Source: Nereocystis luetkeana (lineage: Eukaryota; Sar; Phaeophyceae; Laminariales; Laminariaceae). From it: a stretch of 64,000 nucleotides of DNA. Below, piece after piece: positions 1 through 64,000 of the stretch (its first letter is position 1; every line of letters starts with the position of its first letter). The notes beneath the pieces were generated by a model, which did no database searches, had not been told where the DNA came from, and was given only the letters and a program-made list of their open reading frames with translations. The stretch is from the NCBI GenBank assembly GCA_031213475.1, contig JARUPZ010000023.1:7520157-7584156 (forward strand), read 5' to 3'. Position numbers and translations under genes: made by a program.

Positions 1-357
1 ACAAGGGGAATGATCGCATCACGTGGTGTTTATGGCAAGGCACCCATGAGGCAGTTACATAGTAACCCCATTGCTGTCTCTGGAAGTAGCCACACCGGAA
101 AATACATTATTAACTCGTTGAAGCTGTCATCCATGTGCAAGTCCGCCTTACAAGCGGTTCATACTAAGATGCAGCTCATCCTTCATGCGACTCGCCGAAC
201 ACCGCAGGGCGCTTCGCGCCTGGTGCAAGCAATGCCTGCCTGGCCGGTGAACACCCGACGTGCTCCGCCCCGGCATTGTAGAGATGCGAGGGTCTATGGT
301 CATACGACTACGGTCATGCATGATATCAAGTGCATGCCCCCCCCCACCTACCCCCCA
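1..357 (-). repeat. R1 repeat, copy a (G-tract-flanked interspersed repeat)
   Basis: Reverse-complement copy of a family also at 22,563-23,116, 36,355-36,910 and 61,796-62,337. Shared landmarks are the ATGCATGACCGTAG-like entry, 'ccctcgcatctctacaatgc', 'gacggagcacgtcggg' and 'gaagcgccctgcggtgttc'. The C-run at about 327-356 is the G-tract that precedes every copy. The copy reaches the window edge, so its far end is not seen. Not coding; it lies in a VPS13 intron. Confidence 0.8.
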
Positions 358-3300
358 CTTCTCCCTCACCTCTCCGTTGAAATCATTCCACATCTCGGCC
401 AGACCACGATCTAGATCAGACAGATCCTATGGCCTGCCGCCATGGGGTGTTGCGCAGGACATGTATAATACAGATCCAACCCTGGAAACATGGCCTGTAG
501 ATCATGCAGGCTATACGGCTCCCACCCGGCAACATGAGCTAGATCATACAGATCATACAGATCATGCAGCTCTGGAATACACCTGCCCTGAAATATCTGG
601 ATCATCAAGTGCGAATCGATCATCCATCTGTCTGCGGTGGGAATGACTCGCAAAAGCACACCTGTCGCAGACCACTCGCGGACAAGGCCACCTCCGCGTT
701 GACGCGAAGCTCACCCCCCTGCGCATCCTTCAGCTCCACATGGACTTTTCCGTTTGCCTTCCCCGCCCGGTCTTGTGCAGCACCCCGCCACATTAGCGAC
801 CCCGCGCCGAGGTGCTTTCGCCAAAGCTGCGGCGGTGGCTTGGCATCCCGGTGAGATGCTGGATCAGTCGCTCGCGTTTCGGTGCTCTGAGTGTCACATC
901 TCGCTTCCGTTCCCGGCTCGGGACTTCCACCGTCGTAGTTTCGAGGGGGCGGTGGCAGAGGCAGGGTGACGGCGTCGCTCCATCCAAAGCCTTCCACACG
1001 GACGGCCAGAGCCACCTTCGTGGAAGGTGGACGCAAATACAACGCAAAACGTTGACGTTGTCGTGTGGGTAGTACGGAGTAGGGGGGCTTCCATCACCGT
1101 CACGAAAGACTCCTGGTACGCATCTAGGAAGAACGGTGCAATACGTGGCGGTACGCTTCGTATAGAAACTTCCTGCGTACCGCAGTCCGGAACGCAAACC
1201 GTCGCGATGCAAAGATAGCACAGCAGTGTCATCATCCTCTACAGCGAACCCCACTTGAGCGGCAAAATACATAGATCTTGCCGACTTTTGCCTGATGTGC
1301 TCCGCATGGATTTACAAAGGCTTGCTGTGGTGTGGTAGCGTAGACTACTGTAGTATTATCGGCGATCCCCTCACCTGTTCCCCCGGCGGGCAGTGAAACC
1401 AAGACACTTCCGACCCGCGCTCGATTGCGCCCGACCAGACCCTCCTTGTCTTCGCCTGTCGCGCGAAAGGACAAAATAGAGCACAGGAGGTGATTTCTGA
1501 AAATATAAGCTGAGGGGTGACGTCAACTTAGCTTTGGCCGACATCGTAGCTTGGAGATGGTCCCGGGGGGCATGCTTACTGTGTAACACGGACGTAATTT
1601 AGAAAGGTTCGTAAAATGATCGGCATACATGTACCAATGGAAGAAGCTTCGACCTTCACACGATCCGAGGGTACTATTTCTCTTAACAGCGGTACAACAC
1701 GGGGCATGATCAGACCGGCACCCAGAAGTCGATTCAGTGTCTGCACGAGCTACCAAGCCACCCTATGATTCCCCGCCTGACCCGTGGAGGGATTTCTCCT
1801 TGTCTACATCACGCGAAGGAAACCTATAGCCGCGGTAGCGGTTTGACCCTGCCACTCCACGTGGGACTTCCACGAGAGTAAGGGTTTTATACTGGCGACG
1901 CCGACGAGAGCCGAGCTCACGCGGGCAAAGCCCAATGAAGCAGCAGTTGCCCGAAAAAAAAACTAGTATTATACGTAAGCATTGAAAGAGAGAGGCAAGG
2001 GAAACACCATGGAGTTCGAAGATTTCGACCTGACGGCGGGTAAGCAAGCGCTGCAATGGGAAGCGGGGATAGTGAAAGTGCATGGAAACAAGTAGAAATG
2101 CAAGGGCATGCCGGCAGTACAGCCGCCTTTTGGGCGCGTCGGCGATGGCTGTGCCGCCGGCGTGCCCTTCGCCGCCTGCTTCTTTGTTTTTCTTCCGTCC
2201 CGCCCTGCATTGCGGCGCTAGCTTGCCGGCATGTCGAAAACTTCGGACTCTATGGCATCTCCATTATCCCTCCCTCATGGCGTAACAGGTACCTCACATA
2301 TAAATAGGTTTTGCATCCGGGCAAATTTCCAAACCAAAGACCAGCGTCGCCAACAAAAAACGCTCGTAGAGGTCCCACGTGGGGCGGTAGCGTTAACCGG
2401 CCACCGAGGTTGCAGGGTTCCTTCGAGTGTGGTAGGCAGGGAGAGAGCTCTCCGCGGGTTCGGTGGAGAATCAGACAGTGGCTCGGTAGGTCGTACATAC
2501 ACGCCACTCGGCCGTTGCCTATCAGTCTCATTGCGTCACGTATCGTTCCGCGGTAAAAGATAATCATGCGTCGGCGAGGTGTCCGAGCCGTCTTCCTTTG
2601 ACTGGGTCAACCTCGTCCGCGACACTGGCGTCAACGTCATCGGCGTCAACTGCTGTGAGTGTTGCGACGGTAGCTGACATTGCCCAATATGACCAAGGAT
2701 GTCGGAAAAGCCCAGAGTGAAAATGCACCACCCACACTAACAACTCACAACACTAACCCTGCACCTTGTAGTTATGATCAGACGAGTGAGGCGTGAGGCC
2801 CTCTAGAGGACAGTATCAGTGCCCCGACGGAATGGTCGCCACAAATCATCCACAGCAAAGCTGAACTATTACGGGGGACGATAGTTAATGGGACCTGTGG
2901 TCTACGTAACCTAAATATTTAACCATTTCCACTATTAATAACAATATTCGGTCCTGTTAACTATGGCCCCCCGTAATAGTACTGCATAAAGACGAGGGTA
3001 CTGTGGAGGACAGGTTGTGGGAAGGTTCGCGAAATGATCGCCACACATGTACCATTGGGGAGTAAATCGGAACGAATACGATCCGGCAATCTTCCGCTCT
3101 AACTGCGGTAGTACAATGCGAGACATAATGAGGCCTACGAAGCCACTCTCTGGTTCTCCCCGAACCCGTGCAGGGCCCTCTGCCTGCCCATATCACACGA
3201 ATAGCCTCCAGTCCCGGTAGAGTGATGACGCTGGCACTTCACTTTGAGACCTCTACGAGAGTAGGGGCCTCATCCATGAAATGGAGGTTCCATTTTATTT

Positions 3301-6300
3301 CCGAACGCTTTTGGAACGGAGGAGGGAAAAACTGTTCAAAAATGTCAGAATTTGGCCGTTGTTTTACGTGAATCCATGTGCTTCAGTTCGAGTTTATCTT
3401 GGTCAGAAAATCGCAGGTGTGTTAGACCCAGAGAACGAGCAAGTCAGCCATGCGCTTCTCGGAACCCCCCTACAGGTAGCATCCCAGAGGCACCCAGATC
3501 AAAAACCCACTTCTGGACAGATGGCACCTCAATTCTTGCCGACGGTGTCATTTCCAACGAGTCCCAACGAAAACAAGCGAACGTACAACATTCTCATTTT
3601 TTTACCGAACTTCTTACCGGGAAGAACATTCGATGTGTATTTGTTGCTAATTGTTGGGGATAGCAGTCCTTAATGACTAAAACTGCAGTGTTAACTAGAC
3701 AGATTATTGATGTGGGTACTGCTGGGGGGTGTACCACGTGAACTGATTCCGAGAACACACGACCGATATGCTCGCTTATCGGGTAAACAAAACTGGAATT
3801 GGCTGTAAAGGCTAACTTAGACTTAAGAAAATCTCGCAACCGTTGGCAAAATCGACAAATACCAGTGAAAACAAACCGTGCACTCGCTTTGTATAGACAC
3901 TTGATGTCAAGAAAAACACAAGACGGTCGATCAAAAACTGGCTGCGGACCAACGGATGCCTCACCTCTGGAAGCGAAGCGCCGGTGTCCGATAGAGTGCT
4001 CGGGCCGCTCACCATCGAACTTTCTGGAACATTCGATGGACGAGCCGAAATCAAGGGGCCGACGCACTTGAGTCAAAATAAAATAAGAAACAAACAAACA
4101 CCTTTTGTAGCACGATACTGAAAAACAATCTCCCTCGGTCGGGGGGGGGGGGGGGGGGGGGGGGGCGGGGGGGGGGGGGGGGGGGGGGGGGGGCGCGTGA
4201 CGGAGGGATGACAACACGGACAAGGGGGGCAACAGTCATACGACAAACGGCCACGATCGTCTTTCGAGCGGCAGCAACAAACCATACATCATGCCAATTG
4301 CACAAACTGCCCGTGCTAACAGTCAGCGGCAGGGTCGACCGGTCGCGGCGCTCCACGAGACACGCAAGGCATCCAAAAAGCATCGTGTCTCCAAATGGTC
4401 CTGGAGAGCGTCGTGATTTGTCGTTCACATTCATATACCAAGAAAACACGGAGAGTTTATAGCAGGAGCGATACACAACTAGGCAGACCAACCGCGCGAC
4501 TTACCCTCTGCAAGAGCGCGGCAAGATAGCCGCACGTCCGCTCGCGCCGCCAGAAGATTCGTCAGGGACAGGGTCGGCTCGAAGGTCAGCACCGTCACCT
4601 GCCCAACCCTCCCTCGGCTTCGCCCCTCATTGCGCCCAGCACTCTGAGCCGGCCGTCTCGCCGCGGACACCCCGCAGAAAATAGACCTCCCGCTGAGCCG
4701 AGACCCTCTGGCTGGGCCGCTGCCAGGGGTAAATCCGACGGAGCCCCTTGTCGCGCCGCGCCAAGAGGTTGGTACAGCGGCGAATTCCAAGGTCTGGTGG
4801 TAGTGCGCGTTTTCTGTGGCTTCTCGCTCCCATTCGGTGGGATCTGGGAGCGCAAGTGTCGCCTGTGGTGTCACATGAGAACGACGTCTAGCTCAGTTTC
4901 ATGCATATTGCACGACAACGCAGGAGATTTCGAACATGGAGCCAACAATACAAAGCCACGTGGTCGCTTTCTTGGGGTGGGGGTCGTGACGTTAACGCAC
5001 GAGGCGCTCACGATTCAAACATAGTTTATGATGGAGTTGCAATTACTTGAGCGAAACTGGCTACGGGGGGGGGCTGCTCAGATGTGGATTTGTTTCAAGC
5101 TGTTCGGAAAACAGTGCATAATGGTGCCAGGTTAGTGCCGTCGATCGGTGCATGTGCGGAGTGTGGAGGAATAACATCACACCGCAAGCAAACTATACCA
5201 ACCAAAACCGGACAGCGAACGCGAGGGGACGTTGAGCAAAGCCTCCTTCAAATTTGTTCGTGTAAAAAAGTACCTCTCCAAACTCGTCTGCTGAAGCAGA
5301 TCCAGAGACGTTATTGGCCTGCCCATCCCCCTGGCAGGAAACTGCGTCAGGTGGCGTGCCCAACACCCCCTGCTCTGTGTCGCTGGTCCCGCGCAAAACT
5401 GGCTTCACAACGAGAAGGGTCCGTCCTCCAGCTAGCGATGTCGCCATCGTGGCCGGCACCGGGCGCGTTGAGCCTGTTGCAGCAACAGTCGTGGGGTGGT
5501 GGTCAACTCGGATAATACCGTACTCAGCTGTGCAACAAAATCGCCAGGCGGGACTCAAAATCAGACATCCCAACAGTTCATGGCATTGTGGAGATAGGAA
5601 AACTCATGGCGGTGCCCATGGCAGCCCTGCATCTCACGCAAAACTCGGGTGCGAAGCAGGGAGGAGGGAGGACACATCACAGCCCTTTTGCGGTGAGTGT
5701 CATCTGATTGTCCTCGAAGGTGCGACGAAGCAGCGCCGGACTAATTACATTTTCTCCTAGAGTTGGCCCTTCGACGGGGACCTATCTAGATTGTTGTCGT
5801 CTACAGCTTCTTCTCGAAACGACCCCTCCTAAAACCTTGTGGCTCCCTACCTCCTGGATGGACTCGACGTCTTCGCACTCACCTGGCGAGATGACTGTCT
5901 CCCACTCAAACCGTGGACCGCCGTTGCTCGACCTTCGTCCTCGTTCGTCGTTCTCTCGCGCCGATTCTCCCACGATTCCGACATGCATACACAGATCGCC
6001 CATGCTGTTAGATATCTCAACCTGGCTGCGGACGCGCAGCACCTGTGCTCAGAGTCACAACGGAACGCGGAGACACCGGCGTACGTCGCAAGGGTCCAGA
6101 AGGAAATATATCGGTCACCATATTTTCGATGCAAGCTACCGCGACAGACGGTATTTACGCTGAACCTGGTAGTTCATATACCATTGCTTGTGTGCGTTCC
6201 ACTCACTCAAGGTTCACCGGTAACTTCCGCGCAGTAGCTGGAGTCACCGACACGCGAAGGGCCCATGCCTCCAACGAACGCGGGGGTATCTCTACACACG

Positions 6301-9300
6301 AGCATGTGTAAACACACCAAGCAGTGTCAACGCCACCTCGGATACAAACACAACCGGAACATGATGCGTCAAACCAAACCCACAACCCACTTGAGACCAC
6401 GACAAACCGCGCACCTTGACACCGTGATGAGACTCGACCTCCGTCACCAGTTTAACCGTCCTTGCGCCCTGCTCTGACGTTGAGGCACGGGTGACCGCTC
6501 GTGTAACTGACCCCCATGCACAACGATGGGATAATTCCGCGGCCCCGTCATTATTGGAGAAAGACTCAAGCGTGCGTGAAGACACCATTGTCACCAGCCG
6601 CTGCCCGACGATGTCTACGTCTATAGGTCTCAACGAGCGCCAGCTCGTCTGTGTGGTCGCCGGACAAACGACACCTTGCTCGTGTCCCTCTTCGTACGCT
6701 AGAATCACCGCTCGAACAGGGCGTCGACGTCTTCTTCCTAACACCTCTTCCCGGCTTCCCGCGCTGCTCCTGCTCCTCCGTGCCCCCGACCAACGTCCGC
6801 TATCGAGGCTCGTCCTGCTCGTCTCTTGCAGACGGTATGCGGACTGCTGCGAACGTGTAACGATTACGCCTTCGGTCGTCTCAGCCGTCTCATCCACCAC
6901 GCTGGCAAGGCTTCCGCTACCCCTAGTACGAGGAGCGAAGGTGGCGGTCGCTGTCAACAACGGCATTGGCGCTTCCTCACCGATCGGCACTTGGACAGGA
7001 ACCGCCGCGTCAACATCGACTTGCCTGTCGAAGCTGCCGCTGTAGCCGGCGTCGCAGTGAGCGCTGCAAGTGATGGGGAGGCCGGTCTCGTTGCGGAGCC
7101 AGTGAAGGGAGAAACGTTCGTCGTCGCTGCCGCCTCCAGCCCACGTGCCGCCCAGCTTCCCTTGTTTCCGCTGCTGAGCGTGGACGATGGCAGCGAGATT
7201 TTCGACGAGCGACTCCGTCAAGTTCAGGTTAAGGATCTCGTCGGAAACTAACCGTAAGCCAATAATCGCCCCAGCGGGTCGGCCTAGCCCTCTTGCCCTG
7301 CGCTCTTCCTCCACCGCCAGCTCCCGCACGTGTCCAGAAATGCCGTCGAACGACCCCGCCGCTTGACGTTGGCCACCGCGGATGTCACTCCCTACCGAAC
7401 CCAAACCTGGGATCCCCTCAGCCGAGCAAGACAACGTTTGGTCGTTCGGCGTACCACCATCAGTTTTTAGCTCCAGGCGTGCACCCCATCGCTCCATTAG
7501 AGGTTCCCATGTCATGAGCTTGGCGTTGTAGGAGTCTGATTCGATCTTGGCCGAGAGGCAGGCTAGGAGACTCTGAGCAGCACCAGACGCTGTGAGCTCC
7601 CCCGCGATACTTTGTACCTACGAACGACGACCATTCGCGGGCGAGAGGATCGCGAGGGCGGGATATGCAGTACAGAACAGCGTGTGAGTGATACTTCCCG
7701 TAAGTAATTAGCTGCGACAGAATGACTCGGGGAGCATGTACGGCAGAATATACGCCCAGAATCACGTCGAACTCCAGGAAGACAACACTATCCAGTCGAG
7801 CCAGTGCTCGCGCTACAAAAATCACGCTGGGTCGTTGAAACCAGCACCGGCCTTGTACCTCAAAACGCACGACTTTTGCTGTGCACGTCGGGAGAGGGTC
7901 GCAACGCACGTCCACATGGTGTCGCGAATCTTGGTCGCAACAGAACTAGAGTACGACGGCCCGCAATCTCACGCACATATAACCATCAGAAAACCTATAG
8001 AAACTCGGGATACGTCACTGCAAGGAGCTACTCGCCCCGCTAGCATGTCGGCTAGTATTGGGCTCGGAGTCGATCGTCGGGGAATAGAGGCCGGTGCACA
8101 AGCTTGCTCACATTAATCTTGACAGACGGCCTGTTCTGCAGATAAAAGTTGTTCACCACCTCCATTCTCAGGCCTTCCGCTTCAATCCTGACAAGGCACG
8201 CCCACATCGCCATCAGCTCAGACGCAACCGCAGGAGCAGCCAGCACCGCCTCCTTTGGGGCATCCTCGCGGCTGCAATCGTCTCCCCCGGAGGATGGAGG
8301 TGCCCCTGGCACCCGTAGCGCACCAACCGCGCCGCTCACTGGCATTGCGCTGTCTCCCTTCGCTTCGGCCGAAACACTATCCTGGTGTGGTCCACGCTGC
8401 CTCCCCTCGGCAACACGAGCTTCTCGACTTCGATCACCGCCGTCGTCGTCGCTACCCCGATCTCCTTCGGCAAACGACGGCACGCCCTTCAACAGTGGCC
8501 CGAGAGAACTTTCCATAATACGAGCCGCGAGGGGGAAATCCAGGAATAAAACCGCCCGCACGGCGGTCACCGAAACCCTCAGCTCGCTACGGAGGGGCGC
8601 ATCGGGCCCCGATGCTGACGACGGTGGGCAAACTAACAGAACATGTTTTAGGTCGATGCTGAACGGGAAAATGAGCGCTTCTGTGTTGGATGAACAATTT
8701 CGCAGACTACGGCCACCCCCTGTGTCGTCGCCGAGCTCAAACGTGCTACCCGCTGCCGATGCCTCGATCGACACGTCGCTTTCGCTCGCGATATCGTTGA
8801 GCGCCCCAGACCCCTCCCGATCAGCCGGCCAGTGCACGGAATCATCGGACGGTTTCCGATGACGCCAAGACGAGGTACCCGACACGCGGTTTCGGGTCCC
8901 GTTTGCCTTCAAATCAGTGCCTGCTATCTCCATTTGCCCCCGCGATACCGTGTCCATGGCAGGGGAGGGGTTGTGGAGGGAACGCACGGTGTCAGGGTGG
9001 GACGCCCGCTCACCAGATCCCCCTTCAAGATCTCCCCTCAGTCTAACCGGTGGTTCTACTGATGCTCCCGACTCTTCCATTGACGGCCGCGCAACAAACA
9101 CCTCGAGCCCGTGTATGCCCAAGCTCATCACGCACAGCTCGTTGGCCGAGCCAATCACGGCGGCCGTCTCAACAGCGTCACCAGCAGCCGCATCGCCAAT
9201 CACGCCGTCGCATCCCACTGCTGAGCCTTCAACCGCAAGGTCGGAGTCATGGTCTGCATCTTGGCTCCCAACCTCCGCCAGCCGGGCGCCCGTAACCCCT

Positions 9301-11403
9301 TCATCGGGAGTCGTGGCGGCCAAATCTTCGACTGGGCCAGAAACTGCGTCGTCAGAAAGCATAGACACAGCGACGGATACGGCCATGTGGCAGGAGCGAC
9401 AGGATACCACTATAGCTTCAAACCTCGGAACGATCCGACCGACCGCCGCCGCCGACCCGGCCGCCGATGCGGTGCCCCTCGCATGCCGAGAAGCTGCTAC
9501 TCCGACAGCAGCGTTGTCACTCTCCACGTTGGGCAGCCACAGCTGCAAGCCGCAAGCTGATACTGATACGTCGACTCGCGTCAGCCACAGGAAGTCAGGC
9601 AAAGCGGTGCCACTCAGAGAGCGGGCTATGTGTCGCCACTTGCAGCGCCTTGTCGACCTGGGCTCATTGATATTACTTTGATGTCGTACCGGCGATGCGT
9701 CGCCACCGAGCACGTCGAGACGGCCACCTGCCACCTCCCACGGCAGCGACAATACTGGCGGAATCGAGGACGCCTCTCTGACTTGCCTGGTATCGAAGCC
9801 ACCGTGTAGGTTGTCAGTTCGCAGCATCCAGGGCTCTAAGCGGTAAGCGTCACCAGACCCCATTGATGGTGTCTCGGGTGGCGATCCCCCGTCGCGTGCG
9901 CCAGATTGTCTCCTATCTTCTGGCGCCGAATGCACGTTCCTGTCCCCGCCTTCCCTGTCACTGCCGCCCTCACGACCCGCATTTCTGCACCGGGAGTACT
10001 CACCAACGTCTCGACCCAAGCAGGCAACGAGACTCGCGACACCCAAGATCGGCGCCGGCAGAAGCCAAAGGCATCCGGGCGCCAAGATGGCGTCGACAGA
10101 CGCGGTGTTGGACGCCGTGCACATGCGCACCTGCAACAACACTTGCTCGTCGTAGCCGCTAGTCTTTCCACTCGTGTCCCTGTTCCCACTGTGGCTCCAC
10201 CAGCCCGCAGCAAGCACCCGCGAACCGCCTTCGCGCCCCCTTCGAACCTCTTCGCCACCGACCGGTGCACCATCACGAACAGCGTGCATAAGAGAAACGC
10301 ACCGATCACCACTGGCGTCCGTCACAGACACGCTCTTGATTGCCAGTTCTGCGCGATGCTCGCAGCCCGCTCCAATGCCGTCCACTACCCGCGGAACGTC
10401 ATCCGTCAACGGCTGCCCCCACGCTACGGGGGGTGCCTGGTGCGGTAAGTCCACCCCAATGCCGATCCCATGCACCTCAAGGTGAATCACTGGGGAGTAT
10501 CGCTGGCTGGGAGGTGAGGTTGCGCTCGCGCCCTGTTCGTAGGGTTCGCAGTGGGTAGAGGCGGGTGGGGGCGGGCACGAGAATGCAGTGGGGGCCCCGG
10601 TCGCACCAAAATGCTGTTGGGTGCCACCGACACCCTCACCGCCACCGGAATAAGCGGTGACCCCGGCGCCGCCGCTGGCACGACCCGCATCCTTCAACAG
10701 CATCACGCTGATTGCCTCAATAATAAGCGTACCCAAAAATGCCGGCGGGACCGGCGCCTCCTCCAAACCATTGGGCCTCGCCGCCGGGGGCTCGCTCTCC
10801 CCGGGCATCTGTTGCCTTAATTCTTGATCACTATCTGCGCCATCCAGCCCCTCCTCGTCTGTCGGCGGAGGTCCGCCTGAGCCTCGACTGCCGGGGGCAG
10901 ACACACCGGGATCATGCTGCGACCCAACCGGGGGTTCTAACTCGAATGACCGTGGTGGCGAAAACGCTGCAGTGGCAGAAGCTTCGCGGTTACTACGCCT
11001 TCCTCGCGTCGGCGCGGTTGACGGCAACGAGGAAGGCCGACTGGAAGCTGCCGCCGTTGCTCTTCCCACACTTCCAACCGCTTTGGTGCTGTCGAAATCG
11101 GTGGCGGGTATCCGACTTAACCCCGACGACGCCGAAACATTCGGTCGAAGCGCTTGGCCCTCTAGATCACAGTAGTCTGACGCCGCGTCGAAGGGCGTCT
11201 CGCCCGATGTAGGGTCATCTTCGTTGTGCATGGCCTGCTCCTCCTGCATGGGTGATGCAGAAAAAAACTTGGACATGTCTGCGAGCCGCGCATAGGTGTC
11301 CAACGCAAAGCACGTAAGGCCGAGCAGGTGTGGCTCGGCGAGGTTGAGTCTTATCGGCGAAACGGTCACACCCATGTGGACACGCTCAGAGACACCGCCT
11401 CCC

Positions 11404-11434
<31 letters not shown>

Positions 11435-14400
11435 CGCCGCCGCCACCACCACCGCCGCTACCCTCACGCCACAGGTGAGGTCTTGCAGGGAGCGGGGCGG
11501 TGACAGGGTCACGGCTCGTCCTTTCCCTTGCTTTCTCTGCGAGCTCGTCCCGCTCGCTGTCGGATGCGATCCCACGGAAACTGCGCCCGTCGACGCAACT
11601 TGCGAGAGCTGATCCCATCCCCAGCGGCACAATGCTCACCGTTCGAACATGCATCGCTTGCAACAACTCGAAGCCTTCCGGTCCCGCCTTCACCGCGGCC
11701 GACGACACCAAAGTCTCCAAGTACAGCATTCCTGGGTGCTTGCCTTTGTCGCAGCTGCTTTCGTCGCCACTCCCGCCGCCGTCGACTGTGGGCAGCGTCC
11801 ATGTCATGGAGGATAAAAAGTGGCCAACGTCGGCGGTCACTCGGTTTATTCGGCCGGTGTTGCCGATGTCTCCGTCAAAGGGGACATCTACTGCGAAGTC
11901 GCACACCTCGACCCCCACCTATATTCATCAAAAGTGGATAAACGCCGGGCATCAGGAGTCGAGGGATAAATGCACCGCGGTGGGGGGAGACTAGAAGACG
12001 AACTGCGATAAGCTGAAGTTCACGGTGTGGCACATGTTGTGGACGAATACGTGCCAACGTATACCTGGTACCTGGTAAGTCGCAATTAGACGGGCATCTT
12101 CATGCCAACTTAGCGGCATGGGACGTATGGAGTCACATCCTGCATGCATACGCAGACACGGGAATCAAGTCCTCCATACCCCCGACCAAATACAAACCAC
12201 AAGACAGCAGGAGTGCACACCTTGATATATGTAAAGTGCTTCCAACGCTCTCCCTCTTCCAGGCTATCCTGGAGGGCACCGCCAGCACCTTCCCAGCGCA
12301 TCGCGACGTCTTCAGCCGACTCCCACAACGATGAACCACCACCCTTCGCATGGTCGACGTCGAACGGCGCCGCCACCTCCCAGACCTCCCCATCATCGGT
12401 CGCAACTTGCGGTCCATCGTCAGACGAGGATACTGTACGTGGTGGCGGTGGTGATGGCGGCGCCGGCGAAGAGGCGTCGAGCCCAATGTCTTCTGCTTGC
12501 TGGATTGAGTCTGCGTTCTGCAGCCAGGGCGACAGCAGCGGTCCAGCAAGGACATCCCGCGTCAGGCTCTCGACGAACGAGATCGAGAACACAGTGCGGA
12601 CCGAGTCGAGCCTGATTTTGACGCGCGCCTCCAGCCCACGATCGCTGGCCCCGCCAACCCCGCTAGTGGCGCCCCTCTCGCTGTTGCTGAAGCAGATTCT
12701 GTCTGGGGACGAAACGACAACAAGCGCGACATCCACAACCGGCCCTACCGCGCCTTCACGCCTACCCACCACCGGGTCCGCCCACAGTGAGCCCTCTTCG
12801 GAGCAAGTTGTAGCGGCATTGACCGATGGAAACCCTAGAGGCGGCGACTGCTGCGCTGGCCGTAGAAGGTTCAAAACGTAAAAGTCGCCCATGCTCATCA
12901 CAGCTTTAATGCGTTTTTCTTCGGCCTGTACATTCGGTGGGAAGAGGCCCGGGCGAGGCAAACAAGTAGAGGTCGTCAAGCTAACGGGAACGAAAAAGAA
13001 GGGCCAGACACAACTTGCTGTACCTCTTCTCCACTTGGTTTAGATCATTGTTGTATGACCAGCGTTGATCAACTCACATCGCTCATGTCCGAACTCCGCT
13101 ACCGAAAACAACGCGTGAGATGAATTACAGCCGTTCTTATGGGGTGCACACCTCCAGCAACGCATCTCTCACACGCGCTATCCTTCAACAACGGGCAATA
13201 TACCTACGCGTGTGTACATCGAATCACAACCCCAACAGATGATAGCCTCACTCACGTTGACTTTGCAGTGAGCGTCTCCGAACGTCACCGCGATCACATT
13301 CGTTCTAGCGTTTGTCAGCACAACGCTCATGGCTGCAAAATCCACCGCAAGCGTCACCGACACTCCGCATGGCAGCATTGGCATCGCTAGTCCACCGCCC
13401 CCACCATCACTACCACCCGCCGGCATAAGGTCAATCGCCGTTTCAGCGCAGGGCTCCGAGCGCGGCATAGCAGGTACTGACGTCGCATCCGGGGTGACCA
13501 GCGGAGACAGCGGTGGCGGGGGCGGCGAATTTACGAGCACAGAGGAAGCAATGCGCAGCACCGCCAAGATAGTTTCTTGTTCCAGAGCAACCTCGATGGC
13601 CCCCACGACGAGCTTTACTCGGTGGGTTTCCTGGGCAGAAAATGAAAAATAATGGGCACCATTGTCAGGGTAACATGCTCGAAACGTCAGGACGTCCATA
13701 TCTCGGTGGCGACTTCATAGGGCGTGGCGAATGCACTATAACTTGCTTGTATTACGCCAGACGAAAACGACTATCGACAAAACCAGAGGACGTCATGTGA
13801 AAAAGCAGCTTCACACATGGGTTTCGCGCGATATATGGCAACGGGCAGCGATGTTAGCCAATAGTTGCACATCGAGCAGCGCCCTCCTCGGCCTCACCTG
13901 CCCCCGCCATCCCCCGTGACACGTTACTCCCTCAGAACTTCCACCCCCGCGTGTATCGCCACGGGCCGGCACATTTTTCATCGCGTAGGACAATTGGAGG
14001 AAATCTGCCCTAGATAGTTGCCCAGAGCGCCGCCCCACCCCCCTGCCCGCCCCCTCCCCGCCGTAGTCCAGGACGTCAGGGACTATTTCGCTGCGCTTAG
14101 TCTCTTCATGCCCTTTGTCAGCAGTGGGGGCAGCAACGCCCGAGTTTTTCCCCTCGCCGTCTCTTCCCGATCCGTCATGGAAGGTCACCACTCTCCTTGC
14201 CGGTCCGCGGCCGTCCGCTCGCTGCCACAAGAAAAGTCGCGGTCTTGAAGTTGCCATGCTCCCAGCCGGTTCTTCGCCATTTTCCGATCCGGGCCGCGAC
14301 GGCTCGGCTAGCGCCCCCGTCGTCTCAGCCGGTCGCAGCTGCGCGGTCCGGGCGTTCTCCTGCGCCATTCCGACACCGGCGCCCGTGCCAGAAACGGCAT

Positions 14401-17400
14401 CCGACGCAAGGCCCTTCGTGGCGTTCGCGTTTGCGGAGGCGTGTAAGCAATCCTGTTGTACAGTCGTGGGCGGGCGGAAAGAAAACAAAGGCACAAAAAA
14501 GGCAACATTGCTATCGGGGTAAACAAGCACGAAGGAAAACGTCCTGCCGCTTCGATCGTGCGTGCACATGAGCGTCTTTCGACACATGTCATTTACAAAT
14601 AAACTGACCGCTCGGACTACTGCTGCATGTCTGCCCGACCGGCGAACAAAAGGCGCAAACATAAAGAACACGCCCCCGATTAGTGTCTTGCTGCGCCCCC
14701 CACGCGAGCAAACTTGATCGCAGCGTAGATCATCTCCTCAACACGAGGCGCTACGCCTAGCCCCCAAGACGCACCTCGAGGTCCAAATCCTGCATGGAAA
14801 ACGAAAAGCGAGCGCTGTACGACTTGCTGTGGAGCTGCATCCCAAGCCCGACAAGCCGCAAGGAGAGCACGTCTTCCTCCTCTTGAGCGTCGCCCCCCTG
14901 CCCAATCACGTCCTCGGCAGCACCCCGCCCCCGCACGGTGCGCCCCTCCCCGTCCGTCTCACAACCCAGATGGCCAAGCCCGGATGGATCTTCTTTGCGC
15001 CTGGTCCTCGCCGCCGACGCGCTTTTATCTTGCAGCAGATCCACCTACGAACGTATAACCGGGGGAGAACGGCCAAATATTTTCCCCCGAATTTACGATG
15101 ATACGTACCCATCGGGGAATCAAAACCAGCGTATTAAATACCCGGTGAAAAAAAAAGAAACCACCGCGGGCCTGGGTCTCTCCCTTCTGCCTACAGCATG
15201 CGCTCACCTGTATAATGGGCACGGTTAGCCCGCACATAATGACCTCGCGGTTGGGACCGGCAGGCGCCGCTTGTTGTCCGGCCAACGGAGCCCCCGCCGC
15301 TCGGCCGAGGTCTGGAGGAAGGCTGCGGGCTTTTCGGCCCGAGGGCAGAGGGAAGAACGGCGACGACGGATGCGCTTTGGCGTCGCCGCCAACGCTTGCT
15401 CCCTCGGTGGCACTGCCTCGCACCGGCGACAAAGGCCTGTTGTACCCAGCGAGTCGTCAGGATAGCGAAACAGCAAGAGCCCGCAAGTCGTAAGGGGTTT
15501 TAGAAACGGAGAGAGAGGGTACGGGCTTGTTTGTTGCAGGCCGCTCGCACTCATCGTCCCTCGGCATAAAGCTCTTAGCGAAAAAAAAAACGACTATCTC
15601 AAAGAGTTGCGAGGGGATGCGAGTTTCTAATTGACCCGACGCTTTTTTCGTTTAGGGGCACCTTTCGAAATCGTTGTAACAAGCACATTTTCAATAAACT
15701 TCCACCCGACTTCCGTCCGCGATAGTTGGTGTACCGTTTTTCGGATTTTTCACAAACCCACAAATTCAAAGTTGACCTCATCACAACACGTCACAAGACC
15801 ACAGAACGGCCATCCAGCCGCATGCACCCAGCGTCCGCCCTACAACAGCGAGCACACAGCGTCGCCGCGCGACTACTGCTTCGCAAATGGGACCGGACGC
15901 AACTGAATCGTCCCATCCGGTGTGTTTTCTACTGTGCCATCTCTGCGAAAAATCAAGAGGACCTGTTGATTGCATCGATGCCAACCAACAGCAGCAGTGC
16001 GAGCTTCTCATTTAGGCAGACGTCAAATCAACACAGATTGCAAGACTACTATAAATAATAGCACAGACACTAAACAGCACCTAAGCAGCACCAATGCTGA
16101 AAAATACCCAAAAGCACTCAGCTGTACGCCGTTGCACAGGAAGGCTATTTTAAAGGGGTGACCGCCGCTGCTACTGCTTCTGTGCTCTGCACTTGCCATA
16201 CGTGCTGCTGTGCTTTTGCTGCTGTTGTGACGCTAAACACTAATATTATCACATGATGTGTACAACCATCCACCGACGCACTCGAGTTGACAACAGCTAC
16301 GACGCTACGACTATCCTGCTGTGCGAGTTTCTAGCGACAGTTATACTGTTTTACGCATCCAGACGAGCAAACAACTACCTACCCCCACGCGTGCACATCG
16401 GGCAACACGGACTATATGTAAACGACTGTAACTAAAGCCAAGATGTTGATGGGACAATAATTCGGGGCACACACCTGGAATTATTGATGTCAAGCTGCTG
16501 CTGGGTCCGTCTCGCCGCCTCTTCGAACGCTTCGGTGAGCTCTTCTAGCTCCGCGCCGAGGTCTTTCAGCTCGTCTTCGCACAACTCTAAGCTCTTCGAA
16601 ATCTCTGCGGAAGCCACTCTATAGACACAAACGGCGGGGGCCAAGGCGAACAACAAAACAGCAGTGGGCGCCCAAGGAGAGGGTATCGGGTCTTATCTCC
16701 GCAACAACATATATACGTTTCTCAACTGCGTAATGTTAATTTTCTCCAATTATTTTCAAGATGGAATTCCATCATAACATGGCTCCAATATATCACCAAA
16801 GACCAAGGCAATGGCATGAGCTCTGCACTTTCATCGCGAGTTGAGTCTGTTTACAATCTGTCCATTTCGTCGATTAAGATCTGACTGGATACCCACTTGC
16901 TCTCTTATTAAAATAGTAGGCATTTTTTGCACCATAGGTTCGACGGTTCGCGCCGCAGTATCTGAGAGCTACGTTCGCTGGTGCACCAGAAAAGGAACGA
17001 TGTCGCGGCCATTCAAACCCGGCAAGAGCTTGCAATGAATAACAAGACGCGAATCGACTACATGGTACACTACTTACAGGCTACTAGCTATAGCCCAGTG
17101 GCCAAACGGCGAGATTTTTTGTTTCGTACGTGCGCTAAGGCCAGTATTCGTGAGAACATAGTCAAGAAATGCAAAAAACCGTGATTTGAAGCAAAAAAAA
17201 CACCTGCAAAAAAAAAAAAGGTCCTCACTGAGATCGAACCTAGAAACCGACTGAGAAAACGGTGGGAAAAAAAAAAAAATGAAAATAGAAAACCCCGCCG
17301 AGATTCGAACCCACGAAATGCTTGTGAAAAAAAGGGCACCCCATTAAAAGCTCTCTTCGTATTAAAGATGTAGTTTGTGCTATTAATACTATCAATAATA

Positions 17401-20400
17401 AAAGGCGAACAGCGCCGTTCTATTTTGGTCATGGCTCAGCACGTGCCAAGAGCAATAAAATAACAGGGCCTTCGGGTATGCGTAGAGTAGCAAGCAGTCG
17501 ATCACGTAATGCTCTTCCCTTGAGGTGGAACACAGAAGGTAAAAAAAGGGTAGCTTGGGGGGAAAAAAAAAAAAGAGAAAAAAAAAAAGAGACGATGACC
17601 ACCGTGGGATTCGAACCCACGAGTACGAATACATGACGACCTGAACGCCACCCGATAGACCGCTCCGGCAGATGGTCGATGTTTGGGCACCATGTTTTTT
17701 TATATCTAAAAGCCGGATATCGTATCGGATCGACCCACTGTCCGTCTTGCATTTTGTCTGCTACAGCGTTCCAGAGTATAATATCTCACACCTCCAACAC
17801 TATCGTACTCTTACGTACTTCGTACTCGTACTCGTTAATAAAGTGGAGCTGAAAAATACTCGTAAATAATACAAGGCTGCGCTCCGCGGGCGGCTACAGA
17901 CCGCCCGCTACGCTCGCTGGAGGGAAAACGCAAAAACGTGAAGCGGAAAAGAGATCCATGATTTATTTTACGGAGGGGACCATAGTGAATAGGACCAACT
18001 ATTGCTAGTAAAAATAGGGAAATATACCCCCGATAGGTTTTTGTGTGTGCCGCAGGTCCTATTTACTATCGCCCCCCGCAAATAGTGCGACCGGCGACTT
18101 GTAAATGCGGGGTGCAGGAAAAACGATGCCTGGCTATTTTCTCCATACCTTGTTATTTCGTTATTTCCATGATACATTCAATACCATATGCAAACTACTG
18201 CTGTACATACCAGGTATATCATGGAAAATGAGCCGCCAGCGGAGCGCAGCCTTGTATCTTGTATCGTAACCACCGTCTTTGTACCTGGCGTACACGACTG
18301 CCGCACGTATAAAAACTTACCTGTTGTACCTGGTTATGATATTATTCTGCGTATGCACGTACGTATACAGGCCTGAACTGTATTACGGGGGACCATAGTT
18401 AATAGGGCCTACGGTATACATAATAAAATATATATTTAACCATTTTTACTAACAATATTTGGTCCTATTAACTATGCCCCCCCGTAATAGTTGTACTGCT
18501 ATGGTGCTGTCTGTACTTATGAGGCAGGAACATATTATCTGGAAATTGGTGTAGAATCGGCTATCTCGCTCAGGTTTAACGGGATTTCGATTCTGAGTCG
18601 AGTTTCCACTTTTCGATTATTTTCGGAAATTAGAATGTTTGTCAGAGTGTTTCGGACGCTCGGTGTTTGTAAGCCAACGGTATGGAGAGCAAAAAAGCAC
18701 CATACATTTCGCCAAATTCCTACCTTCGCCCGAAGCATTTTTTTGCTCTTTTTCCAAGAATGTACCTCATTCAACTCCTATCTTGGGTGTTTATTTTGGG
18801 GAAGGGAGGTAACAAAAGAGACACTTTCGCAAACACTTCAAATCTTTAAAATAGTGCGGGATCGGCCATCTCGCTCAGTTTTGACGGGATTTCGATTCTG
18901 AGTCCAGTTTTGAGCATTCATGTTTCGACTTTTTCGGTAGTGGGATTTTTATCTTGAAGTTAGTGTTGTATTTTAATATTGAAGGTCATGTAGGAAAAAA
19001 TGATATTGCAGTTAGTGTGGAGATAGCAAAGAACGTAAATAAGACACGCACAGAAAACAAAGAACGTAAAGAGCGCAGAGAACATACGAGGAAGCCCACG
19101 ATCATTTGTCGTAGGCTCTCTAAAAGCGCATCGGTTCGTTGTAATCAAGTGAAAAAAGCAGAAAGACAACTGTAAGTAAGTCTATATATATGCAGTGTGA
19201 TTTTAAGTTCGTGGATGTCTTGAGCTACACAGCGCGAAATAACAAATTAAAGTGTTTCAGGAGGCGATATCGGTGGCAACCAAACCGCCAAACCGTGTAC
19301 CGGTACGTACAGTTTGTATATCAATATGTCATCCACGCGGTCCTTGTATTTCAGGACAGAGTGATGTTAATAGCTGCTTCGACTCTCTATCTTCAACCCT
19401 AAATCCCCCGCCCATGATCTACGGCCCATTTGTCTACCGCCGCCCTCCTCAGTACCATCTCCCGCGACCCCATCACCGCCCGCGGTTTTACCACCGTCCT
19501 GCAGCATGTTCAGCATGCCTTCACCAGCTAAAATATCCACTATTCCCATCAGGTGTAATACCGGTTCTATTTATTGCTGTCACTCATGGTTTCAGAAGAA
19601 GCAGCGGTTCCTGCCAGTTTATTTGCCACCACGCTGCCAAGCCCCTGATCCCTCGGTCTTCACAACGAGTATGCGGCGTAGTCCCTGCAACTCAGTCACC
19701 ACACCAGCTCATGGATGATGATGCTTCCCTGTCCCTTCCTATTTCGCTCGTTGTGCCCTCATTGCTCGCATGCACCTTTTGTACAACCATCAACTACCCT
19801 CAACCACGCCCGCTCTATCAAAACACTTCCTTCCTGCGAAAATCACCCCTTCAACTACACCCGCTCTATCCCCTGTGAAAACCCGCCTCCTCACACTGCA
19901 AAACGTGCACGACTCTATTTCCAAGTAGTTTATGCCCGAATCGTGGGGGGCAGCTCTAAAGAGGTTGACGCCGTTTATTGCGCGGATCAGATTTTATCCG
20001 GTTCGATCTTGGCTTTAGTGGCGTTCATGTCCGTTTTCGACCGGTAAACCGACGAAACCAGCCACACAAACTTCGCAGAACTAGCCAGAGTCTCTCCGAC
20101 AGGTACCCAGCTCAAAAGTCCGCTCCTCCAAAGACGTAGTTTGAGCTTTTGCCCACCAAAAGCTGTCTTTCGTCAGAAAAGCAAAAATAGGCCATTTTAT
20201 GATACCTGGTACGGAGATACCGTACTCGAGGTATTGTGCATCAGATTATGGGTATACACGTCGTCGGCAATAATTCGAAGCGCGCCGATGAAGAGGCTTT
20301 TTTTTTCTGGGTACCTCTCGGAGAGTAGGTGGACCCATTCCGCGAAGAATATGGCTGACTTCCTCTTTTTACGTCTATAACGGATATGACCGTAAAAAAA

Positions 20401-23400
20401 AAAACTCAAAATCGAACCGGAAAAAACCTCATCCGCATAGAATCGGCCTTGAGGATGTTTCCTATGCGGTTCGATTTCGAGCTTCAGATCTGTATTGTCC
20501 TCAAAAATGAATGCCCCTGCTTATGCAGTCCGAGTATGCAAAATCCGACTGGAATTTTTTTGATTTGACAATCCGATCATCAGATTTTTAAATCGAAAAA
20601 AGGCATGCTCTCAAAAATTCAAGACGTTATGTACAACAGCAAACAGCAGCAGAACGATCGATGAGTTGAATGGTGGCAACGGTATAGCGACGTTGCTTTG
20701 CGCCCGACACGCGGTCGGCGCGTCTCTCCGTGGCCAGACTACAGTCGGCTGGCGCGGGCTCGGGCCTAGAGACCAAGAGCAGCGCACTTGGCGCGCAACT
20801 CTCCGTAAATACGTACTCGTAGACCTACACTGCTGTACAGCAGCAGCGACAACAGTCAGCCCCATTGTGAAACACAAAATACCAAGACAGGTTGGCTCTA
20901 GCGCACCCGGCACGCCTCTTCGCCAGACCAGAGGCAGTCAGCCTTGGCTCGGACGCTTGGGTCCTACGCGCAGTGCAGCGCACCCAGCGCGTCTCTTCGC
21001 GGCGCCAAACCACAAAAACAGCAAGTGGTCTCGGCGTTTGCTCGAATCTCTGCACGCACAACAAATCTGATTTTTCCGCATAGGAAGACTGTTTCGATTT
21101 GCCAAGTTCACATCTGAAAAAGCAATCGGGTCAAAATCTGATGCTCAAAAATCGGACCGCATAGGAAACAGCCTTGAGACTCAACACCGCTCCACAAACT
21201 CGATATTTCACAATTCCTTCGTTCGACCCGAAACCGAATTTGCACCGTTCACGCCGTCTTGATTCACATACTGAGCAGATGTTGGCGAAAAGAAACAAGG
21301 AAAACAGATTTCGGCGAAAAAAAAAAAAAAAAACAGTATATAGTTGGATAATACAGTAAAAAGGTATTTGACCACCGTGGGATTCGAACCCACGAGTACG
21401 AATACATGACGACCTGAACGCCACCCGATAGACCGCTCCGGCAGATGGTCGACAACCTGTGCGCTGAAACTTGGGTACCTAGTGCCCTACCAACCGACCG
21501 CCGTGCGAAAATCACAACGACGCACGGTGCACACCTCGAACCGATCATCAATTCCCACCTAACCCGTTCAGCACCGCAGCCCCGTTTTGGGGTCAAATTA
21601 CTTAAAACATGACTGGTTCGGCCCCAAAACGGGACTGCAGCCCTACAAGGGTCAAAAGTATCCACCTGGTACGTCGTAAGTACTCGTAGATAGTTCAGGA
21701 CAGCATATGAAGCTAATCCGTAGGAACTAGCTCATGTTGCCGGGTGGAAACCGTAAAATCTGCATGATCTACAGTAGAATGTATATCCTGGGCTGGACCT
21801 GCACTAAACAGACCCTGCACATCATCTCATGATGGCAACCGAGGGACTACTCGTAGATTACATAAATCACAACCTGTCTGAGGCGTGCAACGTTGCATTC
21901 TCCCTATCTCCCATCTCCCCATCTCTTTGCGAGTGGAGCACTGGCTATGTGACTGTTAAGAGAGAGTAGAGAGGTATGGAAATGATACCTCTACTTGCAC
22001 TAGTACCTACTGGTACGAAGTTCTGGTTTTAATTCTCGCGTAATAAACACATGCTACGAAGTACGTTGATAAGATGCATCGCGGTCATTTCGAAAAGGCG
22101 AGGCAGAGCCACACCTCGGCCTGCCTCGACAGCAAGCGCACATTTCAAATCGGTTGTTGCTTGTACGAGCACAACCGCTAGCTATTGCTGCTGCTGCTGC
22201 TGCTGCTGCTCTAGCGTGTTGCTACTATTGTTTTAGTGGTATCGAGAGCGCCCCCCACGAAACCGAACGTCGGATGAACAAGAAACGGGGCGGTGGGGGC
22301 TACACGAAGGAAGGATGGGGTGGATCTGTGAGGGCCGTTGGCGTACATATAAATATGGAGGACCCAACGGTCGCTACGTTTCCGCCCGGGTGGTAGTGCG
22401 GAAAGTGTTGGTAATATAAATACTTACCCCTCGGGTACAAGCGTATTTCGTGTGCACAAACAACCTCAAAATGTTGATCGACGATCGGAATGGTTGATTG
22501 ACAGCTGACACCCCGTCGCAAACATCGAAGTGCACGACAGAGCGAGGTATATAGGGACCGGGATGGGTGGGAGGGGGGGTGTACTCAGTATCATGCATGA
22601 CCGTGGTCGCAGGATCAGAGACCCTCGCATCCCTACAATGCCGGGACGGAGCACGTCGAGTTTTCACCGACCAGGACATTGCTTGCACCGAGCGCGAAGC
22701 GCCGTGAGATGTCGGGCGAGTCGCATGAAAGATGAGCTGCATCCTACTAAGAACCCTTAGTACGGCGGATTTTCTTGCATATGGATGACAGCGTCGATGA
22801 ATTGAATGATTTTCTGGTGTGGCCACTTCCAGAGGCAGCAATGGGTTTACTACGTAACTGCCTCGAGGGTGCCTTAGCATATACACACTACGTGATACGG
22901 TCGTCCTCCTTGTGCGGAGTTGAGGTTATCCCCGCAAGAAAATTATTTCTATGAATCTATAAATAAGTCGACCGCCAGCCGTGGTGACTGCCCCCCTCCA
23001 AAAAAAACGATACCCTGATTGTCTAGCTCACGCAGTGAGAGGCGTGCGTGTTTTACAGCGTTGTCGCCAACCGACGCCAACTCAACCTATATATACCAGA
23101 TATATAATATAGGGGGGGGGGTACCCTGGGGTCAACCTCGAATCTACGAGGGCTGAACGGATACGAAAACCCGGAGATAAAAAGCCGAGAACGAGCGTAT
23201 CACATACCCACATACAGGCGCCCCCGGCCAATCCAACGCGCGTCACGATCGGGGTAGCAGCTTCCGACCGAAACAGCCAAGACTAACGGGAGGAGGGGGT
23301 CCTCAAGGGCACTGAGGAGGGCTACACGTACCTAATCTGGTTCGTGGTTACATTGTTTGTTTCGTGCACCATCTGCAGTAGGCCGCGGGGTTGTTTTCTT

Positions 23401-24699
23401 TTCTGGTTACACCTCTCTCAGGGCAACAGTCCAGCTTTGGGGACAAACTATTACTAAGTAGAATTTGACTGGTTTGTCTCAAAAACGGGTCTGCAGTCCG
23501 AAAAGGGTTGAGCGTACAGTGTAGATGTTTTCTCGAAGTTCAGCTTTTGGGTAGGCACGGAGCTCCTCTCCTCGGAAGCTTACTTGCGATGTACCTGGTA
23601 CCCTTTACCGCAGCTAGCAGGCATGGTCTCAAACGCGGCAGTTGCAATGGCAGTGACGAGGGGTCTCTTGAGATGACAAGGCAAAAGTGGGTGGGTACGA
23701 CAGCGAGCCTATCGACCGACGTACAATAGACCCATCACCCTAAATGTACGCCAAATCAACCGCAGCAAAAAAGCAAAACAAGTTCGCAGATGTACGGCTC
23801 CGCACCATCAACCTCAGGTGCCGTGGAATATTCCTAAATTCGTATTACGTACTACAGTAGCATACTCCCGATGCGCGCAGCGACATTTGCAGCGGGGTGT
23901 ACACACGCTTCGCCGGGCGGTAGGGGCATAGAGTGGCGTTGTCGGGTCACCAGGCATGGAGCTGGGGTATTGCGCAAGCCAGCGAATGGCAAAATCTCAC
24001 CTGACCCTCTCGAGTTCGGCACCGCCAAGCCTTGAATTTGCCAGCTGCCGCCGGAGCTTCTGACGTCGTTTCATCAAGTCTGCCTTTTCTGCCTCCTTCG
24101 CCATCAGCGCGTCGTCCATCTGCGACGCCAAGCCAATTAGACCACACCAAACCAAGAACGCAAAGTGAACAGGAGTATATCGCGGTATCCGTCCAAATGC
24201 GCGATCGCTGTACAGCACAGTTCCGCATGTCCTCCTGCACACAAGCCACTGCTGCTGCCCCTCCTCCCAACCGTTTCCAACAAACGGACCGCGCTGTTCA
24301 CCATCGTCCAGCCATCGTCTCTTGGTAAAAAACGCATCAGTACCCGGTACGAACAACACGGCAACACACACGAAGTAAAATAACCAACAAATAGCTACAT
24401 GGCCCCACCTCTACGCCAGTGCTACCTACTACAACGGGTATATATAGCCTCGCGGCTCTGCCCCTCCACCCGTTCACCTCAGACACGGGATCGCGAGCGT
24501 CCTGGAACTCGAGGATGTCACTCTCGGAATCCCCCTCGCCGCCGCCGCTTGAAGTCTTGTTCCCGCCGGGAGAAGCCCCTTCGTTGTCTAAAAGCGGTCC
24601 CATCCTCCACCCTTGCTCTCCGCTCCCCGTCTCCTCGCCGCCTGGCTGCGGAACGGCCACATCCGCCGCCACCGCCGCCGCCGCTGCCGCTGCTGCCGC

Positions 24700-24738
<39 letters not shown>

Positions 24739-27700
24739 CGGCGTCGGCGATGGTGAGGACACCGCCTCAGACCAAACCGGACTATGCTCACCGTCCGTGG
24801 CGTCGTAAAACTCCGACTCTCCCGACTGAGAGCGGCCGATGTGATACGCCGAACTCCCGGTGGACGCTTTGCTGCTAGTGCCCCCTGTTCCTCTGACGCC
24901 ACCGTGAACCGACCCGCCCAACGAGGACCCACCCCAGGCCGAAGCAAAGTCCTCGCTGTCGTTGAACCCGCCCAATCCGCTGCTGCCGCCTCCCCATCCC
25001 AAGCTTTGGTTGCTGAGGCGGAAACGGCCGAGATCGCGATGTCGAAGTGGGGCCGCGCCGGATACGGCCGACTCGTTCGCCTGGTGGAGTTGATCGAACC
25101 TTATTGAGGTGTCGGGACAGTCGGGGGGGGGGGTAGGGTTTCGGGAGGGGTTATGATACACGGCCTGAGTGTCCCCCAAGACCATACCTAGCTAGCCTCT
25201 GGGCAAGCGGTCTTGGTTGAGCGTCATGCATATGGCCAAGACCTGCTGGAAGACAGTCTACTGCGCCGACAGATGCGTTGGGGCAAAAAGCGAGTGTACG
25301 TAGACAGGAGAGTGGGGTCGCTCTCTATGCAGCGGCCAGAAGCCTAGAAATCCCCAGGGATGAAGCGAGCAACCGTTTCGCTGTTCCCAGCGGGTCCCTG
25401 GTGCATGATGGCAACGTCGTCGCTAATGCAACAACTCTAGTGAGGCGAAACCAGGCAACTACAGCGGCAGAGGGCACTGCTACAATCCAATCCATGAAAG
25501 TAGCGCAGTTGTGCCACGTTATGCTGTATCGCAGCTGCTGCGCCGCACCGCTTCGGGTATGTCAGCGTCGAGCCAGAAAAATCATCTCAAGGACTCTCGG
25601 TCATTCCCACGCCACGCCTACCACCTTTCGACCAGTCCCCGGCCATCCCTACCGGTACACACCGCCTCTATGGCACACAGGCACACACTTTTAGACGAGA
25701 CCGGGGCTTTTGGGGAATGTGACTGCCTACTGGTGCCAAGCGAGTAACAAACAAACGCCCGTCCACCGGGAAAACACTCTTCCAACGTCCCTACATCCTT
25801 TAACCTCTCTTGGCAAAGTGCTCGTTTTTTCCCGTACCTTTGGCTCAACGAGCGCTGGTACTCAAGGAAAGTACTGAAGCTAGGCACGCTGCTTGACATG
25901 CCACCGCCACCGCCGCTGGCATCGCTTGTACCATCGCGTCGTTTCCTCTCCATCGAGGGTTCCTCGATACTGGGTAATCGATTTTTCACGGCCTGCGAAG
26001 CCTCGGACGCCGCCGATTGAGCTGCAATCGCCGCTGACATAGCAGCTAGGCGCTGAAGTTTTCCCTGGCCGAAAACAAGGCAGCCAACAGGTGGGAAAGC
26101 AGGGTCAGGATCTTGCCTACCAGGTACAGTACATAAAAAGGGTGGTCCTGGTGGCGTTAAGGAATATGACGTGCGCAGCTACCTGCCAAAGAGAACCGTG
26201 AAGGCACCAACAGCACCGGAAGTTGCCGCAAACTTAATACTTTTGACTCGGCAAGAGTACGCTGTCCGGCGTCTCCGTGCGCGCGTGAAACCAATTGTGT
26301 GGGGAGACTTTCATTCATGTTGCACGCGCCTCGGCGTTGCTGCACACAAGACGCGCGTCGCGAGTTCCCGAAGTGTCCATTGGGTATCCGTCTTTCTCCG
26401 TTTCGAGCAAGCCTCGCCCTACGCCTACACCGCTCCTGTCCCACGCGCGCATGCCTCGCTCGCTGTCGATACGACGACGTAGAGAGTCAAGCCGAAACTC
26501 TGCCGGTACCAAGGCGTGCGATTCATATCTGAAGAAGGTATCTAAAGTACGAAGACCACCTTAAAAACAGACTCCACCACTAGTTTTCCAGGGTTACGGT
26601 GCCACGGTAACATCTGCGGTATCGCACAAACATGAGTAGCCTCTCCGCACACGTAACGCATGCCGACGGGGGGAAAGTTAGGGGCGAAAAACTCCAGACT
26701 CACCTGCGATAACCGTACGTGCAGCCTAGGAAGATCACCGTAAATCTTGAGCTGAGATACGGCGGGGTCCTCCTGCATGACGCTCAGGTGGAGTTCCACC
26801 TGGGTGGCCACGGGCGGAGGCAAGGGCGAGAATGAGCTCTCCCGGAGCAAACGTCGTCAAGGATGCGCTTCGAATGATATGGTAGCACGACTTGATGTGT
26901 GCGATGCATCCTCTTCCTGGTGCTCGGCGATACTTGACATAAAGCGACCGCGAAGATATACCTACCAAAAATTAAGGTTTGTTGTTCCTACCGAATCGCG
27001 CGAGACACCCCATGCCAACTCCTTGAGTCAAACCGACTCACAACATGTGCTCCCCGCCGCGGGCACCAAACTCACATGCTATCGTGAGATCTCACAGTGC
27101 ACATACAGAGACGATCGAACATATTCACAGCAGCATATACCTTCACATCGAACGGGTTGACGAGCCACCTTCCGGCATCCTCTCCTCTGCCATGGGTAGC
27201 GCCGCTGCGACCAGCGACCCAACTCCCCTCGTCGAAGGACCCGCGTCCCCACCCCTCGGAGCGCTCGCCGTCGTCGTGTCCACCGCCCCTCCTGGCCAGC
27301 AACACCCCAACCTGACGAACCTCGACGTTGTACACGTCGTACAAGTTCGCGTGCCACCCCTCTCTGGCACCCTGTCTCTCCGTTCCGGGTCCCACATCCA
27401 CCGACGACCCAGCCCGACTTAGTCGTGGAGTGGCCGCCGACTGGGCCTCTAACCCCGACTCGTCCCCCCGCCCCTGATCTCCTTGCTCCCGCCGCCGCTG
27501 CTCGCGATCGGGCGATTGTGTACCTTCGTCGTTATCTACATCGCATTTGCCCTCTTTTCCTCCAGCGACTCTCCCGTTGCTGCTGCTGCTGCCACCGCCG
27601 CCGCTATCGCCAGCGCTATCGCCACCGTTGTTCGCACCCTTCGTGGCTTCGCCGGCCTCCCGTCTGTCCGCGTCCCTCTGGAGATGGGCGAGGCGAGCAG

Positions 27701-30700
27701 TGGTGAGGCTCAGGCTGCCAAGGTCTACCACAAAAAGCTCATTCATGACAGCGGCTGCTGACGGCGTCCTCTGCAGGTCCAGCCCACGCTCGTCGACGGG
27801 GGAATAGGAGGAGGACGAGGAGTGTGGACGCGGCATACGCTCCACGAAACCGGGATTTGCCCCGCCGGTGCAGTATTCGCCGCCCGCCGCCCCCTTCATG
27901 CTGCCTACCCTCCGCTCTCTGTAAGGCTTCTCTTCTTCCTGTCTGCCTTCGGAGTTATCCTCTAGCTTGCCCTCTCCATGCTCGTCGTCGCCGCTTAGGT
28001 CCCGCCCGGTAAGCACAACCCCGCGGCACTTGGTGGAGGAGCCCGATAGCAAGTCAAGGTCCACTGGGATGACGACCAAGGGGGCCTTGACGTTGAGGTC
28101 TAGGAAAGTGCGGAATCGGTTCGACACCGCCATTTCCATCCGAGACTCGAGTTGCATTCGGAGGCTGTTGAGCTGGTTTGTTGCAGCGAGCTGTGGTTTC
28201 GCGTTGCCGCCACCCCCCACGCAGAAGCAGGCGCGTGAAGGTCGTAATCATCCACGAAGAGCGCGTACATCGGAAACGCAATAACACGCATGGTGAAGAA
28301 CGGCACAGCGGCGACATCACGGTAAGGTTTGTCACGCATCACAGAAAAAACTTCAACCCCTTTCCGTATTTTGCTTTTTGTGACCACCTTCTAGCAACCT
28401 TGGTCAGCTGCCGCAGGTTCAAGAATGTCAATGTGCACCGCAGCGGGAGTGACTGCACCCCATTCGGACAGCAGGACGGGTATCCTCGTTCCGAACGGCT
28501 CGCGCCAGGCCGGGCTTGTAAGCGATGCGAATGTGGTCAGCCGACTAGCTCTAACATGCTTAATGAGGCAGGATGACGGCAAACAGCGTTCCCTTGGCAA
28601 TGAGTACTGCAGGCGACCGAAGGATGCGCGCGCGACCAAGCGACCGGAATATCTTAGCTCGCCTTAAACCCAAAACCAAGCGAATTGTCAAGCACAAGCA
28701 CTGATTTCTCCCAGGCAAGGTTTTATCTCAAGCAGACATGCGCCCGACAGCCCGCGCATTCTTGTCTGCCAATGTTGACTGATGCTACCGTAAGTACTTA
28801 CCTCCAGCTTTGCGCGGTTCTCGAGCCCTTCGGGCGCTTGCACGAACGCGGTGATGTCCGTCAGCCACCTCGCCGAGGGCGACAGCACAGTCTCTACCTG
28901 CATACACACGCGCGGGCGGCGGTGCACCGTAAGTTTTCGCACAAATGTTGATCGGCGAAAGGAACGGAAACCTTTAGATGGCGGCACGTACACAAAACGG
29001 CGCGAGAATAGACGCGGCCGCATCGCTGCGCCAGACGCTCACCGATCGCGCCCGCGCGCATTGCTGACATACAACACACCACAAAAAAATGGTTCAAAAC
29101 ACCTTACACAACGCCGTTCTTGAAAGGCAAGCGTTTTCCGGTGCACATAACTCGAAGCGATAAGACAACACAACTCCGTTGTGGGGTACTGCGGGGCACC
29201 ACAAAACGCGTACGATATGTACCTCTGGTATAGCTCACGGTCCACAACACACCGCTGTAAAGGACAACCTGCCGTTCCTGCAACTAGTACCATGCGACCC
29301 TTGCATGCTGCCGCCCGCACGCCGCCCCTCGCTTGCCTGGTCAATGGCGAGATAAACCTTGGAGTCGTAGTCGGGGTCCCTGGGATTCATCTCGAAGTGC
29401 ACCTCGAAAAGAGGAGGGAGAAGTGGGTCCTCTCCTCGTTGCCCCCCTCTTAGACGCTGGCCGATGGGCCCTGCCCCTCCTCTGGCCGATACACCTCGGC
29501 GGCTAACGATTGGCGACCGGCTGACCCCCGTCTCTTCGTGAGAAGTCGTCCCACCGTGTCGATAGGCGGTGTTTGGGCCATGGAGCCGGGTGTTGTCGAC
29601 GTCCATCTGGGTTTTTTATTTTGTGATTTAACGTCAGCACGAACACGGGGCAGGCACGCTTTGGGTATACATTGAGGGGGGGGAAAGGGTGTAGATGCGA
29701 GCTAGCTGCTACAAGGGCGCTATGTATAGCTCCAGAGGCCTCATTCGAGCCGCGCACCACGGCAACTCGGTAAGTGTACGAGCACATACTTGCAGTACGA
29801 GGCTAAAGGACACCCTAACGTTCGACAGCAATGATTTGCGGCGAAAAGGGCGTGAGACAGCCCCCCTTCAAACTCTGATAGTGCCGCATGCCGCGCGCGA
29901 CTGGGCGACTGACTCTATGCGACGCCTACTTCGGGATAATAAACATCCCCGTGGAAACGATAGCTGGCACCGTCTCGCCCATCGTGATGGGTTGCGACAG
30001 CCCCCTGCACAACAACTGCTGATCATTATAGTACAGCTCGCGGTTTCGCGTATTTCAACAGTGCAATACTGCACGCAAGGCAACCCCTTTGCAAAAGGTC
30101 TCGCCGCTTTACGGGCTAACACACCGGCACACCGAACGCTGAACCATTGCACCCAAGGCCGTCCCCTTAACGTCGCCACCGACCTCATAGACACCCAAGT
30201 CGTCCAAGGTAGCCGACGCAAGAATACCATCCATTTCTTCCCCGTGCAGCTCCGCGCACAAGCCGAACCCGCCGAACCGAAACGCCATGAAGTCTTTGGC
30301 CTCGGGCTGTTTAGAGAGCGATATCGGAATTTTCCCGGCGTTCGCGCCCGAGCCGGCGAGAACCAAAGTCCCCTTCGGAGCGGATGCAAGGCGCGATGGC
30401 ATACGGCAAAGGGTTGCGGAGCGGTAGGGCGGGAAGGGCCCTCAGATTTGGCAGAGGTCGATCCCAACAACGAAGCAAAACATAAGCATTGTGACATCAT
30501 GATCGATGAGCTTCATGAACCAGCGCTGCTGCACTAAACCAGGCGAGCGCGATTCGGCGCCCAGCATCTTACCCACCTCCGAACGTTGGAGCCGAACCGT
30601 GAGACACGACACCAACGCACCTACGCCCCCCTAAAGTCGCTACATTAACGCGGGCGTGTTGGCTACGCACTACGCAAAATCCACCATATAGCGTAACCGG

Positions 30701-33700
30701 CGTACCTCCGGTGCGCGCAAGTTTAGCGAAGCCGCCAACCATCCGCCCCAGTTCGCGGGGCCTGACGCCTCTCCCTCCAACGGCGGCGGGGGTGGTGCGC
30801 GTGAAGGGTCGAAATCGATTGCGGTGAACAGCCGACGGAAGTTATCTTCGGTGTTCTCGTCTCCATCCTCGCCCGGAGCGGGATGAATGCCGGTGCCCAT
30901 TGCCCAGCTCACCTGCGGTGCGTAGGACATACCAGGGTAATCAAGAAAAAGGGTTGGTGGAGCACAGGCGAGGTGAAGAGAAGGCAGTAGCGAGCAAGGC
31001 AAAGCTTTCGCGAACACGCGTAGAATTCGTCACCGTCGGCGCCGTACTACGCGTGTGTCGCTTGACTTCCGTCACTGGAAGGTGGGGTAACGGTACTGCT
31101 ATACGCATAGTTCGCAAGCGAAGCGAACCGTATGAAAGCATGTGACAACGAGGTTCTCTTGTGAATGCTGCAGCCGAGCACTTCGGCCACAGGGCCTGCA
31201 GACGTTTGGTGGCGTCAAATATGTCGGCGTCCCTTCACACGGGTACCGGTAGTCCTTCCTTTCGACAAGCGCCGGCAGGCGTAGCGTTGGTGGCCTCCGT
31301 TTGGGAGCACGGAAACGCGATAATTGTGAGAACATGCATCTCCCATGGCCCAACCCGGTGCCACAGGATACTTGTCAAACGAAAAAACGCTCAAACGTTG
31401 CTTTATATGGAATCATGTACGCATGCAAGTGCTTAAAATTAAAAGGCAAAAACAAATACAGTCGATGTAAAGAGACACAACACAAGACATCAAACGCAAG
31501 CGGTCGATCGGAATGACTGCGCATGACTGAATGATGGCTCCCTCCCCTCCCCCACCAACCCGCAGACCTCCCGCCCCCACCATATACTCAAGTTCTCGGC
31601 TTCAACAGCGCGCAACGGGCCAAAGGGTCTTCTCGACTCACCCAGCCACCGATGCCCCAACTATTCTCGTTGCCTTTGTGCCCTCTATCGGACCGCAGCG
31701 CTTCCTCTCGCTCTGCCATAGCACGGAATATGATGATGTCTTCGAACGACAGCTCGTCTTCCAGTTCCTGTCAATGAGCAGGCAACGAAGGGTACACCAG
31801 CGGGCGACACCAAAATTTCAACACGGCGGCGGGTCCAAGCGCTGTAGCCCACAGGGCGGCGAAGCCCGAAGCGCTTCCAGAAACGCTGGCACTGCAGTAG
31901 AGCTGCAGGTGGCACACGCAAGGGGGGGCAGGTCCGCACGGCAAATACAGCGTCGCGAGAGCTACGGCAGCGCGTGGATGGGGCGATGCATCGACAAAGG
32001 ATCGCACCTGTTCAGAGGAGTCGGTTCCTGAACGTTAGTTACCCACTGGCCGCGAAGGGAGGGTATCCAGTGGTGGGGTCGAGAAACGCCTGCGCAACTT
32101 GACAAAAAACAAAATATCCCTCATACACCTCTAAAAACAACGTGGACTGGACTCGCACAACTTAGCTCAACCGGTCTTCAACAAATTGCTGCATCCAACG
32201 AATCGAGCCCCCTCGTCGCTGTGACATAACCCTTTGCCCCTCGCGCCATTAACCGCGGACAGGGTGGGGTCGGCTCCAACCTTTTTCTGCGCACCTCTAG
32301 TCTTTCCCTGGCGGCGAGGGCCTCTGCTTGTGCTGACGCTCTCCTCTTCCTCGCCCTTGCCCTCGGCGTGATCCTCCTCTGCCCGCCCAACCCTCCCGGC
32401 CAAATCGGTGCCTCTGCATCTACGCGGTCGTCTCCGCTGGAGTCGACCCCCGACATAAACCGGGCAGACGACGCAGCGGACGACGACACCGTCGAATTCG
32501 GAGAGAACCCCCCGCCGGGAAATTCCGAGCTGGAGGGGGTCGAGAAACGGGGAGAAGGGTCATCTATCCCCTGGTCACCGTCGCCGTCCTCGTCACCGTC
32601 CTCGTCGGCCACCGACAAGCCCAGGGACTTCTTCCAGAGCGGCACGTACTCGAGTCTTCGGGTTGACGGGAGTTGCAAGATTGTGAAGCGAAGCCGGGCA
32701 CGCGTGTTTTGTCATCGGAGGTCGATGGGTGTCACATATTACGTTTTTCAGGTATGTACGCTTTCAACAGATCATCTTCATGTGTTGAGGTACCGTACAG
32801 ATCCCACACTATCCCAACAGAGGGCGGTAGGGCTCGCTTCTAGCAGGACTTGTGACGTGCGGAATGCAGCGCGAATGTGAACGACTGCGGCGAGGTGCCG
32901 TGAAATGATGCCGGAGAAAATAAGACCGGTACACTATCAGCGCTATGGTCGTCTCGCGTTGGTGCTTTTCAATCTGCACCAGACCGTCATTCGGCCGTCC
33001 GAACGAAAGCGCAAGCTCGGGTTGACGGTCTCCCCACGACAGCGTGGAGGCGTTTTATTCGAGTTCGAACAAAGAGCCACGATTTCCGGTTAAGCAACGA
33101 ATCCCTTTGGCCGGCTGCAAAACGTGCCTCCCAACGTCTCTCTCGAACCCTCGATCCCGATTCACGACAGAGCGACGGCTGCACGCCCTTTGGCCTATGC
33201 ACACAAGCAACACCCTTCCGAGCAGAGGCATCAAGGCCGCGAGCCACAACCGCCCCCCCCCCCCGGACACTACACCTGCGTGCGCATGGACCCGCCTACC
33301 TCATCTTTCTCCGCTTCACAATGTCCGGGAACTTCCTGCGCCAGCACCTCTCCGCCCGCAACTTCTCCACCACCACTGTGAACGCGTAGTGCCACCAGGA
33401 CACTGGGTCTAGGACCACCGCCACCTCGGGCCTAAACGCAACACAGAAAACCAGAGAGACATGCGCGTGTGAGCTTCTCTCGCAAGCAGGAATAGAAACG
33501 CCCACACGATGGCGTGCCTCGGGTACGCCCGTCGCATGGTTCGACAACGAACCCGTTTCGAGCACGAGGCGCGCCCGCTGCGTGACCTTCCCGGCGTTTG
33601 TGTCAGAAATCCAACCCGGTAGAGACTGGCTACGACGGCGCGGGACACCGAGCCAGTATCAGGCCCCGCAAGTTTTACCCGCAGCAACAGTGGCAGCCGA

Positions 33701-36700
33701 GATGGTCGATCCCGCACCTGTGTTTGGAGTACTTCCCGACCTCTCCGTACTGCGCGAGCGCCGCCCCAAGGCACATAGCGCCCTGCACCTGGAAATCCTC
33801 CAGCCGTGAGGACATTCGTCCGACGTCCACCTGCGCCTGCAGCCTGGGTTGGGACCTGGCAGCGTTGCGCCAAGGGGTAAAACCGGCACTAAGCATGGAG
33901 CTCAACCGAAACACCAGCGTTCACGGTCAACAATATGCGCGCCGGCGCCATAAACCGTCCACGTTCGATGCGGCTTTGTATCGTTCGCTTGTGTCAGCTC
34001 TACTGCTTCGAGTCTGTGCTCTCCCTCCCAGGCGATGCCGGCGCGAGAAAATAATACAACAGACGGACTCCGCATTCCACCAACTCCCGCTAGAGCAAAC
34101 AATATTACGGGGGGCCATAGTTAACAGGACCAAATATTGTTAGTAAAAATGGTTAAACATATAGGTTTTTATGTATACCGTAGGTCCTGTTAACTATGGT
34201 CCCCCGTAATAGCACCTTCGGGGATATTTGCACGGTTCGTTATCCTTCCATCCATCGCGACGCAACCCCACTACGCGAGTTCTGACAGACACGAGGTCTG
34301 TTTAGCGCTTGGGTGAATCACTCGCTGTCCTCCTCGCAGTCATCGCGCCTCAACTCTATAACCAATCATCAAAATCTACAGCAGCAGCAGCAGCAACAGG
34401 TAACTTGTACGTGAGCATTATTTACTGGTAGTAGAATGAGGACGTACTGGAGCCGCCTCGCCAAAGTGCGCCCTCACCTATCCATCGGGTCTACGCTCAA
34501 CGCCACCCGCGCACTGGCGTCAACGGGTTCGAGAAGGTAACGGTGGCGCATTTTCCCGCTCCCGCCTGCCGCCCCTTCCCCCGCCCCCAAGGCATCGACT
34601 TCGTCCTTCCTGGCGATCAGTCTTCGTGGGCACAAACAGCGGCAAGAGGAGAGCAAGAAAACAGGGTTGTTCCGAGCTCCAAGGGATAGCACGATAAACA
34701 AAAAACGACTCAAGGTGAGACGCCTTCTTCTTATGTTTTTAAGTCTTGTGCAGTCGCCGGTTTGAACCCAGAACTCACAGCGTGCTAGGCGTTTACTGCA
34801 AGGGACGAAGCAATCAAGAGGGTGGCCCTTGAGAGCGATATATGTGGAAGCAACAGTTGCGTCCGCGGGATTCTGCGCGAACCACTGCTTGTACTGCAGG
34901 TCGCAACACGGCTCTGAAAAAAGTTGGCTGACGTTGTTTGCGGGATTGCTGCAAGGTAAGGGATTTCTCAAAAACGTTGCAAAACAATAGCACGACGTGG
35001 CCTCCTCTCGCCTGCTGATGACCACTTCCGCCTGCTCCACAGGAATGTCAGATAGGTGCATCGAGCACGGGTTTCCGTCTTCCGCGGGGTTCCAGTAAAC
35101 CGCCAACTGGGTCAGCTGCAAGTTCTTCTTAACCAGATGATCCCCGCAACTGTCGCCAGCCACCGCCGCCCCTTTCTGCGCCCCCGACGCGGCCTCGCCA
35201 CTTGGCGGACCAGCGGAAGCCACTCCGCCGTCTTCCCCGCCGGTCGAGTCCGCGGCGGCTTCCCTCGACGAGGAGAGGGGGCCGGACCGAGGGCTCGGTT
35301 GAACCTCCCACCCTTGGTCTGTTGAGTCGATCTGCAGCGACTCCAACGTGACGCCGACGTAGAACGGCATCTTGGGTTGGGACAGGCGGTCCTGCGTCGA
35401 TGGGCGCGATTAACATAAGGAGGGCGGGACAGAAAGAGACTCGGTAAGGCTGCGTGGAACCGGATCAGCGGTATGGGCAGGAGGCAGTAAAGCCCTGGGG
35501 CGCATCAAGGCGAAGGTGGCGTGCAAACTGCAGATAAACGTGTTCGTGGCGTGATGCGTGCGCAGACAAAAACGACAAGATCCCATGAGAAAAGAGACGC
35601 CGCTGCAATTGATCTTGATCTCAACGTCTGAACGCACCTATATAGAAGCCGTCATTTTGCGCGGCTCTCTCAGCTTCGCGGCAGGAAGGAACACCGGCGC
35701 GAAGGGTCTTCGCCTGACAGCGTTGAGTGCAAACTAGTTGGGCTTTTACTATTTCGAAATGTACCCCAGACCATAACAACTATCAATACTACGAATACTT
35801 CGTATTAATAGTAGAACGCTGTGTTTGTGTTGTCGTCATTGGTTCATTTGAAGGGAGGTTCGACTCGTAGCTATTGCCGAACCTTCTACCTCATCCTTCA
35901 ACGTTTTCAACCCATTTATCGTCAATAAATCCCTGCGCGCCTGCCCACTCCCACCTGACGATTGAACGTTCCAGTGCCGTTTCGCAACACCGGCAATGTA
36001 TCTAGTAGAGCATATTCGATTGGTCCTTCCGGACGTTAATGCTACTTCAGTGAAGACAACCATAGTTGGAGCGCCTACTGCTACAGCAGCACATTGAACG
36101 TATCAATCGATTGAGAAAAAAGGGAAGAGAAGACCCTGCCACGATCAAACAACCGCAGGCATCAGACAGAAGATGTGTGTCCTCCCCTTCACCGCATGAA
36201 AATGGAGAAGATTCGAAGCGTGAAAAAAAAAACAAAAAAAACGAGCCTAAGCACGGCGGGAGGGAGGTACACATGTTTTGCTCGCCACTCATTTTTTGCT
36301 AGCCATAGTATTTTTGCCATTGACCACGAATCCCTTTGGAGGCGAAGCACTCCAGGGGGGGGGGGGGGGTGTACTCATGTCATGCATAGCCGTAGTCGTT
36401 AGACCAAAGACCTCCGCATCTCTACATTGCCGAGACGGAGCACGTCGAGTTTTCACCCACTAGGCAGCCATTGTATGCACCAAGCGCGAAGGGCCGTGAG
36501 GTGTTCGGCGAGTCGAAAGACGGGTGAGCTACATCCTACTGTAGTACGAACCGCCGTGAGGCGGACTTTCTTATATATGGATGGCAGCATCGAACTAATT
36601 GGGGGGGGGGGGGGGGGGACTCAATTGAGGAGGGGGGGGGTGTACTTGATAGGAGAGATGTACTCAATCTCATGCATGGCCGTAGTCGTATGACCATAGA

Positions 36701-39700
36701 CCCTGGGGGGGGGGGGGTGTACTCGATAGGAGATATGTACTCGATCTCATGCATGGCCGTAGTCGTATGACCATAGACCCTCGCATCCCTACAATGCCGG
36801 GACGGAGCATATCGGGTTTTCACCGACCAGGCAGGCATTGCTTGCACCAAGCGCGAAGCGCCGTGAGGCGTCTGGCGAGTCGCATGAAGGGTGAGCTGCA
36901 TCCTACCCTCGGGGGGGGGGGGGGGGGGGGGGGGGGTAAAAAGGAGCCACTTCAAGTAAAACATACCTCGTAGCGAACATGAACATCTCGAACGTGTATC
37001 TGCAAAGAATCGACAATCCGCGTGATGAGACGATCCGTCACCCACTTCTGCACCCCAGACCCCCACCGAGCTTTTCCTGTTCCTGAAAAATGGGCCACGG
37101 CAGACACATGGTCACACAAACGCGAAACAGGACACAATCAGGGCATCCTCAAGGGGAGAAGCATACTGCCTCAGGCCGTAAAGCGCGCAGCGGCATGCCA
37201 GAGGGCTTTGCACACGCGCGACCAATCTACTGCGACTGGCGCCATGAGTTTTTAATGATATTGCCGGACCCGCCGGAGACCGTGGGCATCGTAGCCTCGA
37301 GTCCTACACAGCTGTGGGCGTTGTCCCTCCCCGCCGCTCTATTCTTAACGTTGCATGGGCTTTCGCCCTGAGCGCCAAACGTTAATGGGACGATGGCGGC
37401 CTTCTTTCTGTACAGAGTAAACGCACGGGCTTCGCAACGGCAATTCTTCCAAGGGGAACAATATGGCCGTGAGTACAGGTATTCTGGAGCTGAGTGACCT
37501 TCTGTGGGCCCTGCGGAGGGGTCGTCCAGCAGCGGCGACATTCGGAAGAGCTCTGCCGCTGCGATCTTGGCGCTCTTCGCCGCCCGTTCCCTCCTTTTCA
37601 CAGCCCCCGCGTCCCACTCGAATTTGGGCTCAACGACCAAGAACACCTGTCGGCATGACACAGTGCACTGCAATGTTGACCAGGTACTGTAGGCGCTGGA
37701 GAAACACATGGGAATGCTACTCGTACAGCTTCACGTAGGAGTATTGGCGGACTACGAAATCATGGGAAGGAACGAGCACCCCACGAATGAGTCAACACCC
37801 GTTCTTTCAAAAACCCACCATGCGCACGGGAGTGCTATCAATAGTACATCAATGTTGGTGTTGAACGAGCGGTGGGTTCGAACACAACAAGATCGGGGAG
37901 GACCCATAGTACTTAACAACAGGCCTGCCGTATGCCATGGAATACATCCCTCGCATAACACTCCGCTAAGCCTCGAGCGCTCCTGTCTACAACCCGGGGC
38001 GCTTGAGGGCGGGGATTAGCGTAACCATGACCGGGAGGCAACTTGTCTCAAGACGGCGGTACCGTACCTACGCCGCACGGCCTCTTTTTCCTCACCTGGT
38101 CAACGTCGACGATGATGGGGTCCTTGTGGAGGCTCGACCAAGGTATTCGCATTTCTAAGCGGCCGATGATGCCGTGCTTGAGCGATAGCGGGAGTTCCAG
38201 CGTGTCCAAAAAGCGTTTCTTGATGTGCATGTCCTCGAGGACAAGGTAGCCTTCAAGAATGGCAGTGGCGCATTCCAAGCAATGGCGGTAGCACGCCCAG
38301 TCGTTTTTCACGCAGCAAAAGGGAAATATGGAAGTTATGTTCATGGCGCGCGACGGAGCCGGAGTGGGGTATGCGGGTGGGAAGTCTGCAAGTGATTGCG
38401 TGGTGGTTAGAGTGCCCCATTACAGGTTATCATCACACACTCGACCTTCTGAGGACACATGAGCGGCGCACGGAGAAAACTACTACGTGGAAGAGTTTTA
38501 ATAATTCTACTGTACCGGTACTGCTGTACCTTCCCTCTACATGCAGCGTACATGTGTATAGCGCACTCGCAGTGCAATCTCGAAGACCGCCATGTGGAAG
38601 GCGACCGAGGCACAACCTCATCGAGCCCTTTCGGTCCATCATACGGGCAAAACATCCAACCACCGCACCCTCTAGCGGTATCGTGCGCAACATCGCCGAG
38701 CGACCGCGATCAATGATGTACAGTGTGCAAAAAATATATTTCGTGCCATACCGTCTAGACCACCTGCTACTATAAAAGCGTCTATACAATTGGCTTGCAG
38801 GGCTGGGGTTACTCGCACCAGTATCTACAGTACTAGCGCACGGAAGAATCGCACGTAAGCAGTACGTATCCGGTAAAGAGTCCAAGTTTCGGACCCTCGC
38901 GCAAGTACGGAATTTACGAGAGAACAGCGAGTGCCTAATTACGCCGTTCCAGACTCTACTCCAGACGCGACGATGTCAAGGGTTAACCCCGTAAGGCCTT
39001 GAGGATTGCACTCCCGTTGTGGGGACAAAAACACTCGGAAGTAGAGTCAGATTTACAGTAGGTACACACATGTGCGGTGCAGTACTAAAAGGGTTGAGAG
39101 ATGGGAGGTGTCAAAGTGTAGTACAGCAGCACAGCTACAGCAGCAGCAGCAGCAGCAGCAGCAGCGGTAGCAATGTACTTTCTCCTAGCGTAGACTACAG
39201 CAGTCCCAGTACAATACAGTAGTACGTAGTACCTACCTGGCACAGGGCACCTAATAAGAAAACGAGCAATGAGGGAGACAGGCTGATATTTTATAAAATG
39301 ACGAAATACGTCAGCTGTGAGTTCGACTGATTACATAGTTGATACTCAACTTTGCAAGCTGCGTAATATGTCTCGTCTATATCCCGTTTTTACTGAATTT
39401 CCAAATTTTATGATAAGCCGTTCGCGCGTATTCTATATGTATCCCCTTGTCAAGGATATAGGTCAGTGACTCCCCTGGATGCTGCCCGGGTCAACAGGAC
39501 AATATACATAATTGTAGGAAAAACGCGAAATTCGGGAGTCGATATACCTGGTACTGCAGTTTAGGGAAAACGCATCCATTCTCAAACAAGAAATCCAGCT
39601 TGGACCAGCTTTCCTGCTTCTTGATATCAGTACGTACGATAGCTGTCCTGTACACTGCATGCCAGGTACCTGGTACCAGGCATGTACAGGTATGATTTCG

Positions 39701-40802
39701 AGTCTAGAAGTTCATGGTGTACGACTCGCGAATCGTCATCGTTGCGGCATTTAAAAATCTCTGCGACCTGCAAATGCCAGTTGGTGGTACGTGTACGCCG
39801 TGGGAGATCCTGGAGAGACTCCTGAAACAACAAGTGAAATCTCAAGGCCTAGACCATGCATCCTGCGGCCTTGGGGACTCTGGTGGGCTGGTGAAGTACT
39901 GCAGGGTCTGGTTTTTATACAGTACTCGCACTCTACTACTGGCTGTAGATATTCGCTGCTCGTCAAACAGGAGTCGAAAATAATGCAAAAACACCTATTT
40001 ATAACCCTTTTAGAACCGCAGTCCCGTTTTGGGGACAAACCACTCAAATTCTTAGTGATTTGTCCCCAAAACGGGGCTGCGGTCCTATGAGGGTTAATGC
40101 TCGCTATTTAAGAAACATCCGTCTGACGTGGAGGTTAAACGCCTTGTTTTGCAGGCACGTTCCAGCTGTATTTCTTAAAGACGTCTCCTATTTTTTCTTC
40201 GCGCTCTTCAACCTCCGTGTTTTTTTAACCGGACATTTCTCTTTTTTAGGACTCTTACATCAATCGCTGCAGTTTATTTGCCCAGCGAGGATTCTGGTCG
40301 TTTTGAGGTCGCACACACAGAATGAGTTTGTTTTCACAATCTACAGCGGCTGGCGATTTTGGGGGGGGACTGGATATCCGGTTGAGCAACCCCGCCAGGA
40401 ACCGCCACCCTGCGGGAGGAGTCCATGGGGGTGTTGTCCAACAACAAACAGTGCTGTGCTGTACTGCACTTCGCGTTTCTTGTTTCGCTTCTGAATCGAA
40501 CTCGTTCCTTATACCGGGTGGGTGTCGATTCCTGCTGTTTCTTATGCTGGTATTTCTTTATCTTGTCGGCCAGTTTGAGCGGCATTTCTTACACCGAATG
40601 GTATATTTCTTAATACGAGCACGTAGCGGGCTTTACGGTATACCTGGTATACAGCACTCGATTTGTTCAGCAGCAGCAGCAGCAGCGCCCTCTTCTCACC
40701 TCTCCATATCCCGAGCTTGAGACTCTCCGCGCTGAAGGTGGAATCCTCGACATACTCTCCCAGGAAGCGTGTGAGCACGGAAAACAGGACGCGCTCGAAC
40801 AT
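1..40802 (-). CDS. VPS13: VPS13, bridge-like lipid transfer protein (3' end off the window)
   Basis: VPS13 proteins form long hydrophobic grooves that carry lipids between organelles at contact sites. Exons read from high to low: 40700-40802, 38096-38250, 37499-37646, 36967-37082, 34994-35391, 34478-34609, 33718-33855, 33300-33431, 32295-32655, 31642-31767, 30706-30912, 30133-30372, 29337-29606, 28802-28897, 27141-28190, 26704-26799, 25838-26052, 24478-25099, 24001-24119, 16475-16618, 15208-15436, 14775-15044, 13898-14452, 13256-13630, 12221-12925, 8112-11918, 6415-7617, 5851-6042, 5274-5522, 4505-4862, 662-1015. Phases agree from the ATG to 4505; at least one exon (phase 1 to 0) is missing between 1016 and 4504. 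The visible protein is about 4,390 residues, already at the upper end for the family. The start is chosen because MFERVLFSVLTRFLGEYVED is the canonical chorein N-terminus. The C-terminal DH-like/ATG2-C/PH regions must lie left of position 1. Family assignment is very secure; single splice sites are by-eye calls. Confidence 0.93.
405..625. repeat. GATC-rich minisatellite remnant
   Basis: About 15 spaced GATC units with 'cagatcatacagatcatgcag' spacing, degenerate, in a VPS13 intron. It is related to the much larger blocks at 56,205-56,880 and 57,135-57,740. Confidence 0.7.
662..1015 (-). CDS. VPS13: VPS13 exon: later VAB repeat
   Basis: 118 codons in phase 0 on both sides, starting VALAVRVEGFGWSDAVTLPL and ending LSASGLRQ before GTGTGC. 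It matches the VAB strand pair 'K-x-x-L-x-x-x-x-x-x-W-S-x-x-F-x-L', followed by GKVHVELKDAQGGELRVNAE. The exon or exons carrying the expected 'PYW-x-x-N' block between this one and exon 30 were not found; one weak candidate is around 4,200-4,430 on the same strand. Confidence 0.8.
1605..2575. mobile_element. Fold-back element with long inverted arms
   Basis: Two arms of roughly 400-450 bases face each other around about 2,140. Matching pairs are 1,857-1,900 ('cacgtgggacttccacgag') with 2,360-2,400 ('gtagaggtcccacgtgggg'), and 2,017-2,060 with the complement of 2,209-2,260. Outer parts around 1,690-1,790 match the complement of 2,450-2,560. No transposase reading frame is recognisable, so this is a non-autonomous DNA element inside a VPS13 intron. 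A third, single-arm copy lies at 3,005-3,275. Confidence 0.7.
2867..2978. mobile_element. M1 MITE copy A
   Basis: 112-base element bounded by TATTACGGGGG and its complement CCCCCCGTAATA, with inner inverted 'gttaa(c/t)gggacc'. One of five copies (also 17,966, 18,381, 34,103, 53,476). TA at each end suits a mariner-type TA target duplication (inference). Confidence 0.8.
3005..3275 (-). repeat. Single-arm copy of the fold-back family
   Basis: Closely resembles the left arm of the 1,605-2,575 element ('gaaggttcgcgaaatgatcg', 'cacatgtaccattgg', 'cctctacgagagtagggg'). The two related translations TPQWYMCGDHFANL and FFHWYMYADHFTNL are shadows of this repeat and not evidence of a gene. Confidence 0.65.
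4141..4194. repeat. Poly-G tract, 52 G in 53 bases
   Basis: 25 G, one C, then 27 G in a VPS13 intron. On the minus (transcribed) strand it is poly-C, so the G-rich strand is the non-template partner's complement; quadruplex formation is possible in the DNA. Length is likely polymorphic or assembly-sensitive. Confidence 0.95.
4505..7617 (-). CDS. VPS13: VPS13 exons 27-30: start of the VAB (adaptor-binding) domain
   Basis: Exon 27 (6415-7617) has SYNAKLMTWEPLMERWGARL, the classic 'YN..l..WEPliEpw' block of VPS13, then LNLNLTESLVENLAAIV and LRNETGLPITC, and ends VTEVESHHGVK. Exon 28 (5851-6042) begins VLRVRSQVEISNSMGDLCM and ends VESIQE. Exon 29 (about 5274-5522) has RPVPATMATSLAGGRTLLVV-KPVLRG. 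Exon 30 (4505-4862) has VTVLTFEPTLSLTNLLAARA, the 'PLxLtNLL' strand. The VAB domain (SHR-BD in older naming) binds Pro-x-Pro adaptor proteins that place VPS13 on organelles. The exon 29 acceptor is weak. Exon 30 ends in phase 1 before GTAAGT. Confidence 0.83.
5577..5692 (+). other. Exon-like reading frame antisense to VPS13
   Basis: A plus-strand open stretch bounded by a CAACAG acceptor and a perfect GTGAGT donor encodes HGIVEIGKLMAVPMAALHLT and a further 18 residues. The sequence resembles the VAB pattern 'E-x-G-x-L..V-P-x-x-A-L' expected just after VPS13 exon 28, but on the opposite strand. It may be an inverted duplicate of a VAB exon, an exon of an antisense transcript, or chance. Confidence 0.3.
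8112..11918 (-). CDS. VPS13: VPS13 exon 26: 3.8 kb single exon
   Basis: An uninterrupted 1,269-codon exon beginning VGVEVCDFAVDVPFDGD after a TAG acceptor and ending NFYLQNRPSVKIN before GTGAGC. Conserved-looking stretches (FLWLTRVDVSVSACGLQLWL, FPFSIDLKHVLLVCPPSS, VTAVRAVLFLDFPLAARIM) are separated by long acidic, Ser/Gly-rich spacers and a Gly9-Ser7 homopolymer run near 11,400-11,460. It is far longer than the other exons (mostly 96-1,200 bases), either an intron-loss product or a region where disordered sequence has expanded. Residues such as VKINVQSIAGELTASG across its 3' junction match the lead-in to the VAB region. Confidence 0.9.
11403..11462. repeat. Coding (CTG/CAG)n and (CCG/CCA)n run in VPS13 exon 26
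   Basis: Triplet run 'ctgctgctgctgctgctgctg' on the plus strand, read on the minus strand as Ser/Gly homopolymers. Similar triplet runs: 22,187-22,213, 24,700-24,735 (polyAla, coding), 34,379-34,396, 39,139-39,167, 40,667-40,685 and 54,563-54,580 (non-coding). Confidence 0.85.
12221..16618 (-). CDS. VPS13: VPS13 exons 20-25: middle region
   Basis: Exon 20 (16475-16618) continues the coiled coil of exon 19 in matching phase 2 across the 7.4 kb intron (LCEDELKDLGAELEELTEAF). Exon 21 (15208-15436) ends VIMCGLTVPIIQ. Exon 22 (14775-15044) begins VDLLQDKSASAART and ends SMQDLDLE. Exon 23 (13898-14452) is mostly disordered insert with RADFLQLSYAMKNV. Exon 24 (13256-13630) begins ETHRVKLVVGAIEVALEQET and ends HCKVN. 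Exon 25 (12221-12925) has IKAVMSMGDFYVLNLL and VRTVFSISFVESL and ends HFTYIK. Repeated 'output of one strand, then insert' organisation fits RBG modules. Each acceptor (CAG or TAG) sits directly on the reading frame required by the previous exon. Confidence 0.87.
17214..17320 (-). pseudogene. Two degenerate tRNA 3'-end fragments
   Basis: On the minus strand 'gtgggttcgaatctcggcgg' (about 17,290-17,316) and 'ctaggttcgatctcagtgag' (about 17,222-17,247) look like T-arms with the Pol III B-box core GGTTCGA. Each is followed by a T-run of 10 or more. No complete cloverleaf can be built upstream of either. They lie downstream of the intact tRNA-Leu on the same strand and may be decayed tRNA copies. 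Confidence 0.5.
17597..17677 (-). tRNA. tRNA-Leu(CAG), copy 1
   Basis: An 81-base class II cloverleaf on the minus strand. The acceptor stem is GACCATC/GGTGGTC, the 3-bp D stem CCG/CGG, the anticodon stem TGGCG/CGTCA with loop TTCAGGT (anticodon CAG), a 13-base variable arm, and the T arm GTGGG-TTCGAAT-CCCAC. No CCA is encoded. A long T-run follows immediately (Pol III stop). It decodes CUG leucine codons. It lies on the same strand as, and inside an intron of, VPS13. Confidence 0.93.
17966..18084. mobile_element. M1 MITE copy B
   Basis: Diverged M1 copy: 'ttttacggaggggaccatag' at the left, 'ctatcgccccccgcaaatag' at the right, with the family's AT-rich centre (tagtaaaaat, ataggttttt). Confidence 0.7.
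18381..18489. mobile_element. M1 MITE copy C
   Basis: 109-base copy with near-perfect inverted ends TATTACGGGGGACCATAGTT and the complement, and inner 'aatagg(g/a)cc'. Lies 300 bases from copy B in the same intron. Confidence 0.85.
20446..21178. mobile_element. TIR element flanked by GCCTTGAG direct repeats
   Basis: Core 20,454-21,170. Left end has TGTTTCCTATGCGG, right end the complement CCGCATAGGAAACA, with further imperfect inverted sequence inward ('ttcga..gcttcagat' against 'atctgatgctcaaaa'). GCCTTGAG occurs in direct orientation at both edges (20,446-20,453 and 21,171-21,178), as an 8-bp target duplication would. The interior is non-coding and contains three loosely repeated 'cgcgtctct(c/t)cg' segments. 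An 8-bp duplication points to a hAT-like mover (inference). Confidence 0.65.
21370..21450 (-). tRNA. tRNA-Leu(CAG), copy 2
   Basis: Identical in all 81 positions, as read by eye, to the copy at 17,597-17,677, with the same anticodon and 13-base variable arm. It is followed on the minus strand by 'aaataccttttttac', a short Pol III terminator. Flanking sequences differ from copy 1 apart from a few bases, so the duplication is old relative to its flanks, or the tRNA bodies are kept identical by selection or conversion. Confidence 0.93.
21561..21653. mobile_element. M2 MITE copy 1
   Basis: Near-palindromic 93-base element: 'gcaccgcagccccgttttgg' against 'ggccccaaaacgggactgca', bounded by AACCC/GGGT. 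Other copies are at 23,414, 38,981 and 40,003. Confidence 0.75.
22563..23116 (+). repeat. R1 repeat, copy b (most complete)
   Basis: About 550 bases from a G-run ('gggggggtgtactc') to a second G-run after 'caactcaacctatatatacc'. It aligns by eye along its whole length with 61,796-62,337, including 'tttcttgcatatggatg', 'tggtgtggccacttccagag' and 'tgcggagttgaggtt'. No conserved reading frame, no Pol III B box and no clear terminal inverted repeat. Confidence 0.8.
23414..23510. mobile_element. M2 MITE copy 2
   Basis: 'ccagctttggggacaaact' against 'tttgtctcaaaaacgggtct', ending 'gcagtccgaaaagggtt'. A diverged member of the M2 family in the large VPS13 intron. Confidence 0.65.
24001..30372 (-). 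CDS. VPS13: VPS13 exons 12-19: central RBG-repeat region
   Basis: Exon 12 (30133-30372) encodes GTLVLAGSGANAGKIPISLS. Exon 13 (29337-29606) ends EVHFEMNPRDPDYDSKVYLA-IDQ before a GCAAGC donor. Exon 14 (28802-28897) begins VETVLSPSARWLTDITAFVQ. Exon 15 (27141-28190) opens with LAATNQLNSLRMQLESRMEM, then LDLNVKAPLVVIPVDLDLL, VVDLGSLSLTT and LVNPFDVK. Exon 16 is 26704-26799 and exon 17 is 25838-26052. Exon 18 (24478-25099) carries ESEFYDATDGE, the F-Y-D-A motif of the family, plus a long polyalanine tract encoded by GCN repeats near 24,660-24,735. Exon 19 (24001-24119) starts a coiled coil (MDDALMAKEAEKADLMKRRQ). The region alternates conserved beta-rich strands with disordered Gly/Ser/Glu inserts. 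Confidence 0.88.
30706..35391 (-). CDS. VPS13: VPS13 exons 5-11: extended N-terminal region
   Basis: Exon 5 (34994-35391) begins DRLSQPKMPFYVGVTLESLQ, then an acidic Ser/Gly insert, then LAVYWNPAEDG. Exon 6 (34478-34609) has HRYLLEPVDASARVALSVD. Exon 7 (33718-33855) has RLEDFQVQGAMCLGAALAQY. Exon 8 (33300-33431) has RPEVAVVLDPVSWWHYAF, the W-W-x-Y signature of VPS13, then RCWRRKFPDI. Exon 9 (32295-32655) has RLEYVPLWKKSLG followed by a low-complexity acidic and Arg-rich insert. Exon 10 (31642-31767) has ELEDELSFEDIIIFRAMAER. Exon 11 (30706-30912) begins VSWAMGTGIHP. Exons 5 to 8 all end in phase 2. The exon 5 donor (GTGCTA) is the least certain; the long read-through beyond it, 34600-34990, is treated as intron. 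Confidence 0.87.
34103..34211. mobile_element. M1 MITE copy D
   Basis: 109 bases with close to 28-bp inverted ends (TATTACGGGGGGCCATAGTT and GGTCCTGTTAACTATGG on the far side). The cleanest M1 copy, in the VPS13 intron between exons 6 and 7. Confidence 0.88.
36355..36936 (+). repeat. R1 repeat, tandem partial copies c and d with poly-G spacers
   Basis: Copy c runs from about 36,368 to 36,600, a 70-base fragment of the R1 start sits at 36,637-36,704, and copy d runs from about 36,718 to 36,908. Each begins with a G-run and 'gtgtactc'. G-runs at 36,355-36,369, 36,601-36,618, 36,706-36,717 and 36,911-36,936 separate them. The array lies between VPS13 exon 4 and exon 5. Confidence 0.8.
36967..40802 (-). 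CDS. VPS13: VPS13 exons 1-4: chorein N-terminal domain
   Basis: Exon 1 encodes MFERVLF..RFLGEYVED..LKLGIWRG and ends in phase 1 before GTGAG. Exon 2 (38096-38250) continues as GYLVLEDMHIKKRFLDTLELP, then GIIGRLEMRIPWSSL and IIVDVDQ. Together these are the chorein_N core that caps the lipid groove. Exon 3 (37499-37646) starts VFLVVEPKFEWD and carries a basic Arg/Lys stretch. Exon 4 (36967-37082) encodes VQKWVTDRLITRIVDSLQIH and ends HVRYE, the family's conserved H-I-R-Y-E-D strand, whose D opens the next exon. Donors are GTGAGA, GTGAGG, GTCACT (weak) and GTATGT. The phase series 1-0-1-0 fits without adjustment. Confidence 0.92.
38981..39095. mobile_element. M2 MITE copy 3 (diverged)
   Basis: 'gcactcccgttgtggggaca' matches the M2 left half; the right end keeps only 'gtgcagtactaaaagggtt'. 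It lies in VPS13 intron 1. Confidence 0.5.
40003..40097. mobile_element. M2 MITE copy 4
   Basis: Near-perfect hairpin: 'cagtcccgttttggggacaa' against 'tttgtccccaaaacggggct', bounded by AACCCTTTTAG and CTATGAGGGTTA. It lies in VPS13 intron 1. Confidence 0.85.
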
Positions 40803-43737
40803 ATCTCAAGCTCTAAGACAAAGCCAGTCGTTCATCCAGACTGAAAGAAGAGCACTTCGCCTGCGACTGCTGCTGTAGTTGTAGTTGTTGTACTGGTCTG
40901 ACTGAATCCTCTAGTAAAACTGCAGTTGCAGAACCTTGCAGATGAGCCGCTTGCTTGCCCCAAACGGCAAAGAAGCACTCCTGAGGTTGTTGACCTTGTC
41001 GAAGATGTTTTTTTTACTCGCCTACCACCCCACCAGCTTCGCAAGGGAAGCCTTTGCGCTGTCGGTGCCTGTCTCAAGTGTGGGTAAATCTACAGACACG
41101 TAGAAATGTAGCGAGTAGAATTCCTGCTGCAGGTGTTCAACATACATGCTCGGCATGTTTAAAGCGGGAACAGGGCGCATGCACAGGCTGCCGCTGCCGA
41201 TGCGGCCCACAGCAATACAACCTGCAACAGCAATATGTACTCTCAATAAGACGGCTTTCCTCGCAAAATCAACCTTTTGAGTTTGATACGCCTGCAAGAC
41301 GCTGGTGTTGCCGTCGATAGCGAAAAGAGGCGCATCTGTGAAAGTATAACAGGTACGACGCGAGTTATCCTGGACTGCTGTCTTGGAAACAGTACTGCTG
41401 CTGTAGCTCCCTTTGGAAAATATTAAAATACGTACGAGTACAAGGGCTCCGCATCGGGGCCGGCATTCGCCGGCCCATGCTTCGAACATACCAGGTACCA
41501 GGTATGAAAATATAGCGCGAGTGTCAATTTGTATTTTTCCTGGTGCCAATACGATGTACCTGTTATTAATTACCAGTACTTGACACGGTCGGTCAGGTTT
41601 CGAGGTTTTACTGGTATGACGTGTAGAATCAAATCCATGTCAAGTGTTGCAGGAAGAAGGCAATAATGCCAACTAAAAAGTGTACCAGGTACCAGGTACC
41701 TGGTAAGTGTTTTTACCGGATGAAGGCACATTGAAGGCAAACTACCTGGTGTGTCAGCAGTCGGCAGTCTCGCATTCATCATTACCGGTATCATTTTTTC
41801 TGATTTTTTTTTTGTGGTTTTCAGTCCTCGCCCTCACTTCTCACACAGACAGTAAGTAGTCCCATGGCTCTCTCTCAGGCTCGTTTATGGTTTTCCTTCA
41901 CCAATCCCCCACGGGGGTTTGAGGCATATTTTCTGAGTTTCTCATTATTTTTATTTATTGGTAAGACTCAGTGTTTTTTTCGCTTGGTTCTGAATCCGGT
42001 TTAGAATAGTTTCTGATATTTACCAAGGTTCTTTACCGTGCGGTTTTTCCTATCGGTTCGGTGCGGTTAACCGCACCGTGGGATTTTTGCTCTCTTGAAA
42101 TTCGCACCGCACCGCAAGGTTTTATGGTGTCGGAAAACCGCACCGAACGGCGCCGTAGGATTCCTAGTATCTGAAAACCGTACGGAAACGTACCGTAAGA
42201 TTTTTCCGATTTCTTCAAACCGCACCGAACCGCACCTTAGGAACGCCATCGAAACCGCACCGCACCGCGTGCATCAAGACACGGCACAAAACAAAGTTTG
42301 GTCGGCTATTTAACGGTGCGGTTAACTTGAAACCGTGGAAAACCCGCGGTTCCATCGGCCGCGGAACGGTGTAAGTTAGTCGTACTCGATGAATTATGTC
42401 AGTTTTTTCATTTTGATTGAATAACGCCCTGCACATTGTCAGAAGGCAAATAAATAAATAAATAAAGTGTAATAGGGTCACGTTTTCGTTCGGTTCATGA
42501 TGGTTTCTGCGTGATTATCTATAGGGCCACGGTTTCGTACTGTTCATGATATAGGGTCAGAAACCGTACGAAACCGCGGTTTTGTACGGTTTAGTCGTAC
42601 GGTGCACCGCAGAGAAAAAGCGGCGTTGTACGATTTTTCCCACGGGGATTGGAACCGTAGAAAAAAACGTTCAATGGGGAACCGCGCTGAACCGCATCCT
42701 AGGATGTATCACAGCACCGAACCGCACCATGGGGTTTACGATATCTGAAAGCCGCACCGAATCGCACCGCAAGATTCCTGATTTCTGAAAACCGCACCTA
42801 ACCGCACACCGTAGGATAGATGAAACCGAACCGCACCGTAGCATTTACATATATATATATTATATATATATATATATATATTGAAAACAGCAACGAACCG
42901 CACCGTATTGTTTTCTATATTTCGAAATCGCACCGAACCGCATCGTATATAGGATTTACAATATCCGAAAACCGCACCGAACCGCACCGTAAGATTTCCG
43001 ATTTCTTAAAACCGCACCGAGCCAGACCATAGGATTTTCAATTTATAAAAAACACACCGTGCACGGATTGACAACCGTAAAGAACCTTGACATGTACTCA
43101 GGTCTCAGTCTGATTTCTCGCCCCGCCAGAGAGGCTCACTTCTTGGATATGTACGTACTGTACCCATACACCACTCCTCTCTCAGGCTCGTTTCTTCGAT
43201 TTCGTTTTTGGACTCATTTATTTCTGATACCGATATACCAGGTACCTATGTATAGTATGCAGGGATCGATATTGGTCGCCTGGAGATCAGCTGTAAACAA
43301 AATAATCGACCCCACCGGGCGGCCCTCTTTGAGGAAGCAACCTCATGTTCCAGTACTCCTCTGAGGGTATCGCGTGGCCGCCGTGCTGACAATCGCATTG
43401 GCGATCGACGATAGCAAAACGGCAGAGTGCTGAGCCGGCCGGGGCGGGAGACCGGAGGCCTGAACGAGGGATGAAAGACAACATACTTTGGACTTGTATG
43501 CATGCGATGATGTGTTGCATCTATTGGCGTACTCTGCTCTGTATTGATACCTACGTGTTGGCCGACACGGCGATACTGACGTGCTGCCCAGTTTCAGCTT
43601 TTGTTTCCCCCCAGCGCCAGAGCATGTGCAACTACATTTGCTCTTATATAGCACCCACCCTGTTTTCTAACCGGTAAATAAGGTGCTACCACCCCCCGAC
43701 GCGGAGCCCACCCTGCCACATTTGCACGTGACCTACC
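40803..43737. other. Divergent intergenic region between VPS13 and the methyltransferase
   Basis: About 2.9 kb that must hold the VPS13 promoter and 5' UTR (leftward) and the methyltransferase promoter (rightward). It contains triplet runs, four TACCAGGTACC-type palindromes (41,489, 41,681-41,706, 43,229) and the degenerate ACCGCACCG repeat block. The 175-codon minus frame 41,022-41,549 shows no family signature and is left unannotated. No TATA box or initiator can be named with confidence. Confidence 0.6.
42040..43055. repeat. Degenerate ACCGCACCGAACCGCACCG repeat block
   Basis: Units of 'accgcaccgaaccgcaccgt' followed by 'aggatt..(g)atttctgaaa' recur with about 50-base spacing at 42,040-42,300 and again at 42,590-43,055, with a non-repetitive stretch between and a (TA)n run at 42,846-42,881. 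Left-hand units read in both orientations around 42,040-42,110. Confidence 0.7.
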
Positions 43738-45617
43738 ATGCCGGAGGTAGCGGACTTGGTGCGGCGATGGGCGTCGCGGCTTGACGCTGCGGAGGGTGAT
43801 GTCCTGGACCTTGCCTGCGGCGCTGGCCAGAATGGGTGAGCAAGCCTGAAGTGACTCTAATAGTTGCATGCCGAGAAATATGTTTCTTGCCCGCAGTTTT
43901 TCCATTGGTCAACATGTTGTAAAGAAAAAATATGATTGGTGGGAAAATGTCGATAGCGAGCAAGCATCTGGACAAGCCTGAGGAGCTTCCAATTACGACT
44001 GTCCATCTATCCTCCAGACTGCTGTTCGGTGAGACCCTCAGCTGTTCTTGTCCCTAAGATGAGAACGATTGACGGCACGCATCGGAGGGGCGCAAGCGGT
44101 CTTGCCTTAAAATATCATGAATTATTTTCTTTTTCAGGGGGGAGGGGAGGGGGAGTGTTGGTCGCGTGGCCAAAGCAGCAGTCATTGAAAGCGAACGAGG
44201 CCCCACGGATTTTTCAATCCTGGATTTATTTTATCACACTACGCAAAAGTGTATGCTGTGTACAACCTGTGGCTGTTCCGTACCAGTTGTGTCGCAGGAA
44301 AAGTAGGAAGAACAAAATACGAACTTCCATATATACTTTTTTAAGCAGAATGTCAACAACGAACACCAAACTGAGTTCTACGTTTATTTGGCACAGCTAA
44401 TTTATTTTCTCAAGCTATGGTTTTTGCTGACAACATTTCCCTTGTAAACGAGGTAGGCACAACAGCTATATTGGAAAGAGAGCTCTAAGTTCAACTATAC
44501 TATTTTCATATTCTCTAAAATCTAGAACCGCAGTAGATATTCTCAGAATTGCGCCGCGCCGCCGATCACCGTAGATTGCGCCTCTTTGTTTTGCCCGTAC
44601 CTTCAGGATCTGACGCTTTTTCGTCGTTCCCGGACATATTGGCAGCCTGTTCTTAGCTCGACGGGACGAGGAGCAGGGACGCTGCAACCGAAACGTCGTG
44701 TTGCTCGACCGGAACATCAGCGAGGCTGTCAACCGCACAGCCGATCTTCCCGAGGCAGCTCAAGGACGCGTGAAGCACGAAGAGGTGAATGAGCGGGGGG
44801 GGGGCTTGCCATTGTCGGCCACCATTTACGGGTGACGTGCATTCGCCAACGTGTACACGACACGCTTTTGTGCGGATTGCAGTCATGAAACTGTTCCACG
44901 GCCGTGCCTTTGAGCGTGTATTGCTGCCGTACCTATAGCGATATCATGTCTTCTACGTGGTATCTACGAAGCTCGAGGGACCCGCTTGTTGCTTCGAAGC
45001 TTCGGGTGCGTCTGGGGTGTGATAGTCGGTCACTGGCTTGTCAGGCGACCCCCCGAGAGCGTGCTGCACGACGCACACAATTGGATATGTAGTTCGTAGA
45101 TCCCCCCCACGTCGAAAGTGACACGCAAGAAGCTACGCATTGATACCGTAGTATATATATATAACTTTTTTTTCGCCGTTTAAGTTTCGTGTCGATACTT
45201 TGTTCTCGGTTTTCTCCTGACAACTGCCTGCTCCCACTCCGCGACACCATAATTTTCTTGCGTCAGACTGACCTGGAGACTGAGGGCAATCCTTCGCCTC
45301 TACCGAAAGAGGCTTTTGGGGTCGCGCTTGTCTTCAACTATCTCCACCGCCCTCTAGTACCAAACCTTCGTGAGTGCATCAAGCCGGGAGGTTTGATCCT
45401 GTACAAGACATTTACGTGGGAGCATCCGTCAGTCGCCGTGCGTCCGAGCAATCCGGCGTTTCTGCTTGGCCCTCGTGAACTGGAGAGTCTGTTTACGGGA
45501 TGGGAGGTTTTGGATTTTTTCGAGGGGATAGAAGAAGGAGCGGCACAGGCGGGGGAGGGGGTTAGGCGGGCGGCGGTATCGAGCATTCTGTGCCGAAAAC
45601 CGACACCCCCGAGCTAA
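43738..45617 (+). CDS. Class I SAM-dependent methyltransferase (TehB-like), 3 exons
   Basis: Exons 43738-43835, 44646-44784 and 45267-45617 join in phases 2 and 0 into a 195-residue protein. Exon 1 carries motif I, VLDLACGAGQNG, the glycine loop that holds S-adenosylmethionine. Exon 2 has NVVLLDRNISEAVNRTADLP, with the acidic residue after beta2 (LLDRN) that binds the ribose. Exon 3 has TDLETEGNPSPLPKEAFGVA, then NYLHRPLVPNLRECIKPGG, LILYKTFTW and FLLGPRELESLFTGWEVLDF. This order matches small bacterial-type methyltransferases annotated as TehB-like or 'tellurite resistance' related; the methyl acceptor is unknown. The start is the first ATG upstream of motif I, after CTACC. Donors are GTGAGC and GTGAAT, acceptors TTGGCAG and GCGTCAG. 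Length is normal for the family. No transit peptide is apparent, so a cytosolic location is likely. Intron 1 (43,836-44,645) and intron 2 (44,785-45,266) hold no recognisable feature. Confidence 0.87.
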
Positions 45618-46886
45618 GACTGGCATGCCCGACCAGGAAGCGTGTCAAATAATCGCACCGTTTTTAGAGGGAACCAGATGCTCTCTTGAACGAGCGGTAT
45701 GGTCATGAATTCGATTCTCGGCAGAAGGGAATTTGATGCATTTGTAGACTTCGCGTTTTGTTTGAAGACTGCAATCAACCTCGGCAAGGGAACCCGCCTG
45801 GGCGCCACGTAGTGTCCACGTGGACGAGCATAGAACGACGCAAGTCGACGAGGGTTGAGAACGCGACACCCTACGCTCGAACTGGAACTAAGGCAAGAAC
45901 TGCTGCGGGATAGCAAAGGCGACGAGAAGGCCTGCCGTGTGACCCCGGGCCAGAGTCAGCAGTAGCTGTGCTGGACATAGGGACGGTGTACGAATAGGAT
46001 TTACTAATAACAGCAAGATTTACATTAGCGCAAGGAATATTTGCAGTAGAGTAGATACCAATGTTTACCCAGCGCCCACCCCAGGTTACGCGACGAAGCC
46101 ACAACCCATCTGTTTTCATAGATAAAAATATGTCAGGCATGTTGGTGTAAATGTACGGTGCCATGTACGTGGTATAAATCGGGCTTTCTTCTCATTCGGA
46201 GTGTTTTCCCAAGGAGGTGAAGAAGACGATGTTTAGCGTACACCTGTATTACTATTAATAGCATCCAACTATTTTCCCGAAGGTGAGGGGAAGATGCTTT
46301 TAGCGTACTCGTACACGTCTTATGTTGCTGCTGACAACTGACTATATGTAGAGGTGCTATTATATAAAGTATCTCACGCCCGCGTCTGCATGTCCCCGCA
46401 AATGCTACTACACGTAGTACACGCATTTATTCCGTACGCGTGTGTGTACAACGGTATCCAGGCAACGTACGGGAGACACGCTTGTGCAAGCATCAATCAA
46501 TGTGAGCGGCCGTAGCGTGTCTACGTCGCATGTATGCATGCGCCGCCCCATCCATCCATTATTTTTATTGGCATCGAACAAACCTCTACCTACCGTTCGC
46601 CGTAATATACACTCTGTTACATCTACCACACAGGCCATTGAACATCAATGTAACGTACAATTATTAGGACCGAAATGTCGAACTGCTGTGGAGTGTGCTA
46701 CATTGTCCAACTTTCCATCGAGAGTTTCAAGCCCACAATGTGCAAGGGGGGGGTCCCGGCCACCTGCGTAGAATATGTCTGAGAGTAGACGCGAGGAAAG
46801 ACAGAAACCCCATGACAGTCATATAAATATATACCCCGCTATACACGCGCTGCACTTACTTGCTGAGGTAAAGCTCCACAGCAGAA
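45618..46886. other. Intergenic, nothing recognised
   Basis: 1.3 kb between the methyltransferase stop and the 5' LTR. It holds the methyltransferase 3' UTR by position, and no reading frame, RNA gene or repeat that I recognise. Confidence 0.6.
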
Positions 46887-47137
46887 TGTTATGGTATCTC
46901 CTCTCCCCAGTAGCGGCGTTATGGTTTGTGATAATCGTCCCCTCATCATCTGGCAGGCGTTATCGCCTGCTTTTCTGATGAGGGCCTCGTCCCTTCGTTC
47001 ACAAGACATCTGGCGAGGCAAACAGCAACTAATACAATAACTTATAACATCGCCAAGCACCTCGTGTGTGACCAGAACAGAACCAAAGGCATCAACCTGC
47101 TAGCAGTAGGCGGCCCCTAGGTCCGTACTGCCTCACA
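46887..47137 (+). repeat. 5' LTR of the Ty3/gypsy element
   Basis: Begins TGTTATGG and ends CTCACA; shares 'gcaggcgttatcgcctgctt' and 'aaaggcatcaacctgctagc' with the 3' LTR. Contains the inverted pair GCAGGCG/CGCCTGC. Confidence 0.85.
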
Positions 47138-47309
47138 CGCAACACTGGCGTCGTCGGCAGGTGAGGCCCTGGCAGAGCAGGAAGCAGGCTAGGACCCGTC
47201 TCCCAGAGAGAGACAGGCCCCCAACTGCGTTTCCGGGGATGTGTCTGACACACACCCCGCTCCTTCTCGCGCGACAACGGATACCGCCGCGTTTGATCCT
47301 ACCCAAGAG

Positions 47310-47800
47310 TACTGCACGCGCGACATCGTGTTCTTCTAGGAGCCCCCTCTTGCTTTTTTTCGCAATGGACGCCTTACCGTTTTACTGTCGAGGGCATCTC
47401 TTATTCCTGCGGCGAACAGTTCTTCGCTGCCGAAAAAAGGAGCCACCTCTTCAGAGACCACCAGACCCTACAACACATCATGCGCGTGTCTGACCCCCGC
47501 CTGCACGAGCAATATGGACGAGAAGTCCGTAGCCTCGATCTCGCCGTGTGGGAACGCGAGCGAGAAAATATCGTGCTTACGCCAAGTTCGCTCAAAACCC
47601 AGCCATGCGAACCCACTTCTTGGACACAGGCAACAAACTTCTCGCGGAAGCTAGCCCTTACGACCTCATATGGGGCATCGGATACAGGGCAGACGCTATT
47701 CCTGCACGCCAGCCGCCCCTGTGGCGCGGCTTAAATTTTCTCGGCGAGGCTCTTCAAAACGTGCGACGTCTCTTCCGCGACCGCGCGCCGCCACCGACGC
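47310..47800 (+). pseudogene. NADAR (YbiA/DUF1768) domain remnant inside the retroelement
   Basis: Family signatures are readable in order: CGEQFFAAEK (the Y-x-x-x-E-Q-x-x-x-A-x-K helix), then GREVRSLDLAVW, then KFAQNPAMRTHFLDTGNKLL, EASPYDLIWGIG, and PPLWRGLNFLGEALQNVR. NADAR proteins are N-glycosidases of ADP-ribose-linked substrates; members remove ADP-ribose from guanine in nucleic acid or act in riboflavin-pathway by-product metabolism. It sits between the 5' LTR and the protease, where gag is expected. The region is broken like the rest of the element. Its being part of the element, and not a separate host fossil, is inferred from position and orientation. Confidence 0.82.
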
Positions 47801-48064
47801 GCCCCCAACCGTTGTCTCCTCGGGGCACCTCGCCCTCTAGTAGAGACCGCATCTTCAAAGTTGACCCTTCGACGCGACAGCAACTGTGCCCAAGTGACAC
47901 AGCTGCAGTCGCCTCCCTGTCGGGATATTCCGACTCCCCTACAAACGTGCCATCAGACCACGGCGGCGATGTTCTCGAAGTAATGTCTGCCCCCCGCTCC
48001 GGTCAGTTGCCCCCCTTGCTCGCTGAGCAAGGGCCTTGTCTTGTTGCTGGTATAGTAAATTAAC

Positions 48065-48305
48065 CATAGACGATTCTTCCTTCACCACCAAAATCAAGAT
48101 CCACAGTGGCCTAGCTGCTCTGCAGCTTGAATGTGCTACCCTTTTGGATACGGGCTTGCCGCAGACCTTCATCAACACCCGCGCGTTCGATAGCATGAAA
48201 CGCGTGGGTGTTACCTCTGCCACTTGCGAACGACACACCCCTCCCAGGTCGTGGGGCGGCTTTGGTAAGTCTCTGCCTCTTCAGACCGCGGTTACAGTAC
48301 GCTAA
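48065..48305 (+). pseudogene. Aspartic protease region of the retroelement
   Basis: Short region with the retropepsin-like LDTGLPQTFIN motif (D-T-G) in the position expected just upstream of reverse transcriptase. Confidence 0.7.
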
Positions 48306-49189
48306 AGCGTAAAGTTCTTCCACGGCGATACACCTACTGCGTCACTCGCCGTATGGGCATACGTCGTCCAATCTGAAGCGATACAACACGATGTGCTACT
48401 CGGACGCGACTGCTGGATGCGGTTCCAAGACCGCTCTTACCGTACATTGGCTCCCTGTTCGATGTCTCTCCCAGAACTACAGAGGGCGCAACAGCGTTTG
48501 TGTCCGACTCTTCGGATCAACCTGAAAGCTTCCCCCTGCTGTATGCGGGTGACACCGGCATCACCTTGTCCCGCAACCATCGACTTGTCGGTGTCGATTT
48601 GGTCCGCAGTAATGGTGCCCCTACTCTCGCCGGTTGCTACCTGGCAAACATGCTGCACGCGGCCACAGGTTTTTCTGCGGAAGAACAAATCGTGGAAAGT
48701 GGCCGCCAGCTCATCCCATTAGCCGGCGCTGCGGATCTAGATTCAGGTGCCTTGCTTGGCGCCTCCTCTAACCCGCTATTGCGCCTTCCCCTGAAAACTG
48801 TCCTGTCCGATGCACCGGCCTCTTCTTTACGTCTTCACGGCGTTGATTTTTCAGTCCCAGGTCCAGTTCCCCCCAATTCCATGGGCGCGGACCAGCTCTC
48901 ACCGCCACAGTGCCTGGATCCCTTCGTGCGCCATCTACGCGATGAGACAGCCCCGACACGCGAAGAATTCGGGGCCTCTTCGGCCCCGCCTGTCGACCAC
49001 AACCCTTCACCTGCCCTGCTCGAACGATTGAGCACAGACCAACGCACGAGCTTTCTACAGGTATGGAATCGTTTGCCGTCGCACATGCGCGAAATCGCAT
49101 TTGACTTGCGCGGTCTCGGTTGGACGCCAACCGTCATCACTCAGTCGGGCGATGCCCTCGCTGAGTTCTCCGACGTGTTCTCGAAGTCT

Positions 49190-50330
49190 CCGGCCGTGCT
49201 CCCCTTCAAGGTAACTGTTCCCCCGAACACCTCTCCTGTCACGTCTCGACCCTACCGCATCAATCCCCCGACTGCAAAGCAAGTGGACGCGGTTCTGGAT
49301 AAGTTCCTGACGCCGGCCTCACCCAGCACTCCACATCTCCCTGGGCGAGCCAGTGGTTCTCATCCCGACGAAATCCGGTGGCATCTGCATCACGGTGAAT
49401 GACAAAAAACAGAACAAACTCAGCATTCGTGGCCAGTTCCCCATCCCTCGCGTCGATGAGGTTCTCGACAAGCTTGGCACCGGTCGAATATTTTCACTCT
49501 TCGACCTCGTCTCTTCTTTCCACCAGATAACAGTGCACAAGGACACGATCCCTCTCACTGCGTTCTGTACACCCACGCGCCTTTCGAGTGGCTGGTTATG
49601 CCTCAAGGAAACAGCGCTGCTCCAGGGTGGTTCGTCAAAGTAATCAACGAGGTCATCAAGGTCCTGGACCGCGTCGCCACATACCTCGACGACGTCATCG
49701 TCTTCGACGCCGATCCCTCCCTTCACGTCGCAGACATGAAGGAAATGTTCTTGCGATTACGACAGTACAACCTCAAGTTGCCACCTTCAAAGGCTATCAT
49801 CGGCGTCACGGATGCAGATTTCCTCGGTCACACCATCTCTCCAGCCGGAGTCATTCCGAACGCGCAGAAAGTGGAAGCACTGACGAAAATGTCCGGGCCG
49901 AAAGACCTGAAACAGCTACGCTCCCTTTTATGCGCACTTTCCTACTACAGGAAATTCCTGCGCGATATGGCAAAGCGCATACGACCCATGACTTCCCTTC
50001 TGAAACAAGGTGTCAAGTTCGTCCTTATTCCAGAAATGGAAGTCATAGTGCGGAAGCTTCTGGCCGAGTTGACTACGCCCCCGGTCCTCGTCTATCCCAA
50101 TTGGGACGCCGTCACTGATAATTCCCGCCCTTTCCTCCTCTACTGCGATGCCAGTGTGAACGGTTTCGGTGCCGCCCTCGAACAAGAACAAGACGACCAC
50201 ACCATTCGTCCCATCGTGTTCGTCAGCCGTGCTACCATCGAGTCTGAACGGCACTGGACTCCGCTCGATCTGGAAGCGGGCAGCATCGTCTGGAGCATCA
50301 AGCGCCTTCGTGGCTACCTTTGAGGTACGA
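49190..50330 (+). pseudogene. Reverse transcriptase and RNase H region of the retroelement
   Basis: Recognisable blocks are RPYRINPPTAKQVDAVLDKF, IFSLFDLVSSFHQITVHKD, AAPGWFVKVIN, the YLDDVIVF catalytic block, FLGHTISPAGVIPN, the tether LKQLRSLLCALSYYRKFLRD, and RNase H FLLYCDASVNGFGAALEQ. The class is Ty3/gypsy. The region is interrupted in several places and not functional. Confidence 0.9.
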
Positions 50331-51699
50331 AATTCCGATTTTTTAGGATCACAAGGCGCTCGAAAGGTTCAGCGATGACTGGAATTCCTCACTGCGTACA
50401 ACTACACTCTGAAATATCGCAAAGGCAGTGCCAATGGGAACGCCGACATCCTGTCCCGCCTGCCCTTACCTGCGACGGAGCGAGACCGCAACGGCCCCAG
50501 CAGTCTCACTCCTTCCGACAAAGAACGCGTCTTTCTCATCTGCTCTCACGTCGTACTCCAGGGTGGGCCCTCCGCCGTGCGTGTCAGTTTGGGTGGGCTG
50601 GCGCCCTCCGACCCGAGCTCAGGCTTGGGTGGGCTCCCGCTCTCCCCACACGATTTCCGCGATTTTCGCCGACACGGGCCCCGAATGAGGGTTGACGACC
50701 TCGATGCTCCAACTGCTGAATTCGTTGCCCGTGCTCTCCCTTACGTCACTTCGCCAGGTCCCAGCTGCGCCCTTCCTGCCAACACATGTACCAGCAATTA
50801 TCTCGCCGCGTCTGTGCTCACAGTTCCTGTTGCACCTCTGCCCGTTACAACCGAAGGCATGGACCCCGGCCGACGCGCCACTTCCTCCGAGCCTTCCCCT
50901 TCACCCACCGACGACGACGCGCCGCGCTCTAGCTCTGTAGCGGTCCCCGTCTCATCCACGGTCGCCCTGGGCAAAGCAGCGTGGGAAACCCTCCCTCCTG
51001 CTCTGCCTATCCATCACGACTCAGCCGAGCACCCAACGAATTCAGGTCCTCTGGAGCCCTCTGCTGTGTCTCATTCAGCCTCACCTGTCGCCCGGACCAA
51101 CCGTGATTAAGTCTCGGTTGTGCCCGCGGCTCTGCCTCGGCTACCTTCACCTTCACAGGCGGCTCTGCCGTTCCTTCCTCCGCCGGGGCTCATTTCGTCT
51201 AGGACCCGCCGTCGCCAAGCTGCCGCTGCTCTCAAGCCTACGACCGCCGTGGACTATGGTTTCGCTCGTTCGCACCCTACTCCACCCACCGCCCCACGAC
51301 CAGCCCCCACGGCGCGCACGCCGCGCCCGCCTCGGACTATCTCCCCTTCAGAGGATTCTCCCGGGCCCCCCATCGACCCTGTCCCGACAGTACCGATTCG
51401 ACCCACTACCGATGCGGTCACACCTACTCCGTCCTTGCTTGGTACCCTCCCTCCGGAGGGTCCTCGGCGTGCCAGCACTACAGCCGCCCTCCCCGAGATA
51501 CCATCACCGGCAGAGATCGAATTAATCGAATTTGTAGAGCGATACATGTATTCCGATTGAGCGCGTGAGCAACGCGCTGAACCGGTTTGTGACGCCGCCA
51601 TTCGGCACCTTCTTCTTGGCAGCCCCTCCGTCGTCCCCAACGATTTGTGACTCACAAACGCCCCCCGTTGTCCGAAGTGCGCTCCTTAGCCGATAGAGG

Positions 51700-52280
51700 A
51701 CGACATTACACAGACGACGACGGCGTCCTCCAGCTTGTGCGGAAGTTGACGCCCCCGGCTCTGGCTTGTCCCGACAATCCTGGCGAACGTGCTGACCGCT
51801 TTTTGGACGACGAACCTACGCGAATCTGCGTCCCGCTGCTTATGCGTCCGTGGATTATGCAAGCCTGCCATACTACCGCCTCGTGCCACCTCGGCGTCCC
51901 CGAACGCTATCGATGCTCAAACGCTTTTATTGATGGATTGGCATGAGCATCTGCACGTGGTGGTGGCTTCTCCGTTGTCTCCAATGTCAGGCGCGCAAAT
52001 CTTCCTGACGGACGATACGTTGGTCCATTCTCTCCCTTCCGTTACCATCGGGCCCTGGCGTCGCGGTGAGCGTCGACTACTTCGGTCCCCTTCCCGTCAC
52101 ACCTCGGGGCAACTGCTACATTAATATCTTCTCTTCGCGGATAGGTTCAGCCGGCGCGCAGACATGTACGCAGTCTCAGCTGCGAAATTCACGGCTGAAG
52201 GCACCACCGACATATTTAGTCAATAAGTACATACCTCTTTGAGGGTGTCCGTTCAGTCTGCTCTCCGACAATGGACTGCA
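51700..52280 (+). pseudogene. Integrase region (partial) of the retroelement
   Basis: A zinc-binding-like HTTASCHLG stretch (H-x-x-x-x-x-H-L-G) is followed by core-like VDYFGPLPVTPRG and LLSDNG. The region is broken and gives way to an inverted fragment of the same element family. Confidence 0.7.
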
Positions 52281-52450
52281 CTAGGCCAGTTGGGACCTCG
52301 CGAAGTGACGTAAGGGGGGGCACGGGCAACGAATTCTCCAGTTGGAGCATCGAGCACGTCAACCCTCATTCGGGGCACGTGTTGGCGAGAATCTCGGAAA
52401 TCATGTGGGGCGAGCGGGAGCCCACCCAAGCCTGAGCTCGGGGAAGAGGG
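52268..52450 (-). repeat. Inverted fragment related to 50,580-50,765 of the same element
   Basis: The minus strand here matches the plus strand at about 50,590-50,765 (shared 'gggtgggctcccgct', 'caactg(c/g)(t/a)gaattcgttgcc'), giving a 170-base inverted repeat about 1.7 kb apart. It differs enough to be from another copy of the family. Confidence 0.8.
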
Positions 52451-53182
52451 CGCAGTGTCCACGTGTAATCAGCCACAGCCTTGCAAGTTAGACGTGTGGG
52501 AGTGGGTTGTGAAGTACCGCATCTTCGATCCATTCTCCGAATTCTCCGGATTGTTTTTGTTCATGCCTGAGTTGTTACAGCTGACCTCCTCTTGTGTGCC
52601 GTTATCGGCTCGGTCTCACCTCGATAGCAAGCTGTTGTCGTTCGTTGAGAGAGTCCTCGTGGGGATTTCCTCCGTACCTCGCTCCTAAATCCTCTCTGGC
52701 CACGGGGTGGCCAGACGCCACGGAGTTGAGTGTTGGTATTGCTCAGCGAATGCGACGTGGGGTTAACTGACATAGCACGTGATGGGCAACTGACATGGAC
52801 GTGATGCGCAAGACTCATGCACGGTGTGTGAACGGTATGTGGTTTGACTGGTTTCTTTCTTCACTTCGGTGGGATTGACTAACCCCACGTAGCGACACAG
52901 GGCACCCGTATCGACCACTACAGCCGATACGGGGTTTCCATTACCCAGACAATGGCCTCCCCCGCGGGGGACACTCCATTGTATACCTACGTCGATATGA
53001 CAGCGAGCCATCCTACGGCCTTATCGCTGTCTTACACGATGCACCCTCCATACGTCACTGGTCAGGTCAGTCGACGTACATCACAGAATACCCTGTCGCC
53101 CTCCTGGGCGACTTCTGGAGCCCGTAGCGCTGCAACAGAGTTTCCTATGAATCAGCATATACGGCCCTTATGGGTGGGCTAG

Positions 53183-53447
53183 TGTTATGGTACCCCCTCT
53201 CCCCTGTTGCGGTGTTATGGTTTGTAGCAATCATCCCCTCATCATACCTGGCAGGCGTTATCGCCTGCTTTTCTGATGAGTGCCCCGCCCCGTCGTTCAG
53301 AAGACATTTAGCGAGGCAAACAGCAACTAATACAAGAGCTTATAACATCCTCAAGCACCTCGTGTGAGTGACCAAAACAGGGCCAAAGGCATCAACCTGC
53401 TAGCAGTACGGGTAGTCGGCCCCTACATAGGTCCATACTGCCTTACA
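53183..53447 (+). repeat. 3' LTR of the Ty3/gypsy element
   Basis: Begins TGTTATGG and ends CTTACA. Slightly longer than the 5' LTR because of small insertions near its 3' end. Confidence 0.85.
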
Positions 53448-53475
53448 CTTAAGAAGAAGCAGCTCTTTCAGCTGC

Positions 53476-53604
53476 TATTACGGGAGGCCACAGTAAATAG
53501 GACCTACGGTACACACAGAAGCCTCCATTTTCCCCTATTTTTCCTAATCATATTTGGTAATACCGTATTTACTACCAGGTATGTATAGTCAGTCCCCCAT
53601 AATA
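53476..53604. mobile_element. M1 MITE copy E (longer variant)
   Basis: Starts CTATTACGGGAGGCCACAG and ends TCCCCCATAATAG. The centre shares 'cctacggtacacac' and 'tcatatttggt' with copy C but has extra sequence, including a TACCAGGTA motif. It lies 28 bases downstream of the 3' LTR. Confidence 0.7.
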
Positions 53605-53719
53605 GTGGTACAGCAGTACTACAACACGTTTGGCGTCGTCGGTAGGACTGCAGAAGTGGTTGACGGTCGTCGGTGAAGTAATATACACAGAAAAAACCGG
53701 GAGACTATATGTATGTACT

Positions 53720-54008
53720 CGTACGTAAACCTTCCTTATCCTCGAGGGCGCTCGTGCGAGCAGATAGCTACTGTAGGCCAGAGGCGCGATGTGTGATATA
53801 TTTATGTGATTTCCCACGCTCATCATTTTCCTTGTGTCTAACAAAGAAATAGTAGTAAACCGTAGTGAATCGATGGCGTACGTAAACCTTCTCCCTTATC
53901 CTCGAGGGCGCTCGTGCGAGCAAAGAGCCAGACTAGGTGCGACGTGTGATGATATATTTACCTGTCTGTGCCTGGTACTACGTGATGTCCCACGCTACGA
54001 ATTACTCT
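53720..54008. repeat. Direct duplication of about 120 bases
   Basis: Units at about 53,720-53,822 and 53,878-54,000 share 'gtacgtaaacctt', 'cttatcctcgagggcgctcg' and 'gatatattta', and both end near 'cccacgct'. They lie upstream of the tRNA-Val. Confidence 0.75.
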
Positions 54009-54078
54009 TAATTTTCTTTTTATGTATGGTATAAAAACCCTAGTAAATCGTCAACATGTGCACCGTATACAAGATCTC

Positions 54079-54150
54079 GTCGTTGTAGCTCAGTGGTTAG
54101 AGCACCTGTCTTACTCACAGGGGGTCGAGGGTTCGATCCCCTCCAATGAC
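54079..54150 (+). tRNA. tRNA-Val(UAC), bacterial/organellar style
   Basis: A 72-base cloverleaf: acceptor GTCGTTG/CAATGAC (with one G-T pair), D arm GCTC-AGTGGTTA-GAGC, anticodon stem CCTGT/ACAGG with loop CTTACTC (anticodon TAC), five-base variable loop, and T arm GAGGG-TTCGATC-CCCTC. The A box TAGCTCAGTGG, the B box GGTTCGATCC and a downstream TTTTTT favour Pol III transcription. The body (GAGCACCT..CTTAC..GGGGGTCG) resembles bacterial tRNA-Val(UAC). Pyrimidine at position 37 is odd. No CCA is encoded. Confidence 0.78.
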
Positions 54151-54368
54151 TACGTATACTTTTTTCAACCACATGACATACTATTTTACCAGGTACGTTG
54201 ACGTGTACTGCGGTTTCTGCTTTTCGCGTTTCATTTTGCACGTACGTGAGCAGGCAGGAGAGAGCACAGCGTCAGGCGGCCACAACAAGTAGTCAGTTTG
54301 ATCTGCTCCTTCAGTGCGACACACAACACACGCGTATCGCTACTCGCAACCGACTTATCCACGGAGAA

Positions 54369-57300
54369 ATGAAGACCGCCGGTGCGATCGCAGCTCTTCT
54401 TGTTACCCTCGGCTGTGCCCATGGTTTCGTGGTACCTGTGCCTGGAGCAACAGCAATGCGGCCGCAGACACAGCGAGCTGCGGAGCGCATCAACGAGTCC
54501 GTCGAGCTGGAGAAGCCCAAGGTATGCCAACACTGCTGTAGCTAAGCGATCGTGCTGCCCAGGGCTGCTGCTGCTGCTGCTGCCCGGTGTGCCTTCCCTT
54601 TGCAGACAATGGCGTGCGCCATCATATCGTACCTGCCATGTAAACTACTGCTGTATCATGTGAAGTTTGTAACCAGTCTCGTCTCCAGCATGTACCAGGT
54701 ACATACCAGGTACATACCAGGTATGATACTGCTACAGCAGCATTACGGCGAGGATAGGAGGAGGTGCGCATGTTCTTTACTTTTTCAGCATCTTGGGCGA
54801 AGCAGCAGGGAAGTTGTGTTATCTATGGCAATCGCACCTCGCTGCTGAAAGACAGAGAAAGAGAGAGAGGGGGGGGGGAAAGGGCGGGAGGGGCGGACGA
54901 AAGCCCCATACCGATGGAGACATTCGTGAGAGCGGTCGCGTATTGTTGCCTTGCAGGAAGCCCCACAGCGCTTTTGGATGCCGATTTCGACACGCAGGTG
55001 ATGCCGTCACACGAAAACATCTTGATAATAAGTCAATTTTGCCTGCAACTACGTAAGCAGTACCTGGTACGTAATTCGTACCAGGTACCTGGTATATACT
55101 TACTGGAAGGCAACCGGCACCCGACACACCTGGTCTGTGCGCAGGTTGTGACCATGGAATCGGTGGAAGCTGGCGATAAGAAGGTCTACTGCCGGTGAGG
55201 CCACATACCAAGAGTTCTTGGGCAATGGGCAGCAACGAACTACTGCAGTAGTCGAATAGATGCTGTTGAATCGCACCAGAGCAGTTTAGTTGCAGGAAGG
55301 TACACGAGTCTCGAGTCTCGGAGTAAAACGTGTCATGCTATTATACGAGTCTCACATGAATTCAAACCCTAACAACAGCAGATCGGCAGTACGAGCAGAG
55401 AACGTCACGACGATGTCACGATTGTACTGTGTACTCGTGAGTAGAGTTGCACCCCGGCCTCGTAGGAACCGGGTACCCGATCGGGTGCGGGGCGGTTGAG
55501 GTGGAACCGGAATCGGGTAGCCGGGTCCCGGCAGACACGGGTACCCAGGTACCCGGGTACCATACACTATTTGCTCCCCTTTTTGCGTTTGAGCGGCGGC
55601 GGATGAGGTGGACACGGGTATCTGGGTACCCGGGTACCCGAGTACCCCGGTTACCATACACTATTTGCTCCCCTTTTTGCGTTTGAGCGGCGGCGTGGTA
55701 AGGCGGACACGGGTACCCGCGTTACCATACACTATTTGCTCCCCTTGTAGCTTTGGAGCGGCGGCGTGGTAATAAGCACGGCAGGTATTAAGAGGGGTAT
55801 TACTCTCGGTCTGTCGTCTGCAGGGGCGAGAGGCGAGAGTCTAGAGGCACAGCCGTTGCAGTGTAAAATCAACGTATACCCCAGTCTTGGGCCTCCATAT
55901 AGAACAATTGACGGGTACGCGGGTACTCGGGGTACAAATACCCGCAGTTCCGTGAGTTGGACCGGGACAGTTCCGGTTCCGACGGTTCCGGGTACCCGCC
56001 ACCGGGTACCCGGTTCTCAGTCAGACGGGGTGCAACTCCACTCGTGAGTCGCGTTGCTCCAGCATGCACATACATCAACGAATATCATACATACAACACC
56101 TGGTATATATCACGAGTACGTAATAATGCTGTTTTGTACAAGTGAGACCTACCAGGTATGCCAATGGAAACGCGAAGTTCACAAAAAAAAATCGAACATT
56201 TTCACACCTAGGACATATCAGATCCCATTTTCGGGATCTAGATCTTTTGAGGCAGATACATCCCTGATCTACAGGGATCTGCGGGATCTAGATCATGTTT
56301 GTTGTATAGGATCTGTGCGATCTAGTTCCTATGTACACGTTTGCCTGGGTGGGATCTGTAGGATCTAGATCTTATACGAGAGTATACATGTTTCTGTGTG
56401 TGGGATCTATATGATCTAGATCTTACACACACGTTTGCCCGGGCATGATCTGAGTGATCAACCTGATCTGCGCATGTTTGACTGGTGAGATATTTATGAT
56501 CTGCGAGATCTAGATCATACATGCATGGAGGGATCTGCATGATCTAGATCTTACGTACATGTTTCGGTGGGTGGGATCTGCATGATCTAGATCATACATA
56601 CATGTTTCGCCAGGTGGGATCTGCAGATCTGCGTGATCTGCACATGTTTGAGAAGGTGGGATCTGTATGATCTAGATATTACATTCATGTTTTGCCAAGT
56701 GGGATCTGTATGATCTGGGTGATCTGCACATGTTTGCCAGGTGGGATCTGTATGATCTGCATGATCTGCCACATTGCACTCGCAGATGAAGATGTACATG
56801 CTTATGTTTGCTCGCGGGTGACTATATGCGTTGGCTCGTGTATATCGGAACCGTTGTATACGAGATCTGACATACATTGACGACGTCGCAGCCCACGGTG
56901 GTGGTGGCGGCTAGCAGCTCAAGCCCCCCCCCGATGGCCATCAACCACACAGCCACAGCTAGCTGCACAAGCACGCCGTCGCTTATAAAGCACGTACGGC
57001 ATGACAACTGTCGGGGGCGGCAGCTCTAATAGTGACACTGGGGCAGCAGATGATGTCGGCAGCGGGCCGGAAGTGGGTCCCCCGGCGGATCCCGGAGGCG
57101 AACCGATCGAGTTGAATCTTGCACACATATTTGGCCGTGTGCGATCCGTATGATCTACATCGTACACGCGCGTTTGCCCGGGTGGGATCTGTATTATCTA
57201 GATCTTACATACCTGGTACATGTTTCGCCCGGTGGGATCTGCATGATCTGCGTGATCTGCACACGTTCGCCAGGTGGGATCTGTATGGTCTGCGTGATCT

Positions 57301-60300
57301 GCACATGTTTCGCCAGATGGGGTCTGTATGATCTAGATCTTGCATACATGTTTGCCCGGGTATGATCTATGTGATCTGCCTAAGCTGCACATGTTTGCCT
57401 GGTGGGATATATATGATCTGCGAGATCTAGATCATATATGCCCGGAGGGATCTGTATGATGTAGATCTTACATACATGTTTCGGTGGGTGGGATCTGTAT
57501 GATCTAGATCATGCATACATGTTCCGCCAGGTGAGATCTGCAGATCTGCGTGATCTGCACATGTTTCAGAAGGTGGGATCTGTATGATCTGCCTGAAGTG
57601 TGTATGTTTGCCAGATGGGATCTGTGTGATCTGCATGATCTGCACATGCTTCAGAAGGTGGGATCTGATGTAGATCTTGTGCATTACTTTTACGTATCTG
57701 TGAAAAAGGATCTAGATGATCTAGATCCTGATCTGTCCTAGGTGTGAACATATTGCTTTCTAAGAACTGTCGAAAATTTCCTCGCACCGCCGCTGTGGGG
57801 GGAAAAGATAAAAAAATGTTAGATTTTTTCGTTTTTTTGCAGGCGGCGCATTTTGTGTTTTTCTGGTTGCAAATTGTCAACACGATGAAAGAAACCAGCT
57901 CGTGCGACGATCGACGCTCGATCTTGACATAGACTCAGCCAACAGCCAATGACCAACCCGCTCGGTATCTGGCAAGCCAACGGATATAGATAACGGCCTC
58001 GAAGATATCAGGTGATTCCATGGTCTAGGGGGCGAGAGCTTGCCGGCGGCGTCCTACGGTATCCTCCTAAACCTGAAAAAAAACTATTTTTTGCCATTCG
58101 AGACGGATGGAGAAGTTTTGTCTTGTTTGTTTTGTGCACCCCAGCGGCCAATTTTTATTTTCATCATACGCCTGGTCAGCTCCCGCCACATCACACCGGC
58201 CATGGTGTGAAGACGGTGACCCTAGGGTGGGTCGGAGCCTCTAACGAGCGCACTCTGTTCAGAATTCATGACGGAGTCGTTTGTTTTGTCGATCGATGTC
58301 TGTCGAGGACTTGGAATCTCGCCGCTTTGAACCAAAGATCGGCCTCAAGCCGATGTTGGCCCAACATCGGCCCGACATCGGCCTCAAGCTGATGTTGGCC
58401 CAACATCGGCCCGCCATCGGCCCCAGATTTGCTTTTTTCGGGCTTTTCCGAAAGTTAGGAACTTTTTTTTCTCTAAACGTGCCCATAGGAAGCGTGTTCT
58501 AAAAACAAATGGAGGGTATCTTTGAAATTCAAACTTTTTATTGATACTTCGCTTTCCCATTGGCATAGGTCTAAGTAATGAGGCTTCAAAGAATGAGCCA
58601 AAAATAGGCGTATATACGTGCCTTTTGAGCCGTACCCTACGCAACGCACGCGGGACAAGGTTTCCTGGCCCTCCGTCTGAATAGCCACAGTGTCCGATCG
58701 TACCTAATCGTTGGCTAAAAAAGGTCCCACGAGTTCACCTCTCTGCTTCTACGTGTCTACTCAAGTTGAGTTTCACCTATTTCGTAGCTGCAAATAGCTC
58801 AACTTGTACGATTCTTCTTTTTTCTTCGTCCCACTCGTCATCTTCCTGGTTCGTCTTACAATCTCTTGAAAATAGAAAATGTCAATATTAATAGTTACAT
58901 CCGGGGTAACATATTACTATTATTAATAGTAGGCCCTTAGGTCGATCTTAGCGAGGACTGCTTTCTATTGTTTTTTTTCAGTATTTTGCCGAAATTTCGG
59001 TAACGGGAAAATCCTGAAAAAAGCACTCCTTCTATGCCCCTCCCCACTACGGGTTCGTGCCTTGGATTGTTTATCGTGAGAAGACTCCAGCCCTTTCTTC
59101 CCGTTCGACCCGCGTCGAATTTCGCCTCTCAACGCTACGAAGGCGCTCTCAGCAATTGGTTCCTGTCTATTTTGTCAAATAAAGTCAAAATCTCACCACG
59201 GGCGGCATTCGAAATCGGGTTGGTACCAACGCATTCGAGGCTATCCACTGTTAATAGACCACCGGGGCGACCGGCCTACTAATCCCAAGTACCTGGTAAG
59301 AAATATCCGACACTACAGCACCGCTCCGAAGTAGCCCGCCGGCCTGAAAGGACTTAGGGCAACTTGATACGACAGTACAAGAAAAGGAAGCGACAGACAA
59401 CGTATCCACGGGGAGTGTTACCAGAAGTCCCCACCAGTGTTTCACCTATTACTATCCAAACGAAGTGTGTACAGAAACTACTGTATGTATACCCTGAACG
59501 GCATGCAGCAAGGGGTTCAGTCAGGCCATGTATAGGTACAATTGAAGCCCGAAGCAGATGACGCCCAACTTAAAAAGTAGACAGAGAGGCGTACCCGGAA
59601 CCTTCTACCCAACAGTAGCTACGATCGGGCGCTGGCCATTCAGAGAGAAGGCCAGGAAGCCTTGTCCGGAGTGCAATATGCAGTGTATACCTTTAAATGG
59701 CTCAACATGTATTCGTACAAAAAGGCGTAACTATTTTCGGCTGCTGCCCTTCAAAGAATGCTCTTCCTGATTTGCATCACACAGGTGTTGACGCGCGCAA
59801 GAACGAGTAGGACACAGAGACAATTCGAGAGTCAACTGTCTGCAGTTTATTTTTTTATTTGAGGAACACCCGACCTTGGTTTGCAAATCCCTTACCCTAA
59901 TTCTAATTTGTCTGTATATTTTGGCGAAACGCCTGTAGTCGCGCCCACTCGACAACCGGTTCCTAAGAGTTCCGCCGTGGCCTTGATTGTACCCAGACGC
60001 TCGTCATTTCGTATTAGCGTTGTTTTTAACCAGTTGCAAATGCTTCAGAAAAATATATCACGAAGCCGTTGTTCACAGCGTCCTTGGAGTATACGGTCGA
60101 TGGCGTACTTCTTACATGGGTACCGTACATGGATCCTATTGGTGTTAAGGTCGACTACAACAAGCCGTCGTATTATGTAAAAGCTTTTGACGTCGTCATG
60201 CGTTTAGATTTTGGGAATGCTACCTTGGGGTCTAAAAGTCTAGAGACCACCGAAAAAAAATCCGACATTAAGGACTGCACATAACAAGCATGGTCAGATA

Positions 60301-60858
60301 CGAGTCCACTCTTTACGCTTACTGAGCGACGAAATAATATAAAAAAAAGCGGGCGGATCATCAAACAAACGGAATTTATTTCACGAATTCTACGTAGCAC
60401 TGAATGGGCTTGTCCTTACTCTTACTCTCCATGATTGGTAGTGTCTCGGCCGAACTGGGCCGGGTGAGGATAGTCGGTGGCCTCCCACCCGGTCCCCCGA
60501 TCCCGCCCCGAGGAGGGGTGGAGTTATATTAGTACGGTCAGGGTTAGGGTCGGCAGGGCTAATACGCTCAAGAACAAACGTTCCGCTGTTCGAACTCTGA
60601 AGGTCTCTTGACAACCAAGAGCCACAGCGCCTGCCTTTGGCGACAGCAGTATTATCGCGATGCTCGTTTTTTTGAACCTGTCCTGCGCTGACTGGCTTCA
60701 ACTCGCCGAGTATCTGATGGCCCGATTTGTTGTTTCCGTGCGGCGGCAACAGGTGCTGGAAGTCGGGGACGTTCCCCTTGTGCGACGGCAAGCACGTGGA
60801 GCACAACAAGGCCACTGGGGACAACGTCGGTCCGCTCATCGTGTCTGGCCCCAAGTAG
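54369..60858 (+). CDS. CDGSH iron-sulfur (NEET) protein with plastid-type leader, 3 exons
   Basis: Exons 54369-54521, 55145-55194 and 60753-60858 join in phases 0 and 2 to a 102-residue protein. The CDGSH box reads [18 protein letters not shown], keeping the three Cys and one His that bind the 2Fe-2S cluster (C-x-C-x9-C-x3-H), followed by [13 protein letters not shown] as in mitoNEET/CISD and plant NEET. The box is split inside the CRC codon run by intron 2. The leader [20 protein letters not shown] is a signal peptide ending at Phe-Val-Val-Pro, the bipartite plastid-import pattern of algae with secondary plastids. NEET proteins carry or hand over 2Fe-2S clusters and act in iron and redox balance; plant NEET is plastidial. 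Donors are GTATGC and GTGAGG, acceptors GTGCGCAG and CAACAG. CDGSH has Lys in place of Ser. Intron 2 is 5.6 kb. The ATG lies 219 bases after the tRNA-Val gene. Confidence 0.92.
55434..56048. mobile_element. hAT-like non-autonomous element with 8-bp target duplication
   Basis: Core 55,442-56,040 (599 bases). Left end TAGAGTTGCACCCCG, right end complement CGGGGTGCAACTCCA. CTCGTGAG is duplicated directly at 55,434-55,441 and 56,041-56,048. Inside are many CCGGGTACC units and three copies of a segment with 'ccatacactatttgctcccc' (55,559, 55,655, 55,727). An 8-bp duplication with TIRs of this kind is typical of the hAT superfamily. No transposase. It lies in intron 2 of the NEET gene. Confidence 0.85.
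56205..57740. repeat. GATC-rich minisatellite, two blocks
   Basis: Blocks at 56,205-56,880 and 57,135-57,740 made of variable units of 20-60 bases built on 'gggatctgtatgatctagat' plus 'cacatgtttgcc(a/c)ggtg'. They flank about 250 bases of non-repetitive sequence (56,881-57,134). Parts of block 1 (56,440-56,640) and block 2 (57,361-57,560) are near copies of each other in order, so one block seems to have been duplicated. It lies within NEET intron 2. Confidence 0.88.
57741..60752 (+). other. Distal part of NEET intron 2
   Basis: 3 kb with no recognisable gene. It contains a 2.2-copy tandem repeat of a 39-base unit at about 58,337-58,423 with the palindrome CCGATGTTGG-C-CCAACATCGG, T-rich stretches, and a TACCTGGTA motif at 59,290. 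Plus and minus reading frames here show no family signatures. Confidence 0.6.
58337..58423. repeat. Tandem palindromic repeat
   Basis: Two and a fraction units of 39 bases, each holding 'gatgttggcccaacatcggc'. The inverted halves could form small cruciforms or RNA hairpins in the NEET intron. Confidence 0.85.
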
Positions 60859-63800
60859 AGGGTGAAGCTACCCTCGGGTTTCGGGGGGGGGGGGATCAAG
60901 GTTGAGCCTATTTGTTTTTCAAGTAGATGTTTGGCTGGCGATAAGAGCGCGCTACTGAAGACATGGAAAATACCACACCATGTTGCTGCTGCACTATCGT
61001 GCCAGTAGATTCGCGTAGAGAGGGGGGGGGGGGTATTGGCGCGCGTTTCGCGCTGACAAACTGCAGATTTTTTTTTTTCATCACACACGGTCGGTAGATT
61101 CCATTGTTTCGTCAATCGGGTGATTTTCGAATCGCCTTATGTGGCGGGGAATCTCAGCGCGGCTGAAATTGGATGCTGTGGAGGTATTTATTTAGGGAGG
61201 TATAGCATCTACCCTGTAGCACGTGGTACACCAGGTATCTGGTTCTACTATTAATACAAAAAATATCAGAAGACAATGAAGAAGGAGACGCTGTTTGTTT
61301 TCAGGGATGTCGCAGGGCCCGATCAAGCTCCCTCTCCCTCCTGTGCACTGCCAATACACGACTTCGACGAGGGCTCTGAGGGGTCCTTGATGACTGTACA
61401 TCCGCTTAGGTAGAGCGTTTGTACGGACGATCCAACGTAGCGTCGACGAATCTCTAGGTACGGGCGTAGTTAGCCACGGCTGCACTCGATAGTTTTCTGC
61501 TTTCCTTGTTTTTTGGGTCTTTCGCTTCTCGCATGATCTTGCACTCCCGTGTCGATTCCGGTGTCGTTTGCACCTCCTGGCGTACGACCGATATCCCCTC
61601 CAGGTTGCTTGTCAACTTCCATACGTAGCGTATGTTTCCGTGTGCCGCTGGTTTTTCGCGACCTTTTTGGTTCTTGTGTAGCAGTTGTTTTACCACCTCG
61701 TGCAATACCTCAGCATTTGTTCCCTTTGTAGTTGGTCAGGCGTGCACCCTGCTTTTCTCACGTGGTCCTGCCGCCCCGCCCCCGCATTCATCACCGGGGG
61801 GTAAGGTGTACTCATCAGCATGCATGGCCGTCATCGGATGACCATAGACCCTCGCATCCCCTACAATGCTGGGACGGAGCACGTCGGGTTTTCGCCGACC
61901 AGGAAGACATCGCTAGCACCAAGCGCGAGCGCCGTGAGGTATTCGACGAGTCGCATGAAGAGTGAGCTGCATCCTACTAAGAACCGCTTGTGGGGCGGAC
62001 TTCCTTGCATATGGATGGCAGCGTCGAGTTATTTGATTTGTTTTCCGGTGTGGCCACTTCCAGAGACAGCAATGGGGTTGCTATGTAACTGCCTCGTGGG
62101 TGCCTTGCCATGAACACTACCAGGTACGTGATGCGATCCTTGTGCGGAGTAAAGGTTCTCCACCCAGCACAAACGATTTTTCCCTCGATCGCCAGCTGCG
62201 GCGACCGCAAAAAAAAAAAAAAAACTCTATGACGTGTACTCTGGATTTCTACAGTAGCTCCCTTAGTGAGCGGCATGTTTTGCAGTGTCGTTCCCAATCG
62301 ACGCCAACCCAACCTGTATTCCTGGTATATTTATGGGGGGGGGTGGCTTTCTGGCCGCCCATGCTGAGGAACAGGGTTTGTGGGATTTTGTGTTCTGCCT
62401 TTTTCGATGAAAAAATCTTCACCCCACCCCCCCTGGGATGTGCGGTAACTTCGGCTTTCGGTGTTGTCAGTTCTCGTACGGGAGGCTTTCCTTCTTCTAT
62501 ACCAGTATCATTTTACTTTTCAGCCTAGTTCGTGGCACTGACGTTTCCCCCAATCTCCCTTTTTTGCAATAACAGTGATATGGCATTGCCCTAGAAGGCT
62601 TGTAAAGGTCCAGGATTACCAATACGCGACGATTATCTCGTTTGATGTGAAGGCCCATTTGTATCGGAAACAGGGGTTCAGATCGAGGCACGGTGGAGCC
62701 CACCCTTCAGACTTTTTACTGGAGCCCTATTAGTAGTTGGACAATAGAACGCTGTTCTGATGGCAAAGCCCCCAGCACACGTGAGTGAGTGATACAGCGA
62801 GACCTGCTCAAAAGGCAAACCTGGAACGGGATACGTGTCTCCCAAGCAGCCTCCTCCTGGCAGTCCCGGTTGTTATGTTGAAGGGTGCTTCGTCTCGTAC
62901 TACTCTAGCAGTCTAACGATGTTACCGACAGTTTTCCAAGGCGGAGGGTTTCGTTATGTATAGTCTACCACACGTAGGGGCCTTCGATGGACTTCTGCCG
63001 CCAATGGCACACACGTGCTATACCGGTGCCCAGATGGTGAGAGGCGAGGGCCAGTCCTGCTGCCGCGTCGCCGTCCTCGGAACAGGTCGTCTGGGGCTCT
63101 ACGTTTTCGTGTTGCATCTCCGAGATTTGATTGAATTGGCTGCGGCAACTCGTTCGTACCGTAAATCATTCTAGCCACGAGCCGGCGGCTGAACTTTTTT
63201 CATGAATAAGCTGATTCTCCGTTGAGCGCAGGATGGGCCCAGTACTTCTCTTCGGGGTTTAAATGGTATCATAGTAGGGGCCAGAGGCAGCCCGGGCGTC
63301 AGCTTGCCCTGGATTGTTCGTTCTGGCTTGGTCATGTAATAGCATCGCACTGGAAGCTTCAAAGGCCCAGGTTCCAGGAATTAGATATACGGGAAAGGGG
63401 TAAAGTAGTGCGTCCTCCCTTCCCGTTTTTCCGAATCCTAGAACCTAGGTTTTTGCAGGCTTCCAGGGCAAAATCACACCCACCCTGATGAGCCGTGTGT
63501 ATCAGTATGAGCATGTCAGTTTCGGGGGGCACACCACCTGTCCCACGAACTACTCGTAGAATATCAATCGAAGGTGCGGCCCCTCAATATCGACTTACTA
63601 CCTTTGTCCCTGCGAGGCTACGAAGTATCACAGGAATAATGCTAAAACGAAAAAACGGTAAGCTCAACCGTAGTGACAGAATCGGCAGACCCAGGGGCTA
63701 CCGCCCCAGCCGGGCGAAAATGTAACCCTGACACTGAAAACACACAACAAGCAAAATCCACGTCTACAGCGAGGGCGGGGGAGCTAAGATGCAGGTAGAA

Positions 63801-64000
63801 AACGGAACAACACGCCCTAACTACAGCACAGAAAGCCTTAATCACTATCACGCTACTTCAGATGTTACATGAGCAGGACGCCCCCAATGCAGTACGACAG
63901 CGACGATCCACAACCGTGTGGCAGCAAAGATAAGTTGTCTGGCTCTGCTGTGGATTGTGGAGATGGGGGGGGGAAGGAGGTGGGGTTGCCTGGCGTGTTC
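60859..64000. other. Right-hand intergenic region
   Basis: 3.1 kb after the NEET stop, holding the NEET 3' UTR by position, a G-run at 61,021-61,033, an R1 copy and no supported gene. The short minus frames near 62,500-63,360 have no recognisable similarity. Confidence 0.6.
61796..62337 (+). repeat. R1 repeat, copy e
   Basis: Full-length partner of copy b: starts at 'ggggggtaaggtgtactcat', keeps 'gacggagcacgtcgggtttt', 'gcatatggatggcagcgtcg', 'tgtggccacttccagag' and 'cgacgccaacccaacctgta', and ends before a run of ten G. A 19-base A-run interrupts it. Confidence 0.8.

Follow-up and report, generated by a model that had tools for sequence, protein, structure and literature searches.

The window, by which we mean the whole stretch of 64,000 nucleotides that was analyzed, almost certainly carries a decayed Ty3/Gypsy-type element that opens with a YbiA-type NADAR domain, followed by a linker, a protease, a reverse transcriptase (RT), an RNase H and an integrase. 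Elements of this kind have already been described. In the sections used here, Dinatale et al. (PMC12477816, September 2025) describe one Ectocarpus Gypsy lineage in which NADAR forms the N terminus of Pol in every family, and the window is a repeat of this published observation in an old, broken copy. Beyond PMC12477816, we add the distance between NADAR and the LTR, the retention of the active site, the conservation between families and the placement in a tree. Among the titles and abstracts of the matches listed, a set that mostly leaves out the subscription literature, we found no further report of NADAR in retrotransposons.

Layout and decay of the element

The first-pass annotation had described a NADAR domain lying between the LTRs of a broken Ty3/gypsy-type element. 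Our analysis agreed with this description, as we found paired LTRs of the TG..CA type on either side of the domain and the order protease, RT, RNase H, integrase between them. In tblastn comparisons with natural relatives, the complete order was N-terminal extension, NADAR, linker, protease, post-protease region, RT-RNase H and integrase, all on the plus strand. The features are given below; P numbers designate related proteins.

46887..47138 (+): 5' LTR, begins with TG and ends with CA or CAC; local alignment with 53183-53448
47220..47344 (+): N-terminal extension of the polyprotein, with a TAG stop at 47337-47339; tblastn, stop read in the sequence
47345..47596 (+): NADAR domain, first part; PF08719, E = 3e-13; tblastn, 59.5% to P0159
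47575..47790 (+): NADAR domain, remainder, read in a different frame; PF08719, E = 1.3e-18; tblastn, 53% to P0163
47791..48057 (+): Pro/Ser-rich linker; tblastn with relatives, the matching stretch of P0159 being predicted as disordered
48060..48449 (+): retroviral-type aspartic protease with an LLDTG motif; tblastn, 60% to P0159 residues 324-453
48485..48943 (+): post-protease beta-rich region, without a Pfam name; tblastn, 44% to P0159 residues 475-625
49019..50344 (+): RT and RNase H; PF00078, PF17919 and PF17917 for 49460-50320; tblastn, 55% to P0163
50343..50741 (+): last part of RNase H, then the beginning of the RH-IN spacer; matched by P0162 and P0163 in tblastn
51597..52275 (+): truncated integrase, with the zinc-binding region and the first part of the core; three tblastn matches within P0163 residues 765-993, 57-60%
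52271..52591 (-): part of the element's own RH-IN region in inverted orientation; minus-strand tblastn, 27-35% to P0162 and P0163
53183..53448 (+): 3' LTR; local alignment with the 5' LTR

The two LTRs were identical at 226 of 252 aligned positions, with 18 transitions, 8 transversions and 14 gap columns (K2P distance, 0.112). By eye, no target-site duplication was seen in the flanks (CAGAA before the 5' LTR, TTAAG after 53448) of this old copy. The coding sequence is interrupted by the TAG stop at 47337-47339 and changes frame near 47345-47357 and 47575-47596. The integrase match ends at 52275, inside the core, and the integrase end is replaced by a piece of the RH-IN spacer; the corresponding inverted repeat has arms of 167 nt (50601-50767 and 52287-52453) that are 90% complementary. 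Given the stop, the frameshifts, the truncated integrase and the inverted RH-IN piece, we conclude that this is an old broken copy, the fossil that had been proposed.

Because Pfam recognized neither the protease nor the integrase in the broken pieces of the window, these two assignments rest on tblastn, the DTG motif and a weak fold match. In the relative P0029, the protease matched only Peptidase_A2B, below the cutoff (E = 0.29). The N-terminal extension aligned with residues 22-67 of P0163 (47220-47357, 41% by tblastn) and with residues 15-54 of P0159 (47238-47357, 45%).

Two further stretches of the element can be mentioned here. RNase H and integrase are separated by a long stretch rich in proline (50742-51596) that has no counterpart in P0163; it could represent an additional spacer in this family or be located in an intron of the P0163 gene model. 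The post-protease region (48485-48943) is conserved with P0159 and P0160, which share 44% identity with each other in this part.

The NADAR domain of the window

A single NADAR domain spans 47345-47790 in two frames as a result of a frameshift. The frame at 47297-47731 (+) matched PF08719 over profile positions 9 to 100 (E = 3e-13, 50.8 bits) and the overlapping frame at 47533-48060 (+) over positions 97 to 162 (E = 1.3e-18, 68.3 bits), both above the curated cutoff of 35.1 bits. This profile search bore out the NADAR/YbiA domain that had been named from the sequence, and the motifs, their order and their orientation were as the first-pass annotation had reported them. A chance match was ruled out by the two E values, both over the cutoff, together with the existence of homologues. 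The first part of the domain carries the equivalents of Phytophthora nicotianae E43, K50, R79, W89 and R93, and the second part those of E125, D130 and W133.

NADAR is a trait of the element family

A homology search (E ≤ 1e-3) yielded 41 related proteins. In several of them (P0002, P0003, P0004, P0008, P0027 and P0029), NADAR, the linker and the protease motif follow each other in one frame, with a changed letter in the motif of some. A second search yielded five long proteins, P0159 to P0163. In P0159, P0160 and P0161, NADAR is followed by the linker, the protease motif and the post-protease region. In P0162 and P0163, both from Ectocarpus sp. CCAP 1310/34, NADAR, RT, RNase H and integrase stand in one predicted protein; the linker and the protease are absent from both, perhaps because the gene models placed introns over them. 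The whole order is therefore present in no single protein found, only in parts. The RT of the window was 71% identical to that of P0163 over 246 residues, a closeness that points to a brown-algal source near Ectocarpus. A search of viral contigs with the window RT piece gave no relative.

NADAR is a trait of the element family and not of a single copy. The first-pass annotation had held that the domain would be foreign to the element if all other copies lacked it; we found it in other copies and in other families alike.

Eight NADAR-protease proteins, compared in 28 pairs, had a mean identity of 58.9% in NADAR, 55.9% in the protease and 36.9% in the linker. For the five more diverged proteins among them (10 pairs), the corresponding values were 57.2%, 51.2% and 27.5%; all these figures are protein identities, not dN/dS, and several rows are partial or decayed. 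Between families, NADAR is thus about as conserved as the protease and the linker far less, indicating that NADAR was constrained, at the protein level, during the divergence of the families.

Placement of the element NADARs in a tree

For a first tree, we used 40 of the 41 related proteins (P0001, a near-copy of the window, was omitted) together with two pieces of the window. A domain match was found in 38 of these 42 rows and in none of P0016, P0017, P0020 and P0025. Rows spanning fewer than 80 profile positions were omitted, except for the second piece of the window, which left 22 element rows. Of these, 21 grouped with one another, whereas P0039 was placed with bacterial and viral sequences. 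In a tree of 70 rows, P0039 was, in view of this placement, no longer labeled as an element and 11 further element rows were removed, P0013 and P0023 as frame-shifted mixtures and the rest as near-copies; with P0159, P0160, P0162 and P0163 added, 14 element rows remained. The bacterial and viral loci were hand-picked (22 of 80 and 21 of 80, respectively). Eleven more rows were counted as bacterial, four by a bacterial name and the others including P0036 and P0038, and the only other eukaryotic NADAR was a fragment of 8bau.

In this tree, which sets the elements against bacterial and viral NADARs, 14 of 14 element rows formed one clade (bootstrap, 100; SH-aLRT, 92), a count that follows the choice of rows. 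A branch supported at 98/86 united the clade with seven bacterial rows, among them Alteromonadaceae, Microbulbifer, Teredinibacter, Lewinella and Saprospiraceae. The neighboring group (99/93) consisted of viral contigs in 20 of 22 rows and included P0039. The closest bacterial locus was 48% identical (best among 80 of 125), and the closest match in the phage collection was 49.6% identical over 40% of P0029 (best among 15 of 663). For the Ectocarpus elements, blastp matches elsewhere are reported to be almost exclusively bacterial (PMC12477816).

Active-site residues are mostly kept

The residues that bind ADP-ribose or are catalytic in the P. nicotianae NADAR are named in the part of PMC11543638 used here, with the Escherichia coli C7 NADAR as a further source. 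We transferred E43 and K50 by aligning 8bau with an element protein and the remaining sites by a separate alignment. The counts refer to 39 rows, gaps being uncounted; many of these rows come from decayed copies, and two represent pieces of the window itself. P0001, P0036, P0038, P0039 and P0161 were left out, as were the four proteins lacking a domain match (P0016, P0017, P0020 and P0025). On this basis, E43 was kept in 11/11 rows, K50 in 11/12, K75 and R79 each in 20/23, W89 in 24/25, R93 in 26/27, E125 in 33/35, D130 in 33/36 and W133 in 31/36. The position of Y84 was occupied by Phe in 22 of 24 rows and by Leu in the other two. The mean majority frequency was 0.92 over the ten sites examined, compared to 0.78 over 151 columns. 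These mostly kept residues would speak for catalysis in the family. In the window copy itself, K75 is replaced by Glu and Y84 by Leu, which counts against an enzyme.

According to PMC11125620, in the part drawn on here, the catalytic residue in the last strand is Glu in the YbiA type, Asp in the BC4488 type and His in the phage type. The window has Glu at the E125 position and is therefore of the YbiA type.

A structure model of the relative P0159 (mean pLDDT, 52.8; pTM, 0.35) was confident only over NADAR, where pLDDT was mostly above 90. This part matched 8bau (Foldseek E = 3.7e-12, 31% identity) and 2b3w, so the model predicts a YbiA fold for it. Between NADAR and the protease, confidence was low throughout, as for disorder, and the protease-like region was middling, with a weak match to FIV protease (best probability, 0.75; E = 0.11). 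The post-protease region was modeled as strands, in a low-confidence part.

NADAR in the position of Gag

A recognizable Gag is usual in Ty3/Gypsy LTR retrotransposons. As had been claimed, NADAR of the window sits where gag is expected, between the 5' LTR and the protease on the plus strand. It begins about 200 bases past the 5' LTR, and coding sequence homologous to P0163 (from residue 22 on) starts at 47220, that is, 82 nt past the LTR end at 47138, so that this copy has no space for a gag ahead of NADAR. The Pfam matches of the scanned window frames and of the scanned relatives, the five long ones included, contained no Gag family. The region before NADAR measures 225 residues in P0161, where it has no Pfam match, compared to 45 to 58 residues in P0159, P0160 and P0163.

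Proposed function and alternatives

We tentatively propose, while holding it somewhat doubtful, that NADAR acts enzymatically on the element's own nucleic acid. Taken as a whole, the reading of a NADAR-first Gypsy element whose enzyme strips ADP-ribose from its own nucleic acid comes close to being evenly balanced between right and wrong. In intact elements, an active ADP-ribosyl-glycosidase would be the first domain of the polyprotein. The element protease would free this enzyme, which could then remove ADP-ribose from element RNA or cDNA, either during reverse transcription or ahead of integration. To our knowledge, no nucleic-acid ADP-ribosyltransferase acting on retroelements has been found in brown algae. 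Guanine is the best-known NADAR substrate, and several kinds of NADAR hydrolyze guanine-ADP-ribose in vitro (PMC11543638, PMC11125620, in the parts used here), as does that of P. nicotianae (PMC11543638). PARP homologues are reported in Ectocarpus siliculosus (PMC4245714), which means that ADP-ribosylation exists in the host genus. The substrates of E. coli YbiA are riboflavin intermediates, and the excerpt of PMC11543638 used here describes the substrates of free-standing NADARs as unknown; in E. coli, activity in vitro is alone insufficient for the antitoxin function of NADAR against DarT1, according to the corresponding part of PMC11125620.

The kept active site and the constraint would fit a counter-defense, but also other ADP-ribose chemistry, and are compatible with a role in the particle. 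It is rather unlikely that the task of NADAR is to remove an NAD-type RNA cap, or small signals made of ADP-ribose or derived from NAD, instead of adducts on the bases of element nucleic acid. For phage NADARs, low-molecular-weight ADP-ribose derivatives are argued to be the main substrates (PMC9503650, in the part used here), and in our tree the element NADARs group near those of viral contigs and bacteria, which is in line with such a role; the RNA-virus polyprotein NADARs, a closer analogy, are in contrast argued in the same source to act on macromolecules. Another reading concerns the gag position, the coding that starts 82 nt past the LTR, the lack of a Gag family among the Pfam matches of scanned frames and relatives, and the disorder-like stretch of the P0159 model between NADAR and the protease. 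All of these would suit a NADAR that substitutes for Gag, its nucleic-acid or ADP-ribose surface packaging RNA or building the particle with catalysis being secondary. We nevertheless consider this improbable. A Gag substitute would have no need to keep catalytic residues, yet they are mostly kept, and Gag may come from another element or from an unseen part; P0161 has 225 residues before NADAR. Moreover, NADAR is a compact domain for which we know of no assembly activity. A combination of both ideas also appears improbable to us, namely that of a Gag-less LTR lineage in which NADAR, captured once from a bacterium or phage, takes the place of Gag, accompanies the reverse-transcription complex and frees element RNA or cDNA of the ADP-ribose attached by a host defense.

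We regard it as very unlikely that NADAR takes part in choosing or clearing integration sites by binding to the ADP-ribose of chromatin that is damaged or marked by PARP; Ectocarpus Gypsy integrases are reported with chromatin-reader domains (PMC12477816) and PARP homologues are reported in Ectocarpus (PMC4245714), but NADAR lies at the opposite end of the polyprotein from the integrase. LTR elements can capture host sequence, and an unrelated host gene fragment might thus have been caught between the LTRs. This explanation is virtually impossible and was ruled out, since in several diverged families the reading frame of NADAR also encodes the protease motif, or RT and integrase, the tested element rows group in a single clade, and NADAR is reported in all families of the published lineage (PMC12477816). 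Altogether, the current data do not fully separate the alternatives, though the kept catalytic residues would speak for catalysis. An enzyme with the element's own nucleic acid as its substrate stays our preferred, if tentative, proposal.

Nucleic-acid ADP-ribosylation is best known from bacterial toxin-antitoxin systems. If the element's own nucleic acid is indeed the target of the enzyme, brown algae would provide a eukaryotic case in which this modification bears on the control of retrotransposons, and if the Gag-less reading were true, an antitoxin-like counter-defense would be built into a retrotransposon. Because the active site is mostly kept and the domain is constrained, this role of NADAR is directly testable with the purified domain.

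Comparison with known systems

The closest described system is the NADAR-bearing Ectocarpus lineage of Gypsy-12_Ec32 and others (PMC12477816), which we liken to the window element by description and not by sequence. A chromodomain after the integrase is stated for Gypsy-12_Ec32. That part gave no tblastn match in the window copy, where a chromodomain would be invisible because the integrase end is lost. No chromodomain was named by Pfam in P0163. The Crassostrea gigas Tx1 elements (PMC12477816) likewise carry NADAR in the first coding part (ORF1) of a retrotransposon but are LINEs of an animal host with hits described as divergent, and we know them from that description. The RNA-virus polyprotein NADARs (PMC9503650), also known here by description, lie in the polyprotein of an element that replicates via RNA, although these are animal viruses with an RNA-dependent RNA polymerase. 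The P. nicotianae NADAR (PDB 8bau) shares the fold of the P0159 model and mostly also the ADP-ribose site (PMC11543638), but it is found outside any retroelement and is 31% identical to the model in the structural alignment. Finally, DarT1-NADAR toxin-antitoxin systems combine an adjacent ADP-ribosyltransferase with an Asp-type (BC4488) site, whereas the element NADAR is of the Glu type. No ADP-ribosyltransferase was among the Pfam matches of the scanned element ORFs, and these two features ruled out a toxin-antitoxin remnant.

Other features of the window

On the minus strand, the ORF at 34477-35409 weakly resembled VPS13_N (E = 1.7e-5), with a score that did not reach the curated cutoff. The four other ORFs scanned beside it, one of them on the plus strand, gave no Pfam match. 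The long minus-strand ORFs (8055-11918 and others) might belong to one large host gene. A tRNA-Val (TAC) gene lies at 54079-54151, about 630 bases past the 3' LTR, and two tRNA-Leu (CAG) genes lie at 17596-17677 and 21369-21450, both on the minus strand and about 3.8 kb apart. A cluster of nine related 140-nt units, several of them at a spacing of 128 nt, occupies 56278-57599, and a dispersed repeat occurs in direct and inverted copies at 165-365, 36377-36539 and 36705-36906.
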